Source: Aquimarina muelleri DSM 19832 (GTDB taxonomy: Bacteria > Bacteroidota > Bacteroidia > Flavobacteriales > Flavobacteriaceae). From it: a stretch of DNA of 64,000 bases. The DNA is taken from the NCBI RefSeq assembly GCF_000430665.1, contig NZ_AUML01000003.1:177648-241647 (forward strand), written 5' to 3'. Below the pieces are notes generated by a model that saw nothing but the letters and a program-made list of their open reading frames with translations, did not search any database and had not been told where the DNA came from. The translations under genes and the position numbers were made by a program. This document shows, piece by piece, positions 1-64,000 of this stretch; position 1 is the first letter of the stretch; each line of letters opens with the position of its first letter.

Positions 1-3000
1 AGATTGTTGCTCTAACTCCTTATAAATCAGTGTTTTTTCATAATAACCTATAGCGATTGTATCCGGAGTTTTATGCGCCTGCTCTGTAAACAGTTCCTGA
101 ATAGTTTTATCTTTTGGATATTGAACTGTAGTATTATTAAACTCATGAAGAATACACTTAGTTTCTTCTTTAGATATCATCTCTACTTCATCCAGTTTTC
201 TAGAAGGATCACTTATAATTGCCCGTAAAACATTCTTAAAATGTTCTGCAAGTCGAATAATGGTTTCTTCCTTAAATAATTGTACGCAGTACTCTATATT
301 TAACCAAATTTGGTCTTCTACCTCTGCACAAAAGACACTTAGATCAAAATTAGAAGTCGTTCCTTTAGCCTCATATGGTTTAATCTTTATCTGGTCTAAT
401 GTTATATCTTCTTTTGCAAAATCCTGAATAGTAAATAATGTATCAAACAACGGATTTCTACTACTATCCCGTTTTACATCCAAAGCTTCAACTAATGCAT
501 CAAAAGGGAAATCCTGATGATCTAACGCATTCGTTATTTTTTTCTTAACCTCATCAAGAAATGTAGTAAATGATTTCTCTCCAGATGGAAATGTTCTAAT
601 AGCAAATGTATTAACGAACATTCCTATCATATTTTCTATATCTACATGATTTCTTCCTGATGTTACAGAACCTACAACAATATCTTCTTGATTTGTATAT
701 TTTGATAATGTAACATAATAAGCTGCAAATAAAACCATAAAAGATGTCGTCCCTTCTTGGTTTGCTAATTTTTGTATCCCATATACGAGAGATTTATCCA
801 ACTCTATCGTATGCTTTTCTCCTTCGAAACTTTGGATTGCAGGGCGAGGAAAATCTGTAGGTAATTCTAATACAGGTATTTCATTTTTAAACTCTTCTAG
901 CCAATATTTTTGGTGTTTTATAATAGCTTCTGTACCATATAATTCATTCTGCCATTTTGCAAAATCTTTATACTGTACTTTTAATGGCTTAAGAATTCCT
1001 CCTTCATATAATGTACACAATTGTTCTATTAAAATTGCAGACGACACCCCATCTGAGATGATATGATGCATCGAAATAACAAGCAGATATTGAGTTATTT
1101 CTTTATCATTTATTTCTACAATTTTAACTTTAAATAATCCAGGGCTTTTAAGATTAAAAGGGGCTATAAAATCGGAAACAACTGTATCTATTTCTAATGA
1201 TGTAGTCTTTTCATAATCCAGTTTAAAATCAACTTGTTTATGAATATATTGTACTGGACGATTTTCTACAATATCAAATGAGGTTCGCAACGTTTCATGC
1301 TCATCTATAATTTGAATAAAAGCTTTTTCTAACGTATCAATATCTAAATTTCCTTCTATTAAAGCAAAATCTATAGTATTGTACACTGTACTTTCTTCAT
1401 CTATTTGCTGTAAGGCGTACATACGTTTCTGAGCAGAAGATAATTCATAATATTCTTGTACTGGTAATGGTAGAATATCTATATATTGACTACTATCTGC
1501 TCTAGTAATATATGCCGCTTGTTTTCTAATAGTTCGTAGTTCAAAAAGGCTGGATATATTAATTTCTATTTCAAATTCTTTCTTGATTTTAGAAGAAAGG
1601 GTAAGTATTTTTAAAGAATGACCTCCCATTTCAAAAAAGTCATTATCAATACCTACATCGTCTATATTTAGTAGAGATTGCCATAATTGTACTAGTTTTT
1701 CTTCTGTATCATTGGTAGGTGGAATAACCGTTTGTGACTGCCACTGCATTCCTGTTGGGAGTGGTAATTGCTTTCTGTCTATTTTTCGATTAGCTGTTAG
1801 TGGTATCTGTTCTAATTGCATAAAATATGCGGGCACCATATAATCTGGCAAACTTTTTTCTAAAAATAAACGAACAGATTCCTGTATATTTGCTTTTTCT
1901 TCATCAGTAACCGTATTGTTTATAAGCTCATAGTATGCTGTTAAATAATAAAGTTCATCATTATCTTTTGTAGCAGTTACCACAGTTTGTACAATATCGG
2001 GATGTTTTAAAAGTGTATCTTCTATTTCTCCTACTTCTATTCGATATCCTCTTACTTTTACCTGAAAATCTTCTCTTCCTAAAAAAGCGACATTGCCATC
2101 TGGCAACCATTTAGCTAAATCCCCAGTTTTATATAATCGAGTTCCTGATATGTATGGATTCGGTACAAATCGATCTATTGTTAGCTTTTCTGTTTCTTCT
2201 ACATATTGCTTATTCAGGTATCCTCTAGCCACTCCTTCTCCTCCAATATATAATTCTCCTACTACTCCTATCGGAAGCATATTCATTGCTTTATCTAGGA
2301 TATAACACTGCATATTACTCATAGGTTTACCTATCGGTACATTACCTATACTATCCAGTTCTTCTGCTGGCTTCTCATAGTATGTGGTATCTACCGTGGC
2401 TTCTGTAACCCCATAACTATTGATTATTCTAATATCATTACCAAAACGAGAAACTACTTCTTTAAAATCTTTCATTCTACACACATCTGATCCTATACTT
2501 ACTAGTTTAAGATGTTCCAGATGCAACTTATTCTCATATATATATTCCAAAAATGGAATCACTAAAGCTGGTGTTGCTTCAAAAAGAGTAATTTTATGGC
2601 TATCTACTAATTGGTATAATGCTTTCCAATCTAATTTTAGGTGATCTGGACAGATAACTAATGTTCCTCCATTCAAAAGGGAACGCCCTAAATCTCCACA
2701 AAAAACATCAAAAGAAAAACCTGCCATTTGAAGCAGATTAGGATTAATGTCTCCTAACTTGAAATCGTTTCTCCATGCAAAAGTGTTATTTACAAAATTG
2801 CGATGCTCTACCATAACTCCTTTTGGTTTGCCGGTAGATCCAGATGTAAAAATAACATAAGCAAGGTTATGGGAGTTTACTGCACTGGTTACTTCTGCTA
2901 CCTGTTCTTTAGACCATTCTATTGTTCCTACATTAATAAAATCGCCCTTATAGTTTATTGTATCACTTAGCTCTGATTGGGTCAAAATCTTATTTGTACC

Positions 3001-4683
3001 ACTACTTGCAATCATATAAGATATTCTATCTTCTGGATAAGAAATATCTAATGGAAGATATGCTCCTCCTGCTTTTAATACTGCAAGAACAGATACTATT
3101 GTGGTTATATTCCGTTTTGCATAAATTCCGATTATTTCATCAGGTTGCACTCCTTTTTTAAGTAATACTGCTGCTAATTGATTTGCTCTGTTATTTAATT
3201 CATTATATGTAAGTTCTTCTTCTTCAAATACTACTGCAATTTGCTCTGGTGTTTTAATGCATTGCGCTTCGAACAACTGATGAAACGTAATCTCTTTATC
3301 TACTTCTAGATACGTTTGATTAAACCCTAATTGATGGGTTACTTCCTCGTCAGAAATAATGGAAATATCCTGAACTACAGTATTTGGTTTATCTATAATA
3401 GTAGCTATTATTTTAGCTAATTGTTCAGGTACTTGGCTGGCGATACTGCTATCATATATTAGACTATTATAATATATTTCTACTACCAAATTCTTTCCTG
3501 GAACAACTGTTACATCAAAGTTATAGCTAGTTTGGGTAAATAATTTAACATCTTCGATTTTAAGGCTTAGTGCTTCTTCTAATCCCATTTTACCTACTTC
3601 TTCTGATAAAGGATAATTCTCGAATACCAAAATATTATCGATCAACTCATTTTTTAATTCACTTGCTATCTGGATTTCATGAAGTGGAAAATACTCATAG
3701 GATTGCGCTGCTAGTGTTTGTTGGTTGATTTCTTTTATTAAGTCAATACAAGTTGTTTCTGAAGTTGCAGTTACTCTTACTGGAATTGTATTAATAAAAA
3801 GCCCAACCATTTCTTCTACTCCTGATACTTCTGGATTTCTTCCAGATACAACATTTCCAAAAAGAACATCATTTGTATTATTGTACTTCTGCAATACTAT
3901 TCCCCATGCACATTGAAATAAATTGTTTACTGTAATTTTATTTTCATTAGCAAAGTCACTGATTTTCTCATATAAGGATTTCTCGAATGTATAATTCGCT
4001 ATTTTTAGTTCTGCAGCATCTTTAGTGTTTGTATGCTTTTTGGGCATAGTAGACTGTAACGTATAGTCTTTTATATAATTTTTCCAAAAATTAAGTCCTT
4101 CTTCTTTATTCTGAGTATTTAACCAATTAAGGTATTGGTCAAACTGTATGATTGGCTCATTATTTACAGGCTTATTTTGCACTAATGCGCCATACATTTC
4201 AAAAAAAGAATTTAATACAATACTGTTACTCCATCCATCTAAAATAATATGATGAGTACTCCAAACCACTACATATTCTTGTTCGTTCTTTTTTAGAATA
4301 GATAAACGTGTCGGAATCTCTTTTTCTAAATCAAACCCTTGATTAATATCATCTTGTATAAAATTTTGTTGGTAGGTAGTTTTCTCTTTTTTTGATAAAC
4401 CATCAATTTCTTTATATATAATCTTTGCGTTAACTTTTTTAAGAACTACTCTTTTTGGTTTTTCAATATTCTTATATATAAAAATGGATCTAAAAAGATC
4501 ATATTTCTCTATAAGAAGATTAAAACTCTTCTCACACTTTTCTATGTCTAATTTTCCTTTTAAGATAAAAGACATTTGTTCAAAATAGGCACTAGAATTT
4601 TTGTTATATATATGCTCAAAGAACATTCCTTCTTGCATAGAAGTTAACGGATATATTTTTTGAATTTCAAGTTTCTTCTTCAT
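1..4683 (-). CDS. Non-ribosomal peptide synthetase, C-A-T-C-A (3' end outside window)
   Basis: This is the third synthetase of the cluster. It starts with ATG at 4683 and stays open to base 1, so about 1561 residues are visible. Domains in order are: a condensation domain (HHIILDGW motif near 4230-4262; the SMQEGMFF opening is typical of DCL domains); an adenylation domain (FTSGSTGKPKG near 2810-2870); a carrier domain with GGHSL (serine near 1620); a second condensation domain (SAAQKRM opening, HHIISDG near 1050-1075, LCL-like); and the start of a second adenylation domain. The first A domain reads D-V-G-E-S-G-S-V-D at the Stachelhaus positions by my alignment to GrsA, close to the ornithine code. 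A DCL-type first domain fits the preceding synthetase, which ends in an epimerase. The exporter gene lies between it and the rest of the line. No thioesterase is visible; it would have to lie beyond base 1. Confidence 0.95.
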   Translation of the reverse strand, partial: MKKKLEIQKIYPLTSMQEGMFFEHIYNKNSSAYFEQMSFILKGKLDIEKCEKSFNLLIEKYDLFRSIFIYKNIEKPKRVVLKKVNAKIIYKEIDGLSKKEKTTYQQNFIQDDINQGFDLEKEIPTRLSILKKNEQEYVVVWSTHHIILDGWSNSIVLNSFFEMYGALVQNKPVNNEPIIQFDQYLNWLNTQNKEEGLNFWKNYIKDYTLQSTMPKKHTNTKDAAELKIANYTFEKSLYEKISDFANENKITVNNLFQCAWGIVLQKYNNTNDVLFGNVVSGRNPEVSGVEEMVGLFINTIPVRVTATSETTCIDLIKEINQQTLAAQSYEYFPLHEIQIASELKNELIDNILVFENYPLSEEVGKMGLEEALSLKIEDVKLFTQTSYNFDVTVVPGKNLVVEIYYNSLIYDSSIASQVPEQLAKIIATIIDKPNTVVQDISIISDEEVTHQLGFNQTYLEVDKEITFHQLFEAQCIKTPEQIAVVFEEEELTYNELNNRANQLAAVLLKKGVQPDEIIGIYAKRNITTIVSVLAVLKAGGAYLPLDISYPEDRISYMIASSGTNKILTQSELSDTINYKGDFINVGTIEWSKEQVAEVTSAVNSHNLAYVIFTSGSTGKPKGVMVEHRNFVNNTFAWRNDFKLGDINPNLLQMAGFSFDVFCGDLGRSLLNGGTLVICPDHLKLDWKALYQLVDSHKITLFEATPALVIPFLEYIYENKLHLEHLKLVSIGSDVCRMKDFKEVVSRFGNDIRIINSYGVTEATVDTTYYEKPAEELDSIGNVPIGKPMSNMQCYILDKAMNMLPIGVVGELYIGGEGVARGYLNKQYVEETEKLTIDRFVPNPYISGTRLYKTGDLAKWLPDGNVAFLGREDFQVKVRGYRIEVGEIEDTLLKHPDIVQTVVTATKDNDELYYLTAYYELINNTVTDEEKANIQESVRLFLEKSLPDYMVPAYFMQLEQIPLTANRKIDRKQLPLPTGMQWQSQTVIPPTNDTEEKLVQLWQSLLNIDDVGIDNDFFEMGGHSLKILTLSSKIKKEFEIEINISSLFELRTIRKQAAYITRADSSQYIDILPLPVQEYYELSSAQKRMYALQQIDEESTVYNTIDFALIEGNLDIDTLEKAFIQIIDEHETLRTSFDIVENRPVQYIHKQVDFKLDYEKTTSLEIDTVVSDFIAPFNLKSPGLFKVKIVEINDKEITQYLLVISMHHIISDGVSSAILIEQLCTLYEGGILKPLKVQYKDFAKWQNELYGTEAIIKHQKYWLEEFKNEIPVLELPTDFPRPAIQSFEGEKHTIELDKSLVYGIQKLANQEGTTSFMVLFAAYYVTLSKYTNQEDIVVGSVTSGRNHVDIENMIGMFVNTFAIRTFPSGEKSFTTFLDEVKKKITNALDHQDFPFDALVEALDVKRDSSRNPLFDTLFTIQDFAKEDITLDQIKIKPYEAKGTTSNFDLSVFCAEVEDQIWLNIEYCVQLFKEETIIRLAEHFKNVLRAIISDPSRKLDEVEMISKEETKCILHEFNNTTVQYPKDKTIQELFTEQAHKTPDTIAIGYYEKTLIYKELEQQS

Positions 4684-4927
4684 GAATTTGATTCTTTTGT
4701 GTGATTATTTTTAGCATAACTACTTCACTATTTTTAGAAAAACAGTGAAAAGTGTTTTGCTTAGACACATTATGCTTTTAGTCTAGTGCCTATTGAAGAT
4801 ATTTATTGTATTGCTATTTTTTTTAGCAGATTTGCTTTTAATAAGAGTACTATTAATGTGATAACTAAAACGAATATCACATTACAAAATCAGATCTATA
4901 AATATTGTGGCTCTTTTGATGGATTTA

Positions 4928-7900
4928 CTAATCCATTAGTAAAGGTTCTTCTTTTTTGTAATGTAACTCATCTACTTTTCCCATATCAAGTTTTACTATC
5001 TTATCTGCTACGTCAAAATAATGATCATCATGAGTAATAGCTATTACGATTTTCCCTTGATTTTTCATTTCAATTAGTAACTCTCTGTAGAAAAATTTTC
5101 TAAAATTAGGATCTTGATCTGCTGCCCATTCATCAAATAAGTATATAGGTTTATCTTCTAGATAGCAACGTAATAAAGCTAATCTTTTTCTTTGACCTCT
5201 TGATAGGTCAATTGTAGAAAACTGCCCATTTTTAATCTCTACTTTTCCTTTTAATTTTAGAACATTTAAATAATACTCTATCTTTTCTTCTTTTCCTTCT
5301 AAGTTAACGTCATATAATTTCTTAAACATAAAAAAGTCATCAAAAACAGTAGAGTAATATTCTCCTAACTGATTACTATTTAACTTATTATCATTAACCA
5401 TGATTTCTCCACTGTGTGGTTCATATAATCCTGTTAAAAGTCTAGAAAATGTTGTTTTTCCACTTCCATTACCTCCTACAATAAAAATAATTTCTCCTTT
5501 GTTTAACTCTAGGTTAATAGGTCCTATAGAGAAAGGAGGTTCTCCATCTTTTTGCTTATACGTAAATTCAATATTTGATATTTTAAGGCTCTCAACGATA
5601 GGTGAGGTCACGTTCTCTATTAAAAGTTCTTCTTCATTTTCTTCATTTCCTTTTAATTCTTCTAAAAATTCAGTTACTCTATTCCAAGAAATTTTAATTT
5701 GAAATATTTGAGGAATGGAGGACAGTAATTGGGATATTGGAGTGATGAGATATAATACTACCATTGTAATGGACAACATAACTGTAAGACTTGTTTCTGG
5801 AAAAATAACTGGTACTATAAAACATGTAAATCCTAATACCGCAAATATTAAGGTATTTCCTATGATATATGCATTAATTAATTTTACAGCTCCAATCGCA
5901 TTTTTATCTCTAAAACTTTCACATACCTCTTTTAGGTCGTTTTTATAATGCTCTCTCTTTTTATGTTGTAAACTAAGCTCTTTGAAGCCATCTATTAATC
6001 CATTTACTTTAAATAAATAGTCATCTATTGTATCTCTTGCATTTTCTAAATACTCTTCTGCTTTGGTACTTATTGTTACATAAATAAATGCAATTACCGA
6101 TGCTATTGCAAAAATCATTATAGTGATCCAAAATGCTGTTATAATAAGATATGATAGTACTATTAATATGGTAAAAGAACTAATAAAAACCATAACTAAC
6201 ATATCTGCCATACCACCTATTTTAAAAGTATCATCATTTAAGGTGGATAAGATTCTGCCTCTATTCATTTTCTCAAATCTTTGATAAGATGATGAAAGAA
6301 CTTTATTAGCCAAAATCATACGTTTTTCATATATAAGCTGGTTGGTTAACCAAATTAATCTGGTATGTGCTATCTTATGAGTAAATACATATACTGCCAT
6401 TACCACTACAAATAGAGCTATCATATAAATTGGGTCTATACCAAAATGAAAAGCATTAGTTATAATTAATACAATTGCAGAATCTGAAAGCCCTGCAAAT
6501 AAGCTTAAAATAATTAATGTAGGAAGTTTACTTTTTATTTCATTTTCTGATGGAAAAACGGTAGCCACAACATACACCCCATATAATCCTATTATGTTGA
6601 GAGCAACCATCCATAAAGCAGGTACTAAACTAGTTGGTGACCAACGAAGGATATACATTTTTAGGGATTCTAAAGGTATGTTCATTGTCAACCAAAATCC
6701 CCCTATCATTGTAATCAAAATAAGACCTATAATAATTACTTTTGAACGCGTTTTCTTAGAAATCGCATGGTATCTTTGTTTTTTTCTAGTTACATTAAAT
6801 ACCGTATATAAAACGTATCCTATACTTACTGCTAGAAAAAATGCTAATACCAATGAAATAATAGTATATACGTCTGCAGTCATTTGATTATCTTCTATCA
6901 AAGCTACCTGATATTCTTTTTCCTGTATTTTTTCTAGAATAGATACTCCTATTTCGCGTGTTATCCCACTATTTATATTTGCTAATATCCCAACAGAAAC
7001 GTTATCCTTTTTATGAAATAACAAATAACTAGAAGATGCTGGATTTTCTCCTCTTTGATACATCAATCCATTACCTGTTATTGAAACATTCCATCCCATG
7101 TTATATGTATAACCTGCAGATGGATTACTTGATTTTATGTCTAAGTCTATTTGTTGTACTTGTAATATTATTTTTTGTAATGGTCCATTTCTTTCTCCTG
7201 ATTGTAATTGTAACCATGTAGCCAGATCAGCTCCAGACATTCGTACTCCCCTAGCAGGAAGTTCATAACTTTGAAATTCTGTATTATATATACTTACTCC
7301 AAAAAAACCTTTCTTATACCCTGTAGAATCTGTAGAATCTTCATTAGATTTTATAAATCCACTATCATGCATTCCTAATGGTTTGAAGATAGCGTCTATA
7401 ATATAAGTTTCATAAGATTTCTTGGTTACTTGTTCAATAATAGTTGCTAAAACAAATTCATTGATATCAGATTCTGAAAATACTTCTCCTGGTATACTAA
7501 CTAAGTTTAGCTTAGAAGTTGTAATGACTCTTTTAAGATATTGTTCTCTGGTTTCTTCTTCCTTTTGTGTTGTAAACAGTAAGCTTTCTGAACTAAATCC
7601 ACTATTTTGATACAATAAATGTTTGATCTGTACTTGTTGTACTGTTTTATTATAAGAAGTAGCAAACCAAGGTAAATATTTAGATACTCTATCATTAATA
7701 TTGATTTTACCTTTACCTTCTAAATCTAATATTGCCAAAGCACAAAAAGTTTTACTCAGCTCTGCTATTTCAAAAGTTGATTTAGAATCGACAGCTACTT
7801 TTTGTTCTTTATTTAAATATCCAAAATTTCGAATCGTTTTCTGACCATTTTTTACAAAAACAACACTCATACCCTGAATATCGCCTTCCTCCATTTGTTC

Positions 7901-8035
7901 TTTTATAAAAGTCTCTATTTCGTCTGTAAATAGTTTATGATCATTAGCTTTATTTGCATTAATCTCTATCGAGAACAGCAAGACTATTAATACATAAAAT
8001 AGGTTAACTTTTTGCATTATTTTAATTTGTTTCAT
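4928..8035 (-). CDS. Serine-hydrolase-like domain fused to cyclic-peptide export ABC transporter
   Basis: The 1035-residue protein begins with a signal-peptide-like hydrophobic segment. A beta-lactamase/penicillin-binding-protein-like serine hydrolase domain follows (about 35-380), then several membrane segments (from about 395), an ABC transmembrane domain and a C-terminal nucleotide-binding domain. The ATPase has a Walker A (GGNGSGKTT), a signature LSRGQRKRLALL and the FDEWAADQDP Walker B region, which are typical of the SyrD/PvdE cyclic-peptide exporter family. Its position between synthetase genes makes it the likely exporter of the lipopeptide. The hydrolase half looks inactive. Where S-x-x-K is expected it reads E-L-S-K, where Y-x-N is expected it reads E-S-D, and the H-G-G region reads R-G-E. 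The domain may therefore bind rather than cut the peptide; that role is inference. The gene is 237 bp from the amidinotransferase and 244 bp from the third synthetase. Confidence 0.92.
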   Translation of the reverse strand: MKQIKIMQKVNLFYVLIVLLFSIEINANKANDHKLFTDEIETFIKEQMEEGDIQGMSVVFVKNGQKTIRNFGYLNKEQKVAVDSKSTFEIAELSKTFCALAILDLEGKGKININDRVSKYLPWFATSYNKTVQQVQIKHLLYQNSGFSSESLLFTTQKEEETREQYLKRVITTSKLNLVSIPGEVFSESDINEFVLATIIEQVTKKSYETYIIDAIFKPLGMHDSGFIKSNEDSTDSTGYKKGFFGVSIYNTEFQSYELPARGVRMSGADLATWLQLQSGERNGPLQKIILQVQQIDLDIKSSNPSAGYTYNMGWNVSITGNGLMYQRGENPASSSYLLFHKKDNVSVGILANINSGITREIGVSILEKIQEKEYQVALIEDNQMTADVYTIISLVLAFFLAVSIGYVLYTVFNVTRKKQRYHAISKKTRSKVIIIGLILITMIGGFWLTMNIPLESLKMYILRWSPTSLVPALWMVALNIIGLYGVYVVATVFPSENEIKSKLPTLIILSLFAGLSDSAIVLIITNAFHFGIDPIYMIALFVVVMAVYVFTHKIAHTRLIWLTNQLIYEKRMILANKVLSSSYQRFEKMNRGRILSTLNDDTFKIGGMADMLVMVFISSFTILIVLSYLIITAFWITIMIFAIASVIAFIYVTISTKAEEYLENARDTIDDYLFKVNGLIDGFKELSLQHKKREHYKNDLKEVCESFRDKNAIGAVKLINAYIIGNTLIFAVLGFTCFIVPVIFPETSLTVMLSITMVVLYLITPISQLLSSIPQIFQIKISWNRVTEFLEELKGNEENEEELLIENVTSPIVESLKISNIEFTYKQKDGEPPFSIGPINLELNKGEIIFIVGGNGSGKTTFSRLLTGLYEPHSGEIMVNDNKLNSNQLGEYYSTVFDDFFMFKKLYDVNLEGKEEKIEYYLNVLKLKGKVEIKNGQFSTIDLSRGQRKRLALLRCYLEDKPIYLFDEWAADQDPNFRKFFYRELLIEMKNQGKIVIAITHDDHYFDVADKIVKLDMGKVDELHYKKEEPLLMD

Positions 8036-8066
8036 TTACTTATCCTATTGTTATATTCTCTTTTTT

Positions 8067-8129
8067 GAAGTTATATTTCTTAAGTATGCAAAGAACTATA
8101 GTTAAAGCAATTATTTAAGAGCTATAACT
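8067..8129. terminator. Imperfect inverted repeat, possible terminator
   Basis: Arms gaagttata and tataacttc are flanked by a T-run on the left and an A-run on the right, separated by about 45 bases. They lie in the 237-bp gap between the amidinotransferase and exporter genes. The repeat could end or attenuate transcription after the amidinotransferase. The long loop makes this uncertain. Confidence 0.3.
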
Positions 8130-8272
8130 TCTAAAAAAGGAATTGTTTTTAATCTGAGTTATTGTATTTGAAATGCTATAATCATGAGATGTCTATAACA
8201 AATATTGTGGATGAATATCGACTCAACACCCTCCACCATGTAGAAATTGATAATTAGGTAATCTATATTATC

Positions 8273-9187
8273 CTAATCTCTTAATAATGGTAATGTAGAG
8301 CAACGAATCAAACCTTCTTGTTTCGCTATTTCTGCATAATTAACTTCTTCTACAGTAATATTAATACTTCTTAACCAATTGTTTAGTCTTGTGAAGTTTT
8401 TCTCAGAAATGACTACATTATCATCGATTGAGAATACATTAGAGTTCATATGATACATTTCTTTTTTAGTAATATGAAATAGATTTTCGTTTCCAAAAAA
8501 ATCAACTAAATACTGATAATCTTCTTTATTCTTAAATGCTTCTTTATGAATTATTGCCTTGTTTTTTCCTACTGGTTGAAAACAACAGTCCAGATGTAAT
8601 GCATTATTTTTTGGATCAATCGTAGATTTTTTGAGATCAAATTCTTTTACTATTTTATTAGGAAAAAGTTCTCGTATATATGCTACTCCGTTCATATTTG
8701 TCCTGGCAACAATACAATTATCATAATCGTCTCCTTTATAAGTTCCTATAAATATATGATCGTTATGTAATACAATATCTCCTCCTTCAAAATGAGTATT
8801 TCCTGATACCGCTGTACATACATTATTAGGGGAGATATCATCAATCAAGTATTGAATACCGTCTATTTCTTTAGATCGATCAGGTATCATATTTGATTTG
8901 ATAAACTTATCTTCAATTACTATTGCAATATCTCTTGTAAAAATCTGATTATAATCTTCAATTGTTTGGGGACGATATACATCTACATCATATTTTTCGA
9001 ATATTCTGGCAACGGCATTCATTTCTGCAATCATATCTAATTCTTTAGGATAAGTACCTGCCTTTATATGTTCGATTGATTTTGGATCGTATGCTTCTTC
9101 TATTTTTGGCTCTCCTCCTGTACTATTGGCTGTGCCTAAAACTACCGATCTTAATCGGGATGTTTCATTTTGTATATTAAGTTTCAT
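8273..9187 (-). CDS. Amidinotransferase / arginine deiminase superfamily enzyme
   Basis: A 304-residue protein of the pentein fold family (arginine deiminase, dimethylarginine hydrolase, amidinotransferases). It has the EGGD motif (HFEGGDIVLHNDHIFIG), the catalytic-His region (ALHLDCCFQP) and a near-terminal catalytic Cys candidate (EGLIRCSTLP). These enzymes attack the guanidinium carbon of arginine. A transferase would release ornithine and pass the amidine to an amine, and a hydrolase would release citrulline. The gene sits 51 bp after the 5864-residue synthetase. Three adenylation domains in the line have ornithine-like codes, so it may supply ornithine from arginine or amidinate an ornithine or beta-amino group of the product. 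Transferase versus hydrolase cannot be settled from the sequence alone. Confidence 0.85.
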   Translation of the reverse strand: MKLNIQNETSRLRSVVLGTANSTGGEPKIEEAYDPKSIEHIKAGTYPKELDMIAEMNAVARIFEKYDVDVYRPQTIEDYNQIFTRDIAIVIEDKFIKSNMIPDRSKEIDGIQYLIDDISPNNVCTAVSGNTHFEGGDIVLHNDHIFIGTYKGDDYDNCIVARTNMNGVAYIRELFPNKIVKEFDLKKSTIDPKNNALHLDCCFQPVGKNKAIIHKEAFKNKEDYQYLVDFFGNENLFHITKKEMYHMNSNVFSIDDNVVISEKNFTRLNNWLRSINITVEEVNYAEIAKQEGLIRCSTLPLLRD

Positions 9188-9238
9188 TAGTTTACACCTG
9201 TTAGTTGTAGTATACTATTTTATTTTTATTGGGTTTAT

Positions 9239-12200
9239 TTATATTTCTATTTCCAGACCTTCTATAACATCCTCTATACTGCCTAGTTCATCTAATGTTA
9301 TATCCGTTGCTCCATAGTCTGTAGGAGAATATTCTACTTGATTATTGTTTAGACTAAAATCAATAATACTAGTCAAATACATTTTATACTTCTGAGCAAG
9401 TAATTCTATGGTTTCTTTTTGATATTCTTCTTTACTGTAATCAAAACTAAATTTTAGTTTTCCTTCCATAATAAACCCTGAGATATCCAAAACAAATTCA
9501 TTTTTTTGTTTAAGATCAACATCTACTCCTGAAGTAATTGGTGAAATCTCAAAAAGACTCTTTTTTATATCTTGATCAAAATCTCCTAGATAGTTAAAGC
9601 TGATTTCTGGTTGTTTATTAAATATTTTTCTACCTCCTTCTGTCATATACTTTAATAATCCATATCCTATCCCTTTGTTTGGTATATTACGCAAAGTTTC
9701 TTTTATAGATTTTATAGTATAACTCATATCATCTGATTTATACATATCGAGGATGATTGGATAATCTACTGTAAACCATCCTACCGTTCTCGAAATATCT
9801 ACGGTATTTATGATTTCTTCTCTACCATGTCCTTCTAGATTAATTATTATTTTATCCGAATCTGTCCAATCTTTTATGGTTAGTCCTAGTGCAGATAATA
9901 AAATATCATTGATTTCGGTATTAAACTTTTGATTTACCTCTTTTAATAATTTCGAAGTTTCTTCTTCTGTTAATGAAACAGATACTTCTGTAGATTGATC
10001 AAAATATCTATCTGTAATTTCATTATCCTTTGGTAAAATAGCCGTTTCTGTATTTACAATTTTTTCCCAGTATTCTCTTTCATTACCTAAGGCTTTACTA
10101 GTATGGGTATATTGATCTAATGCTTGTGCCCACTGCTTAAAAGAAGTTGTTTTTTGTGGTAACTGTATATGCTCTCCGTTTTCTAATTGTGTATATACTG
10201 TTGTTAAATCTTCAAAAATAATTCGTAGAGAAACTCCATCGATTACTAAGTGATGAAATACTAGTTGTAAATGATCTCCTTCTGAAGTTTTATAAAGTGC
10301 TATTGCAAATACCACTCCTTTCGAAATGTCTAAACTTTTTTGTACTTCCTGAACTCTGGTTTCTATTACTGATTGAGGGTTTTCTTGACTAGTTAGATCA
10401 AACACCTTAAAATCATAGGTTTTTTCTTCTATTCCTGCATTATACTGAGTATTATGTGAAGAGATATCAAATCGCATTCTAAGTGCATCATGTTGCACTA
10501 CCAGTTGCGATATTACTTTATCAAGAATATTTTCGTCAAATCCATTTGCTTTATACAACATAACAGACTGATTAAAGTGATTATATCCATCAAAGTGATC
10601 AAAGAACCATTGTTGAACAGGTGTTAATTTTACTTCTCCTGTTACAATTCCTTGTTCTGTCAAGATTCGCACACCTTCTTTAATATAAGGACTGAGTTCT
10701 TTTATTGTGGGGTGTATAAATAAGTCTCTAATAGTTAATTTTAATCCATGTTGATTTAATCGAGAGGCTACTTGAATAGCTTTGATAGAATCTCCACCAC
10801 TAGCAAAAAAATCATTGGTTACCCCTATTTTTTCTATTCCTAAAACCGCTTGCCAGATACTCGCTAAAACTTCTTCTGTTTTATTACTTGGTTCTGTATA
10901 TGTGGCATCATCTAATAAACTACTATCAGGTTTAGGTAATTGTTTTCTGTCGATTTTACCACTTGGTGCTAATGGTAATTTATCTAGTTCTACAAAATAT
11001 GCTGGCACCATAAAACTTGGTACTTGTTCTGATAAAAATGCTCTTAGGTCATCTGCACTTTTAACTTCTTCTTTTTCCTGATTAGTTATACTGTAATATG
11101 CTGCCAAATAATAACCTCCTGACGCATCAGTAAATGCTACTACTGCTACTTCTTTTACGGTTTTGTATTTTAATAAAATATCTTCAATCTCTCCTATTTC
11201 TACACGATACCCTCTAATATTTACTTGAAAATCTTTTCTTCCTAAAAATGCTAAATTTCCATCTGGTAGCCATTTAACTAAGTCTCCTGTTTTATAGAGT
11301 ATGTTACCTTTATGAAAAGGGTCTTCTACGAATTTTTCTTGATTAAGAATTGATATTTCCTCAGGATATTTGTTGTTTAAGTATCCACGCGCTACTCCAG
11401 GTCCTCCTATATACATTTCTCCAATAGTTCCTTCTGGTAAAAGATTCATGGTATCATCCAACACGTACATTTGCATATTAGGCATTGGTTTTCCGATTGG
11501 AACATTACCATTACTATTCATGAGTGCCAAAGGTTCTTCATAAAAACATGTATCGACTGTAGCTTCTGTTACTCCATAACTATTAATAACCCGAAATTGA
11601 TTTTCAAAATTATTAGCTATTTCTTTAAGATCTTCCATTCTAAAAATATCTGATCCTATAATCAATAGATTCAAAGAATCTAATTTCAAATCATTTTCAA
11701 ACACATATTGCATAAAAGGAATAATCAATGCAGGTGTAGATTCAAAAACAGTAATTTGTCGTTGCTGTAATAGTTTATACAATTCTTCCCAATCTAAACG
11801 AGTATCCTCTGGACAAATAACTAAGCTTCCTCCATGCAATAAACTTCTTCCTATATCTCCCATAAAAATATCAAAAGAAAAACCTGCTATCTGTAATAAA
11901 TTAGGAGTTACTTTTTCATATCCATAATCTCGCCTCCATACATAGGATACATGAACAAAACTCTTATGCTCTACCATTACTCCTTTTGGGTTACCTGTTG
12001 TACCCGAAGTAAATATAACATAGGCTAAATCTGATGGGCTGTTAATATTTTCGAGGTTTGGCACTATTTCTTGAGACCAGGAGATCGAATTTAATTCAAT
12101 AACTTCTCCTTCATAAAACATACCCTCTTTTAGGGTTGATGTTGCAATCAATGTGTTTATTCCACTTGCTTCAATTGTATAATTAATACGTTCTGCAGGA

Positions 12201-15200
12201 TAGGCTTTATCTAATGGTACATAAGCTGCTCCAGCTTTTAGGATTCCTAAAATAACAACTATAGAAGAGATTTCTCTGCCTGCATAAATTCCTACTATCG
12301 TGTTTCTTGTTACCCCTTTATCCCGTAACACTTGTGCTAACTGATTTGCTCTACTATTTAATGTTTCATAAGTTAATGTTTCTCCTATACCATCTCCATA
12401 AATTACTGCTTCTTTATTTGGGAATTGAGCAGCCTGTAATTCAAACTCTTCTTGAATTGTTTTTTCATAAGCAAAATCTTCATAAGAGTGTTTGTTTAAT
12501 AAATTTTGAACTTGATATTCAGGAATTAGGGTTACATCTTCTATTCTAGCCTCAGGATTCTTAGCTACTTTTTCTGTTATACTTAAAAAATGTCCTTTAA
12601 CTTGTTCGATAATACGTTGATCATATACCAAACTGTTATAGCAAAAATCGATCTCTACATCGTCTCCTAAATACACATCTATATAAAAATCGTAATTGAT
12701 ATGATCATACATTTTAGCATTTCCTAATATAAATCCTAAATGTTCTTTTGCAGAAGGGTCTTGTGTTTCTTTTGGCAGATTGTCAAAAATAATTACATGA
12801 TCAAGTAAGTTGTTTTTTAATGCTGTTTGAGATTGAATATCTACCAAAGAACAATGTTCGTATGTTCTAGCATTAATTAGATCCTTTTTTGTTTTCTGAA
12901 GCATTTCCAGAAAATTACTTTCCTTTCTAATTCTTACTGGAAGTGTATTAATAAATAACCCCAGCATTTCTTCGATTCCTTCTATTTCTGATGGTCGACC
13001 TGCTACAACTACTCCAAACACAACATCATCCGTATTGTTATAGGCTTGTAATAATGCTCCCCAAATTACTTGTAAAACAATACTTATAGTTAAATTATTT
13101 TCTACAGCTATTTTTTCTATCTGAACAAGGGTATCTTTATTTAATGTCAATCGCTCTGATCTAAGCTCATATCCTTCCTGAACATTACTTTGTGACTGTT
13201 TTGGAAGTGTAGCTATGTCTTCGTAATCTGATAAATAATTACTCCAGAAATCTAATGCTTTATTTTTTGGCTGTTGCTCATACCATAAGATATAATCTTG
13301 ATAAGGTCTGGCAGTACCAAGCAATGGTTGGTTATTACTTTTTAATTGTTTATAAATTGTAAAAAAGTTATCATACATAATAGAGGTACACCATCCGTCC
13401 ATAAGGATATGATGAAAACTCCAAACTACTTTAAACACCTCAACATCTGTCTTAAATATAGTAACCCTCATTAATGAATCTGCCCATAAATCAAAACTCT
13501 GTTGATTATCAGACTTCATAAAGTCTGCTATTATTTTTTCTGTACCCTTTTCTTCTGTAATATCATGATATTGAAGTCCTACAGATGATTCGCTTAACAC
13601 TACTTGTAATGGTACAGTTACGTTATCATAAATAAATCGAGTACGTAGAATATCATAGTGGTTTACTAAAATACTAAAAGATTTTTCCCATAAATCAAGA
13701 TCTAAATCTCCTTTAATATCAAAGGCTAATTGAATAATATAAGCACCAGCCTCCTGATTATACATATGCTCAAATAATATCGCCTCTTGCATCGATGATA
13801 GTTTATACACTTTTTCTAGCGATGCTCCTGAGGTAAGTGTACCTACTCTTTGTTTTACATAATCTAATTCTCCTAGAGTTATATCTGTTTTATAATCATG
13901 TGGTGTTGTTTCTACTTTTTCTCTAGATATACAATGAAAAACTACGTCTTCTAAAGCTTCCTGAAATAACTGAGAAAATCTAATAATACTTTCTTTATTA
14001 TATTCTTTTTCGTTATAGCTTATGTTTACGCTTAATTGTTGATTCTCTACAATACTATTAATATTTAGAGCATATAAGTTTTCTAAATCAAAATTCTCGA
14101 AATTTTCTAATACTATATCTGATTTCCTAAAATTATCTAAGGTAACATCTTGATCTATCTGTCCTAAGTAGTTAAAACATATTTCTGGCTGTATACTCCA
14201 AATAGGGTTTTCTAGTTCTTCTGCTTGATATCCATATTTTAATATCCCATAATTCATTCCTTTTTCTGGAATTCTCCTAAGTGTTTCCTTTATTATTCTT
14301 AATTGATATGAAATATCTGAAGTATGAGACATATCTAGTAATACAGGAAATATAGATGTAAACCATCCTATGGTTCTGGTTATATCCGTTTGTTCTAAGA
14401 TATCCTCTCTACCATGACCTTCCATAGAAATCAAAAACGTATCTTCTTTTGCCCATTTTTTTAAAGCTAGCCCTAATACCGTTAGTAAAATGTCATTGAT
14501 TTCTGTTTTATAGGCTTGATGTACCGTAGTTAATATCTGGGTGGTTATCTTTTTTGAAAATGTAAACTCCATACTTCTTACATCTTTATAGGTGTTTTCT
14601 GTAATTATATGGTCTTTTACTAATGGATTAACTTTTGTGACATCTATACTTTTCCAATATTCAATTTCTGAAGTATGCCAATCTTTATAACTTTCATCAA
14701 TACCACTACCATACTTTTGTAATTCTGTAGCCCACTGCTTGTATGATGTTGTTTTTGATGGTAATTTTGCTTTGCTCTTTGTTTTTAGCTGATCATATAG
14801 TGTATTTAAATCTTCGAGTAAAATTCTCCAAGAAACCCCATCAATAATCAAGTGATGTATTCCTATAAACAAATGGTCTCCTTCTGCTGTTTTAAATATC
14901 CCTATTTGTACTAATGGTCCCGTTTCAATATTTAAACTCAGTAATAACCTATTAACTTCTTCTTCTATTTTTTCTTTCTGTACCTCTTTAGCTTCTTTAG
15001 AATAGTCAAATACAGTAAAGTTATATTGCCCATCAATAGACTCTTCAATATATTGTGATATTATATCTCCTTTCTTTTGATATTTAGTTCTTAAGATATC
15101 GTGATGCTGTAAGATGATATCTATAGATTCTTTCATAAGTTCAGGATCTAAAGAGTCCTCATTAAAAAGAAGTAAATGTTGACTCAATTGATTGTAATAT

Positions 15201-18200
15201 GTAGGGTATGAATCGAAAAACCAATTTTGTATTGGACTTATAACAACTTCTCCTGTTACAATTCCTTGATCAATTTCGAATTTCTGCGTCTCTTTGACCA
15301 TTTTGCTTAATAGTGCTATATTAGGTTGTTCAAAAACATCCTTTACTACAAGGTTATAGCCATATGCTTTAAGTTTAGATACAATCTGAATTGATTTGAT
15401 AGAGTCTCCTCCTATCTCAAAAAAGTTATCTCCTACCCCTATTTGTTTTGCTCCTAAAACTTCTTCCCATACACTTACTAATATTTCTTCTATTTTGGTA
15501 CTTGGAGCGATATAATCTGATCCTTTAAATTCTGGATCGGGTAGTGCTTTTCGATCTATTTTTTCATTAGAGTTAAGAGGAAATTCTTGCATCCAAACAA
15601 AATATGATGGTATCATATGGTCTGGCAATGTAGCCGATAACATTCCTTTAAATTCCTGAAAACTAAATTCATTTTCTGAAATATAATACGCACATAAAAA
15701 TGGTTGATCTTGTTTGTCTTTCTTTGCTATAACCACAGCTTTTTTAATACAATCTATTGCCAGAAGTTCGTTTTCTACTTCTCCCAATTCTATTCTAAAT
15801 CCACGAATTTTTACTTGATGATCTATTCTACCTATATATTCTAATTCTCCGTTTGTAGTCATTCTAGCTAAATCGCCAGAGCGATATAAACGTTCTTCTG
15901 GATTATATGGATTTTGAATAAAACGTTCTTTGGTAAGTTCCTCTCTATTAAGATATCCTTTGGCTACTCCCGGACCTCCAACATACAATTCTCCTATGCA
16001 ACCTTTTGGGGTTAACTTCCTGTTTTTATCAAAAATATACATTGTTAATGTTGGAATCGGAGTTCCTATATTGCTGATATTATTTTCTATTTCATATGCT
16101 CCAATTTCCTTATAAGTTGCATGTACAGTTGTCTCTGTAATTCCATACATATTAATAAGTTTCGTATTTGGATATTGTAAAAAGAATTCTTTTAACAATG
16201 CAGGTTTTAAGACATCCCCACCAAAAGTAACATATCGCAAAAACAGTTCTTTTTGGTTATCAATTATTTCTGGAATAAGATTATAAAATGCGGATGGGGT
16301 TTGATTTAATACTGTTACTTTCTTATTTGCCAACAGATTACCGAATTTTGATGGGTCTCTAGATATTTCTTTTGGAACAATAACTAATTCGCCTCCTCTT
16401 AACAAGGCTCCATACATTTCCCAAACCGAAAAATCAAAACAATAAGAATGAAATAAGGTCCAAACATCTGTATCACTAAAATCATATTGAAATTTATCAT
16501 TAAAAAGTAAGCGTATTACATTTCGATGATTTATCATAACCCCCTTTGGGTTCCCCGTAGTACCCGAAGTATATATTACATAAGCTACTTGATCAGCTGC
16601 AATATCAAACTCATTTTTATAGGTTGATTCCTTATCTAGTTCTAACTTATTAATTTCTATAAGAAGTAATTCTTTTTTGGTATGTTCGGTCTGATGTTTG
16701 GTAGTACTATGTACTATTATTGCAGAGGCATTACTATCTTGCAATATATAGTTAATTCTAGCTTCTGGATATTCTGGGTCTATTGGTACATATATAGCTC
16801 CTACCTTTAGAATCGCCAGGATACTAACAATCATATCTGTAGATCGATCCAAGAGTACTCCTACAATGTCCTCTGAAACTACTCCTTTACTGGTCAAAGC
16901 TTCTGCTAGGTTATTGGCCCTTTGATTTAATACTTCGTATGTTATTTCTTCATCTTCCCAGCTTACTGCTGTATGATTTGGTGTTGCCAATGCTTGTTCC
17001 TCAAACTTACCATGAATAGTTTGATGATAAGGGTAATTAGCCTCGGTATCATTAAAACTTCCTTTTAATAATTCTTGCTTTTCTACCGGAGTAATAATTT
17101 CGATATCGTTAAGTAGTATCTCTGGTGTTTGTAGAATTACATCTGTAATCTGTTTAAAATGAGTACACACTTGATCTATTGTCGAAGATTCATACACATT
17201 CTCATTATAATTAATAATTATTTCTAGGTGTTTACCTGGTAAGACACTTAGATATAAATTATAATGTGTTTCTTCATAAGAATCATAATTTGATACAGAG
17301 AATCCTAAACGAGTATCTAAATCCATATTATACAAGGACTGGTCTATAGGGAAGTTCTCAAAAATCATTATATGATCAAACAAGTCTCCTTTTAATTTGG
17401 TGAGCCCTTGTATTTCTGATAATGGAATATATTCGTTGGATTGTACTTTTAGAAATTGACGTTGTGTTTCTTGAAGCAATTCTACAAAACTAACTTTACC
17501 TGCTTGGATTCGAACTGGTACTGTATTAATAAAAAGACCTACCATATCTTCTATTCCTTGAATTTCAGAAGGTCTTCCTGAAACTACAGCTCCAAAGAGT
17601 ACATCATTTGTATCATTATATTTCTGTAATAAAATCCCCCATAATGCCTGAATAATTATATTTTTAGTAATATTATATTGACTAGATAACTCATCAAACT
17701 GTTTTATAATGGTTTCATCTAATATAATTCTACGTTCGCCTAATTGATATTTATCGGTTGTATTTACATAATCAACAGGAATACTTGATTGTTCTTCATA
17801 TCCTTTTAAATACGAATCCCAAAAATTCAACATCTCTGTTTTATTAATTTTATAAAACCAATCAATATAGTTTCGATATGGTTTTATTTCTTTAAAGTCA
17901 GGGTGTACATTATCTTTTAATGAAATATAAATATTGAAGAAATCGGTGTACATCAATGATAAACACCACCCATCCATCAAAATATGATGGAAATTCCAAA
18001 TTACTTTATATCTATTTTCACTTAATTGAATTAAATGAACTCTCATTAATGGTTCCTTAAAGATATCAAAACCTCGTTCTAGATCTTCTCTAATTATGGT
18101 TGCTACTCTTTTTTCTAAATCATAAGGTTCTTCTTCTATTAAGGATATATTATGTACTGGAGCAACTCTATCGCTAAAAATGATTTGTACAGGATGAGAG

Positions 18201-21200
18201 ATTCCATCATTAAAAAACCCTGTTCTAAATATTTCGTGTCTTTCGCATAATTTGTTTATACTCTTTTCAAAGAGGGTTGTATCTAGTTCTCCTTCTAGAT
18301 CAAAAATAGACTGAATACAATATGCTTGTTTACTATCATCAAATAAGTGATGAAACAACATTCCTTCTTGCATAGGAGATAAATGATATATGTCATCAAC
18401 CTCTCTATTATCTTCACTATTTTTTATATATTCTTGTACTAAATCATATTCTGATAAGGATAACGAAACTCCATAATCACTTGGTGTTTTTTCTGGTATT
18501 GCTACTGTAATACAGTGAGAAATAATATCTGCTAAATAATTCTTGTAAGAGTATGATAAACTTTCTATCGTACTCTCATTATACTGATGCGTATTATAAC
18601 TAATACTAATCTTTAGCTTTTTATCAACAATCCAACTATTTATAAGAAGTTTATATTTGTTGTTTGTTGTTTTACTTTCTGAATCTCCTCCAGAAAGGTC
18701 TGAGATTTTAAATAGTCCAATTGGAATATCCTGATCAATTTGTCCGAGATAATTAAATACTATTTCTGGATTACATGCAGTTAATGGATGTGATGATAAA
18801 TAATTTATAATACCATATCCAACCCCTTTGTTAGGTATTTTCCTAAGGTCTTCTTTTATTGTTTTAATAGCTGTAACTAAATCGCTATTTATTTCTGGCA
18901 TTTTTAATAATACAGGAAAAAGCCCTGTAAACCAGCCTATTGTTCTGGTAACATCTATATCTTTAAAAAGGTTTTCTCTTCCGTGACCCTCTAGGTGTAA
19001 TAAAACCCTATCAGATTTACTCCAATTTTGAATAGACAATCCTAATGCGGTTAATAGGATATCATTGATTTCTGTATGATATGATTGATTAACATTTCTT
19101 AACAAATCAGTTGTTTCTTCTACTGTTAATTCAACAGAAGTAGAAACAATATTTTCATAATTATTATTCTGGACAGTACCATCTGTTGGCAGTGCTGTTA
19201 CGTGTTCATTTACTACTTCATTCCAATACGTTAATTCATTCTGCAGCCTCGTCCCTTTAGCATATTCTTGTATTGCTATAGCCCAATCCTTAAATGAATT
19301 GGTTTTTAAAGGTAATTTTGGGGATTCTGATTTGAGTATTTGTTCATATAATGTTGCAAAATCTTCTAGTAAAACTCTCCAAGAAACACCATCAATAACT
19401 AAATGATGAACAATTACTAACAAATGATCTCCTTCATCTGTTCTAAAAATACCTAATTGTATTAAAGGGCCTTTTTCTATATTCAAGCTTGCTTGTAAAA
19501 TGTTGGCCTCTTTTTCTATATCTGCTTCGGGATGGCCTCTAAAATCAAAAACTTTTATATCAAAAGAAGAGCATGCATCTTTGGTATATTCAATTAATAC
19601 ATTAGAGTCTACTTGCTTTACAAAATTAGCTCTAAGGATATCATGATGTAGTATTAACTCTTTAAACGAATTATAAACTACAGTTTCATCAAAACCATTC
19701 TCTCTAAACAACATAACATCTTGATTGAAATGATTTGGTTTTGTATGATTATTCTCAAAAAACCATTCTTGAATAGGTGTAAGAGGACTCTGACCTTCTA
19801 CCAAGTCTTGATCTATTTGCTTTGGTGTAACTTCTTTTATTCTTTGACTTAACTTAGTAATTGTGTTATATGCGAATACATCATCTAATTCTAATTGATA
19901 CCCATATTCTGCCATTCGTACCACAATCTGAATTGACTTTATAGAGTCTCCTCCTATATTAAAGAAGTCTGTATTTGTATTAATATTCTTAATTCCTAAG
20001 ACTTCCTCCCATACCTGTATTAATTTTTCTTCTATCGCATTAACTCCCTTGGTAACTTCTTCTTGTAGCGTTGGTTCAGGAAGTGCTTTTTTGTTGACTT
20101 TACCGTTGGTTGTTAATGGTATTTGTTCTAAGTGTATATAAAAACTAGGAACCATATACTCTGGTAAAGACTCTTTCATATGGCTCTTTAATTCCTCTGC
20201 ATTAATCTCTCCATTTTTACCTACATAATAACTACATAAATATTTGTCGTTATGCTCGTTGGTTCTGGTAATGACAATACCTTCAATAATATCCTCATGT
20301 TCTAACAAACGGTGTGTTATTTCTCCCAGTTCAATTCGATAACCTCTTACTTTTACTTGTTGATCTGCTCTTCCTGCAAATTCTAGTACTCCTTCTGGTA
20401 ACCATCGTACTACATCTCCCGTTTTATATAAACGCTCGGTTGGTTGAAAAGGATTTTCTATAAATCGCTCTTTTGTTAATTCCTTATTATTAAGATAACC
20501 TCTGGCTACACCATCTCCTCCAACATATAACTCACCAAATACTCCTATAGGCTGTATTTGATGATTTGTATTAAGAACATAGGCAGTAGAATTAGCTATC
20601 GGTTTACCAATTGGTATATTACGGTCATGTGTTTTTGTAATAGCATATATTGTAGAAAAAGTAGTGTTTTCTGTCGGTCCATATCCATTAAATAATTGTA
20701 GGTTAGGAAACATCTCTCGAACGCTATTGATATGTGGTGGGGATAATGCATCTCCTCCTACTATCAAATATCTCAATGGTTCAAAAATTGTTAGATCTTG
20801 ATTTACTAATTGATTAAATAAAGGAGAGGTTAACCACATTGTATTAATCTGATATTCCTTAATTTTTTGTCCTAATTTTTTTGCATCTAATAAGCTATCA
20901 TTATCGATTAGATATAAACTTCCTCCGTTTAATAAACTACCCCATATTTCTATAGTAGTAGCATCAAACACGGGGGCTCCTGTTTGTAAGAAACGTGTTT
21001 GTTCATCCAAATTAATATAAGTGCAGCTTTTTACTAGTCGAATAACATTACGATGCATAATTTGTACTCCTTTTGGGGTGCCTGTAGAACCAGAGGTATA
21101 CATTATATAACATAGTTGATCACTAGGTATCTTTGCTTCTATATTTGTAGTGGAGTAATTAGCTATTTCGACTTCTTCTAGCCTAAGTACAGTTCCCATA

Positions 21201-24200
21201 AAATCTTCTGGAGATTCATGAGATCCTGATACAATCATTAGCTGAGCGCCTGTATCCGTTAGCATATGATCTATACGACCTTTAGGATATGCTGGATCGA
21301 TTGGTAAGTAAACTCCTCCTGATTTAATAACCCCTAAGATGGCAATTGTTGTTTCTAAAGAACGTTCTCCGTATATCGCTACAATATCTTCTTTACCTAT
21401 TCCTTTTGATTGTAATGCATGAGCTAGTTGATTTGCCTTATTATTTAATGTCTGATAAGTTAATGATACTTGATCAAACGATATAGCTATATGTTCTGGG
21501 TGTTGTGCTACTTGCTCTTCGAACAAAGAGGCTATATTATCTGTAGATGGATAAGGAATACTTGTATTGTTATATAATTCTAATTGTATTTTATCTGCTT
21601 CTGAATTAAGCTCTATATTCTTAATATCAATTTCTGGCTGCGATAATACCGTATTTAGAATTTTCTGAAAATGTTCGCCTAATCTATCTATTGTTTCTGA
21701 TTCATATACATTTTGATCATAACTAAAGATAACCTGATATGTTGCTCCTGGAATTATGGTTACATAAAAATCATAATCCGTTTCTTCATAAGTTTGATGA
21801 TTAGATACTTTAAATCCTAGTTGCTCATCAATTTCGAGATTGGACAAGGCTTCGTCTACGGGATAATTTTCGAACATCATGATGTGATCAATCAATTCAT
21901 TTTTTAATTCAACTTGTCCTTGAATTTCTACAAGTGGTAAATACTCCCGTTCCTTTATTTCTAAAAATTCTTGTTGTGCCTCTTGTACTAGTGTTTCGAA
22001 ATTGGTAGACTTGTTTCTAATACGTAATGGAACTGTATTGGTAAACAGCCCTACCATTTCTTCTATTCCTTTTATCTCTGTTGGTCTTCCTGACACAACA
22101 ACACCAAAAACGACATCATCTGTATCATTATATTTTTGCAGTAAAATGCCCCAAATTGACTGGATAAGGACATTAGAAGTTACTTGATATTTTTGAGATA
22201 ACTCACTAAATTTATTAACGATTTCTTCCTCTAAAATAATTGTTTTTCGATCAATACGTCTGGATTGCTCTCCTATAACTATTTTGTCTTTTGGAATAAG
22301 TGCTTTTTTATCATATCCTGTAAGATATTCTTTCCAAAAAGATAACATTGCGTCATTATCTTGCTTCTCTAACCAATAAATATATTCCTGAAATGGTGTG
22401 ACTTCTGTTAAATTAGCTTCTCTTCCTTCTTTTACCTCTAAATAAGTACTAAATAAATCATTATATAAAATAGATAAACACCATCCATCCATTATGATAT
22501 GATGAATGTTCCATATTAATTTATATTTGTCTTTTTCTGTTCTAATTAATTGTATCCTAAACAATCCTTCTTTCTCCAAATCAAAACCTTTATCAAGATC
22601 CCTCTTAATTAGCATATTGACTTGTTTTTCTGCTTCCTCTTTTGAAAAATGGGATACATCTGAAGAAGTAAATTCTAATGATCTTTCATCATAAACAAAT
22701 TGTATGGGATTTGATATATTTTCGTGTATAAAATTGGTTCTTAAAACATCATATCTTTTACTTATTCTATCAAGACTTTCTTCTAGAATAACCTCATCTA
22801 TTTTACCTTCAACATCTACAAATGATTGTATAGAATACGTTTTTGATTTTTTACTACGTAAAAAATAGAAAAACAATCCTTTTTGCATCGGTGAAAGATT
22901 ATAAATCTTTTTTATGTCTTTTTTAATACCATATGCCAAAACACTTTCTTGTACCGTAGTTAGCTCATCGATGCTAATACTTGCTCCATAATCTGATGGA
23001 GTCATTATTGCATTATCACGCTCAATACAGTGTTTTATGATATATTTTAAATTTTCTACATAATTTTTTGCCAGCGTAGTAATTGTATCTTCATAATGCT
23101 CTGTGGCATGATAATTAAAATTTAGTACTAATTGATCGTTTTTTATAATCCCATCTATCATAATCGAATATGGTGTTTCCATATCCTTACTCATATATTC
23201 TCCTCCTTTTCTAGAGGATACTTCAAAATGTTCAGAAGTTGTATCTTGATCTATTTGTCCTAAATAATTAAAAGCAATTTCTGCGTTAGTAGTTTCTACT
23301 TTTTCATCAGATAAATATTTTAAAATACCATATTCGATTCCCTTGTTTGGTATTTTTCTAAGGTTTTCTTTTACACTTCTTATAGTATATGATAAATCCT
23401 GCTCTTCTTCAATATTAATCACCACTGGAAAAATAGTGGTAAACCATCCTATTGTTCTACTGATATCAATTCCTTCAAAAATATCTTCTCTTCCATGCCC
23501 CTCAAGATTAATCCGTAATTTATTGCTTTTTGTCCATTTACTAAATGATATTCCTAAAGCAGTAAGAAGGATATCATTTATTTCTGTATTATATGCGTGA
23601 TTTACTTGTCTTAATAATTGTGTAGTTTCTTGGTTTCCTAAATTAACCGTTATCGTTGCTAGATCTTTAAAAGTTCTATTATTAACAATCTTATCTTTTG
23701 GAAGAGGTTCTACTTCTATTTTTGAGATAGAATCCCAATACTTAATTATATTACTATTTATCCCCTTCTCGATATATTTATATAATGTATCTATCCAAAA
23801 CTTATACGAATTTGTTTTTAGAGGAAGTTTTATTTCCTTAGTATTAGTGATTGCTTGTGCATAAATCTCCTGTAGATCTTTTAATAAAATACGCCAAGAA
23901 ATACCATCGATTACCAAGTGATGTACTATAATTTGTAAATAATCCCCTTTTTGTGTACGAAATAAACCTACATGAACAAGAGGACCTTTGGATAATGAAA
24001 AACTACTATGAAGCTTAGTAACCTCGGCTTCTATACTACTATCAAAATTATCGATATCTAACAAATCAAAAATTTCGTATTTAAATAATTTATCGGTTAC
24101 TTCTCCTCTATTATAAGCAATTATTTCCTCTCCTTCACTTTTAAATAGAATCCTCAATGCATCATGATGTGCCAATAGTTTTCTAAAAGTTATTTCTAAC

Positions 24201-26833
24201 GCCTCCTCATCAAAACCATTTGCATTATACAGCATAACATCTTGATTAAAATGATGTCTGTCGGTTTGGTGTTTTTCAAAAAACCATTTCTGTACAGGAG
24301 CTAATTTGATTTCTCCTTCTACAGTTCCTTGTTCGCTATTAACAAATGATATGGGTTTAATCTGCTTACTTAACGCTTCGATAGTTGGATATTTAAATAC
24401 ATCCTTCATATCTAGTTTGAAACCATAATCGATAAGACGCGATACAATCTGAATAATTTTTATAGAATCTCCTCCTGTTTTAAAAAAGTTATTCTTTATC
24501 CCAATACCTTTAATTCCTAATACTTCTTCCCATATTTTAACTAATATAATTTCTTGATCATTTGTTGGTTCTACATACTCATTATCAATACTAGGTAATG
24601 GCAATAATTCTTTATCTATTTTACCATTAACGGTAAGAGGTAGCTCCTCTAAAGGGATAAAAAATGAAGGAATCATATAATCTGGTAGTATTTCTACCAA
24701 ATACTCACGAATAGAGGTTTCTGATATTTGATCTTTTATTGTATAATATGCGCAAAGATATTTTTGTCCCTGATCTCCTGTTTTGGCAACAACTATTGAT
24801 GATATTATGCTTTGATGTTTTAATAAGCTTTGATTTATTTCTTCAGGCTCTATTCTATAACCATTAATCTTTACTTGATGATCTATTCTGCCCAAAAATT
24901 CTATATTACCATCAGGGAGCCATTTGCCTAAATCTCCTGTTTTATAGAGATATTCATACTCCTTTTCTGAGTACGGATTTTCTATAAATGCCGCTGCTGT
25001 AAGTTCCTCGTTATTAAGGTATTCTTTTGCCAAATTAACCCCTGCAATACATATTTCACCAGCTATCCCCTCTGGAACTAATTGCCCATATTTATCTAAT
25101 ATATATGTCTTAACATTAGCAATAGGTTTTCCTATTGGAATACTTGTACGGTTTATATCTTCTACTCCTACCTTATATGTACTTACACATACAGCACATT
25201 CTGTTGGGCCATAAGCATTATAATACTCTAAAAATTGACTGTATTTTACCGCTTCCTCTACATTTGCAGCTTCTCCAGCAGTTATCATTACTCTTAAAAA
25301 TGATAATTCATCAGAATCTAATCCTGATAAATACACTGGTGGTAACGTAACTACACTTACTTCTTTTTCTTTTATATACTGAGTGAATATCGCGGGATCA
25401 TTAATAGTTTCTCTATCTGCAATAACCAGTGCTGCCCCTGTATATAAAGCCATGAATATTTCATAAATAGAAGCATCAAACGATAGTGATGCAAACTGTA
25501 GTATATGATCATTTTCTGTAATAGAAAATTGTCTGATTTGATCTAATGCCATGTTTACATTACTAATATGCCTCAATACAACTCCCTTTGGTTTTCCTGT
25601 TGAACCAGAGGTATAAATAATGTACGCAGAACTGCTAGGTAGAATGTCTAATTTCGGTTTTTGATCACTCGTCTGTAAGTTTCCTAATTCGTCTTCTATA
25701 AGAAATGATTTTCCTGTATAAAAATCTACTGCCTCTAATTGTTTTGTATCCGTTATTAGCACACTAATATCGGCGTCATCAATAATATATTTTTTTCTAT
25801 CTTTTGGATAATCAGGATCTATCGGTAAGTACGTACCTCCAGCCTTCATTATGGCCAAAATACTAATCATAGCCTTTTCAGAACGATTAAGCATAACTCC
25901 AATTATACTACCGATCTCTATGTTATATTTTGTTATTAAACAATTTGCTAATTGATTAGCTTGTTCATCAAGACTCTTATAAGTGATCTTTTTATCCTTA
26001 TATATTATTGCTTCGTTATCTGGTGTTCTTTGTACTTGTTCTTCAAATAATGATACAATAGTACTAGCAGAAGGGTATAATGTTTTTGTATCGTTAAAAG
26101 ATTGAAATCTTACTATTTCTTCATCTGTTAATATACTTAATGTACTTATAGGTTTTTCTATTGCATCTGTTATTACTGAAATCCAATGGGCAAAATGAGA
26201 TGCTAAACTTTTAACAGTTTCCTCTTTATATTTATTATCGTTATACAGTATACTACACTGAATCTCTTTTTCTACTCGCTCAAAAGAAAATAATAGTTGA
26301 AACCTGACTGTATCCAAATAGTTCTCATCATGTATGTTTTTTAAAATAAAACCAGTATCCAATACAAGTTGATCCTTAATTGTTTTTCCAGATATTTTTA
26401 ACAAATGTTTTTCTACTGGATAATTCTGTTTTTGAGATGCATCTATAATAACATCTTTCATTTTAATAATAAGCTCTTTAAAGCTGTTTTCTGCTCCTAT
26501 CTCGGCATATAATGGTAACAATGTGTTTATAAAATCAACTTCCTCTTTTTGTCTAATAATAGGAGAAAATAACAAACTCTTCTTTTGATTCGTATATTTA
26601 AACAATAGAGAATTAACGGCAGCCAACAAAATCATAAATAGTCTCTGATCTGAATTGCCACTTATAGAAACTATATCATTTCCTGTTTTTTCTGGTAATA
26701 CAAACGTGTATTGTTTTTGATTGTATGTATTGTCTTCTGTATTATTTTTTGAATATGGGAAATAATTTTTATTGATAATTAAGGATAAGCGATCTGTCCA
26801 ATATTGTTTCAATTGGTTTAATTCATTTTCCAT
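9239..26833 (-). CDS. Non-ribosomal peptide synthetase, half-C-(A-T-E)-(C-A-T-E)x3
   Basis: This 5864-residue second synthetase starts with about 255 residues resembling only the C-terminal lobe of a condensation domain, with no HHxxxDG. Then follow A-T-E and three full C-A-T-E modules of about 1460-1500 residues each. All four carrier domains carry GGDSIK, usual for carriers before epimerases. Each epimerase has HHL[VI]IDG and EGHGRE plus a GWFT motif; the last has SLR instead of SWR after HHLVIDGV. The internal C domains have DCL-like openings (SPMQKGLFF, SPMQEGMLFH, SSMQEAILFE), consistent with D-configured donors. Hand-read codes are D-A-Y-T-I-A-A-V-C (Phe-like, as GrsA), D-A-I-W-I-G-G-T-F (Val-like), D-F-W-N-T-G-M-V-H (Thr-like) and D-I-G-E-I-G-S-V-D (Orn-like). 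The protein ends in an epimerase with no thioesterase, so the chain passes to another synthetase. It is 93 bp downstream of the starter synthetase. Confidence 0.97.
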   Translation of the reverse strand: MENELNQLKQYWTDRLSLIINKNYFPYSKNNTEDNTYNQKQYTFVLPEKTGNDIVSISGNSDQRLFMILLAAVNSLLFKYTNQKKSLLFSPIIRQKEEVDFINTLLPLYAEIGAENSFKELIIKMKDVIIDASQKQNYPVEKHLLKISGKTIKDQLVLDTGFILKNIHDENYLDTVRFQLLFSFERVEKEIQCSILYNDNKYKEETVKSLASHFAHWISVITDAIEKPISTLSILTDEEIVRFQSFNDTKTLYPSASTIVSLFEEQVQRTPDNEAIIYKDKKITYKSLDEQANQLANCLITKYNIEIGSIIGVMLNRSEKAMISILAIMKAGGTYLPIDPDYPKDRKKYIIDDADISVLITDTKQLEAVDFYTGKSFLIEDELGNLQTSDQKPKLDILPSSSAYIIYTSGSTGKPKGVVLRHISNVNMALDQIRQFSITENDHILQFASLSFDASIYEIFMALYTGAALVIADRETINDPAIFTQYIKEKEVSVVTLPPVYLSGLDSDELSFLRVMITAGEAANVEEAVKYSQFLEYYNAYGPTECAVCVSTYKVGVEDINRTSIPIGKPIANVKTYILDKYGQLVPEGIAGEICIAGVNLAKEYLNNEELTAAAFIENPYSEKEYEYLYKTGDLGKWLPDGNIEFLGRIDHQVKINGYRIEPEEINQSLLKHQSIISSIVVAKTGDQGQKYLCAYYTIKDQISETSIREYLVEILPDYMIPSFFIPLEELPLTVNGKIDKELLPLPSIDNEYVEPTNDQEIILVKIWEEVLGIKGIGIKNNFFKTGGDSIKIIQIVSRLIDYGFKLDMKDVFKYPTIEALSKQIKPISFVNSEQGTVEGEIKLAPVQKWFFEKHQTDRHHFNQDVMLYNANGFDEEALEITFRKLLAHHDALRILFKSEGEEIIAYNRGEVTDKLFKYEIFDLLDIDNFDSSIEAEVTKLHSSFSLSKGPLVHVGLFRTQKGDYLQIIVHHLVIDGISWRILLKDLQEIYAQAITNTKEIKLPLKTNSYKFWIDTLYKYIEKGINSNIIKYWDSISKIEVEPLPKDKIVNNRTFKDLATITVNLGNQETTQLLRQVNHAYNTEINDILLTALGISFSKWTKSNKLRINLEGHGREDIFEGIDISRTIGWFTTIFPVVINIEEEQDLSYTIRSVKENLRKIPNKGIEYGILKYLSDEKVETTNAEIAFNYLGQIDQDTTSEHFEVSSRKGGEYMSKDMETPYSIMIDGIIKNDQLVLNFNYHATEHYEDTITTLAKNYVENLKYIIKHCIERDNAIMTPSDYGASISIDELTTVQESVLAYGIKKDIKKIYNLSPMQKGLFFYFLRSKKSKTYSIQSFVDVEGKIDEVILEESLDRISKRYDVLRTNFIHENISNPIQFVYDERSLEFTSSDVSHFSKEEAEKQVNMLIKRDLDKGFDLEKEGLFRIQLIRTEKDKYKLIWNIHHIIMDGWCLSILYNDLFSTYLEVKEGREANLTEVTPFQEYIYWLEKQDNDAMLSFWKEYLTGYDKKALIPKDKIVIGEQSRRIDRKTIILEEEIVNKFSELSQKYQVTSNVLIQSIWGILLQKYNDTDDVVFGVVVSGRPTEIKGIEEMVGLFTNTVPLRIRNKSTNFETLVQEAQQEFLEIKEREYLPLVEIQGQVELKNELIDHIMMFENYPVDEALSNLEIDEQLGFKVSNHQTYEETDYDFYVTIIPGATYQVIFSYDQNVYESETIDRLGEHFQKILNTVLSQPEIDIKNIELNSEADKIQLELYNNTSIPYPSTDNIASLFEEQVAQHPEHIAISFDQVSLTYQTLNNKANQLAHALQSKGIGKEDIVAIYGERSLETTIAILGVIKSGGVYLPIDPAYPKGRIDHMLTDTGAQLMIVSGSHESPEDFMGTVLRLEEVEIANYSTTNIEAKIPSDQLCYIMYTSGSTGTPKGVQIMHRNVIRLVKSCTYINLDEQTRFLQTGAPVFDATTIEIWGSLLNGGSLYLIDNDSLLDAKKLGQKIKEYQINTMWLTSPLFNQLVNQDLTIFEPLRYLIVGGDALSPPHINSVREMFPNLQLFNGYGPTENTTFSTIYAITKTHDRNIPIGKPIANSTAYVLNTNHQIQPIGVFGELYVGGDGVARGYLNNKELTKERFIENPFQPTERLYKTGDVVRWLPEGVLEFAGRADQQVKVRGYRIELGEITHRLLEHEDIIEGIVITRTNEHNDKYLCSYYVGKNGEINAEELKSHMKESLPEYMVPSFYIHLEQIPLTTNGKVNKKALPEPTLQEEVTKGVNAIEEKLIQVWEEVLGIKNINTNTDFFNIGGDSIKSIQIVVRMAEYGYQLELDDVFAYNTITKLSQRIKEVTPKQIDQDLVEGQSPLTPIQEWFFENNHTKPNHFNQDVMLFRENGFDETVVYNSFKELILHHDILRANFVKQVDSNVLIEYTKDACSSFDIKVFDFRGHPEADIEKEANILQASLNIEKGPLIQLGIFRTDEGDHLLVIVHHLVIDGVSWRVLLEDFATLYEQILKSESPKLPLKTNSFKDWAIAIQEYAKGTRLQNELTYWNEVVNEHVTALPTDGTVQNNNYENIVSTSVELTVEETTDLLRNVNQSYHTEINDILLTALGLSIQNWSKSDRVLLHLEGHGRENLFKDIDVTRTIGWFTGLFPVLLKMPEINSDLVTAIKTIKEDLRKIPNKGVGYGIINYLSSHPLTACNPEIVFNYLGQIDQDIPIGLFKISDLSGGDSESKTTNNKYKLLINSWIVDKKLKISISYNTHQYNESTIESLSYSYKNYLADIISHCITVAIPEKTPSDYGVSLSLSEYDLVQEYIKNSEDNREVDDIYHLSPMQEGMLFHHLFDDSKQAYCIQSIFDLEGELDTTLFEKSINKLCERHEIFRTGFFNDGISHPVQIIFSDRVAPVHNISLIEEEPYDLEKRVATIIREDLERGFDIFKEPLMRVHLIQLSENRYKVIWNFHHILMDGWCLSLMYTDFFNIYISLKDNVHPDFKEIKPYRNYIDWFYKINKTEMLNFWDSYLKGYEEQSSIPVDYVNTTDKYQLGERRIILDETIIKQFDELSSQYNITKNIIIQALWGILLQKYNDTNDVLFGAVVSGRPSEIQGIEDMVGLFINTVPVRIQAGKVSFVELLQETQRQFLKVQSNEYIPLSEIQGLTKLKGDLFDHIMIFENFPIDQSLYNMDLDTRLGFSVSNYDSYEETHYNLYLSVLPGKHLEIIINYNENVYESSTIDQVCTHFKQITDVILQTPEILLNDIEIITPVEKQELLKGSFNDTEANYPYHQTIHGKFEEQALATPNHTAVSWEDEEITYEVLNQRANNLAEALTSKGVVSEDIVGVLLDRSTDMIVSILAILKVGAIYVPIDPEYPEARINYILQDSNASAIIVHSTTKHQTEHTKKELLLIEINKLELDKESTYKNEFDIAADQVAYVIYTSGTTGNPKGVMINHRNVIRLLFNDKFQYDFSDTDVWTLFHSYCFDFSVWEMYGALLRGGELVIVPKEISRDPSKFGNLLANKKVTVLNQTPSAFYNLIPEIIDNQKELFLRYVTFGGDVLKPALLKEFFLQYPNTKLINMYGITETTVHATYKEIGAYEIENNISNIGTPIPTLTMYIFDKNRKLTPKGCIGELYVGGPGVAKGYLNREELTKERFIQNPYNPEERLYRSGDLARMTTNGELEYIGRIDHQVKIRGFRIELGEVENELLAIDCIKKAVVIAKKDKQDQPFLCAYYISENEFSFQEFKGMLSATLPDHMIPSYFVWMQEFPLNSNEKIDRKALPDPEFKGSDYIAPSTKIEEILVSVWEEVLGAKQIGVGDNFFEIGGDSIKSIQIVSKLKAYGYNLVVKDVFEQPNIALLSKMVKETQKFEIDQGIVTGEVVISPIQNWFFDSYPTYYNQLSQHLLLFNEDSLDPELMKESIDIILQHHDILRTKYQKKGDIISQYIEESIDGQYNFTVFDYSKEAKEVQKEKIEEEVNRLLLSLNIETGPLVQIGIFKTAEGDHLFIGIHHLIIDGVSWRILLEDLNTLYDQLKTKSKAKLPSKTTSYKQWATELQKYGSGIDESYKDWHTSEIEYWKSIDVTKVNPLVKDHIITENTYKDVRSMEFTFSKKITTQILTTVHQAYKTEINDILLTVLGLALKKWAKEDTFLISMEGHGREDILEQTDITRTIGWFTSIFPVLLDMSHTSDISYQLRIIKETLRRIPEKGMNYGILKYGYQAEELENPIWSIQPEICFNYLGQIDQDVTLDNFRKSDIVLENFENFDLENLYALNINSIVENQQLSVNISYNEKEYNKESIIRFSQLFQEALEDVVFHCISREKVETTPHDYKTDITLGELDYVKQRVGTLTSGASLEKVYKLSSMQEAILFEHMYNQEAGAYIIQLAFDIKGDLDLDLWEKSFSILVNHYDILRTRFIYDNVTVPLQVVLSESSVGLQYHDITEEKGTEKIIADFMKSDNQQSFDLWADSLMRVTIFKTDVEVFKVVWSFHHILMDGWCTSIMYDNFFTIYKQLKSNNQPLLGTARPYQDYILWYEQQPKNKALDFWSNYLSDYEDIATLPKQSQSNVQEGYELRSERLTLNKDTLVQIEKIAVENNLTISIVLQVIWGALLQAYNNTDDVVFGVVVAGRPSEIEGIEEMLGLFINTLPVRIRKESNFLEMLQKTKKDLINARTYEHCSLVDIQSQTALKNNLLDHVIIFDNLPKETQDPSAKEHLGFILGNAKMYDHINYDFYIDVYLGDDVEIDFCYNSLVYDQRIIEQVKGHFLSITEKVAKNPEARIEDVTLIPEYQVQNLLNKHSYEDFAYEKTIQEEFELQAAQFPNKEAVIYGDGIGETLTYETLNSRANQLAQVLRDKGVTRNTIVGIYAGREISSIVVILGILKAGAAYVPLDKAYPAERINYTIEASGINTLIATSTLKEGMFYEGEVIELNSISWSQEIVPNLENINSPSDLAYVIFTSGTTGNPKGVMVEHKSFVHVSYVWRRDYGYEKVTPNLLQIAGFSFDIFMGDIGRSLLHGGSLVICPEDTRLDWEELYKLLQQRQITVFESTPALIIPFMQYVFENDLKLDSLNLLIIGSDIFRMEDLKEIANNFENQFRVINSYGVTEATVDTCFYEEPLALMNSNGNVPIGKPMPNMQMYVLDDTMNLLPEGTIGEMYIGGPGVARGYLNNKYPEEISILNQEKFVEDPFHKGNILYKTGDLVKWLPDGNLAFLGRKDFQVNIRGYRVEIGEIEDILLKYKTVKEVAVVAFTDASGGYYLAAYYSITNQEKEEVKSADDLRAFLSEQVPSFMVPAYFVELDKLPLAPSGKIDRKQLPKPDSSLLDDATYTEPSNKTEEVLASIWQAVLGIEKIGVTNDFFASGGDSIKAIQVASRLNQHGLKLTIRDLFIHPTIKELSPYIKEGVRILTEQGIVTGEVKLTPVQQWFFDHFDGYNHFNQSVMLYKANGFDENILDKVISQLVVQHDALRMRFDISSHNTQYNAGIEEKTYDFKVFDLTSQENPQSVIETRVQEVQKSLDISKGVVFAIALYKTSEGDHLQLVFHHLVIDGVSLRIIFEDLTTVYTQLENGEHIQLPQKTTSFKQWAQALDQYTHTSKALGNEREYWEKIVNTETAILPKDNEITDRYFDQSTEVSVSLTEEETSKLLKEVNQKFNTEINDILLSALGLTIKDWTDSDKIIINLEGHGREEIINTVDISRTVGWFTVDYPIILDMYKSDDMSYTIKSIKETLRNIPNKGIGYGLLKYMTEGGRKIFNKQPEISFNYLGDFDQDIKKSLFEISPITSGVDVDLKQKNEFVLDISGFIMEGKLKFSFDYSKEEYQKETIELLAQKYKMYLTSIIDFSLNNNQVEYSPTDYGATDITLDELGSIEDVIEGLEIEI

Positions 26834-26926
26834 TTTTGATAATTAAATTAAAAGAGTGGTTTATTAGTTTATTGCGCACAAAGGCTATTAGTAGTGTGAG
26901 TTAGGCTAGAAATGTTTGGACATCTC

Positions 26927-29900
26927 TTAGAAATTAAAACTTCCTGATTCTTCGTCTATTGACATAGCCATTAAGCGTTTTCCTTTTTCTGTTCCAATAG
27001 CACTAATTGGCTTAGAAGGATCTTTTAACAATCTTTTCAAAATATTTATGTAATTTTCTGAAAACACCTTGATTGTTTCTTGTTTAAAACATTGCGTTCG
27101 ATATTCAAATCTACATTCGATTTTTCCACCAATCTCTTCTGCTTCTAATGTTAAATTAAAAGCTGATTTCCCAATTGGGAATTGATATTGAATAGCCTTA
27201 AAGCTATCTCCAACAACAGATTCGCTATTAGTGCTTTGTAACACAAAGGCTGCATCAAATAATGGGTTATTACTAGAGTTTTCATGAAGTCCAAGATTCT
27301 TTACTAAATCTTCAAATTGATACTCCTGATTTTCTAATGCTTCTATAACACTTTGTCTTACTTCGTTTAGAAATTTTAAAAAATCTTTATCTTCCTCAGG
27401 AAAATTTCGCAATGCTAGCATGTTTATATACATACCAATAATATCATGCAATTCAGAAACGGGTCTGCCTGCTACAGGAAATCCTATGACTATATCTTCT
27501 TGTAAACTTTGGCTTTGTAATAAAATGTAGTATGCAGATAATAATGTGATAAATAAGGTTGTTTTGTTTTCATTTCCAAAATCCTTAATTTCTTTTGTTA
27601 ATTCTTCATCTATCTCAAAAATATAATCTAGACCTTTGGTAGTAGTATTTTCTGGAGTAGGAAAATCATATGGCAATCGTAATGACGCTACAGGTTGTTC
27701 GAATTTAGAAACCCAATATTTTTCTTGTTTTTGGTACGTTTTACTTTCTTTTAATTGATTATTCCAGAATGCATAATCTTTATATTGTATTGTTAGTTTT
27801 GGTAACTCCTCTCCATTATATAACTTTAAAATATCCTTTGAAAATATATTGAATGAATACCCATCTGTAATGATATGATGCATATCTATCAAAAACAAAC
27901 ATATTGGACTCTTGCTAACTGTAGTTTTAACCAGTTTTCTATCAACAACCTCCCAATTACCTTGTATTTGGAGTAGTTTTACCCTAAGTAAAGGACCTTT
28001 TTCTAGGTCAAAAGGATGAATAAACTCATGTATTTTACGCTGAATAACTTTTTCTGCTTCTTCTACACTTATATCGTTAGATAATATGATCTCTTCAGCT
28101 TTTAGAGGTATTACCACTTCTTTCTTAATTACCTGAACAGGTATTCCTTTTTCTAACCTAAATACTGTTCTAAGAGATTCTTGTAATTCTATCAACTTTG
28201 ATAATGCATCTTGAAAACGATCAACATCTAATGTTCCTTGAATTGTTAAAGCAAAAAACTCATTGTACGCTAGACTTTCTTTTTCTAACATATGCACAAA
28301 AAACATCCTTTTTTGTGCGGCTGATACTTCATAAAAATCTTGGGGTTTAACAGGTTGTATTTCCTGACTTTTACTTGTTTTTGAATGGATAATAAAATTA
28401 CTTATAGAAGTAATAGAGGAGTTTGTAAAAAACATTGCGATAGGTATTTCTACATCGAATTGCTTTTTTATTTTGGCTGCAATAAGTCCTGCTCTAAGAG
28501 AATCTCCACCGATTTCAAAAAAACTTACATCTAATGGAATTGCATTTACTATTTGTTTTTCTGTGAACGATAAAACCTCTTTCCATATTTCTACAAGTTT
28601 TTCTTCTGTTTGATTCTTAGGAATACTGTTTTCTTTACCAAAAACTTTTGAAAAATCTGGATCAGGCAAACCTTTTTTATCTATTTTTCCATTAGGAGTA
28701 AGTGGCATTTTGTTTAATTCAACCCATAACCTAGGTATCATATATTCTGGCAGCTTAGATTTTAGATGTTCTTCTAGGGCTTGTTTATCTAATGGATCTT
28801 TTGTTACTACATAAGCGATTAAACGTTTACCTCCAGAAGAATCCTCTTTAGCCAATACGCAACAACTCTTTACTATAGGTTCTTGAGATAATACACTTTC
28901 TATCTCTCCTAATTCTATTCGATACCCTCTTATTTTTACCTGATTATCTTTTCTTCCTACAAATACCATATTTCCATCTGGTAACCAATGTGCCAGATCA
29001 CCCGTTTTATACACTAGCTCTTTTGGATTAAAAGGATGTGCTATAAACTTGCTCATGGTTAATGCTGGTTTATTCAGGTATTCTTTTGCTAATCCTTCTC
29101 CTCCTATATATAATTCTCCTACAACTCCAATTGGCACCAACTCCTGTGATTCATCAAGAATATAAAAACTAGTATTATCTAATGGTTTTCCTATCGGAAC
29201 ATGAATCAAATCATTAAAACCTTCTGTATTATCTAATTCAAAATAAGAACTATCAATAGTACTTTCTGTAGTACCGTAACTGTTTAAAATCCGCATAGAA
29301 CTTCCAAAACGCTTATTCAATGTATCAAAATCAAATACAGAACAAACATCTGATCCTAAAACCAGTAATTTCATCCAAGATATATCTAATGAATTTTCAT
29401 AAATATAATCCATTAATGGGACTGCTAATGCTGGGGTTATTTCTAAAAAATTAACTTTTGAAGTTTCTATTACTTTATATAGTGCTTCTGGATCTAGTCT
29501 AGTATCTGATGGGCAAAGTATTAATTGTCCTCCAGACAATAACCCTCTGCATAAATCTCCTGAGAAAACATCAAATGAAAAACTTGCCATTTGTAATAAA
29601 CGGAGGTTCTCATCTAACTGGTACTTTCGTTTCCAGCACATTGCCATATTCAATAAATTGGCATGAGTAATTACTACTCCTTTTGGTTTTCCTGTAGAAC
29701 CTGAAGTATAAATAACATACACTGGTTGGTCTAAATTTATAACTATGTCTGGTACTGTTTTTGAAGCTTTCTTTATTTTTGAAGCCTCTGTATCTATTGC
29801 TATAATGGTTACCTTATCATTGGTGATTAGTTTTTTATATGACTTAGTAGTTACAAAAAACAATGCTTTACTGTCTTCTATTATATGATGAATTCGATCC

Positions 29901-32900
29901 AAAGGATAATCCGGATCAATAGACACATATGCTCCACCTGCCTTTAGAATTGCAAGCACCCCAGTAATCATTTCTAAAGACCGATCCATACAAATTGCAA
30001 CTAAATCTTTTGAAGTAACTCCTTTTTTTATCAAATAGTGAGCTAATTGATTCGACTGCTCATCTAATTCTGTATATGTTACTGTCTTTTCCTTATAAAC
30101 TACCGCAATATTATCTGGTGTTTTATGTACTTGATCCTTAAATAAACTTAGTATCGATTTATCTTTTGGATATTCAACTGCTGTTTCATTAAAATGAACC
30201 AATTGCTGCGTTATTTTTTTATCAGATAGTAAGTTTATTTGCTGTAATGTTGGATCAGAACCGCTCGTGATTTGATTCAATACAGTGGTATAAGTATCTA
30301 GAAATTCTAATGCTATCGCATCGCTTATAAAAGACTTACGATAATCCAGACTTATTATCAGTTCTGCATTATCTTCTATAACATTAAGAATAAGATCAAA
30401 ATCACTATACAGTGGTTTATACTCTTGTAGATTTAAGGAAACATCTTTCATTTCTAGTTCTCCGATGCTTACATCAAAATTTATAATGGTATTGATAAAA
30501 TTATCGTTACTAATACTAGTTTCTCTCTGCAACAATTCTACAAAATGTGCAAATGGATAGTCTTGATGCTCATACGCATCAAATAGTCTACGTTTTAATT
30601 CTACAAAATATAAGGACAATACGGCTTTATCATCGTAGGATGACGCCAAAGGAATATAGTGTGAAAAATCTCCTATAGTTTTATCTATATCAGACATAGA
30701 TCTTCCTCCTACGGGTAGTCCTATGACAAGTTCTTTTTGTTTACTTAATTTAAAAAGTACTAACTCAAAAGTAGCCAAGAATGTCATAAATAAAGTAAGC
30801 CCTTGTTCTCTGCTCCATGTTTTCAACAAATCAACCTTACCTGATTCAATTCGTATAACTTGGGAGCCACTTGTATTTCCTGCTTTCAAAACATTAGTTT
30901 CAAAAGGTAAGTTCAAGTATAATGTCTTTCCTGAAAAATTATTCAGCAAATATTCTTCATGATCTTTCCATGCTTTGGTTTGTTGCTTTCTTTTATACCA
31001 TTTTACATATTCTGAAAACTGTATTTTTATCGATGGTACATGAGGTTGGCCATTCATTAAAGTATTATAATTATGAACCAGTTCTCTAATAATTATTGCA
31101 CAAGACCAACCATCTGCAATTATGTGATGCATCACTATAAACAAAGTAAAATCTTCATCAGAAAAGCGAACTAAAAATAATCGTATTAATGGCCCTTCTG
31201 AAAAAGAGAAAGTTGTGTTTAGGTTTTCTTCTACTAATTCTTTATATTTTTGTTCTTGTTTTTCTTTTGGTTCTTCAGATATATCTATGTGTTTCAATAC
31301 TAACTCCATAGATGGATCAAATAATAATCTTTTTCCATCTTCTGAAATTTTACTTTGTAAAATTTGATGATCCTGAATAATATGTTGGATTGCTTTTTCT
31401 AAAACAGGTACATTCATACTACCTGTAATCTGAATCCCAAAAGATTGCATGTATGCTAAGGATCGCTGTGGGTCAATTTGATATAATAGGTTAAACTTTT
31501 CTTGAGTTAATGTAACTGGTGATGAAACAATCCCTTTTTCTAATTGTAATGCATTTTTGTCTTCTAATGATGTAATTGAGGAAGATACATACCTATCGGA
31601 ATTATGAGTAATATAAACACTTTCACAGATAGCTTCATATATACGAGTTATATCTTCATCTGTATGCGCAAAGGTTAAAAAATAATTATTTGAAGGTAAT
31701 GCATAAATGCCTCTTTCTAACAAATGGAACAATAATAGTTCAAAATCATTTTTATACTTAAATGAAAATAAGGATCCAAAGCATACCATCTCAACTGGTA
31801 AGGCTTCCTGTTTAAAAAAATTATTTAACCGATCTACTAAATCTTTGGTTTTTCTATTTAGTTCTAAATATCCGTCGTGTCCTATCTTTTTTATTTTATT
31901 AAGTACTGCCTTAGCAGCTGCCATTGCTAATGGATGTCTTGTAAAAGTACCCGCTACAAAAGTTCTATTCTCCATTGGGTAAGATTCATCTCCGTAGTAC
32001 CATATTCCTCCATCTACAGAATCTAAATACTTACTTGATCCAGCCACAGCACCAATTGGCATTCCGCCGCCAAGTATTTTACCATAAGTAGCCATATCAG
32101 CCTTTATCCCAAAATATTCTTGGGCTCCTCCTGGCATTATTCTAAATCCAGTAATTATTTCATCGAATATCAGCGGAATATCTAACTCTTTTGTCAACCT
32201 CCTCAATTCTTTTAATAGCTCTTTTGGCTGAATCCCCGGGTATCTGCTTCTTACAGGCTCTATAATAATTCCTGCAATCTCGCTCGCATTATTCTTTATT
32301 TTTTGAATGAGATCCTCATCATTATAATCTAATACAATTAGATCTTCTACCATTTTTTTTGTAATTCCAGGTGTCATAGGCTCTATGGTGTTTTCTATCT
32401 CTCCATTCGCTCCGAGTACAATTTCTGAATGCCCGTGATATGACCCTGTGAATTTAACAATCTTCTTTTTTCCTGTTACATTTCTAGCAAAACGCATTGC
32501 AAAGGATATAGCTTCTGTTCCTGTATTAGCAAAACAAACTCTTTCCATTCCTGTCTGTTCTGTTATTAAGCTTGCCACCTCTCCCGATAGTTTTGGTAAT
32601 GGCCCGATATTAATTCCCTCATGCAATTGCACTTCGATCGCTTTTATAATATCATCTGGTTGATGTCCAAAAATACAGGAGCCAAATCCATTTACAATAT
32701 CAATATATTCATTACCGTCTATATCTATAAACCTAGATCCCGAAGCTGTATCATTTACTATAGGATAAATCATTTCTTTGGTGGCAATTTTAAACCTAAA
32801 GCTAGAGCGATAATCTGCTAAGACCTTACGATAATCTACTGCATATGACTTAGATTTTTGTGTTTTAACTGTATAATTATCTATCAGATCTGGCAGTTGT

Positions 32901-35900
32901 AACTCTTGATTTTTTGGCAATTCTCCAAAGAACAAATACTGCTCATCAAAAGAGGGTAATATCTTTTTTCCTTTGATATGAATAGTTTCTTGTATATCTG
33001 TAGACTTATTCTTTTGTTCTGAAATTATAGTTTTTGTTTCTGCCCCCTTAGAAGATACTTGTGTAACTCCAACGGTACTCTCCTGCATAGTTATATTTCC
33101 AAATTGCATTAGCAGTTTATTCTGTGATTCAAACTGCTGCATTAATAGTTGGTTTTGAGTAGCGAATTGTCCCACTAATACCTGTAGGGCATCATTACCA
33201 ATTTCTTTATTTACAGATACATTAATATTGTTATTTGTATTACCAGAACTATTTACTATTGAACTTTGATCTAGATTAGAATTTACTGTTGGATTAGATA
33301 TCATTTCGTCTTCCAAAACAGTTTCTTCTATGATATATTTAATAATAGAGGCTAGATTTGTTAAATCATCAAATAATCTTCGAATAGGCAACTCTACTTT
33401 ATACTCTTTTTTAATTTTGGTTACAATTTCAGATAAGACAAGAGAATCTGCTCCTAATTGTAATAACGGATCATGTAAAGAAATTTCATCTGCATTCATT
33501 TGCAATGATCCCGAAATAATTTCTTTTAAACGTTTTTCTATATCGTTAGAAATTTTACTTGTAGTAGTCATTTGTTGGTTTTCCTTTAGGATTTGATTAA
33601 CGTCTAGTTCTTTTTGTACAATACCATTTTCTTGAATCCAATGTCTTTTTCTTTGAAAAGCATAAGTTGGACATGATATCTTTTTTGCTGTTCTCCCTTT
33701 ATAAAAGGATTGCCAGTTTATATTCTTTCCTGCTTGATATACTGTGTTAATACATTTTAGTAGCTCTGAATCCTCACTTTTACCTCTTCTCATCGTAGCT
33801 CCCCATATAGCTTTAGTATCATCTAGTACACATTGTTTTCCTAAGGAGATTAATACAGGGTGGGGACCTATTTCTACATACACATTAACACCTCGTGTTT
33901 CTAATGTCTGCATTCCTTGTAAAAAATCTACGGGTGCACTAATATGTGTTACCCAATAATCTGCTGTTATAATCTCATCTCCTGCAAGTTTTCCTGAAAC
34001 ATTACTTATTAATTTCTTTGCTGGTTTTTTATAATTTATTGTTTCAGCTACTTTTTTGAATTCGGCGAGCATTGGTTTCATTAGTGGAGAGTGAAAAGCA
34101 TGAGAAACTTTTAGCTCTTTATACTGTATTCCTTTTATTGCTAAAGCTTCACATATAGCAAATACTGTTTCTTTATCTCCTGATATAATTGTTTGATTAG
34201 GGCTGTTGATTCCTGCAAGACTAACTTTTTCTTTATGTATTTCAATAAATTCTGATACTGCTGTTACCCCACATTGTAATGACGCCATTGTTCCTACTTC
34301 TGGCAATTCTTGCATTAAACGTCCTCTTGCAGCAATTAATTTTAATCCTTCTTCTAAAGAAAACACGCCTGCTATACATGCTGCTACCAATTCTCCAACA
34401 CTATGTCCTAGCAATACATCTGGTTCTATTCCCCAACTTTCCCATAATTTATAGAGTGCATATTCTAGAGAAAATAATATAGGTTGTGTATATAGTGTTT
34501 GGTTTAATAGTGCTCCTTTTTCATTTTCTGCATCTGCTAATAAAATTGATACAATATCTTCTTCTAAATAAGCTTTCAATATAGATGCACACTGGTGTAA
34601 TGTTTCTTTAAAAACAGGTTCACTTTGATAAAGAGATTTCCCCATATTTATATACTGAGAGCCTTGTCCTGTAAATAAAAATGCTGTTGATAGTGTAGCT
34701 ATATTTTTGGGTTTTTCTAATAGAAATTCTTCTTTATTATTAAGCTTTTCTTTAAGATCTTCTATGTCTTTAGAAAGGATTCCTATTCGATTTGAAAAAT
34801 GACTTCTGGTGACTGATAAACTGTATGCTAAATCTCTTAAAGATAACTCTGGATTGACTTCTATATATTTTGATAAATTCTCTATTTGAGAATTCAGTGC
34901 TTCTTTATTTTTTCCTGATAATGGTATCAATTCCAGAGAACGTGATATCCTATCCTCGCTAAAGTTTTCTTTTTTTATTGGAGCTTCTTCTAATATAATA
35001 TGCGCATTTGTTCCTCCAAACCCAAAAGAACTTACTCCTGCTTTTATGCTACTATTTTCTTTTTCTTTTAATTCTAAATGTTTGTCAGGAATCACTACAT
35101 TAAGTGTACCCCAATTAATATTAGTATTAGGGGTTTTATAATGCAATTGTTTTGGAATCTGGCGATATTTCAAACACAATATGGACTTAATAACCCCTGC
35201 TATTCCCGCTGCTGCTTCTAAATGTCCAATATTTGATTTAACAGATCCTACAATTAATGGATTGGTTTCGCTCTTTTGTTTTCGATATACATTATTAAGT
35301 GCATTAATCTCTATTGGATCTCCCAAAGGAGTACCTGTTCCATGAGCTTCTACATAAACTATTTCGTTGGGTTCAATATTTGCTGATTCTAAAGCTGTTT
35401 TAATAACATTTTCTTGTGCTAATCCGTTAGGAGCGGTTAACCCATTACTTCTACCATCTTGATTTACAGCAGATCCTTTTATAATTCCTTCTATTTTATC
35501 TCCATCTTCTATGGCTTTAGATAGTGATTTTAATAATACCAAACCACAGCCTTCGCTACGTACATATCCATTAGCAGAATCATCAAAAGTTTTGCATCTA
35601 CCATCTTTAGACATCATATTTGCTTGGGATAATGCAACTGTAACATCTGGAGACAGTAATAGATTTACTCCTCCTGCAATAGCCATAGTTGACTCGCCAT
35701 TTCGAATATCCTTAACAGCCATATGAATACTTGTTAAAGAAGCCGAACAAGCAGTATCTATTGATATACTTGGCCCTCGGAAATCATAGAAATAGGATAA
35801 CCTGTTTGAAGTCATGTTCAAAGCGAGACCTGCTCCTGAATAGACATCTTTTGCTGTATCTTTTATAATTGTACTATAGTCGACTTGCTCTACTCCTATA

Positions 35901-38368
35901 TAAACACCTGTTTTTGTACCTTTCAAGTCTGATGGGATATATCCTGCTCTCTCTATCAATTCATGACTTAACTCTAGTAAAATACGCTGTTGGGGATCCA
36001 TAAATTTTGCCTCTCTGGGTGAGATCTCAAAAAACGAAGCGTCAAACATATCTACATCGTCTATAAACCCTCCCCAACGGGTATTCATATTATATCCATC
36101 GGTAGTATCTTTGTAATATTTATCTATATCCCATCTGGTTATAGGCACTTCTGTTATTGCGTCTTTTCCTGATTTCAAATTTTCCCAGAATTCTTCAATG
36201 GTATTTGCTCCAGGAAACCTGCATGCCATACTGATTATGGCAATAGGTTCATTTTTAGATAAAACATCAGGCCTTATCTCATTTGAATCAGATATCTCGG
36301 GTATGTTTTTTAAATAATTAGCTAAGCTATTGATATCAGGATAACTGTAAATTAATACTGGAGATATTTCTTCTCCCATAAATTCTGACAACATTCCTGA
36401 CAAGCGAATTCCTTGTATTGAGGTAATACCTAACTCGGCAAAAGATTTATAAATACTTACCCTAGATATATCTATTTTTAATTCTTCACTAATTGTCTTT
36501 TGCAACCATTCTTTAAGTAAATCCGCAGAGTGATCTGTTGTTTTGGGTTCTTGTTTATTCTTAACGGATGATTTCTTTTTTTCTTTAATAACTTCTCCTG
36601 TTACCCATCGATCAATAACTCCACTTATAGTATCTGATTCGAATACTATTTTTGTAGCTACTCGTTTTATTTTTCCGCTTGATGTTTTAGGAACATTACC
36701 TGGACTCACTAAAACAATACTGTGTATTGCTAATTCATGCTCCTGAAAGACGGATTCATATATAGATTTTATTATTGCTCCAAAATCATAACTTCGTATA
36801 CTAGTTCTTTTGATTTCCTGTACCATTGCTAATTGCTCTTTTCCATCTACTGTTATAGAAAATATAGCACCTGCATTATTTTGTAAATCTGAATGAGAAC
36901 GTTGTACTGTTTGTTCAATATCTTGTGGAAAATGATTTACTCCATTAATGATCATCATTTCTTTTAGACGACCCGAAATATAAAGCTGTCCCTTATTTAA
37001 AAAACCCATATCTCCTGTTCTTAAATAAGGCCCTTTATTTTTATCTACTATGTTTTTATTATCTCGAATATATGCAGAAAATATTTCCTTAGATAGATCT
37101 TTCTTATTCCAATACCCTTTAGTAACACTAGGGCCACTAATCCATATTTCACCTATAGCATTTGCCTCGCAGGCTTGTTTTGTATCAGGGTTAACTATTA
37201 TAACATCTAAGTCTTCTAAAACAGGCCCGTTACCCACAAATTCTATTAGATCTGCTTCTGGAGTTTTTTCGTTAAAAAGGGCGATTTTACCAGAACTAAA
37301 ATTAGCTTTATCTAGCTTTAAAGTTTCAGGAACTTTTTTAAAAACACAAGAACTAACTATCAAAGTTGTTTCTGCCATTCCGTAGCACGGCGTTAGAGAA
37401 GTCCTTTGAAAACCCAAGTGTTCGAAACTATCTGCAAAATTACCCATAGTTTCTGTACGAATAGGCTCTGATCCATTGTAAGCAATAAGCCAACTACTTA
37501 GATCTATCCCAATAAGATCTTCCTTTTTAATTTGATTTACACATAGATCATAGGCAAAATTAGGACCACCACTTAATGTAGCTTTATATTTAGAAATTGT
37601 TTTTAGCCACTTAACAGGTTTTTGAACAAATGCTGTTGGTGGCATAATAATCATCTCAAAACCTACATAGAAAGATTGAAGAATGTTTCCTATAAGCCCC
37701 ATGTCATGATAAATTGGTAACCAGCTAACCCCTATAGTTTGTGAGGTATGATGATTACAATTTTGGATAAGCTTACTATTATGAATAATATTAGAATGGG
37801 TAACCATAACCCCTTTAGGATCGCCAGTAGAACCTGATGTATATTGAAGAAATGCTACATCTTCTTCATTAACCAAAGGAAATTTTTTATCTATATCTTC
37901 TTCTAAAACATTAGTTTTAAGCCATTCTACTTTTGCAAAAACCTCATTATTATCAAACCAACTATTACTCTTACTATAGATATCTTCTGTAGTCATGATT
38001 AGATTAGCATCACAATCAGAAACAATTTTCTCTAGTCTACCTATTCTTCGTTTTCCTTGAGGAGGAAAAGCGGGAACTGCAATAACACCTGCTAGCATAC
38101 AACCAAAAAAAGCATCTACAAAATCTAACCCTGAAGGGTATAATAATAAGACTCGATCCCCTGGATTTACATGAATCAAAATATGAGAAGCAATTCTTTT
38201 AGATCTATTATATAGTTCTAGATAAGTTCTTGAATCACTTTCTGCCTCTCCATCTAACAAAAAACGGTATAAAACCTTATTTGGAGATTGTGTTAAATGA
38301 TTTTCGAATACTTGTATTAATGTTTTTGCCTCCTGAGTATTCTTAAATATCTGATTTGTGTATGACAT
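26927..38368 (-). CDS. Hybrid PKS/NRPS starter synthetase: FAAL-ACP-KS-AT-ACP-aminotransferase-C-A-T-C
   Basis: This 3813-residue protein begins the lipopeptide line. Approximate domains are: fatty acyl-AMP ligase 1-590 (YTSGSTGDPKG); ACP about 615-700 (LGITS); ketosynthase about 710-1135 (DTACSAS, EAHGTG, NIGHLEA); acyltransferase about 1215-1510 (GHSVGE, with HAFH suggesting malonyl-CoA); ACP about 1570-1650 (LGADSL); class III PLP aminotransferase about 1800-2240 (DEIITGFR, lysine in YGKILGGG); condensation (HHIIADG); adenylation; carrier (GGDSL); and a complete second condensation domain (HHIITDG). No ketoreductase is present, so the beta-keto group would be transaminated to a beta-amino acyl chain, as in iturin/mycosubtilin synthesis. 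The A domain reads D-V-G-E-V-G-S-I-D, an ornithine code. Unlike the iturin system, where malonyl transfer is by a separate protein, the AT is in cis. No epimerase follows its carrier, and the terminal C domain opening is LCL-like. Confidence 0.97.
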   Translation of the reverse strand: MSYTNQIFKNTQEAKTLIQVFENHLTQSPNKVLYRFLLDGEAESDSRTYLELYNRSKRIASHILIHVNPGDRVLLLYPSGLDFVDAFFGCMLAGVIAVPAFPPQGKRRIGRLEKIVSDCDANLIMTTEDIYSKSNSWFDNNEVFAKVEWLKTNVLEEDIDKKFPLVNEEDVAFLQYTSGSTGDPKGVMVTHSNIIHNSKLIQNCNHHTSQTIGVSWLPIYHDMGLIGNILQSFYVGFEMIIMPPTAFVQKPVKWLKTISKYKATLSGGPNFAYDLCVNQIKKEDLIGIDLSSWLIAYNGSEPIRTETMGNFADSFEHLGFQRTSLTPCYGMAETTLIVSSCVFKKVPETLKLDKANFSSGKIALFNEKTPEADLIEFVGNGPVLEDLDVIIVNPDTKQACEANAIGEIWISGPSVTKGYWNKKDLSKEIFSAYIRDNKNIVDKNKGPYLRTGDMGFLNKGQLYISGRLKEMMIINGVNHFPQDIEQTVQRSHSDLQNNAGAIFSITVDGKEQLAMVQEIKRTSIRSYDFGAIIKSIYESVFQEHELAIHSIVLVSPGNVPKTSSGKIKRVATKIVFESDTISGVIDRWVTGEVIKEKKKSSVKNKQEPKTTDHSADLLKEWLQKTISEELKIDISRVSIYKSFAELGITSIQGIRLSGMLSEFMGEEISPVLIYSYPDINSLANYLKNIPEISDSNEIRPDVLSKNEPIAIISMACRFPGANTIEEFWENLKSGKDAITEVPITRWDIDKYYKDTTDGYNMNTRWGGFIDDVDMFDASFFEISPREAKFMDPQQRILLELSHELIERAGYIPSDLKGTKTGVYIGVEQVDYSTIIKDTAKDVYSGAGLALNMTSNRLSYFYDFRGPSISIDTACSASLTSIHMAVKDIRNGESTMAIAGGVNLLLSPDVTVALSQANMMSKDGRCKTFDDSANGYVRSEGCGLVLLKSLSKAIEDGDKIEGIIKGSAVNQDGRSNGLTAPNGLAQENVIKTALESANIEPNEIVYVEAHGTGTPLGDPIEINALNNVYRKQKSETNPLIVGSVKSNIGHLEAAAGIAGVIKSILCLKYRQIPKQLHYKTPNTNINWGTLNVVIPDKHLELKEKENSSIKAGVSSFGFGGTNAHIILEEAPIKKENFSEDRISRSLELIPLSGKNKEALNSQIENLSKYIEVNPELSLRDLAYSLSVTRSHFSNRIGILSKDIEDLKEKLNNKEEFLLEKPKNIATLSTAFLFTGQGSQYINMGKSLYQSEPVFKETLHQCASILKAYLEEDIVSILLADAENEKGALLNQTLYTQPILFSLEYALYKLWESWGIEPDVLLGHSVGELVAACIAGVFSLEEGLKLIAARGRLMQELPEVGTMASLQCGVTAVSEFIEIHKEKVSLAGINSPNQTIISGDKETVFAICEALAIKGIQYKELKVSHAFHSPLMKPMLAEFKKVAETINYKKPAKKLISNVSGKLAGDEIITADYWVTHISAPVDFLQGMQTLETRGVNVYVEIGPHPVLISLGKQCVLDDTKAIWGATMRRGKSEDSELLKCINTVYQAGKNINWQSFYKGRTAKKISCPTYAFQRKRHWIQENGIVQKELDVNQILKENQQMTTTSKISNDIEKRLKEIISGSLQMNADEISLHDPLLQLGADSLVLSEIVTKIKKEYKVELPIRRLFDDLTNLASIIKYIIEETVLEDEMISNPTVNSNLDQSSIVNSSGNTNNNINVSVNKEIGNDALQVLVGQFATQNQLLMQQFESQNKLLMQFGNITMQESTVGVTQVSSKGAETKTIISEQKNKSTDIQETIHIKGKKILPSFDEQYLFFGELPKNQELQLPDLIDNYTVKTQKSKSYAVDYRKVLADYRSSFRFKIATKEMIYPIVNDTASGSRFIDIDGNEYIDIVNGFGSCIFGHQPDDIIKAIEVQLHEGINIGPLPKLSGEVASLITEQTGMERVCFANTGTEAISFAMRFARNVTGKKKIVKFTGSYHGHSEIVLGANGEIENTIEPMTPGITKKMVEDLIVLDYNDEDLIQKIKNNASEIAGIIIEPVRSRYPGIQPKELLKELRRLTKELDIPLIFDEIITGFRIMPGGAQEYFGIKADMATYGKILGGGMPIGAVAGSSKYLDSVDGGIWYYGDESYPMENRTFVAGTFTRHPLAMAAAKAVLNKIKKIGHDGYLELNRKTKDLVDRLNNFFKQEALPVEMVCFGSLFSFKYKNDFELLLFHLLERGIYALPSNNYFLTFAHTDEDITRIYEAICESVYITHNSDRYVSSSITSLEDKNALQLEKGIVSSPVTLTQEKFNLLYQIDPQRSLAYMQSFGIQITGSMNVPVLEKAIQHIIQDHQILQSKISEDGKRLLFDPSMELVLKHIDISEEPKEKQEQKYKELVEENLNTTFSFSEGPLIRLFLVRFSDEDFTLFIVMHHIIADGWSCAIIIRELVHNYNTLMNGQPHVPSIKIQFSEYVKWYKRKQQTKAWKDHEEYLLNNFSGKTLYLNLPFETNVLKAGNTSGSQVIRIESGKVDLLKTWSREQGLTLFMTFLATFELVLFKLSKQKELVIGLPVGGRSMSDIDKTIGDFSHYIPLASSYDDKAVLSLYFVELKRRLFDAYEHQDYPFAHFVELLQRETSISNDNFINTIINFDVSIGELEMKDVSLNLQEYKPLYSDFDLILNVIEDNAELIISLDYRKSFISDAIALEFLDTYTTVLNQITSGSDPTLQQINLLSDKKITQQLVHFNETAVEYPKDKSILSLFKDQVHKTPDNIAVVYKEKTVTYTELDEQSNQLAHYLIKKGVTSKDLVAICMDRSLEMITGVLAILKAGGAYVSIDPDYPLDRIHHIIEDSKALFFVTTKSYKKLITNDKVTIIAIDTEASKIKKASKTVPDIVINLDQPVYVIYTSGSTGKPKGVVITHANLLNMAMCWKRKYQLDENLRLLQMASFSFDVFSGDLCRGLLSGGQLILCPSDTRLDPEALYKVIETSKVNFLEITPALAVPLMDYIYENSLDISWMKLLVLGSDVCSVFDFDTLNKRFGSSMRILNSYGTTESTIDSSYFELDNTEGFNDLIHVPIGKPLDNTSFYILDESQELVPIGVVGELYIGGEGLAKEYLNKPALTMSKFIAHPFNPKELVYKTGDLAHWLPDGNMVFVGRKDNQVKIRGYRIELGEIESVLSQEPIVKSCCVLAKEDSSGGKRLIAYVVTKDPLDKQALEEHLKSKLPEYMIPRLWVELNKMPLTPNGKIDKKGLPDPDFSKVFGKENSIPKNQTEEKLVEIWKEVLSFTEKQIVNAIPLDVSFFEIGGDSLRAGLIAAKIKKQFDVEIPIAMFFTNSSITSISNFIIHSKTSKSQEIQPVKPQDFYEVSAAQKRMFFVHMLEKESLAYNEFFALTIQGTLDVDRFQDALSKLIELQESLRTVFRLEKGIPVQVIKKEVVIPLKAEEIILSNDISVEEAEKVIQRKIHEFIHPFDLEKGPLLRVKLLQIQGNWEVVDRKLVKTTVSKSPICLFLIDMHHIITDGYSFNIFSKDILKLYNGEELPKLTIQYKDYAFWNNQLKESKTYQKQEKYWVSKFEQPVASLRLPYDFPTPENTTTKGLDYIFEIDEELTKEIKDFGNENKTTLFITLLSAYYILLQSQSLQEDIVIGFPVAGRPVSELHDIIGMYINMLALRNFPEEDKDFLKFLNEVRQSVIEALENQEYQFEDLVKNLGLHENSSNNPLFDAAFVLQSTNSESVVGDSFKAIQYQFPIGKSAFNLTLEAEEIGGKIECRFEYRTQCFKQETIKVFSENYINILKRLLKDPSKPISAIGTEKGKRLMAMSIDEESGSFNF

Positions 38369-39709
38369 TTTAAAAATTGTTTGTTCTTTAAGTGGATTCT
38401 ATTGTTGTTGTTAAACATTCTTTCGGATCAGTTAAAAAATGTCTAAATATTACTTCTATATAGTCTAAGAAGTAGATTTTAAAGAAATAAATAGTATAAT
38501 ATAGCTTGAATGACTTGCAGGATATTATCCTCTTGGTCATAAATAAAAGCAGAAATATTAAATCCTGAATAACCTAATATTCAAAGTAAAATTCTACTGA
38601 AAAATGAAAAATGAAATTTTTATTATAACATCATTATTATATCACTTTAATAAGTAGATGATGTTATAAGATATAGATGAAATAAATATTTTAAACTACC
38701 CTAAGTTTAGAATAAATGTAATAAATATCATGGCTATAATATTTTGGGTAATTGAACCAATATGCATGATATTTTCGAAATTTATACTTTATAATTTTAA
38801 TTGCTCTATTTGTTTAAGTTTATTTACTTTAAGCTCTTGATTGAAACTTAATACTTATACTGCAATGTTCTTTTTATAAAAATATTATTTGATTCTACTT
38901 CATAGTCTTTAATCTTATCTATCGTATTTTTATTACTCTATCTGTTTTTTGATTTTCCTTTTTGTAGTATAAACGTATACACACTAAATACTACTAATTA
39001 GTATCACTATTCTTGATATTATTATATTAAGTATATTGATTAAAAGTTACTTGATTATTGGAAAGGCTTCGCCATTTGACTCACAATTTTTTCTATTTTT
39101 CAAGAATTTCATGAATCAATATTATCTATAAAAAATAATGTTGAATAGTAGACTAATTAAGTAGAAAATCATTTCATTCAATTAGTCTTTTTACAAAAAA
39201 TAAGGAGTAAATAATCCTAATAAGCTATTAAGAATAAATCTTTCTCTCTTTACTCTAAATCTAAAAGTTTTTCCAAATATACAAATCTTAATAAATAGAA
39301 AAATTACGGTTAAACCATAAACATAAAAGTAACCATAATCAAATTACTGTTTATCAATATATTAAAAATATTTCAATGCTTGTTTCTAAAAACAATTAAC
39401 AAATAAATAACACTCGGCTAACCAAAAGGAATCTTTAAAAATTGTTTCTATATTAAATATAGTGGATCATCAAATTTAAATTACTTTAAATAACACATCT
39501 ATCCTCTTGAATTTACGTGGTAATATCTACAGAAAATTCAAGAATACACATTCTTAGCTACTAAGATTCTATCTCTTATTTAGCCGTCTCTCCATCATAA
39601 AAAAATGATTTAAATAAAGATGTTGGTGTTTCTGAACTTCCTATTGAATCTATCAATATTAAAGATAAATTTATCTTATTTGATAAGAAATTTAAAATAA
39701 GATAACCTA
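38369..39709. other. Gene-free AT-rich region upstream of the synthetase operon
   Basis: About 1.3 kb directly 5' of the starter synthetase. I find no convincing ORF on either strand, no RNA gene and no clear TAnnTTTG promoter close to the synthetase start. The promoter and leader of the operon should lie here. Confidence 0.6.
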
Positions 39710-39712
39710 TAA

Positions 39713-39873
39713 TACGATTTACGAATAAAAATCTCGCATATAATCGCATTCTTTTTCTACTATATTTTCTTCATAAAATGAAACAATAGCTATGACTATT
39801 CTTTAATTTGATTCATCAATCTAGCGAAAAACCTTTGCAATTATTTATACGCAATTCTCATCCGTAAATCGTA
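39713..39873 (+). mobile_element. 161-bp MITE, copy 1, with TAA target duplication
   Basis: The non-coding element starts with tacgatttacg and ends with the exact complement cgtaaatcgta, and the terminal similarity continues imperfectly further inward. It is flanked by the 3-bp direct repeat taa (39710-39712 and 39874-39876). Nearly identical copies lie at 42456-42616 and, inverted, at 58385-58545. A short length, terminal inverted repeats, target duplication and no coding capacity define it as a miniature inverted-repeat element. A TWA target fits the TNA preference known for the IS5/IS1031 group; that assignment is inference. Confidence 0.88.
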
Positions 39874-40497
39874 TAAGAATCGACACCTAAACTATAATAG
39901 ACAATAAACTATTTTATATGTCTTAAGAAGATTCTAAATTTATTGTGGATCAAATTTTGTTCTTTTATCTGAAGATAATAGTTTAAGGTTGGTATAAATA
40001 TTAAAAGCACTCTTTAGCTAAAGAGTGCTTTTAATATTTAGGGCAAAATTATGTACTCTCTTTAGTTCAAGATTCGGGGTCTTTTTACTAATGTCCTCAC
40101 ACTTAATTCGACCCTGATGTATTCCAAACTAATATTTTAAATCCATATCGTCATACGAGCTAAAATATTAGTTTTTTATCATACATCAAGTTTTTTATTA
40201 TATTGTAAATGTAATGTAAAAAAACTATTAAAACAAAAAAAATTACGATAAAAAACATATAAAATCGATGAAATACACAAAATATTCACTTTTCAGTTTA
40301 AATTGAAAACAAAAATTCAAAAAAAAGATTGTTTTTTGAGTTTTTACCCTACATTGATGAACTATTTTATTTTTTCATGTTTATCGTATTTTTATATTAA
40401 TTAAAAAACCTGAATCTATATAAAGAGATATGCTTAGAAATGGAAATAAAAATAAATGTCTTAGAAATAGATATAGACGTACTGTAGAAAAAAATTA
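39874..40497. repeat. 624-bp tandem repeat unit 1
   Basis: First of two head-to-tail units with only scattered differences. The unit begins taagaat, directly at the right edge of MITE copy 1. It holds the perfect palindrome at 39995-40040. A second hairpin has 14-nt arms aaactaatatttta / taaaatattagttt around a 21-nt loop (about 40127-40175), inside an outer TGATGTAT/ATACATCA stem. A T-run follows the hairpin. No ORF of useful length is present. Confidence 0.85.
39995..40040. repeat. Perfect 46-nt palindrome, terminator-like, unit 1
   Basis: The arms meet at tctttag|ctaaaga and are self-complementary over all 46 bases, with A-rich and T-rich edges (aaaagcactc...gagtgctttt). This is the form of a bidirectional intrinsic terminator, but no gene ends close to it. 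Confidence 0.8.
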
Positions 40498-41122
40498 TAA
40501 GAATCCACTCCTAAACTATAATAGACAATAAACCATTTTATATGTCTTAAAGAAAATTCTAAATTTATTGTGAATCAAAATTTGTTCTTTTATCTGAAGA
40601 TGATAGTTTAAGGTTGGTATAAATATTAAAAGCACTCTTTAGCTAAAGAGTGCTTTTAATATTTAGGGCAAAATTATGTACTCTCTTTAGTTCAAGATTC
40701 GGGGTCTTTTTACTAATGTCCTCACACTTAATTCGACCCTGATGTATTCCAAACTAATATTTTAAATCCATATCGTCATACGAGCTAAAATGTTAGTTTT
40801 TTATCATACATCAAGTTTTTTATTATGTTGTAAATGTAATGTAAAAAAACTATTAAAACAAAAAAAATTACGATAAAAAACATATAAAATAGATGAAATA
40901 CACAAAATACTCATTTTTCAGTTTAAATTGAAAATAAAAATTCAAAAAAAAGATTGTTTTTTAAGTTTTCACCCAACATTGATGAACTATTTTATTTTTT
41001 CATGTTTATCGTATTTTTATATTAATTAAAAAACCTGAATCTATATAAAGGGATATGCTTAGAAATGGAAATAAAAATAAATGTCTCAGAAATAAATATA
41101 GACGTACTGTAGAAAAAAATTA
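40498..41122. repeat. 625-bp tandem repeat unit 2
   Basis: Second unit, again starting taagaat; the same heptamer recurs at 41123 after its end. It differs from unit 1 by scattered substitutions and single-base indels. In the 14-nt-arm hairpin the right arm reads taaaatgttagttt, turning a U-A pair into a U-G wobble pair, so the stem is kept. The unit ends about 40 bases from the stop codon of the Lrp-type regulator gene. Confidence 0.85.
40620..40665. repeat. Perfect 46-nt palindrome, terminator-like, unit 2
   Basis: Base-for-base the same palindrome as at 39995-40040, unchanged although the surrounding repeat units have diverged. It could act as a distal terminator for the regulator gene transcribed toward it, but it is about 500 bases away. 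Confidence 0.8.
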
Positions 41123-41162
41123 TAAGAATGTGCTTACTTAAAATTTACCTCTATATTAGAGA

Positions 41163-41627
41163 TCAAATTTTGACACGATCTAATTGTGTATAATTTGTAA
41201 TTGGATTATTTTCTATAAGATTAGAAAGTATTATATGTGTTTTCACTTCTCCATAAGTGATTAACCTATCTATAAATTCTTGTAAATGTATTTGATCTTT
41301 TAAAACTACCTCCATTATTATGTTTTCATTACCTGTAATCCTATAACAATTTATAACTTCTTTAAACTCGGATACTTTAATCAAAAAAGGTTGTAAACGC
41401 CCCATAAATGCTCTTAGGGTTATCATTGCTTTTAATTGATATCCTGTTTTAGTATGAGATACCTCTGCTATATATCCTTTTAAAATACCATAGTCTTCTA
41501 ATTTTTTTATTCTTTCTGCTACTGCTGGAGAACTTAAGCCTACTTTTCTTCCTATTTCGGCATTAGATAATCTTGCATTTTTTTGTAAGCACTTTATAAT
41601 ATCCCAATTTTTAACATCTATTTTCAT
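41163..41627 (-). CDS. Lrp/AsnC family transcriptional regulator
   Basis: This 154-residue protein has an N-terminal winged helix-turn-helix (LSNAEIGRKVGLSSPAVAERI, about residues 20-40) and a C-terminal RAM/ligand-binding domain, the normal Lrp/AsnC layout and length. Such proteins sense amino acids and bind DNA as oligomers. It is the first gene upstream of the peptide-synthetase operon, on the same strand but 2.8 kb away. Control of the cluster is possible but not shown. The 231-bp gap to the divergent gene at 41859 would hold both promoters. Start ATG at 41627. Confidence 0.92.
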   Translation of the reverse strand: MKIDVKNWDIIKCLQKNARLSNAEIGRKVGLSSPAVAERIKKLEDYGILKGYIAEVSHTKTGYQLKAMITLRAFMGRLQPFLIKVSEFKEVINCYRITGNENIIMEVVLKDQIHLQEFIDRLITYGEVKTHIILSNLIENNPITNYTQLDRVKI

Positions 41628-41835
41628 ACAATTCTATCTAATTATTATTCTTGACTTTATAATACCCCTAATCATTTAGCTAGTATTACATTTTTACTCT
41701 ATAAATTTAATATAGTAATATACTCAAATTCTAAACACTGTTGTTTCTAAATAAAAAACAATGATATTCATTAATTATTAAGGTAAAATAATCAATTAGC
41801 TTTAAATTAAAAAGAAAAAATAATAAAAATAGCTT

Positions 41836-41843
41836 TATTTTTG
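41836..41843 (+). promoter_or_regulatory. Candidate Bacteroidetes -7 element
   Basis: TATTTTTG matches the TAnnTTTG consensus 15 bases before the ATG of the small gene at 41859. I see no matching TTG at the -33 position, so support is weak. Confidence 0.3.
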
Positions 41844-41858
41844 ATATAACTAATTGTT

Positions 41859-42242
41859 ATGAGATCACAACCAAGAAATAAAAGGTTATATAAGAAAGCT
41901 CTCGAAATATTATCTCTTTCCAGAAATATCTCAACCTATCTTATTCATGATTTAGCTCCATTACAGAATAATGGGAGCGAAAATCCTCATATTTATTTTA
42001 CTGGTGATATTATAAGACAATCTGATGCTTTGGCTCCTAAAATTATAAGTGCCGAAAATCAAATATTTCAGGATGACCGTATAAAACATGCAACTTCTTT
42101 GTTTCATATCACAAACAGGCTTTATAAACATTGTGAACGTTTAGAGCAATCAGAAAGCAATGGTAAAGAGTTTTTAATTCTTTTACGTAAAGAACTCCGC
42201 AAGTTTAAACGTCTACAGCGTTCCTGGAGAATGACTTTGTAA
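41859..42242 (+). CDS. Hypothetical basic, helical protein
   Basis: A 127-residue protein starting MRSQPRNKRLYKKALEIL and ending in a basic stretch (LRKELRKFKRLQRSWRMTL). I do not recognise the family. It has no signal peptide or membrane segment, is rich in Lys/Arg and predicted-helical segments, and has one HCE-containing stretch but no metal-binding pattern. It is divergent from the Lrp-type regulator and may be controlled by it. Codon use and amino-acid order look like a real protein rather than a shadow ORF. Confidence 0.65.
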   Translation: MRSQPRNKRLYKKALEILSLSRNISTYLIHDLAPLQNNGSENPHIYFTGDIIRQSDALAPKIISAENQIFQDDRIKHATSLFHITNRLYKHCERLEQSESNGKEFLILLRKELRKFKRLQRSWRMTL

Positions 42243-42455
42243 TCTTTTATATGATATATACTCAATGATTACAATTTGTTTTAGGCTATAAAACTCCTCT
42301 GAAAGGTTTGAAAAAACACTTAAGAAGTTTTGTTTCCAAATTAGTAGATTATCCATTAAAAGTATTATTAGAAGTCAAAACTAAATAAAACTATTTGGCT
42401 TTGTAAAATACATACTATAAAAAAACAGAATTCAAAAATCATGAAATATATTTTA

Positions 42456-42616
42456 TACGATTTACGAATAAAAATCTCGCATATAATCGCATTCTTTTTC
42501 TACTATATTTTCTTCATAAAATGAAACAATAGCTATGACTATTCTTTAATTTGATTCATCAATCTAGCGAAAAACCTTTGCAATTATTTATACGCAATTC
42601 TCATCCGTAAATCGTA
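42456..42616 (+). mobile_element. 161-bp MITE, copy 2, with TTA target duplication
   Basis: Same 161-bp element and orientation as copy 1, flanked by tta on both sides (42453-42455 and 42617-42619). It lies in the 615-bp gap between the small hypothetical gene and icmF; apart from this and the terminator at 42786 I see nothing else in that gap. Confidence 0.88.
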
Positions 42617-42785
42617 TTACATCCACTATAGCTTTAGCTTTTTTATAATAGTCATCGCTATATTAGAAGCTAATTATAGCAAAGATTATATGTTTGAAGC
42701 TACGTATAAAATACAACAGTGTGTAACTTATGATGAAGAAGATTGAAAAAATCATGAAGAAAATGTCATCCTAAGCTTTAAAAGA

Positions 42786-42828
42786 AAACAACCAACATTT
42801 TGAGCTATAAAATGTTGGTTGTTTTTTT
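42786..42828 (-). terminator. Rho-independent terminator downstream of icmF
   Basis: A strong hairpin with arms aaacaaccaacattt and aaatgttggttgttt, loop about 7 bases, and T-runs on both strands. It lies about 30 bases after the icmF stop codon. Confidence 0.8.
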
Positions 42829-42857
42829 ATCAATTTAATTTTGAAATAGGTATACCA

Positions 42858-45800
42858 TTACATATTACGGCGATATTGCCCTCCTACTTCAAACAAAGAA
42901 GCAGTAATCTGCCCTAAAGAGCATTTTTTTGTAACTTCCATTAAGGCTTCAAAAATATTTTGATTGGTAATTGCCTTTTGTTGTAAATCTTTTAAAAGAG
43001 CTGCCGTATCTTTAGAATTCCCTTTATGAAATTCACTTAGCATTTTAATTTGATATTCTTTTTCTTCTTCGGTTGCACGAATTACTTCTCCTGGTGTTAC
43101 CGTAGGGGATCCTTTAGAGCTTAAAAATGTATTTACCCCTATGATCGGAAATTCTCCATTATGTTTTAACGTTTCATAATACAAGCTTTCTTCTTGTATT
43201 TTACTACGTTGATACATAGTCTCCATAGCTCCTAATACCCCACCTCTTTCCGTAATTCTATCAAACTCTAATAAAACTGCTTCTTCTACAAGATCCGTAA
43301 GCTCTTCTATAATAAAAGACCCTTGTATTGGGTTTTCATTTTTAGCTAACCCCAGTTCTTTATTAATAATTAACTGTATTGCCATTGCTCTACGTACAGA
43401 TTCTTCGGTCGGCGTGGTTATTGCTTCGTCATATGCGTTGGTATGCAATGAATTACAGTTATCATAGATCGCGTACAATGCTTGTAATGTTGTTCGAATA
43501 TCATTAAAATCAATTTCCTGCGCATGCAAGGATCTTCCCGAAGTCTGGATATGATATTTCAACATCTGTGCTCTCGAATTCGCTCCGTACTTTCCTTTTA
43601 GTGCTTTTGCCCATATTTTACGAGCTACACGACCAATAACTGCATATTCAGGATCGATCCCATTAGAGAAAAAGAAAGATAAGTTTGGTCCAAACTTATT
43701 AATATCCATTCCTCTGCTTAAATAATATTCTACATAGGTAAAACCATTAGATAAGGTTAATGCTAATTGGGTTATTGGATTTGCTCCTGCTTCTGCAATA
43801 TGATATCCTGAAATAGAAACAGAATAAAAATTACGAACCAGCTTATTTATAAAATACTCTTGTACATCCCCCATTAATCGCAATGCAAATTCTGTAGAAA
43901 AAATACAGGTATTTTGTGCTTGATCCTCTTTCAAGATATCTGCTTGTATGGTACCTCGAACTGTATTTAATGTTTGTGTTTTAATATCTAGATATACATC
44001 TTCTGGCAAAACCTGATCTCCTGTAACTCCCAAAAGCATCAATCCTAAACCATCGTTACCTTCTGGCAGATCCCCTTGATATTCTGGACGTACAGTTCCT
44101 CTTTCGGTATAGATAGCTTTAATTTTCGCTTCTACTTCAGACTCTAAATTATTTTCTTTAATATATTTTTCACAGTTTTGATCTATTGCTGCATTCATAA
44201 AAAATGCTAACATCATCGGCGCAGGACCATTAATAGTCATACTCACCGATGTCATTGTATGGGTTAAATCAAATCCTGAATATAATTTTTTAGCATCGTC
44301 TAAACAACAAATAGAGACTCCTGCATTACCTATTTTACCATAGATATCGGGTCTTAAATCCGGATCGTTTCCATATAAAGTAACAGAATCAAAAGCTGTA
44401 GAAAGACGTTTTGCATCCATTCCTAAACTTACATAATGAAAACGACGATTGGTTCGCTCTGGCCCTCCTTCTCCTGCAAACATACGGGTTGGATCTTCTC
44501 CTGTGCGTTTAAAAGGATACAATCCAGAGGTATAAGGAAACTCCCCTGGTACATTTTCTTGCAAACACCATTTTAAAACATCTCCCCAAGCTTCATATTT
44601 TGGTAATGCCACTTTAGGAATTTGAGTATGCGATAGAGATTCGGTATGTGTATCTATTCTAATTTCTTTATCCCTAACTTTAAAAGAGTAAATAGGGTCT
44701 TTATATTTTTGGACTTTATCTTTCCAGTTTATTATAATTTCCCAATTATAAGGATCCAGATCTAGTTTTATTTTATCAAATTGATCCAATAGCAGATTTA
44801 GGAAAACTTTGGTGGAATCTTCCTTAACATTACTAAAAATAAGATCCTGATCAATCCCTGATTTTGTCAATATTTCGGTTCCGTTGGATTGGATTTCTGC
44901 TACAGATAATATGGTCTGAAATATCCCAAATAATTTTTGTGCTACTATTGCTTGTGTTGTTGCTTTATCATCATAAGCTCTGTTGTTTTCAGAGATTTCT
45001 GATAAATATCTCGTTCTATTTGGTGGAATAACAAATACTTTTTCAGACATTTCTTTAGAGATAACAAATCCTGACTTTAATGTTGCTCCCGTTTTTTCTA
45101 CTACCTTATCCATTATTGCTTTGTATAAGGTGTTCATACCAGGATCATTAAACTGGGAAGCAATTGTACCGTATACAGGTAAATCTTCTTGTGGTGTATG
45201 CCATAAATTATGGTTACGAACATACTGCTTTTTTACATCTCGTAACGCATCTAAAGATCCTCGTTTATCAAATTTGTTAATTGCTACAAGATCTGCAAAA
45301 TCCAGCATGTCTATTTTTTCTAATTGTGTAGCTGCTCCAAATTCTGGAGTCATTACATACAAAGATGTATCACTATGCTCTAAAATTTCGGTATCGGATT
45401 GCCCAATACCAGATGTTTCTAATATAATTAAATCAAACTCTGCTGCTTTTAACACCTCTATAGCTTGTGCTACATATTTGGATAATGCCAAATTAGATTG
45501 TCTTGTAGCCAGAGAGCGCATATAGACTCGTGGAGAGTTAATTGCATTCATTCTAATTCGATCTCCAAGTAGTGCTCCTCCTGTTTTTCTTTTAGAAGGA
45601 TCTACCGATATTAATCCAATGGTTTTTTCTGGAAAATCTATTAAAAATCTACGAACCAATTCATCTACCAAGGATGATTTTCCTGCTCCACCTGTTCCTG
45701 TAATTCCAAGTACAGGTGTTTTTGAAGTTTTATTTTTTTTATGTATTTGCTCTAAAGCATCTTTTGCTATCTCAGGAAAGTTTTCTGCCGCAGAAATAAC

Positions 45801-46304
45801 CCGTGCAATTGCTCCTATTTGTTTTTCAGCTAAATGATCTACCTCTCCATTAAGACTATCTCCTACAGGAAAATCTGATCTTTGTACCAAATCATTAATC
45901 ATTCCTTGTAAGCCAAGCTCTCTACCATCATCTGGAGAATATATACGAGTTATTCCATAATCCATTAATTCCTTAATTTCTTCTGGAAGGATTACTCCTC
46001 CTCCTCCTCCAAATATTTTTATGTGCGTCGCTCCTTTTTCTTTTAGCAAATCATACATATACTTAAAATACTCATTGTGCCCTCCTTGATAAGAAGTCAT
46101 AGCAATTGCATTAGCATCTTCCTGTATCGCGCAATTCACTACTTCTTCAACACTACGATCATGTCCTAAATGTATAACCTCTACTCCTGTAGATTGTATA
46201 ATACGGCGCATAATATTTATTGCTGCATCATGACCATCAAATAATGAGGCTGCAGTAACAATTCTTACTTTATTCTTTGGGGTATATGGTGCTATTTGTT
46301 CCAT
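42858..46304 (-). CDS. icmF: Fused isobutyryl-CoA mutase (IcmF)
   Basis: An adenosylcobalamin-dependent acyl-CoA mutase with its G-protein chaperone in one chain, 1148 residues from the ATG at 46304 (an in-frame TTG lies two codons upstream). Order: B12-binding domain ([13 protein letters not shown], the D-x-H-x-x motif, residues about 15-150), MeaB-like GTPase (GTGGAGKSS Walker A, NKFDKRG, about 190-430) and mutase barrel (about 530-1100). The active-site segment reads [12 protein letters not shown], as in IcmF, rather than the YPTMYT-type segment of methylmalonyl-CoA mutase. It should interconvert isobutyryl- and n-butyryl-CoA, with the GTPase guarding cofactor loading. A link to branched or short acyl starters for the lipopeptide is speculative. 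Confidence 0.93.
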
Positions 46305-46584
46305 TATCAATAAAAAGTGAATTTAACGATGCCAATTTACGAAATATGCATCAAAAACGAGAGTTTATTTAGAATTATATAATTTATTTATACAATTTTA
46401 TCTTTACGTTGTTTTAAGTTCAAATTTAAGGCAAATTATCTATGCTTTTTTGACAATTATACATGTATCGACTCTCTAAATTTATAATCTACTAAAAAGA
46501 AGAAGATTATCGAAATCTAAACTAAGGTAATTACTAAAAATGATTTCAATAGTAGTAAGTTTATACTCTTAAATTTATGCTACA

Positions 46585-47439
46585 ATGAAAAAAACAATCG
46601 TATTGATTAACTGTCCTGATAAAAAAGGAATTATTGCAACTGTTACTAATTTTATTTTAGCAAAAAAAGGAAACACAACCTATGTGGAGCAACATGTAGA
46701 TCATGAGTTAAAAGGTTTTTTTATGCGATTAGAATGTGAATTCGATCAAGACGAAAAGAAACTAGCTTTATTTAAAAAATCTTTCACTACCAATGTTGCT
46801 AAAAACCACCATATGCATTGGGAAATGTATAATGCTGAGAAAACACCCAAAATGGCTCTTTTTGTTTCTAAATATGATCATTGTCTTTATGATATTTTAG
46901 GAAGATATGCTTCAGGAGAATTAAATGTAAAAATACCTGTAATTATAAGTAATCACAAAGATCTTAAACCTATAGCTGATGCTTTTAATGTTCCGTTCGC
47001 ATATATCCCTGTTACAAAAGCTACTAAAGAAAAAGCAGAATCACAACAATTAGAACTTCTTAAAGAACATAAGATCGATTTTATTGTTCTTGCAAGGTAT
47101 ATGCAAATTCTTTCTGCAAATTTTGTAACACAATATCCACATAAAATTATAAACATACACCATTCCTTTTTACCTGCATTTCCAGGGGCAAAACCATATC
47201 ACTCTGCATACGAAAGAGGTGTAAAAATCATTGGAGCAACTAGTCATTATGTAACTTCTGATTTGGATGAAGGACCTATTATAGAGCAAGAGGTTGTTCG
47301 GGTATCTCATATACACAATGTACAGGACTTTATTCTTAAAGGCAGGGATCTTGAAAAAATAGTATTATCCCGTGCTATTAAACATCATATTGAAAGAAAA
47401 GTACTCGTTTACAATAATAAGACTGTAATTTTTTCATAA
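46585..47439 (+). CDS. purU: Formyltetrahydrofolate deformylase PurU
   Basis: A 284-residue cytosolic enzyme that hydrolyses 10-formyl-THF to formate and THF. It has an N-terminal ACT domain (LINCPDKKGIIATVTNFI, residues 5-80) and a C-terminal formyltransferase-fold domain with IINIHHSFLPAFPGAKPY (Asn and His of the catalytic set) and TSDLDEGPI (catalytic Asp). Length matches the family. It is divergent from icmF, with a 280-bp intergenic region, and overlaps the convergent metallo-hydrolase gene by 6 bases at the 3' end. No terminator separates them. Confidence 0.95.
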   Translation: MKKTIVLINCPDKKGIIATVTNFILAKKGNTTYVEQHVDHELKGFFMRLECEFDQDEKKLALFKKSFTTNVAKNHHMHWEMYNAEKTPKMALFVSKYDHCLYDILGRYASGELNVKIPVIISNHKDLKPIADAFNVPFAYIPVTKATKEKAESQQLELLKEHKIDFIVLARYMQILSANFVTQYPHKIINIHHSFLPAFPGAKPYHSAYERGVKIIGATSHYVTSDLDEGPIIEQEVVRVSHIHNVQDFILKGRDLEKIVLSRAIKHHIERKVLVYNNKTVIFS

Positions 47440-48390
47440 AGAAAAAATATCTCCTGTATTAGCAATACGATATCCCTGTTTTTCGAGTTTTATTCTTTCT
47501 TTAGACACTTTTTGTAAGATTGGATTAGAATGATTAAAGTGAATAAATATAATTTTGGATTTTACTTCTTTTGATTCTTTGTTGAATAATTTGATAGTTT
47601 CTTCTATAAAAGGATGCGGAACTTCTGCCATTGGTCTAGGGATCTCGCCATTCTTAAAAAATGTTGCGTCAATAAATGCATAATCTACTTTTTTTACTTC
47701 TTTTACTATATCCTTTTTCCAGAAGGACCATTTATTAATATCTGGTATAAAAAGTGCTTTTTTATTGCTACCTATAATTTTATATCCAACAGTCTCTGAA
47801 TATTCATCTCTATGGGGAACTAAAAAAGGAGTAACCTGTATGGTTTCTGTTATTTGTAATAAAACATCTGTTTTTATCGGGTGGATAGTTATATTCTGTA
47901 AAGAAACTAATTGTGACCATGGGCCATTGTTTTCAAGAAAAGATCGCATTCTTGGCATTGCATACACAGGTATATTTTTTGCCCCCATTGCCTCTCTTCC
48001 AAAATACATTAACCCTGTATAGTGTCCAATATGGGCATGAGTCAAAAACACTCCATCTATTATATTTTTATTTTTTAAATGGTCACTTTCTAAAATCGAT
48101 AATTGTTCTGGCATATCTGGTGTGGCTTCAAAAATAAATTTCTTATTATTATTTTTATCGACCACCCCCAAAGATGTAACTAGCGCTTTATGAACCTTAT
48201 TTTCTTTAACAGCTTCAAATTCTTTACTATTATTTATATGAGGAAAACCACCATCCTGAGCCACTCCTAAAACAACAATATACGTATCTGCTGTGTTCTG
48301 TAAAAAGGATTTGCTTTTCATCGATACTTTATCTCTTTTACAGGAGATAATCAAAATAGATACTAATAAAAAAATAAAGTTTCGTTTCAT
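47434..48390 (-). CDS. PqqB-like metallo-beta-lactamase-fold lipoprotein
   Basis: A 318-residue protein with a lipoprotein signal (MKRNFIFLLVSILIISC, Cys about residue 17), so probably anchored in the cell envelope. The MBL-fold core is visible: VVLGVAQDGGFPH and a metal-binding LTHAHIGHYTGL, where the usual HxHxDH has Gly in place of Asp, as in PqqB-like members. Late histidines (VPHRDE, FIHFNHSN) could complete the site. No pqq genes are nearby, so a role in PQQ synthesis is unlikely; the substrate is unknown. Confidence 0.85.
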   Translation of the reverse strand: MKRNFIFLLVSILIISCKRDKVSMKSKSFLQNTADTYIVVLGVAQDGGFPHINNSKEFEAVKENKVHKALVTSLGVVDKNNNKKFIFEATPDMPEQLSILESDHLKNKNIIDGVFLTHAHIGHYTGLMYFGREAMGAKNIPVYAMPRMRSFLENNGPWSQLVSLQNITIHPIKTDVLLQITETIQVTPFLVPHRDEYSETVGYKIIGSNKKALFIPDINKWSFWKKDIVKEVKKVDYAFIDATFFKNGEIPRPMAEVPHPFIEETIKLFNKESKEVKSKIIFIHFNHSNPILQKVSKERIKLEKQGYRIANTGDIFSL

Positions 48391-48511
48391 CTGCTTATAT
48401 TTATTGTTTTTTAACTCTCATCATGAGTTTACCACCTTTCGAGGCTTGCCTCGAAAATAAAATATATTTTCAGAAGCATATTAGCTTATCTATTATTTAG
48501 TAAATTGGCAT

Positions 48512-48519
48512 TAACTTTG
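48512..48519 (+). promoter_or_regulatory. Candidate Bacteroidetes -7 element for the DUF4197 gene
   Basis: TAACTTTG matches TAnnTTTG 45 bases before the ATG at 48564. The upstream -33 element is not clear. Confidence 0.4.
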
Positions 48520-48563
48520 CATTCATTTAACTCTAATTACAATCTCAAACCTAACAAGAAATT

Positions 48564-49277
48564 ATGAAACAAATTTTTATTATACTTACTGTTTTTTTGA
48601 TGTCCAGTTGTGCCGAATTACAACAAGTTGTAAATAATCTACCACAGGCTACAGGGGGTGGATTTGGAATAAGCAATCTAGATATTGCAAACGGACTTAA
48701 AGAAGCTTTAAATAACGGGGTAGATAAAGAGGTTACTAAATTAACCCAAAAAGGTGGTTTTTATAATAATCAACTAGTAAAAATACTTCTTCCGCAGGAA
48801 TTACAAAAAGTAGATAAAGCTTTAAGAGATATTGGATTAGGCAAACTTGCAGACGAAGGCTTAAAAGTTCTTAATCGTGCTGCAGAAGATGCTGTGAAAG
48901 AAGCTACACCTATATTCGTAAGTGCGGTACAACAAATTACATTTAATGATGCCAGGCAAATTCTATTAGGCAGTGATAACTCTGCTACCAAATATCTGGA
49001 AAACAAAACCCAAACTCAACTTTATCAAAAATTTAATCCTGTAATCAATAAATCTTTTTCTAAAGTAGGAGCTGATAAAATATGGTCTAATATCATCCGA
49101 AAATACAACACTATCCCTTTTACAAACAACGTAAATCCTGATTTAACAGATTATGTAACAAGTCAAGCTCTTAAAGGTGTATATACAATGATCGCTGTTG
49201 AAGAAAAAGATATTAGAACCAAACTAAACTCCAGAACATCTGATTTATTAAAAAGAGTATTTGCTCTACAAGATTAA
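48564..49277 (+). CDS. DUF4197 family lipoprotein
   Basis: A 237-residue protein with a lipoprotein signal (MKQIFIILTVFLMSSC). It is followed by the features I associate with DUF4197: GLKEALNNGVDKEV, the KILLPQELQKVDKALRDIGLG region and the C-terminal DYVTSQALKGVYTMIAVEEKDI. It is largely alpha-helical and likely faces the periplasm or outer membrane. The function of this family is not known. An 8-bp-arm hairpin (ttcgaggc/gcctcgaa, 48438-48455) lies upstream in the divergent intergenic region. Confidence 0.88.
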   Translation: MKQIFIILTVFLMSSCAELQQVVNNLPQATGGGFGISNLDIANGLKEALNNGVDKEVTKLTQKGGFYNNQLVKILLPQELQKVDKALRDIGLGKLADEGLKVLNRAAEDAVKEATPIFVSAVQQITFNDARQILLGSDNSATKYLENKTQTQLYQKFNPVINKSFSKVGADKIWSNIIRKYNTIPFTNNVNPDLTDYVTSQALKGVYTMIAVEEKDIRTKLNSRTSDLLKRVFALQD

Positions 49278-49599
49278 CAAAACAAAGCTGTACACAATAT
49301 TACTATCTTAAATCAATAACCTTGGAGTAAGTTCACGGAGGTATAAGTTTTCGAAGCAAGTCTTGGGGAATTAATCCCTTTTATTGAGGGTTAAAATAAA
49401 AAATTAAATTTTCTTATGGGCTGCCAAGAACAGGCTTAACTTCACCGCTTCTACTATAGCAAATTTATAGTAGAAAGGACGTAGCTACTTTTATTTATTT
49501 TAAACATTTATAACAACTTTAAATTATGTTAACTAGGTATTAAGATCTTGTTTCTTGCATATCTATTATTTTTGTGATATATAATGTAAGAATATAAAA
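49278..49599. other. Intergenic region without a gene
   Basis: About 320 bp with no ORF of note. It holds an imperfect hairpin tctactatagcaaatttatagtaga (about 49458-49482) and, near its right end, the promoter candidate at 49567. Confidence 0.5.
49567..49574 (+). promoter_or_regulatory. Candidate Bacteroidetes -7 element
   Basis: TATTTTTG matches TAnnTTTG 26 bases before the ATG at 49600; a TTG at 49548-49550 is at a slightly short spacing of 16. Confidence 0.4.
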
Positions 49600-49776
49600 A
49601 TGTTTCCTTGGTTAAAAAATAAAACTGAATTACAAAAATTACAATATCACTATTGTAAACTAATGAAAAATGCTTATAAATTGGCGCTTACCGATAAAGA
49701 CAAAAGTGACCAACTCCACAAAAAAGCAAATGAAATTTTGGTTAAAATAAAAAAAATAGAAAAGCAATTAGCTTAA
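49600..49776 (+). CDS. Lacal_2735 family small protein
   Basis: A 58-residue protein starting MFPWLKNKTELQKLQYHYCK and ending KKIEKQLA. The layout is a short hydrophobic/aromatic start followed by a charged helical, probably coiled-coil, hairpin with a YxKL..AY.LA pattern. It resembles the small Lacal_2735-type proteins common in Flavobacteriaceae, whose function is unknown. It ends 12 bases from the convergent alpha/beta hydrolase gene. Confidence 0.75.
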   Translation: MFPWLKNKTELQKLQYHYCKLMKNAYKLALTDKDKSDQLHKKANEILVKIKKIEKQLA

Positions 49777-49788
49777 AAAAAAATATTT

Positions 49789-50577
49789 TCACAAGCTATT
49801 ACTTATAAATGCAATAGATTGTTGGTTAAAAATTTCTGGTTGCTCTACATTTACTACATGCCCAGAATTTTTGACAATAAATAAGTTAGAAAATTGATGG
49901 GCTGCAACTACTTTCTCTACAGATGGTAAAAAAAGATAATCCTCTTCTCCCATCATATACAATGTAGGAATACTAATATCTTTTGACCTAAAAAATCGAA
50001 GTAATGGATTAATTTCTGAAGTTAATTTATACCATTTTATAAACTCTTTTTGACACAATTTCTTAGCTTCATTAGCAAATAGCAATCTGGATTTTCTATG
50101 ATTTTTTTTAGGCATTATAATAAAAGCAAAAAGCTTATACAACATCATATATGGGATTACTGATTTAAATATAACCCCTAGTCGCATTAATATTTGAGAC
50201 CTAAGATTAAGCTTCATTATCGCTCCACCCATGATCATACTCGATACACGATTCGGATATTTTTCCGCCAGACTTCTAATCAAAATAGTACCTAAAGATA
50301 TCCCTACAAAATGAGATTTTTCTATTCCTTCTTTATTAATAACTTCAACTATATCTTCAGTTATTGAATCAAAAGTGTATTTAGAATTAAAAGCATCTTT
50401 AAAAACAGGTTTTGATTTACCATGTCCTCTAAGGTCTAACAAAAGTACATTAAAATGATTTCTAAATTCTCTAACTTGTTTATACCAAATAGAAGAACTA
50501 CCTCCTGCTCCATGAACAAAAGTCACCCATTTTTCGCTATCAGGATGTTTATATATTGAATAATTAAGCAATACCAA
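49789..50577 (-). CDS. Alpha/beta hydrolase
   Basis: A 262-residue alpha/beta-hydrolase fold enzyme with the oxyanion-hole HGAGG, the nucleophile elbow GISLG (Ser about residue 96), the acid region MGEEDYLF and the catalytic His in NSGHVVNVEQP. It has no signal peptide. Two codons before the first usable start there is an in-frame stop and no ATG fits, so translation probably begins at a TTG (50577, or the TTG at 50571). The substrate cannot be predicted. Confidence 0.9.
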   Translation of the reverse strand: MVLLNYSIYKHPDSEKWVTFVHGAGGSSSIWYKQVREFRNHFNVLLLDLRGHGKSKPVFKDAFNSKYTFDSITEDIVEVINKEGIEKSHFVGISLGTILIRSLAEKYPNRVSSMIMGGAIMKLNLRSQILMRLGVIFKSVIPYMMLYKLFAFIIMPKKNHRKSRLLFANEAKKLCQKEFIKWYKLTSEINPLLRFFRSKDISIPTLYMMGEEDYLFLPSVEKVVAAHQFSNLFIVKNSGHVVNVEQPEIFNQQSIAFISNSL

Positions 50578-50655
50578 AAATTATTTTAGATATTCAAAAA
50601 TAGGAACTTATTTTTGATAAAAGAGCATGTTTACCTTATTTATAGAAACGTTTAT

Positions 50656-51453
50656 TTATTCTTCTTTTAATTCACAAGACTCATGAAGTGTTTTAAAGTA
50701 AGAAAAAGCATCTACCAAACGTGATCCATACCAAGAAAAATATTCCCCATCTACCAAAAGTGTTTTAGTATTATTGTTTAGTTCTACAATATGTTTGTTT
50801 GTAAAAGGAAAAGGTTCTGAGGATAACATAATTAAATCTAAATCCTTAAAAACATTAAGTTCCTTTAAAAGAATTTCTGGATAGCGATCTTTATCTCCAA
50901 AAACATTTATGAAACCAGCAGTTTCCAACATATAATTTATAAATGTTCCTTTACCAGCTACCATCCAAGGGTTTTTCCATATAAAATAAGCAACTTTTTT
51001 TAGAGGTATATCTTTTATGAAAGAAGCGAACTTCTCTTTCTCTAATTTAATTTTAGATATCAATAAGACTGCTTCTTTCTTTTTTTTAAAAAGATCTCCA
51101 TATTGTTCTATCATTACAAAAGTTTCTGAAATAGAACAAATACTAGAGACATGCACTTTATATTCTTTTTCTAAGCGCTCTACTATTTCTTTTGTGTTTT
51201 CTTCTTTATTACAAAGGATTATATCTGGATGTAACTCTTTTATCTTCTCATAATTAATTTTTTTGGTCCCTCCTACGATAACTTTCTGTTTTCTTATATT
51301 TTCTGGATGCACACAAAATTTAGTAACCCCTACAATCTTATCTAACAACCCTAAATCTACCAATAATTCGGTTTGAGAAGGAACAAGAGAAACAATACGC
51401 TCTATAGGTTTGGTTATATTAATTTCTCTACCCATTTGATCTTTACTTATCAT
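50656..51453 (-). CDS. BtuF/helical-backbone metal receptor-like binding protein
   Basis: A 265-residue protein of the periplasmic-binding-protein class III fold (vitamin B12 / Fe-siderophore type). It opens with RIVSLVPSQTELLVDLGL, followed by VGVTKFCVHP, the PDIILCNKEEN loop and WKNPWMVAGKGTFINYML in the second lobe. It lacks a signal peptide, unlike transporter-associated members, and no permease or ATPase gene is adjacent. It may bind a cofactor in the cytoplasm. A B12 link to icmF is tempting but unproven. Confidence 0.85.
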   Translation of the reverse strand: MISKDQMGREINITKPIERIVSLVPSQTELLVDLGLLDKIVGVTKFCVHPENIRKQKVIVGGTKKINYEKIKELHPDIILCNKEENTKEIVERLEKEYKVHVSSICSISETFVMIEQYGDLFKKKKEAVLLISKIKLEKEKFASFIKDIPLKKVAYFIWKNPWMVAGKGTFINYMLETAGFINVFGDKDRYPEILLKELNVFKDLDLIMLSSEPFPFTNKHIVELNNNTKTLLVDGEYFSWYGSRLVDAFSYFKTLHESCELKEE

Positions 51454-51571
51454 AATCTTCCGTATATCCTAACTAAAAAAAACATAAACACTTAAATATT
51501 AACGTTTTAAATTTCATATTATTAAAAATAATGGCTAAATTAGAAATTATTAATATTTAAACTTTGGGGCT

Positions 51572-51688
51572 ATGAATTCAGTACTACTAAGTATTACCAT
51601 TTACAGTATAATGGTATTTTTCGTTGTTTTTATTGCATACAGTCTTTACGGATATGCAAAACAAGTCTTTAATGCTAATAGACGTTAA
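51572..51688 (+). CDS. Small single-pass membrane protein
   Basis: A 38-residue ORF: short N-terminus, one hydrophobic segment (ITIYSIMVFFVVFIAYSLYG) and a basic tail ending NRR. It is preceded by a purine-rich stretch (ggggcta) close to the ATG. I recognise no family. It stands alone between two minus-strand genes, with a shared inverted repeat after it. Confidence 0.5.
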   Translation: MNSVLLSITIYSIMVFFVVFIAYSLYGYAKQVFNANRR

Positions 51689-51703
51689 TTCGATTTTTAA
51701 AAA

Positions 51704-51806
51704 AAGCTGTCTGAAAAGATTTACGTTATTCTACTTTAGATTAAATTTGGATATTAATTTTTCATATAATCTAATGACAAGTATATAAATACTTTTTAGA
51801 CAGCTT
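51704..51806 (-). terminator. Long-loop inverted repeat, probable terminator for pyrF
   Basis: Arms aagctgtctgaaaag and ctttttagacagctt pair at 14 of 15 positions with about 73 bases between them. A T-run follows on the minus strand just after the pyrF stop. On the plus strand it also follows the small membrane-protein gene. Confidence 0.5.
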
Positions 51807-51811
51807 AATTT

Positions 51812-52633
51812 TTATTTTATTTCTTCTAAAATTTGCTTCATTTCTTCTTGAAGCTCTAACGCTTTACTTGCGGCAGACTTTGCAAAATCAGCATCATTAG
51901 ATGCATATATAATACCTCTGGAAGAGTTTATTAACAACCCCACCTGCGTATTAAGTCCATATTTACATACCTCTTTTAAATTTCCTCCTTGCGCTCCTAC
52001 TCCAGGAACTAATAAAAAACTATTTGGTACTATCTTTCTTATATCTGATAAATACTCTGCTTTTGTAGCTCCAACTACATACATTAAATTTTCAGAATTC
52101 TTATATGCTATAGAGGTTTCTAAAACTTGTTTATACAGTTCTTTTCCTTCCACCTCTTTTGTTTGAAAATCAAAAGCCCCTTGATTAGATGTTAACGCAA
52201 GAAGTATGGTGTGTTTATTTTTAAAAGCAAGAAATGGCTCTACAGAATCCTTACCCATATAAGGAGCAACCGTTACCGAATCAAACTCCATATCTTCAAA
52301 AAAAGCTTTGGCATACATCGTACTTGTATTTCCTATATCTCCTCTTTTAGCATCTGCAATAGTAAAAATATCTGGATAATTAGAATTAAGATACTGTATT
52401 GTTTTTTGAAGAGATTGCCAACCTTTGATACCATAAGCTTCGTAAAAAGCTGTATTGGGTTTATAGGCAACTGCTAAATGATGTGTAGCATCTATTATTG
52501 CTTTATTGAATTCGAAAATAGGATCTTTCGCATCTAATAAGTGCTTTGGCATTTTATGTAAATCCACATCTAAACCAATGCATAAAAACGATTGTTTTTT
52601 ATAAATCTGTCCGACAAGTTCTTGAGTTGTCAT
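51812..52633 (-). CDS. pyrF: Orotidine 5'-phosphate decarboxylase
   Basis: A 273-residue enzyme for the last step of UMP synthesis (OMP to UMP plus CO2). The active-site signature [21 protein letters not shown] region is present (Asp-Lys-Asp pattern), with an N-terminal [10 protein letters not shown] and a phosphate-binding VPGVGAQGG near the C-terminus. This is the longer subfamily found in Bacteroidota and mycobacteria. It begins 24 bp after the stop of the saccharopine dehydrogenase-like gene, so the two are probably co-transcribed. Confidence 0.95.
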
Positions 52634-52657
52634 ATTAAATCTTGCATTTATTTATAA

Positions 52658-53866
52658 TTATTCTTTTCCTTCTACATAATCCTGAAGATAGCTGTATCTG
52701 GTAGTTAGTTTACCGTTTTCTGTCATTTTAGCTCTTTTAAGAACTTCATCTTTATCATTATTAAAAAATGCAGGTATTACATGTTCTAAAAACATTTCTC
52801 CAAATCCTTCACTTGCATCCTTGGGCAACTCACAAGGTAAATTATCTACTGCCATTACTGCAATAGCGTTAGAGCCTTTAAAATCTACTTCACTTTCTGT
52901 CTTTGGATCATATCCATATATTGGATCTGCGATAGTAGAAGATCTAATTGTACTAGCTACTGGCCCATCAATATCACAAGAAATATCAGCGACTACTTTA
53001 ATATTAAAATCTTTAGATTTTGCATCTTCTCTTGTAAAAATAAAAGGAGCTCCGTCTCCAAAAAAGTGACCTGCAATATACATATCGCTTACTTTTGCGA
53101 ATCGCATAAAATCGCCTTCATACTCTTGTGGATTAACATAAAAATCGTTTTTATCTTTAATCTCTCCATCTTTACGTTTATTATAATCCAAAACATCTAT
53201 TTGCACGTATACTGGTTCATCAAAAGTAGTCTGCAAATATTCGCTTACAGAAACCTCTTTAACCTTCATGGCATCCAAAATTTCTTTTGCTCCGTTTCCT
53301 ACTTTACCATTACCTGTAAGTACAATTTTTATATTAGGAAGTTTAATTTTAGATAATTCAGTTTCTAATGCCTTTTGATTATTAAGTGTTTCTGCTTTTG
53401 GCAATGTAAATGTTTCTTGCTTTATTCCCCAAGTTCTGAAGGCATTGTAAGCACCAACAATTCCTGCATATTTACCAAAACCAATTAATCTAAAACCTCT
53501 TTCGTCTACTATTACTTCGTGATCGTAAAGTTCTATATTTTTATCTAAAACAGCTTTAAGCAAAGCTCTGTTATAGGGTTGTTTTTTTATGGTATGAGAA
53601 AAGAAAAAATATTTCTTATTAGGAATCAATGCAGAAACAGGCACTTCTTTTACGCCAATCAACACATCACAATTAGATATATCTTCAGAAAGAACAAATC
53701 CTTCTTTTTGATATTCAGAATCCTTAAAAACCCTAACATCAGATTTTTCGACAACAAAAGAAGCTTTTGGAAATTTTTCCATTATATTTTTAAGGCCACT
53801 TGGCGAAAAAACAACACGACGATCTGGCGGATTTTTTCGCTCTTTAATGACACCGAATTTAGTCAT
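52658..53866 (-). CDS. NAD(P)-dependent saccharopine dehydrogenase-like oxidoreductase
   Basis: A 402-residue protein of the alanine dehydrogenase/PNT and LYS1-like saccharopine dehydrogenase group: substrate-domain start FGVIKERKNPPDRRV, FGKYAGIVGAYNAFRTWG in the middle and a Rossmann GNGKVGNGA loop. I placed the start at the ATG at 53866. The frame is open to 54094, but that extension would run into tmRNA and has no family similarity. Members oxidise saccharopine to lysine plus 2-oxoglutarate, but flavobacterial homologues may have other amino-acid substrates. It heads a two-gene unit with pyrF. Confidence 0.85.
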   Translation of the reverse strand: MTKFGVIKERKNPPDRRVVFSPSGLKNIMEKFPKASFVVEKSDVRVFKDSEYQKEGFVLSEDISNCDVLIGVKEVPVSALIPNKKYFFFSHTIKKQPYNRALLKAVLDKNIELYDHEVIVDERGFRLIGFGKYAGIVGAYNAFRTWGIKQETFTLPKAETLNNQKALETELSKIKLPNIKIVLTGNGKVGNGAKEILDAMKVKEVSVSEYLQTTFDEPVYVQIDVLDYNKRKDGEIKDKNDFYVNPQEYEGDFMRFAKVSDMYIAGHFFGDGAPFIFTREDAKSKDFNIKVVADISCDIDGPVASTIRSSTIADPIYGYDPKTESEVDFKGSNAIAVMAVDNLPCELPKDASEGFGEMFLEHVIPAFFNNDKDEVLKRAKMTENGKLTTRYSYLQDYVEGKE

Positions 53867-53933
53867 ATGAATTGGTATAAATTTTGTATTAAAAAATGAG
53901 CATAAAGATATGATAATTATGATTATCTTTGCT

Positions 53934-53941
53934 GCCCGAAA
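53934..53941 (+). promoter_or_regulatory. Candidate -7 element for tmRNA
   Basis: TATCTTTG matches TAnnTTTG about 76 bases before the mature tmRNA 5' end, which would leave a processed leader. A clear -33 TTG is missing. Confidence 0.35.
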
Positions 53942-54016
53942 GTGTTTTTGATCAAATTGAAAACAGATTCTGTTTTTAAAAGAAAAATAATAATCAATTT
54001 TCGGAAAAATCCTATT

Positions 54017-54413
54017 GGGGTCGACTGGTTTTGACAGCGAGATTAATAGAGTGGTAAGCACGTCGAGCGCTGGGATATAGCTCGTAAATATCATATTTCA
54101 ACTTTTTTAAACGGCGAGAATAACTACGCCCTAGCTGCATAATCCGAATTTTAGTAGGATAATGCCTCGGTCTACAAGGTAGACAAGCAGGATACTCTTC
54201 AAAAGCCTTGGTTTATGGCGTTTGGTTTTGAGTATCGTAAAAGTAAACCTAGAAACTATAGGATCTTGATATGGTTTTGAAATTAATCGAGAATAAGGGG
54301 TGAGTTGGTAGTTTTTGACCGGCAATCCCACGAAAACCTAAACAAAAACTAAGCGTGTAGAAAGCTATTGTATTACTTGTTTGGACGAGGGTTCGAATCC
54401 CTCCGACTCCACA
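54017..54413 (+). ncRNA. ssrA: tmRNA (ssrA)
   Basis: The 5' end ggggtcgactggttttgaca pairs with the 3' end cgactcc to give the tRNA-like acceptor stem. The 3' part has the T-loop ggttcgaatccctcc. The tag frame at 54113-54142 encodes GENNYALAA followed by TAA, the tag type expected in Flavobacteriia. tmRNA with SmpB rescues stalled ribosomes and tags the nascent chain for proteolysis. A final CCA is not fully encoded. A strong terminator follows. The last 16 bases (tccctccgactccaca, 54398-54413) recur at 58309-58324. Confidence 0.97.
54398..54413 (+). repeat. Direct repeat left (tmRNA 3' end), att-like
   Basis: tccctccgactccaca at the tmRNA 3' end, identical to 58309-58324. gttcgaa lies immediately upstream here, and five bases further upstream in the second copy. 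tmRNA 3' ends are known integration sites. Confidence 0.6.
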
Positions 54414-54421
54414 TAACTTAT

Positions 54422-54458
54422 AAAAACCTGTAAATTAATTTTTTACAGGTTTTTTTTT
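54422..54458 (+). terminator. Rho-independent terminator of tmRNA
   Basis: Stem aaaaacctgtaaa / tttacaggttttt with a 7-base loop and a run of nine T's, starting 9 bases after the tmRNA. Confidence 0.9.
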
Positions 54459-54611
54459 ATTTTTATGATTTTTTTACAAAACTTTGTTTTTCAATGCGAT
54501 ATAAGTTCGAGTTTTTTGAAAGATACATTATTTCTCACCAAAAAGAATTTTTCAATTTAAAGAATCTCAGTATTTTGGTCTAAAAAAGACACAAAATTTT
54601 GATAGAACGTT

Positions 54612-57600
54612 ATGGCACAACAATTCGGTAAAACTTGGTGGGGAGAACAATTTCTAAAGGCTTTATCAAAAATCGATTATTCTAACCGTTTACCACGAGG
54701 AAAAGCCTATGCTCGAAAAGGTACTGTAAAGGATATTAGGATCAACAAGAACATTATTGAAGCAAAAGTTAAAGGTAGTAGACCTAGACCTTATGATGTT
54801 AAGATTACCATTCTGGCGTTTTACCCTTCAGAAAAAAAGAAACTCATGGATGCTATTATTGGTGATCCATTGTCATTATCTCATTTATTAAATCGCCAAT
54901 TACCACAAGAATTAAATGAGATTGCAAAGCAAAACGAAATACAAGTTTTTCCTAATCAATGGTCAGATTTTGAAATGCAATGTTCTTGTCCAGATTGGGC
55001 AGTACCTTGTAAGCATTTGGCAGCAGTCATTTATGTTTTCTCGGCAGAAATTGATCGAAATCCTTTTTTACTATTTCAATTACACGATTTGGATATTCTT
55101 GGTGAATTGGCGAAAGCAGGAATGCAGTTAGAAGGAAGTGTAAAAGCTTTAAATTTTGAAAATTTACTTCACGAGAAACCAATTTCTACTGAATTTCCTA
55201 ATAGTTCTGATAAAGCTGTTTTTGACTTGTCTAAAATTACTCCTCAAGCTGAAAATGTATTATCTCTGTTAGAAGATAAGGCACTTTTTTATACAAAACC
55301 ATTTGTCCCGATACTTAAAAGGCATTACAAACAAGGGACTTCATTTGCTAAAAATGTATTAACAAAAGAAATTTTCGAATTAGATCCCAAAGCATTTGAA
55401 AAGATTGAAAACATCGAAATTCAAATCGATAAAAAAGAAATAAGTTTCCAAGGAATTAAGTTTTTTTCTGGTGGAGAACCTATAGATACTTCACCTTTTA
55501 ATAAAGACTTAACTTCATTAATTCATTTTTTAGAAAGAATCCCTAAAAAGTATGAGAATAGACTTTCCCTTGATTTAAAATGTCTGTACCGAGCTTATCA
55601 TTTAAGTATTCATTTAATGCTTAATGGTGCTTATGTTCCTCAAATTTTAGAATTGGAAGAAGTACATTATAAGGTTCGTTGGATACCCGCTACAGCTAGC
55701 GAGGAAGTAAATGATTTAGTAGAATCTTTGGAGAAAAATATTTCGCAGAGCTTTGTTACCATAGATACTGGTTCGAAAAAGAAACGCTATTTGGCACCAA
55801 AAGATCAAATCATTTGTTTGTTATCTATTTTTTTAACACATTATGTGCTTAAAAAAGGACTGTTTACCGCTGGCACACAAACACTTTTGGATTTTAAAAT
55901 TGATGAACTTTTTTTTAGTAACAAGAAGCAATCTTTTCCTGACTTCGAAGAGCAACAAGTTCCTGATTCTATTCACCAATATCTACAGCGATTACACATT
56001 AGTAGCCAGATTTATGCTCCATTGATTAAAATAGAAGATAATCCTTCTAAAACTATTCTTGAAATACAATTATGGGTGGAGAATAAGGAGGATGCTGTTC
56101 AAAAACCAGTTTCTTTAGAGGCGTTTGTCAAAGGAGAGAAGTATGCCCCCTACAAAGCTTCTGTTTTTCAATCTTTATCAAGTTTATCAAAAGATTTTGT
56201 AGACATAAAACAATTGATTTCTTCTTTAGGTAAAGAGCAACTCTTTTTAGATGGCGATGGTTTTGCTACCGTTTTGCTTCAAGTATTACCTATTATCAAA
56301 TTACTAGGGATTCGAATACTATTGCCCAATTCTTTAAAGCAGTTGTCGAAACCTCAAATCTCCATGAAATTAGACAGTAATGGCCTAACCACAGACAGTA
56401 AAACCTACTTAAACTTGAATGAAATGTTAGATTTTCAATGGCAGGTAGCTATAGGAAATCAAACAGTATCCATTGCTGAATTTAAAAAGTTGGTTAAAGA
56501 CACCTCTGGAGTGGTCAATATTAAAGGAGAATATGTCCTTATTGACCCCAAGCAAATCCAAACCTTGTTAAACAATTTAGAAAAAGGGAGAGAGCTTTCC
56601 CATATTGATATATTACAATCGGCGTTAACCGAAGAATATCAAAAAGCTAAAATATCCCTTTCGAATTCGGCTCGTGAAATTATAGAAAGTTTGTTGAAAA
56701 GTGAGGCTAAACCAAATCCTCAAAATTTGAAAGCCACTTTACGACCCTATCAAGAAAGAGGTTTTCAATGGTTGTATAATAATAGTAAGGTAGGTTTTGG
56801 GAGTATTATTGCTGATGATATGGGGCTCGGTAAGACCCTTCAGGTAATTACCTTACTACTTCAATTTAAAGCTGAAGGAAGGTTAGATAAAAAGAAAGGG
56901 TTAATTGTGGTGCCAACTACGCTTTTGACCAACTGGCAGAAAGAAATAGAAAAGTTTGCTCCAGACTTAAGTACCTATATTTATCATGGGGCAAAACGTA
57001 CTTTTGACAAAGAAGGTTTTGACATTTTTATGACCACTTATGGTTTATTGCGATCGGATGTATTGAAATTTCAGAAAATAAAATGGGAGATATTAGTTAT
57101 CGATGAAGCCCAAGCTATCAAAAATGCAGGAACAGAACAGACCAAAGCCGTAAAGAAAATTAAAGCTACTGTAAAAGTTGCTATGAGTGGCACACCTGTA
57201 GAAAATCGTTTAAGTGAATACTGGAGTTTATTCGATTTTACGAATAAAGGGTATTTAGGTTCTATGAAATATTTTACAGAACATTTTTCTTCTCCTATTG
57301 AACGAAAGAATGATCAGGTAGCATTACATCGTTTCAAAAAAATTACAGATCCTTTTATACTACGTCGCTTAAAAACGGACAAATCTATTATTTCTGATCT
57401 TCCTGAAAAGATAGAGCAAGATTGCTTTATTGCTTTAGGAAAGGAACAGACTGCCTTATATCAAAATGTGGTTGATCAAATGATAAAAGCCCTAAATGGG
57501 GTTGAGGAAAAATCTATTGAACGAAAAGGATTGGTCCTTAAAATGATTACGGCCTTAAAGCAAGTTTGTAACCATCCATCTCAATTTTTGAAAAAAGAAG

Positions 57601-58133
57601 ATTATCGCCCACAATTGTCAGGAAAATCAGAACGACTATTAGAGTTATTGTGTTCTATCTATGAGAATAATGAAAAAGTGTTGATCTTTACCCAATACAA
57701 AGAAATGGGGCAGATTCTTTCAGAAATATTATCTAAAGCTTTTGGAACAAAACCTTTGTTCTTACACGGAGGGGTTTCTCGTAAAAAAAGAGACGAGATG
57801 GTAGAAGACTTTCAAGAAAAAAAACATATCAAAACTTTCATTCTCTCTATAAAAGCGGGAGGGACAGGGTTGAACCTAACTGCTGCCAATCATGTAATCC
57901 ATTATGACCTTTGGTGGAATCCTGCCGTTGAAGCCCAAGCTACAGATCGAGCTTTCCGTATCGGTCAACAAAAAAATGTATTAGTGCATCGTCTAATTTC
58001 TAAAGGAACTTTTGAAGAAAAAATCAACCAAATGCTACAAGATAAAAAACAGTTAGCTAATATGGCGGTTTCTACTGGTGAAAAATGGATTGGTGATTTG
58101 TCTAATGATGAATTGAAGGAATTAGTTTCTTAA
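54612..58133 (+). CDS. SWIM zinc-finger and SNF2-family helicase-like ATPase
   Basis: A 1173-residue protein. The N-terminus carries a SWIM zinc finger (CSCPDWAVPCKH, about residue 120). A long middle region follows, then a C-terminal SNF2/RapA-type motor: motif I DDMGLGKTLQ, motif II DEAQAIKN, motif III MSGTPVENR, motif V AGGTGLNL and motif VI QATDRAFRIGQ. Such proteins translocate on DNA and remodel protein-DNA complexes; the substrate is unknown. In some Firmicutes the SWIM and SNF2 parts are separate neighbouring genes, whereas here they are fused. It is the only gene between the tmRNA 3' end and its 16-bp duplicate, so it may have arrived as an integrated segment. No integrase, methylase or nuclease partner is next to it. 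Confidence 0.93.
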   Translation: MAQQFGKTWWGEQFLKALSKIDYSNRLPRGKAYARKGTVKDIRINKNIIEAKVKGSRPRPYDVKITILAFYPSEKKKLMDAIIGDPLSLSHLLNRQLPQELNEIAKQNEIQVFPNQWSDFEMQCSCPDWAVPCKHLAAVIYVFSAEIDRNPFLLFQLHDLDILGELAKAGMQLEGSVKALNFENLLHEKPISTEFPNSSDKAVFDLSKITPQAENVLSLLEDKALFYTKPFVPILKRHYKQGTSFAKNVLTKEIFELDPKAFEKIENIEIQIDKKEISFQGIKFFSGGEPIDTSPFNKDLTSLIHFLERIPKKYENRLSLDLKCLYRAYHLSIHLMLNGAYVPQILELEEVHYKVRWIPATASEEVNDLVESLEKNISQSFVTIDTGSKKKRYLAPKDQIICLLSIFLTHYVLKKGLFTAGTQTLLDFKIDELFFSNKKQSFPDFEEQQVPDSIHQYLQRLHISSQIYAPLIKIEDNPSKTILEIQLWVENKEDAVQKPVSLEAFVKGEKYAPYKASVFQSLSSLSKDFVDIKQLISSLGKEQLFLDGDGFATVLLQVLPIIKLLGIRILLPNSLKQLSKPQISMKLDSNGLTTDSKTYLNLNEMLDFQWQVAIGNQTVSIAEFKKLVKDTSGVVNIKGEYVLIDPKQIQTLLNNLEKGRELSHIDILQSALTEEYQKAKISLSNSAREIIESLLKSEAKPNPQNLKATLRPYQERGFQWLYNNSKVGFGSIIADDMGLGKTLQVITLLLQFKAEGRLDKKKGLIVVPTTLLTNWQKEIEKFAPDLSTYIYHGAKRTFDKEGFDIFMTTYGLLRSDVLKFQKIKWEILVIDEAQAIKNAGTEQTKAVKKIKATVKVAMSGTPVENRLSEYWSLFDFTNKGYLGSMKYFTEHFSSPIERKNDQVALHRFKKITDPFILRRLKTDKSIISDLPEKIEQDCFIALGKEQTALYQNVVDQMIKALNGVEEKSIERKGLVLKMITALKQVCNHPSQFLKKEDYRPQLSGKSERLLELLCSIYENNEKVLIFTQYKEMGQILSEILSKAFGTKPLFLHGGVSRKKRDEMVEDFQEKKHIKTFILSIKAGGTGLNLTAANHVIHYDLWWNPAVEAQATDRAFRIGQQKNVLVHRLISKGTFEEKINQMLQDKKQLANMAVSTGEKWIGDLSNDELKELVS

Positions 58134-58308
58134 TTTTAAATCTAAAGTAACTTTTTCCTTTACAGCAAAACTAAGGCAACTTAAACCGTTTACAAACTAC
58201 TATATTGACTTACTATATTAGTATGAACGTATATAAAAGAATCTATCTTAGCAGGTTTTTAATTTTAAGAATCAACATCATATTCTCTACTAAAAAGTTC
58301 GAACTCTG

Positions 58309-58324
58309 TCCCTCCGACTCCACA
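58309..58324 (+). repeat. Direct repeat right, duplicate of tmRNA 3' end
   Basis: tccctccgactccaca is identical to the tmRNA end and is preceded by gttcgaactctg, resembling a degenerate T-arm. It is followed after about 15 bases by a terminator, as a real tmRNA end would be. The spacing between the two repeats is 3911 bp. Confidence 0.6.
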
Positions 58325-58338
58325 AAGACATTTTTTTT

Positions 58339-58368
58339 AAATGCCAGACAAAATTGTCTGGCATTTTT
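58339..58368 (+). terminator. Rho-independent terminator after the att-like repeat
   Basis: Arms aaatgccagacaa / ttgtctggcattt with a 2-base loop and a T-run. It may be the ancestral tmRNA terminator displaced by the inserted segment, and may now serve the helicase gene. Confidence 0.8.
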
Positions 58369-58384
58369 ATTTATTTTGGTTTTA

Positions 58385-58545
58385 TACGATTTACGGATGA
58401 GAATTGCGTATAAATAATTACAAAGGTTTTTCGCTAGATTGATGAATCAAATTAAAGAATAGTCATAGCTATTGTTTCATTTTATGAAGAAAATATAGTA
58501 GAAAAAGAATGCGATTATATGCGAGATTTTTATTCGTAAATCGTA
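58385..58545 (-). mobile_element. 161-bp MITE, copy 3 (inverted), with TTA target duplication
   Basis: Reverse complement of copies 1 and 2, with the same length and ends, flanked by tta at 58382-58384 and 58546-58548. It lies just after the terminator at 58339. Confidence 0.88.
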
Positions 58546-58596
58546 TTAGTTATTAATAACATGTTTTTAATTGATTTAAAGATATTTACCCTATCC

Positions 58597-58621
58597 TAAA
58601 AATCCTTCCCAAAAGGAAGGG
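58597..58621 (-). terminator. Rho-independent terminator downstream of the TonB-dependent receptor
   Basis: Stem ccttcc / ggaagg with a caaaa loop. On the minus strand a T-run follows it, about 90 bases after the receptor stop codon. Confidence 0.6.
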
Positions 58622-58629
58622 CTGAAAGT

Positions 58630-58675
58630 GGGATATGCTGAGTTTCGATAAAATTATCAATGTTATTATAAACTA
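58630..58675 (+). repeat. 46-bp inverted repeat, left arm
   Basis: Matches the reverse complement of 62576-62621 at 44 of 46 positions. It lies between the receptor terminator and the receptor gene. Confidence 0.8.
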
Positions 58676-58711
58676 GAGTCTTTACTTTTAAAATGATCAA
58701 GAATACCTAAT

Positions 58712-61369
58712 CTACAATTTTATATTTAAAGAAACCTTACCATTTATACCATCTCCTTTGATATAATCTGCTGCTCTTCCTGAATACTGAGAGTAAATAG
58801 GGTAATAATCACTATTAAATAAGTTTTCTATCCCTACCAATAAACTAGTGTTTTTTGTTAGTTTATATGATGTAAATAGATTGGTAACAAAAGTACTTTT
58901 AACAGGAGCCTGTCCAAAAGAGTATCTTCCATTTTCATTTTCTGAAAATTTATCCCTCTTTCCACTAATTATACTGGCTATATTTAATTCCCACTTTGAT
59001 GTTACTTTATAATTAATACTACTTCTAAAAATAGTTGGACTAATTCTTAATCCACTTATATAGCTATCTTCTGCATCATTGAAATTCTTGTTATTATTAC
59101 TATCTACTTTACCTTCAATTGTAGCTAATGAAAGATCTACATCAAGTTTTTGGTTAACACTAAAACCTAATTCAAACTCAAGTCCATATATTTTCTCTGG
59201 TAATCTAGCTAATTCAAAGAAACCGTTAGATTTTTCTGTATAAGTTGTGCCTAATTTTGAATGACTAATAAAATAATTTCCCTTATAACTTATGTTCTCG
59301 GTAATATTTCCTGCCAACCCTAATTCAAAATTATTGGTGATTACAGCCTTGGCGTCTTCAATGTTATCGGTTATTATGTTAGGGTCTTCAGTAGATCGTA
59401 AAATTCTTCCAAGTTCTCCTACAGAAAAGCTCTGTGAAAAATTTGTATAAGGCTGAATGCTGTTTAAAACATTATAACGTAATCCAAAATTAAAGGTAAT
59501 TGCTCTGTAATCTTGTTCCCCTCCATTAATATCAATACCTCCACCAGCTGTTTCTCCATTGTTACGAAAAAGGGTAGTATAATCATCAACTGCAATATTT
59601 ATAATTTCATACCTAGAACCAGCTCTAATTATCAAATCATTATATTTTGCTTTGGTTTGAAAATATAAAGCATAGTTTTTCATATCCATTTCAGGAGCAA
59701 ACACCCTTCCATCTTTCATTGGTTGTGCCGTTTTGTTCCTTAATAAATCCAGTCCATAAACAAGATTTCCGTTAAAATTATTTGAAAAACTATAGTCGGT
59801 CTTTAAATTAAACCTCAGACCACTTTGCTTGGTAGTAACACCAGGTTGCCCTGCTGACAAACCTTCTGAAACATTAGCAAAATAGGCAAAGGAGTCATAT
59901 ATAGTTTTAAAATTTTGTAAATAATATGATGCTGTTAGGTCTGTGTTTTTATATATGTTTTTTTTACTTAACGTAAATTTGAGGTTGTGGTTATATTCTA
60001 CTCCGCGAGTTGGACTTTCTACACCTTGTAACCCAAAAATTCCTGTGGAAGGAGATTCTCCATAGACTCCAACAACCGGACTTAACTCCGTTCTTTGGTT
60101 GTTGCTAAAAAAATTGTACATCACTCCTATATCATACCCATTACCTATTTCATATCCAATTTTAGCAAAAGCATTGTACCATTGGGTTTCTCCCAGACCA
60201 TCTCTTGGCGACAATATTTCACCATTAGCATCACGCTTGATCCCAAATTGCTTATATGTTCCTCCCAGTACATAGTTCCACTTTTTTACTCGCCCATTAA
60301 AAAATTGTGAAAAAGAACTCCCTGAGGTATGGCTGGGCTCGGTCAAAGAAATAGAACTGCCAATAGTAGTATTAGATTCAAACGTATTAGCTGTAATATT
60401 CTTCTTGGTAATATAATTAATTATTCCTCCTTCAGCACCATTTCCATAGATAGAGGTTGATCCTTTTACAACTTCTATCCTTTCAATAGCTGAAGGGTCT
60501 AAAAGGTTCATGTTTCCTGTTACAAATAGGGGAGATGACTGGGGTACTCCATCAATTAGTATTAACATATTTCTTCCTCTCAAGTATTGCCCCCTAGTTT
60601 GTTGTCTATTTGTTTGAATATTGGCTCCTGGAATTCTTGCTACCAAATCAGATACTACATTTGAATACTGACTGATCTGTTTAATGTCTCTTGAAGCTAG
60701 TACAGAAATTGAGGAGGAAATTTCAGATAATTTTTCAGAAGTTCTACCTGCTGATACAATAATTTCTTCTAGGTTTTCTAGTGCTTTGGATAATGTAAAA
60801 TTAATTTGCGTTACATTATCAGAAACAATAGTTATTGGTTTTTCTTCACTTTTGAACCCTATAGATGAAACAACTATTTTATAATTTCCTTCTGGTGCAT
60901 AAAAGTTAAAGTTCCCATTTTCGTCTGTCGATGCTCCGTAATTTGTACTTTTTAATACTACCGAAACAAAAGCCGCTGGATTACCATCTGGAGTTATTAC
61001 CTTTCCTGAAACCTGTTTTTTTTCTACATCGGTTCTTATTAAAATGACATTTCCTCTAACCGCATAATAAATTTGGTGCTCAACCAAAATATCATTCAGT
61101 ATTCCTCGTAAGGCTGTATTAGTGTAGTTTTTTGAGATACTATGTTCTTTTTTTAATTGAATAGATTCATAAGCAAAGTTACAATCAACTGCTTTTTTGA
61201 TTTTATCAAGAGCCGAGGTTATATCGTCATTTTTAAAGGTAATAGTAATTTTTTTATCAAGTATGGTAGTATTTTGAGCAAAGACAAATTGCAAGTTACT
61301 TAGTATAAGTAAAAAAAGAGTAAATTTTAGTGCCCCTTTTATAAAAGGGATTACTGTATTATTTTTCAT
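58712..61369 (-). CDS. TonB-dependent receptor with STN and carboxypeptidase-like domains
   Basis: An 885-residue outer-membrane receptor. Signal peptide to about residue 31 (FVFAQ), STN signalling domain about 35-110, carboxypeptidase-like regulatory domain about 117-195 (VSGKVITPDGNPAAF, STDENGNF), plug about 205-320 (LEEIIVSAGR, ILIDGVP, IERIEVVKGS), then the barrel. The STN domain with FecR and an ECF sigma gene upstream makes it a trans-envelope signalling transducer of the FecA type. The plug and barrel style is that of siderophore/iron receptors, but the ligand is unknown. It lies 128 bp downstream of the FecR gene and is transcribed in the same direction. Confidence 0.93.
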   Translation of the reverse strand: MKNNTVIPFIKGALKFTLFLLILSNLQFVFAQNTTILDKKITITFKNDDITSALDKIKKAVDCNFAYESIQLKKEHSISKNYTNTALRGILNDILVEHQIYYAVRGNVILIRTDVEKKQVSGKVITPDGNPAAFVSVVLKSTNYGASTDENGNFNFYAPEGNYKIVVSSIGFKSEEKPITIVSDNVTQINFTLSKALENLEEIIVSAGRTSEKLSEISSSISVLASRDIKQISQYSNVVSDLVARIPGANIQTNRQQTRGQYLRGRNMLILIDGVPQSSPLFVTGNMNLLDPSAIERIEVVKGSTSIYGNGAEGGIINYITKKNITANTFESNTTIGSSISLTEPSHTSGSSFSQFFNGRVKKWNYVLGGTYKQFGIKRDANGEILSPRDGLGETQWYNAFAKIGYEIGNGYDIGVMYNFFSNNQRTELSPVVGVYGESPSTGIFGLQGVESPTRGVEYNHNLKFTLSKKNIYKNTDLTASYYLQNFKTIYDSFAYFANVSEGLSAGQPGVTTKQSGLRFNLKTDYSFSNNFNGNLVYGLDLLRNKTAQPMKDGRVFAPEMDMKNYALYFQTKAKYNDLIIRAGSRYEIINIAVDDYTTLFRNNGETAGGGIDINGGEQDYRAITFNFGLRYNVLNSIQPYTNFSQSFSVGELGRILRSTEDPNIITDNIEDAKAVITNNFELGLAGNITENISYKGNYFISHSKLGTTYTEKSNGFFELARLPEKIYGLEFELGFSVNQKLDVDLSLATIEGKVDSNNNKNFNDAEDSYISGLRISPTIFRSSINYKVTSKWELNIASIISGKRDKFSENENGRYSFGQAPVKSTFVTNLFTSYKLTKNTSLLVGIENLFNSDYYPIYSQYSGRAADYIKGDGINGKVSLNIKL

Positions 61370-61497
61370 ATTTTTGTAAATAATGTTGTTTTAATTTTGC
61401 TATTAAAGCATCGAATACCAGCATAAAGTTTGTCGACGGATTGCTGGTTTTTTTTAAATATAGTTTTTCTCTATTCTTTCATTTCTATAATAAATAT

Positions 61498-62424
61498 TTA
61501 AAAAATTAATAATTTGTTTTCTTCTTTTTTGTAACTGAAATCAAATACAAAACTCAAATCATTCATCAAAACTTCTAAAGGCGGATTATCATAAACCCCG
61601 TTGAATTTTCTATCCTGAATTCCTTCTTTTTTTACAGTAATATTAATGTTGTAAAAGCGTTCTATTTCACGAATTATGGATAAAAAAGGTTTATCCTTAA
61701 AAGTTAGTTTTTTGTTAATCCATGCATTGTATTGCTCGGGTTTTACTTTCTTTTTTAGTATATCTCCCTTATTGAAAATTACTTGCTCATTCGGTAATAA
61801 TGTTACTATATTATTAGGATTGGGCAACACCCCAGAAAACTGTACTTTTCCTTCATTTAGTGTTATTATATTGTCTTCACCTGTATAGGCGTAAAGATTA
61901 AATTTGGTTCCTAACACTTGGGTTTTAGTGGTTTTGGTTTGTACTATAAAAGGGTGAAGGCTATCTCTTGCTACTTCAAAAAAAGCTTCTCCATCTAATA
62001 GTACCATACGTTCTTTTTTATTGAAATTTTTTGCTATTGTAAGCGTAGATGCCGCATTTAAAGTAACTTTAGTTCCATCCTCAAGTATAACCATTTTTAA
62101 CTCAGAAGCTACTGTAACATAAGTAACGGGGTTATTGAAAAACCCTAAAAAAAAGGAAGTTCCTAACAGTATTACAATAGAAGCAGCAATAGTCCATTTT
62201 TTAACATTAAGTATCTTCTTTTGTTTTTCAGGAATGCTATTTTTTGTTTTTTCTATCTTCTTCCAAAGAGCTTTTTCTATCTCTGGATGTGAACAAACAT
62301 CTATTTTGCTATTTAGAGTACCAAATCCTTCTTTTGGGTCTAGCCAGGATTCCACTTCCAACTCCTCTGCTTTAGAGCATTTTCCTTCCGCATATTTTTG
62401 TAGTAATTCTGGTGTTATTTCCAT
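61498..62424 (-). CDS. FecR family anti-sigma/sigma regulator
   Basis: A 308-residue inner-membrane protein: cytoplasmic N-terminus (MEITPELLQKYAEGKCSKAE), one membrane helix about residues 76-96 (WTIAASIVILLGTSFFLGFF), the periplasmic FecR domain (VILEDGTKVTLNAASTL, LLDGEAFFEVARD) and a C-terminal DUF4974/STN-like domain (LSFVFDFSYKKE). It would relay the state of the receptor to the sigma factor. It lies between the sigma and receptor genes. The 373-bp gap before it suggests its own promoter. Confidence 0.93.
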   Translation of the reverse strand: MEITPELLQKYAEGKCSKAEELEVESWLDPKEGFGTLNSKIDVCSHPEIEKALWKKIEKTKNSIPEKQKKILNVKKWTIAASIVILLGTSFFLGFFNNPVTYVTVASELKMVILEDGTKVTLNAASTLTIAKNFNKKERMVLLDGEAFFEVARDSLHPFIVQTKTTKTQVLGTKFNLYAYTGEDNIITLNEGKVQFSGVLPNPNNIVTLLPNEQVIFNKGDILKKKVKPEQYNAWINKKLTFKDKPFLSIIREIERFYNINITVKKEGIQDRKFNGVYDNPPLEVLMNDLSFVFDFSYKKEENKLLIF

Positions 62425-62797
62425 TTGCTAATTTGTTATTCATATATAAAAACGAAAATACTCTGGGGGGAGACCTAGTTGTACCCAATATTTTTTTCTG
62501 GTATTAGTTTAAAGAATAACAACAATGCAATTTGACACTAAAATGAGATAGTTACACTTTCTATTTTTAAGGATATAGTTTATAATAACATTAATAATTT
62601 TATCGAAAATCAGCATATCCCCTGCCCTGCCAGAAGGATTTAAAACAGTATAAATTATTTAAAATCAAATAAATAAAAATCACCCATAGCTATCAAAGCT
62701 ATTATAAAGTAGAATCATTTTTTATCAATAACCTCGGAGAATTAAACTCCACAATGTGGAATAAAAAATACATCCAGTTACTGAATAGAAATGAGAA
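62425..62797. other. Intergenic region between sigma factor and FecR genes
   Basis: A 373-bp region with no gene. It contains the right arm of the 46-bp inverted repeat (62576-62621). Just before fecR, the minus-strand stretch gggtacaactaggtctcc may be part of an ECF-sigma target; that reading is tentative. Confidence 0.5.
62576..62621 (-). repeat. 46-bp inverted repeat, right arm
   Basis: Reverse complement of 58630-58675 with two mismatches. The two arms enclose the fecR-like and receptor genes but not the sigma gene. Confidence 0.8.
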
Positions 62798-63319
62798 TTA
62801 TTGGTGAACTAAACTCTGTCTAATATGTTTTTGTAAAAAAGAAAGGGCTTTGGTAAGGTGGTTTTTTACTGTTTTTTGAGAAATATTTAATTTTTGGGCA
62901 ATTTCGTTTGTCGTTAGTTGTTTTTCACGACTTAATCGATATACCTTTTGACACTGAAATGGTAGTTGAGTTACTATCAATTCTAAATCACTTTCCAGAA
63001 AATAATGTAAAGCTGAATTATGAGTAATGGCATTAACATCAAAATGATTTCCCTTACATACATCCTCCGAGGGATATACTTTTACTTGATTTTTTGAGTT
63101 TTTCCTATAATAATCAATGATTTTTGACCTCGTCGATTTTAATAAATAGTTTTCTACTCCTTGAGTCACCACAAATTTATCTCGACGTTTCCATATAGAA
63201 ACATACACATCATGAACTATTTCTTGAGATGCTTCGGCATTATTTGTTTTTGATAAACAAATAGCATACAATTTTTTCCAATACATTTTATATAGCTTCT
63301 CAAAAGCTAATTCATTCAT
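62798..63319 (-). CDS. ECF RNA polymerase sigma factor (FecI-like)
   Basis: A 173-residue sigma-70 factor: region 2 near the N-terminus (YKMYWKKLYAICLSKTNNAE, EIVHDVYVSIWKRRD) and region 4 helix-turn-helix near the C-terminus (LTTNEIAQKLNISQKTVKNH). Region 3 is absent, as in ECF sigmas. It heads the FecR/receptor locus and would activate the receptor gene when the signal arrives. A good housekeeping-type promoter lies upstream. Confidence 0.94.
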   Translation of the reverse strand: MNELAFEKLYKMYWKKLYAICLSKTNNAEASQEIVHDVYVSIWKRRDKFVVTQGVENYLLKSTRSKIIDYYRKNSKNQVKVYPSEDVCKGNHFDVNAITHNSALHYFLESDLELIVTQLPFQCQKVYRLSREKQLTTNEIAQKLNISQKTVKNHLTKALSFLQKHIRQSLVHQ

Positions 63320-63410
63320 TAAATGATATGTCTTGGTATTGATTGAAATGATCCTTATTTTTTTCTAATTAACCTTAATGATATATAATATCATGGTTAA
63401 AAACTAAGGA

Positions 63411-63441
63411 CAAAGATATGTTTATTTAGATTTATTCCAAA
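63411..63441 (-). promoter_or_regulatory. Bacteroidetes promoter of the ECF sigma gene
   Basis: On the minus strand TTTG, 19 bases, then TATCTTTG, a full match to the TTTG / TAnnTTTG housekeeping consensus at proper spacing. It is about 90 bases upstream of the ATG at 63319. Confidence 0.75.
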
Positions 63442-63553
63442 TAATATACTGCATAAATAATCGTGACTGAACCAACTATATTATATATTCTTAGTTTATA
63501 CTATTTTTGCTTAAAAAAACAGTAGGATACATTTCATTTTTAAGTTTTATATT

Positions 63554-63589
63554 GAACTAATTAATCGAATATCTTAGATTAATTAGTTC
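63554..63589. repeat. Inverted repeat with 13-nt perfect arms
   Basis: gaactaattaatc and gattaattagttc around a 10-base spacer. No T-run follows, so it is more like an operator or recombination site than a terminator. Its role is unknown. Confidence 0.5.
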
Positions 63590-63743
63590 GAACTTTGCTA
63601 CTCCGAATCATCAATGATTACGGGAATTTTAATTTTTAGTCAACAATATAATCGACAATTATTATAGTTTATAACGTATGCATCCGTCTAAGTACATCTT
63701 GATTAGATTCTTTATAGGCTATATTTTTGTTTAAAAAAGATAG

Positions 63744-64000
63744 ATGTCTAAATTATCGGAAGCCAAAAGAATGCGTAAGTTAGTATCAGAATATCACATT
63801 TCAGGTCAAAGCCAAAAAGCATTTGCTCAATCTCGGGGATTAACTAAAGATAAGCTACATTATTGGGTTAAGAAGTTATCAAAGGAGTCAAATAATCTCT
63901 CAGAGGCGTCCTGTTCTTTTATTCCAATAGAAGTGGGGGATTCTGAAGTTTCAACCTCACGTTTTATCTTGATTCATTTACCTAATGGATTAGAAATTCA
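63744..64000 (+). CDS. IS66-type element accessory protein TnpA (3' end outside window)
   Basis: The first 85 residues are visible, starting MSKLSEAKRMRKLVSEYHIS. The helix-turn-helix (SQKAFAQSRGLTKDKLHYWVKK) is the typical N-terminal DNA-binding part of IS66 TnpA, and the following FILIHLPNGLEI segment also fits the family. In complete elements tnpB and the transposase gene tnpC follow; these would lie beyond the window. Confidence 0.8.
   Translation, partial: MSKLSEAKRMRKLVSEYHISGQSQKAFAQSRGLTKDKLHYWVKKLSKESNNLSEASCSFIPIEVGDSEVSTSRFILIHLPNGLEI

Follow-up and report, generated by a model that had tools for sequence, protein, structure and literature searches.

The 3813-residue protein encoded at 26927..38368 (minus strand) in a 64,000-nucleotide stretch of the Aquimarina muelleri DSM 19832 genome (contig NZ_AUML01000003.1, positions 177,648 to 241,647; hereafter the window) raises the question of whether a flavobacterium holds an iturin-type synthetase, and of what such a synthetase would make. 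A preliminary description of this DNA had read the protein as a FAAL-ACP-KS-AT-ACP-aminotransferase-C starter, placed in a member of Bacteroidota and likely to serve a new family of beta-amino lipopeptides. The host is indeed a member of Bacteroidota, of the genus Aquimarina.

Domain architecture and starter unit

The gene begins with ATG and runs as a single frame with no internal stops. Pfam and a domain-by-domain comparison gave the order FAAL-ACP-KS-AT-ACP-AMT-C-A-T-C, which agrees with the preliminary description and extends it by an A-T-C tail beyond the first C domain. The Pfam matches comprised AMP-binding (the FAAL), ketoacyl synthase, acyl transferase (185.5 bits), Aminotran_3 (178.5 bits), three PP-binding stretches, two Condensation stretches and a second AMP-binding domain. 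The domains, all on the minus strand, are as follows:

36569..38338 (minus), residues 11–600: FAAL (fatty acyl-AMP ligase); matches to solved FAALs
36284..36523 (minus), residues 616–695: ACP 1, motif LGITS; Pfam, domain comparison and motif
34769..36268 (minus), residues 701–1200: KS, Cys-His-His motifs in place (DTACSAS, EAHGTGT and NIGHLE); Pfam and motifs
33689..34693 (minus), residues 1226–1560: built-in AT, motifs GHSVG and HAFH; Pfam and motifs
33299..33568 (minus), residues 1601–1690: ACP 2, motif LGADS; Pfam, domain comparison and motif
31589..32851 (minus), residues 1840–2260: AMT, class III aminotransferase of MycA type; Pfam, solved-structure match and alignment
30224..31528 (minus), residues 2281–2715: C domain after the AMT; Pfam and domain comparison
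28649..30148 (minus), residues 2741–3240: A domain 1, code DVGEVGSIDK (Orn-like); domain comparison and code alignment
28364..28603 (minus), residues 3256–3335: carrier T of module 1; domain comparison
26984..28342 (minus), residues 3343–3795: terminal C domain; Pfam and domain comparison

The AT thus lies within the chain, as had been proposed, and we take its GHSVG and HAFH letters to be of the malonyl type. No ketoreductase, dehydratase or enoylreductase model was found among the 13 Pfam families listed for this region, in agreement with the earlier claim that no ketoreductase separates the KS from the aminotransferase; nor did Pfam list there any monooxygenase or methylating domain like those of PuwE and PuwB.

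Among solved structures, the N-terminal domain matched 7r7g (titled “Polyketide synthase”, 516 bits) and 3kxw (427 bits) best, followed by the FadD32/FadD23/FadD28 group down to 217 bits. The match to McyG was weaker (183 bits), and other adenylating enzymes reached at most 155 bits. Since the solved FAALs match best, we rejected the possibility that this domain is an ordinary CoA ligase or an amino acid A domain.

The AMT is flanked by an ACP and a condensation domain. Its best match among solved structures was mycosubtilin synthase subunit A (MycA; 6kfm, 6kfr and 6kfu) at 409.4 bits, while the next, glutamate-1-semialdehyde aminomutase, scored 211.6 bits. The domain could be aligned to that of MycA over 411 of 421 residues, and the contexts of the PLP lysine (YGKILGG) and of the Asp (FDE) are conserved. 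The MycA aminotransferase moves an amine from Gln onto an ACP-bound beta-ketothioester, as described in PMC3870968, which already names Bacteroidetes among the phyla with embedded PLP domains.

In the mechanism that we propose, the FAAL would activate a fatty acid and load it onto ACP 1, after which the KS and AT would carry out a single malonyl extension on ACP 2. Because no ketoreductase is present, the AMT would act directly on the beta-keto thioester, transaminating it to a 3-amino acyl group, which the first C domain would then pass to an Orn-like residue. A beta-amino (3-amino) fatty acyl starter, as the preliminary description had predicted, is well supported and in our judgement probable, because the AMT is far nearer to MycA than to any other solved protein. 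Homology is the one line of support for AMT activity, and the domain could instead be inactive or act on another carrier-bound group, leaving a product with a beta-keto or plain acyl chain. We consider this improbable in view of the conserved PLP lysine and Asp contexts, the presence of both motifs in all 17 proteins that were checked, among them that of the window, and the occurrence of the AMT in the same place, at >700 bits, in eight other places in the genus.

Relationship to iturin synthetases and other beta-amino systems

Bacillomycin D synthetase A (BamA; P0189 and P0225) has the order FAAL-T-KS-T-AMT-C-T-C-A-T-C. It resembles the window's protein in the FAAL-ACP-KS-ACP-AMT-C order, to which the latter adds the AT, and in closing the subunit with a lone C domain; the AMT of the window's protein is in turn of the MycA type. 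BamA differs in having no AT and in carrying an extra T-C pair between the first C domain and the A domain. Iturin synthetases typically have no AT in the chain, the malonyl transferase acting in trans. The label “iturin-type” used in the preliminary description is apt for the starter logic and the domain order, but it does not extend to kinship: phylogenies of both the AMT and the KS separated the window from bacillomycin D synthetase and the Firmicutes proteins related to it.

In an AMT tree of 51 rows (FAAL and AT-less rows and six others), the window was one of 17 rows that formed a set with 100/100 support, while 15 AT-less Firmicutes rows formed a separate set (100/98). In a larger AMT tree of 97 rows, the window's set of 17 rows was supported at 100 and a Firmicutes set of 19 rows at 98. 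The input to the larger tree comprised 44 of 234 proteins, loci L120–L132, and loci L039–L086 except for single-domain rows and for L043, L048, L050–L052, L072 and L084; the weaker matches, loci L087–L118, were left out. Its Firmicutes set also contains two AT-containing Firmicutes rows (P0110 and L054) and one row from the window's own family, the AT-less KS-AMT-C locus L120 of genome G019. This exception is absent from the 51-row tree, from which L120 and L056 had been dropped. The KS tree (40 rows) likewise separated a window set of 14 rows (support 96) from a Firmicutes set of 11 rows (99). When the window's set was constrained to group with four Bacillus rows, a grouping chosen after the first tree, the cost was 66 log units (p-AU 0.0147). 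The seven rows of the window's 17-row set that have organism names are all from flavobacteria. Several of the others are proteins from the Aquimarina loci described below (P0002, P0004, P0006 and P0008), and the trees and the loci are to that extent not independent.

Pairwise identities with BamA (P0189) were 30% for the FAAL, 41% for the KS and 48% for the AMT (47–48% for the AMT across bacillomycin D synthetase). The corresponding values were 44%, 54% and 55% for the Nostoc protein P0028, and 48%, 43% and 54% for the Gillisia protein P0027. Four proteins of the window's own set (P0002, P0007, P0010 and P0013) were considerably closer, with 61–67% in the FAAL, 62–74% in the KS and 62–68% in the AMT. 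The forks that would join the window to the cyanobacterial rows in the AMT tree are weak (63/86 and 84/64), and in the KS tree the window and the cyanobacterial rows are on a 28-row side (99) that holds others too.

If the gene had come from Bacillus by horizontal transfer, as a true iturin synthetase into which an AT was inserted later, this would account for the common starter logic and for the lone C domain that ends the first subunit in the window and BamA alike. This origin is extremely improbable: the window's and Firmicutes sets are separate in both the AMT and the KS trees, the joint grouping with the four Bacillus rows (named after the first tree) was rejected, the extra T-C pair of BamA is absent, and the FAAL is only 30% identical to BamA, compared to 48% with Gillisia and 61–67% with the four proteins of the flavobacterial set. 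Kinship with the Bacillus iturin synthetases was accordingly rejected on the two trees and the p-AU test. As far as these sequences tell, the starter works like an iturin starter, but the synthetase is outside the iturin family.

The AT-containing layout is itself not new. The complete order FAAL-ACP-KS-AT-ACP-AMT-C within one protein is identical in P0001 and in the Nostoc protein P0028, which reads FAAL-T-KS-AT-T-AMT-C-A-E. Beta-amino residues have been described from cyanobacteria (PMC13252402, PMC4219810). The puwainaphycin pathway combines a FAAL with a PKS module and an aminotransferase, with PuwE as the PKS module that carries the aminotransferase (PMC4219810). PuwC–E differ from the window in the monooxygenase that follows the aminotransferase in PuwE, and the pathway has an additional reducing and methylating PKS module, PuwB; neither feature is listed for the window.

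Nor is the chemistry new to the phylum, because chitinopeptins A and B from Chitinophaga (Bacteroidota) are cyclic lipopeptides with 3-amino fatty acids (PMC9248904), and to call the chemistry new in Bacteroidota is too strong. The chitinopeptin systems differ from the window: as described in PMC9248904, three of the four clusters have C-starter domains and only that of C. niastensis has an initial PKS module, and the peptides have 14 residues with Dap and Lys, versus 12 predicted residues with four Orn-like positions here. Gene clusters of Aquimarina, seven AQU clusters among them, have already served to predict cationic lipopeptides, namely the aquicidines, the synAQU peptides and the aquimarins (PMC12677607). 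The synthetic peptides of that study were given tetradecanoic or 3-hydroxy acids, and its main text has no mention of beta-amino groups, FAAL or aminotransferase. Other metabolites and clusters of the genus are covered in PMC9323603, PMC10734526 and PMC13291983, and the table of a FAAL review has a single Bacteroidetes row, corramycin (PMC11837247). In the open literature searched, no report was found of Flavobacteriia making a beta-amino lipopeptide rich in Orn or Dab. What seems new is thus the predicted product, together with the flavobacterial branch of the starter, rather than the chemistry.

Assembly line, predicted peptide and accessory genes

The first synthetase is part of a co-directional cluster, and the gene set spans about 60 kb. 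The other major features are:

9239..26833 (minus): second synthetase, 5864 residues; half a C domain, followed by four A-T-E modules with C domains between them, with Phe-, Val-, Thr- and Orn-like codes
8273..9187 (minus): arginine deiminase/dimethylargininase-like protein, 304 residues; Pfam and homologue search
4928..8035 (minus): cyclic-peptide ABC exporter with a fused S12 peptidase-like domain, 1035 residues; Pfam and TIGR01194
1..4683 (minus): start of the third synthetase, 8524 residues in all, at contig C3:156756-182330

The third synthetase passes the left edge of the window, extending to contig C3:156756. It has seven modules, two of them with E domains, and a terminal TE, and its codes are Orn-, Val-, Ile-, Leu-, Orn- and Thr-like, plus one without assignment. 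In total, the line comprises three synthetases with 12 A domains, six E domains and the terminal TE. All five C domains that directly follow an E domain, besides the query itself, matched the “Cd” query best, and in the third synthetase each of the four C domains preceded by an E-less module matched the “C2” query best; these C-domain types support the assignment of the E domains. Farther downstream on the same strand are a Cupin_8 gene, a stand-alone thioesterase and a CmlA-type diiron hydroxylase, beyond which there is an MFS gene on the opposite strand.

The half C domain that opens the second synthetase is left unexplained by the proposed scheme. Together with the 163-nt mobile-looking repeats and a 300-nt direct repeat directly upstream, it could indicate a decaying or silent relic that makes no product. 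We regard this as unlikely, since none of the three synthetase frames (3813, 5864 and 8524 residues) is interrupted.

The A-domain codes were read by alignment to a stretch of GrsA, with the tenth letter, K, added rather than read. The codes for residues 1–4 were DVGEVGSIDK, DAYTIAAVCK, DAIWIGGTFK and DFWNTGMVHK; for residues 5–8, DIGEIGSVDK, DVGESGSVDK, DAIWLGGTFK and DGFFLGVVYK; and for residues 9–12, DAWFLGNVVK, DVSEIGSIDK, DFWNIGMVHK and DVPNCCIVYK. By the usual code tables, the first eleven would specify Orn, Phe, Val, Thr, Orn, Orn, Val, Ile, Leu, Orn and Thr, respectively; the twelfth was assigned no residue (X). The E domains would give the D-configuration at residues 2–5, 7 and 10. 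The predicted order is then beta-amino acyl - Orn - D-Phe - D-Val - D-Thr - D-Orn - Orn - D-Val - Ile - Leu - D-Orn - Thr - X, and the chance that this exact sequence is correct is close to even. The general character of the product is less dependent on individual codes. With 12 A domains, of which four have Orn-like codes and none a Dab-like code, it is likely a cationic, Orn-rich lipo-dodecapeptide with four basic side chains. Iturin peptides begin with Asn, while the first code of the window is Orn-like. Iturins have a ring of seven residues (PMC4219810), compared to 12 A domains here, and this difference between a predicted Orn-rich 12-mer and the iturins makes the new beta-amino lipopeptide family of the preliminary description plausible.

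Release of the chain is predicted to be by the TE, which may cyclize it through the beta-amino group in the manner of iturins. The Cupin_8 and CmlA-like enzymes would hydroxylate at least one residue, and the ABC protein would serve as the exporter. With a 3-amino-C14 chain, the cyclic product would have a calculated mass of 1454.995 Da plus that of residue 12, to which each hydroxylation would add 15.995 Da and a linear form 18.011 Da. The beta-hydroxy residues of the chitinopeptins have been ascribed to CmlA-like enzymes (PMC9248904). Judged only by the predicted charge and export, the product likely acts as a membrane-active antibiotic.

The exporter fusion passes the curated TIGR01194 cut-off (345.8 versus 286.2 bits). 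Its S12 domain aligns with Flp (145 bits) and ClbP (78 bits), and the 1035-residue protein also matches 7mde, titled “Beta-lactamase”, over residues 38–473, an entry that we take to be full-length ClbP. Such matches could mean that the acyl part is a leader, removed by the S12 domain as by ClbP, so that the final product would be no lipopeptide. In alignments with both Flp and ClbP, however, the Ser position of the S-x-x-K motif and the Tyr position of the second motif are both occupied by Glu, and consequently the domain is likely catalytically dead and would not cleave. Moreover, the leader of ClbP-type prodrugs is acyl-D-Asn, and none of the 12 A-domain codes reads as Asn-like. Leader removal is thus very improbable, and prodrug cleavage by the fused S12 domain was rejected on the two Glu substitutions.

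The arginine deiminase-like gene is located between the second synthetase and the exporter, on the same strand as the former and 51 bp downstream of it. It is the only copy in the genome and possibly serves ornithine supply. Close homologues of the protein are listed for many Aquimarina. Among the seven other genomes of the genus that were examined, no more than three contain the gene, and G323 alone has it next to a FAAL cluster, in broken form. The gene may be incidental to the cluster.

Distribution and basic residues in Aquimarina and beyond

The AMT was detected at E ≤ 1e-80 in 17 of 66 Aquimarina genomes. At >700 bits it was found in eight of the 66, own included, at nine places in all. 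The eight places other than the window all have the order FAAL-T-KS-AT-T-AMT-C, with a doubled T in G352. A further AMT locus in the genus (L163, on G323:C24) is A-KS-AT-T-AMT and not of the FAAL kind. Six of the eight other loci are incomplete, five of them at a contig end (G314b, G347, G350, G352 and G323) and one at the end of the stretch taken (G314a), and a TE was reached only in G355 and G310.

All eight other loci have at least one code that reads as Orn- or Dab-like. In seven of them, a stand-alone class III aminotransferase gene is located directly upstream of the FAAL gene, and in six of these seven at least one of the modules read has a Dab-like code; the exception is G314a, with none in six. 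The two loci without the upstream gene have no Dab-like codes (none of 12 in the window and none of two in G347, which is cut by the contig end). The one upstream aminotransferase scanned, of the seven, was nearest to diaminobutyrate–2-oxoglutarate transaminases, at scores below the NCBIfam cut-offs (424.8 versus 671 and 384.7 versus 401.6 bits), and the genome of the window has two close homologues of it outside the cluster (82% and 77%).

This pattern suggests, tentatively and at somewhat less than an even chance, that Aquimarina holds a class of cationic beta-amino lipopeptides, in which an iturin-like head made by the flavobacterial AT-containing starter is attached to polymyxin-like peptides rich in Orn or Dab, and the basic residue of each cluster is matched by its own supply gene, i.e., a diaminobutyrate transaminase or, in the window, the arginine-degrading enzyme. 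A beta-amino lipid head of the iturin type and a strongly cationic peptide usually occur apart; if the proposal is true, they would be joined in one product of a marine genus. The cationic lipopeptide clusters of Aquimarina have inspired active synthetic antibiotics, for which the acyl chain was chosen and not read from the genes (PMC12677607). For clusters with the present starter, a different acyl group would be suggested.

In the family sample, the AMT was found in 13 of 299 genomes, own included. Eleven of the 12 other genomes show AT-AMT in frames of 1893–2474 residues, short loci being seen in these cases, and the twelfth, G019, has KS-AMT-C without an AT. Beyond the genus, the same starter order was observed in proteins from Flavivirga, Flavobacterium and Nostoc. 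A scan of genome contigs, considered for the best 80 of 583 matches, added Chitinophaga (L040) and Pseudoalteromonas (L053), the latter with the first ACP not called. With the AT-containing form present in Nostoc, Chitinophaga, Pseudoalteromonas and several flavobacteria, beta-amino starters appear less of a Bacillus speciality.

Aminotransferase systems apart from the FAAL synthetase

Two loci encode an aminotransferase (AMT) or AMT-like protein outside the FAAL synthetase:

G000:C26:16442-17734 (locus L132, own genome), second AMT-like protein, 590 aa, with a KS-containing frame alongside
G019:C8:215122-216354 (locus L120, a genome of the same family, Flavobacteriaceae), KS-AMT-C frame without an AT

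Relatives of the L132 protein, 592-594 aa in length, are present in eight other genomes of the genus, and a KS frame lies alongside them in all six of the loci that were fetched (L141-L146). This pairing of AMT-like protein and KS is a system distinct from the FAAL synthetase. The 97-row tree places the aminotransferase of L120 inside the Firmicutes set, and the AT-less form may have reached the Flavobacteriaceae on a separate occasion.

The second synthetase and the genes beyond it

At its very N-terminus the second synthetase has half a condensation domain, the C-terminal part (window 26117-26830; profile positions 188-451, 79 bits), despite the full C domain that already closes the first synthetase. 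The following gene lies between those for the synthetase and the exporter:

window 8273-9187, arginine deiminase / dimethylargininase-like gene

This gene is single-copy in its own genome, and among the homologues listed are ones from Aquimarina and other flavobacteria at 69-78% identity. In G323, another genome of the genus, a broken copy (G323:C46:17513-18189) adjoins the FAAL cluster, and two unbroken copies are carried elsewhere. The cyclic-peptide exporter carries a fused S12 peptidase-like domain (window 4928-8035 for the whole protein) in which Glu occupies the positions of both catalytic residues, Ser and Tyr. Judged from its sequence, this domain is likely to be a pseudopeptidase that has been retained in frame.

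Repeats upstream of the first synthetase

window 39712-39874, 42455-42617 and 58382-58548, 163-nt MITE-like element with inverted ends
window 39925-40224 and 40550-40849, direct repeat of 300 nt (98%), upstream of the first synthetase within an AT-rich stretch
window 41163-41627, AsnC/Lrp-type regulator gene, adjoining the direct repeat

The MITE-like element is present in at least 40 copies of 96-100% identity in its own genome (40 of 112 candidates scored). That genome gives 77 matches altogether, of which the remaining 37 are weaker and lie on the opposite strand. The AT-rich stretch that bears the direct repeat has a G+C content of ≈24%.
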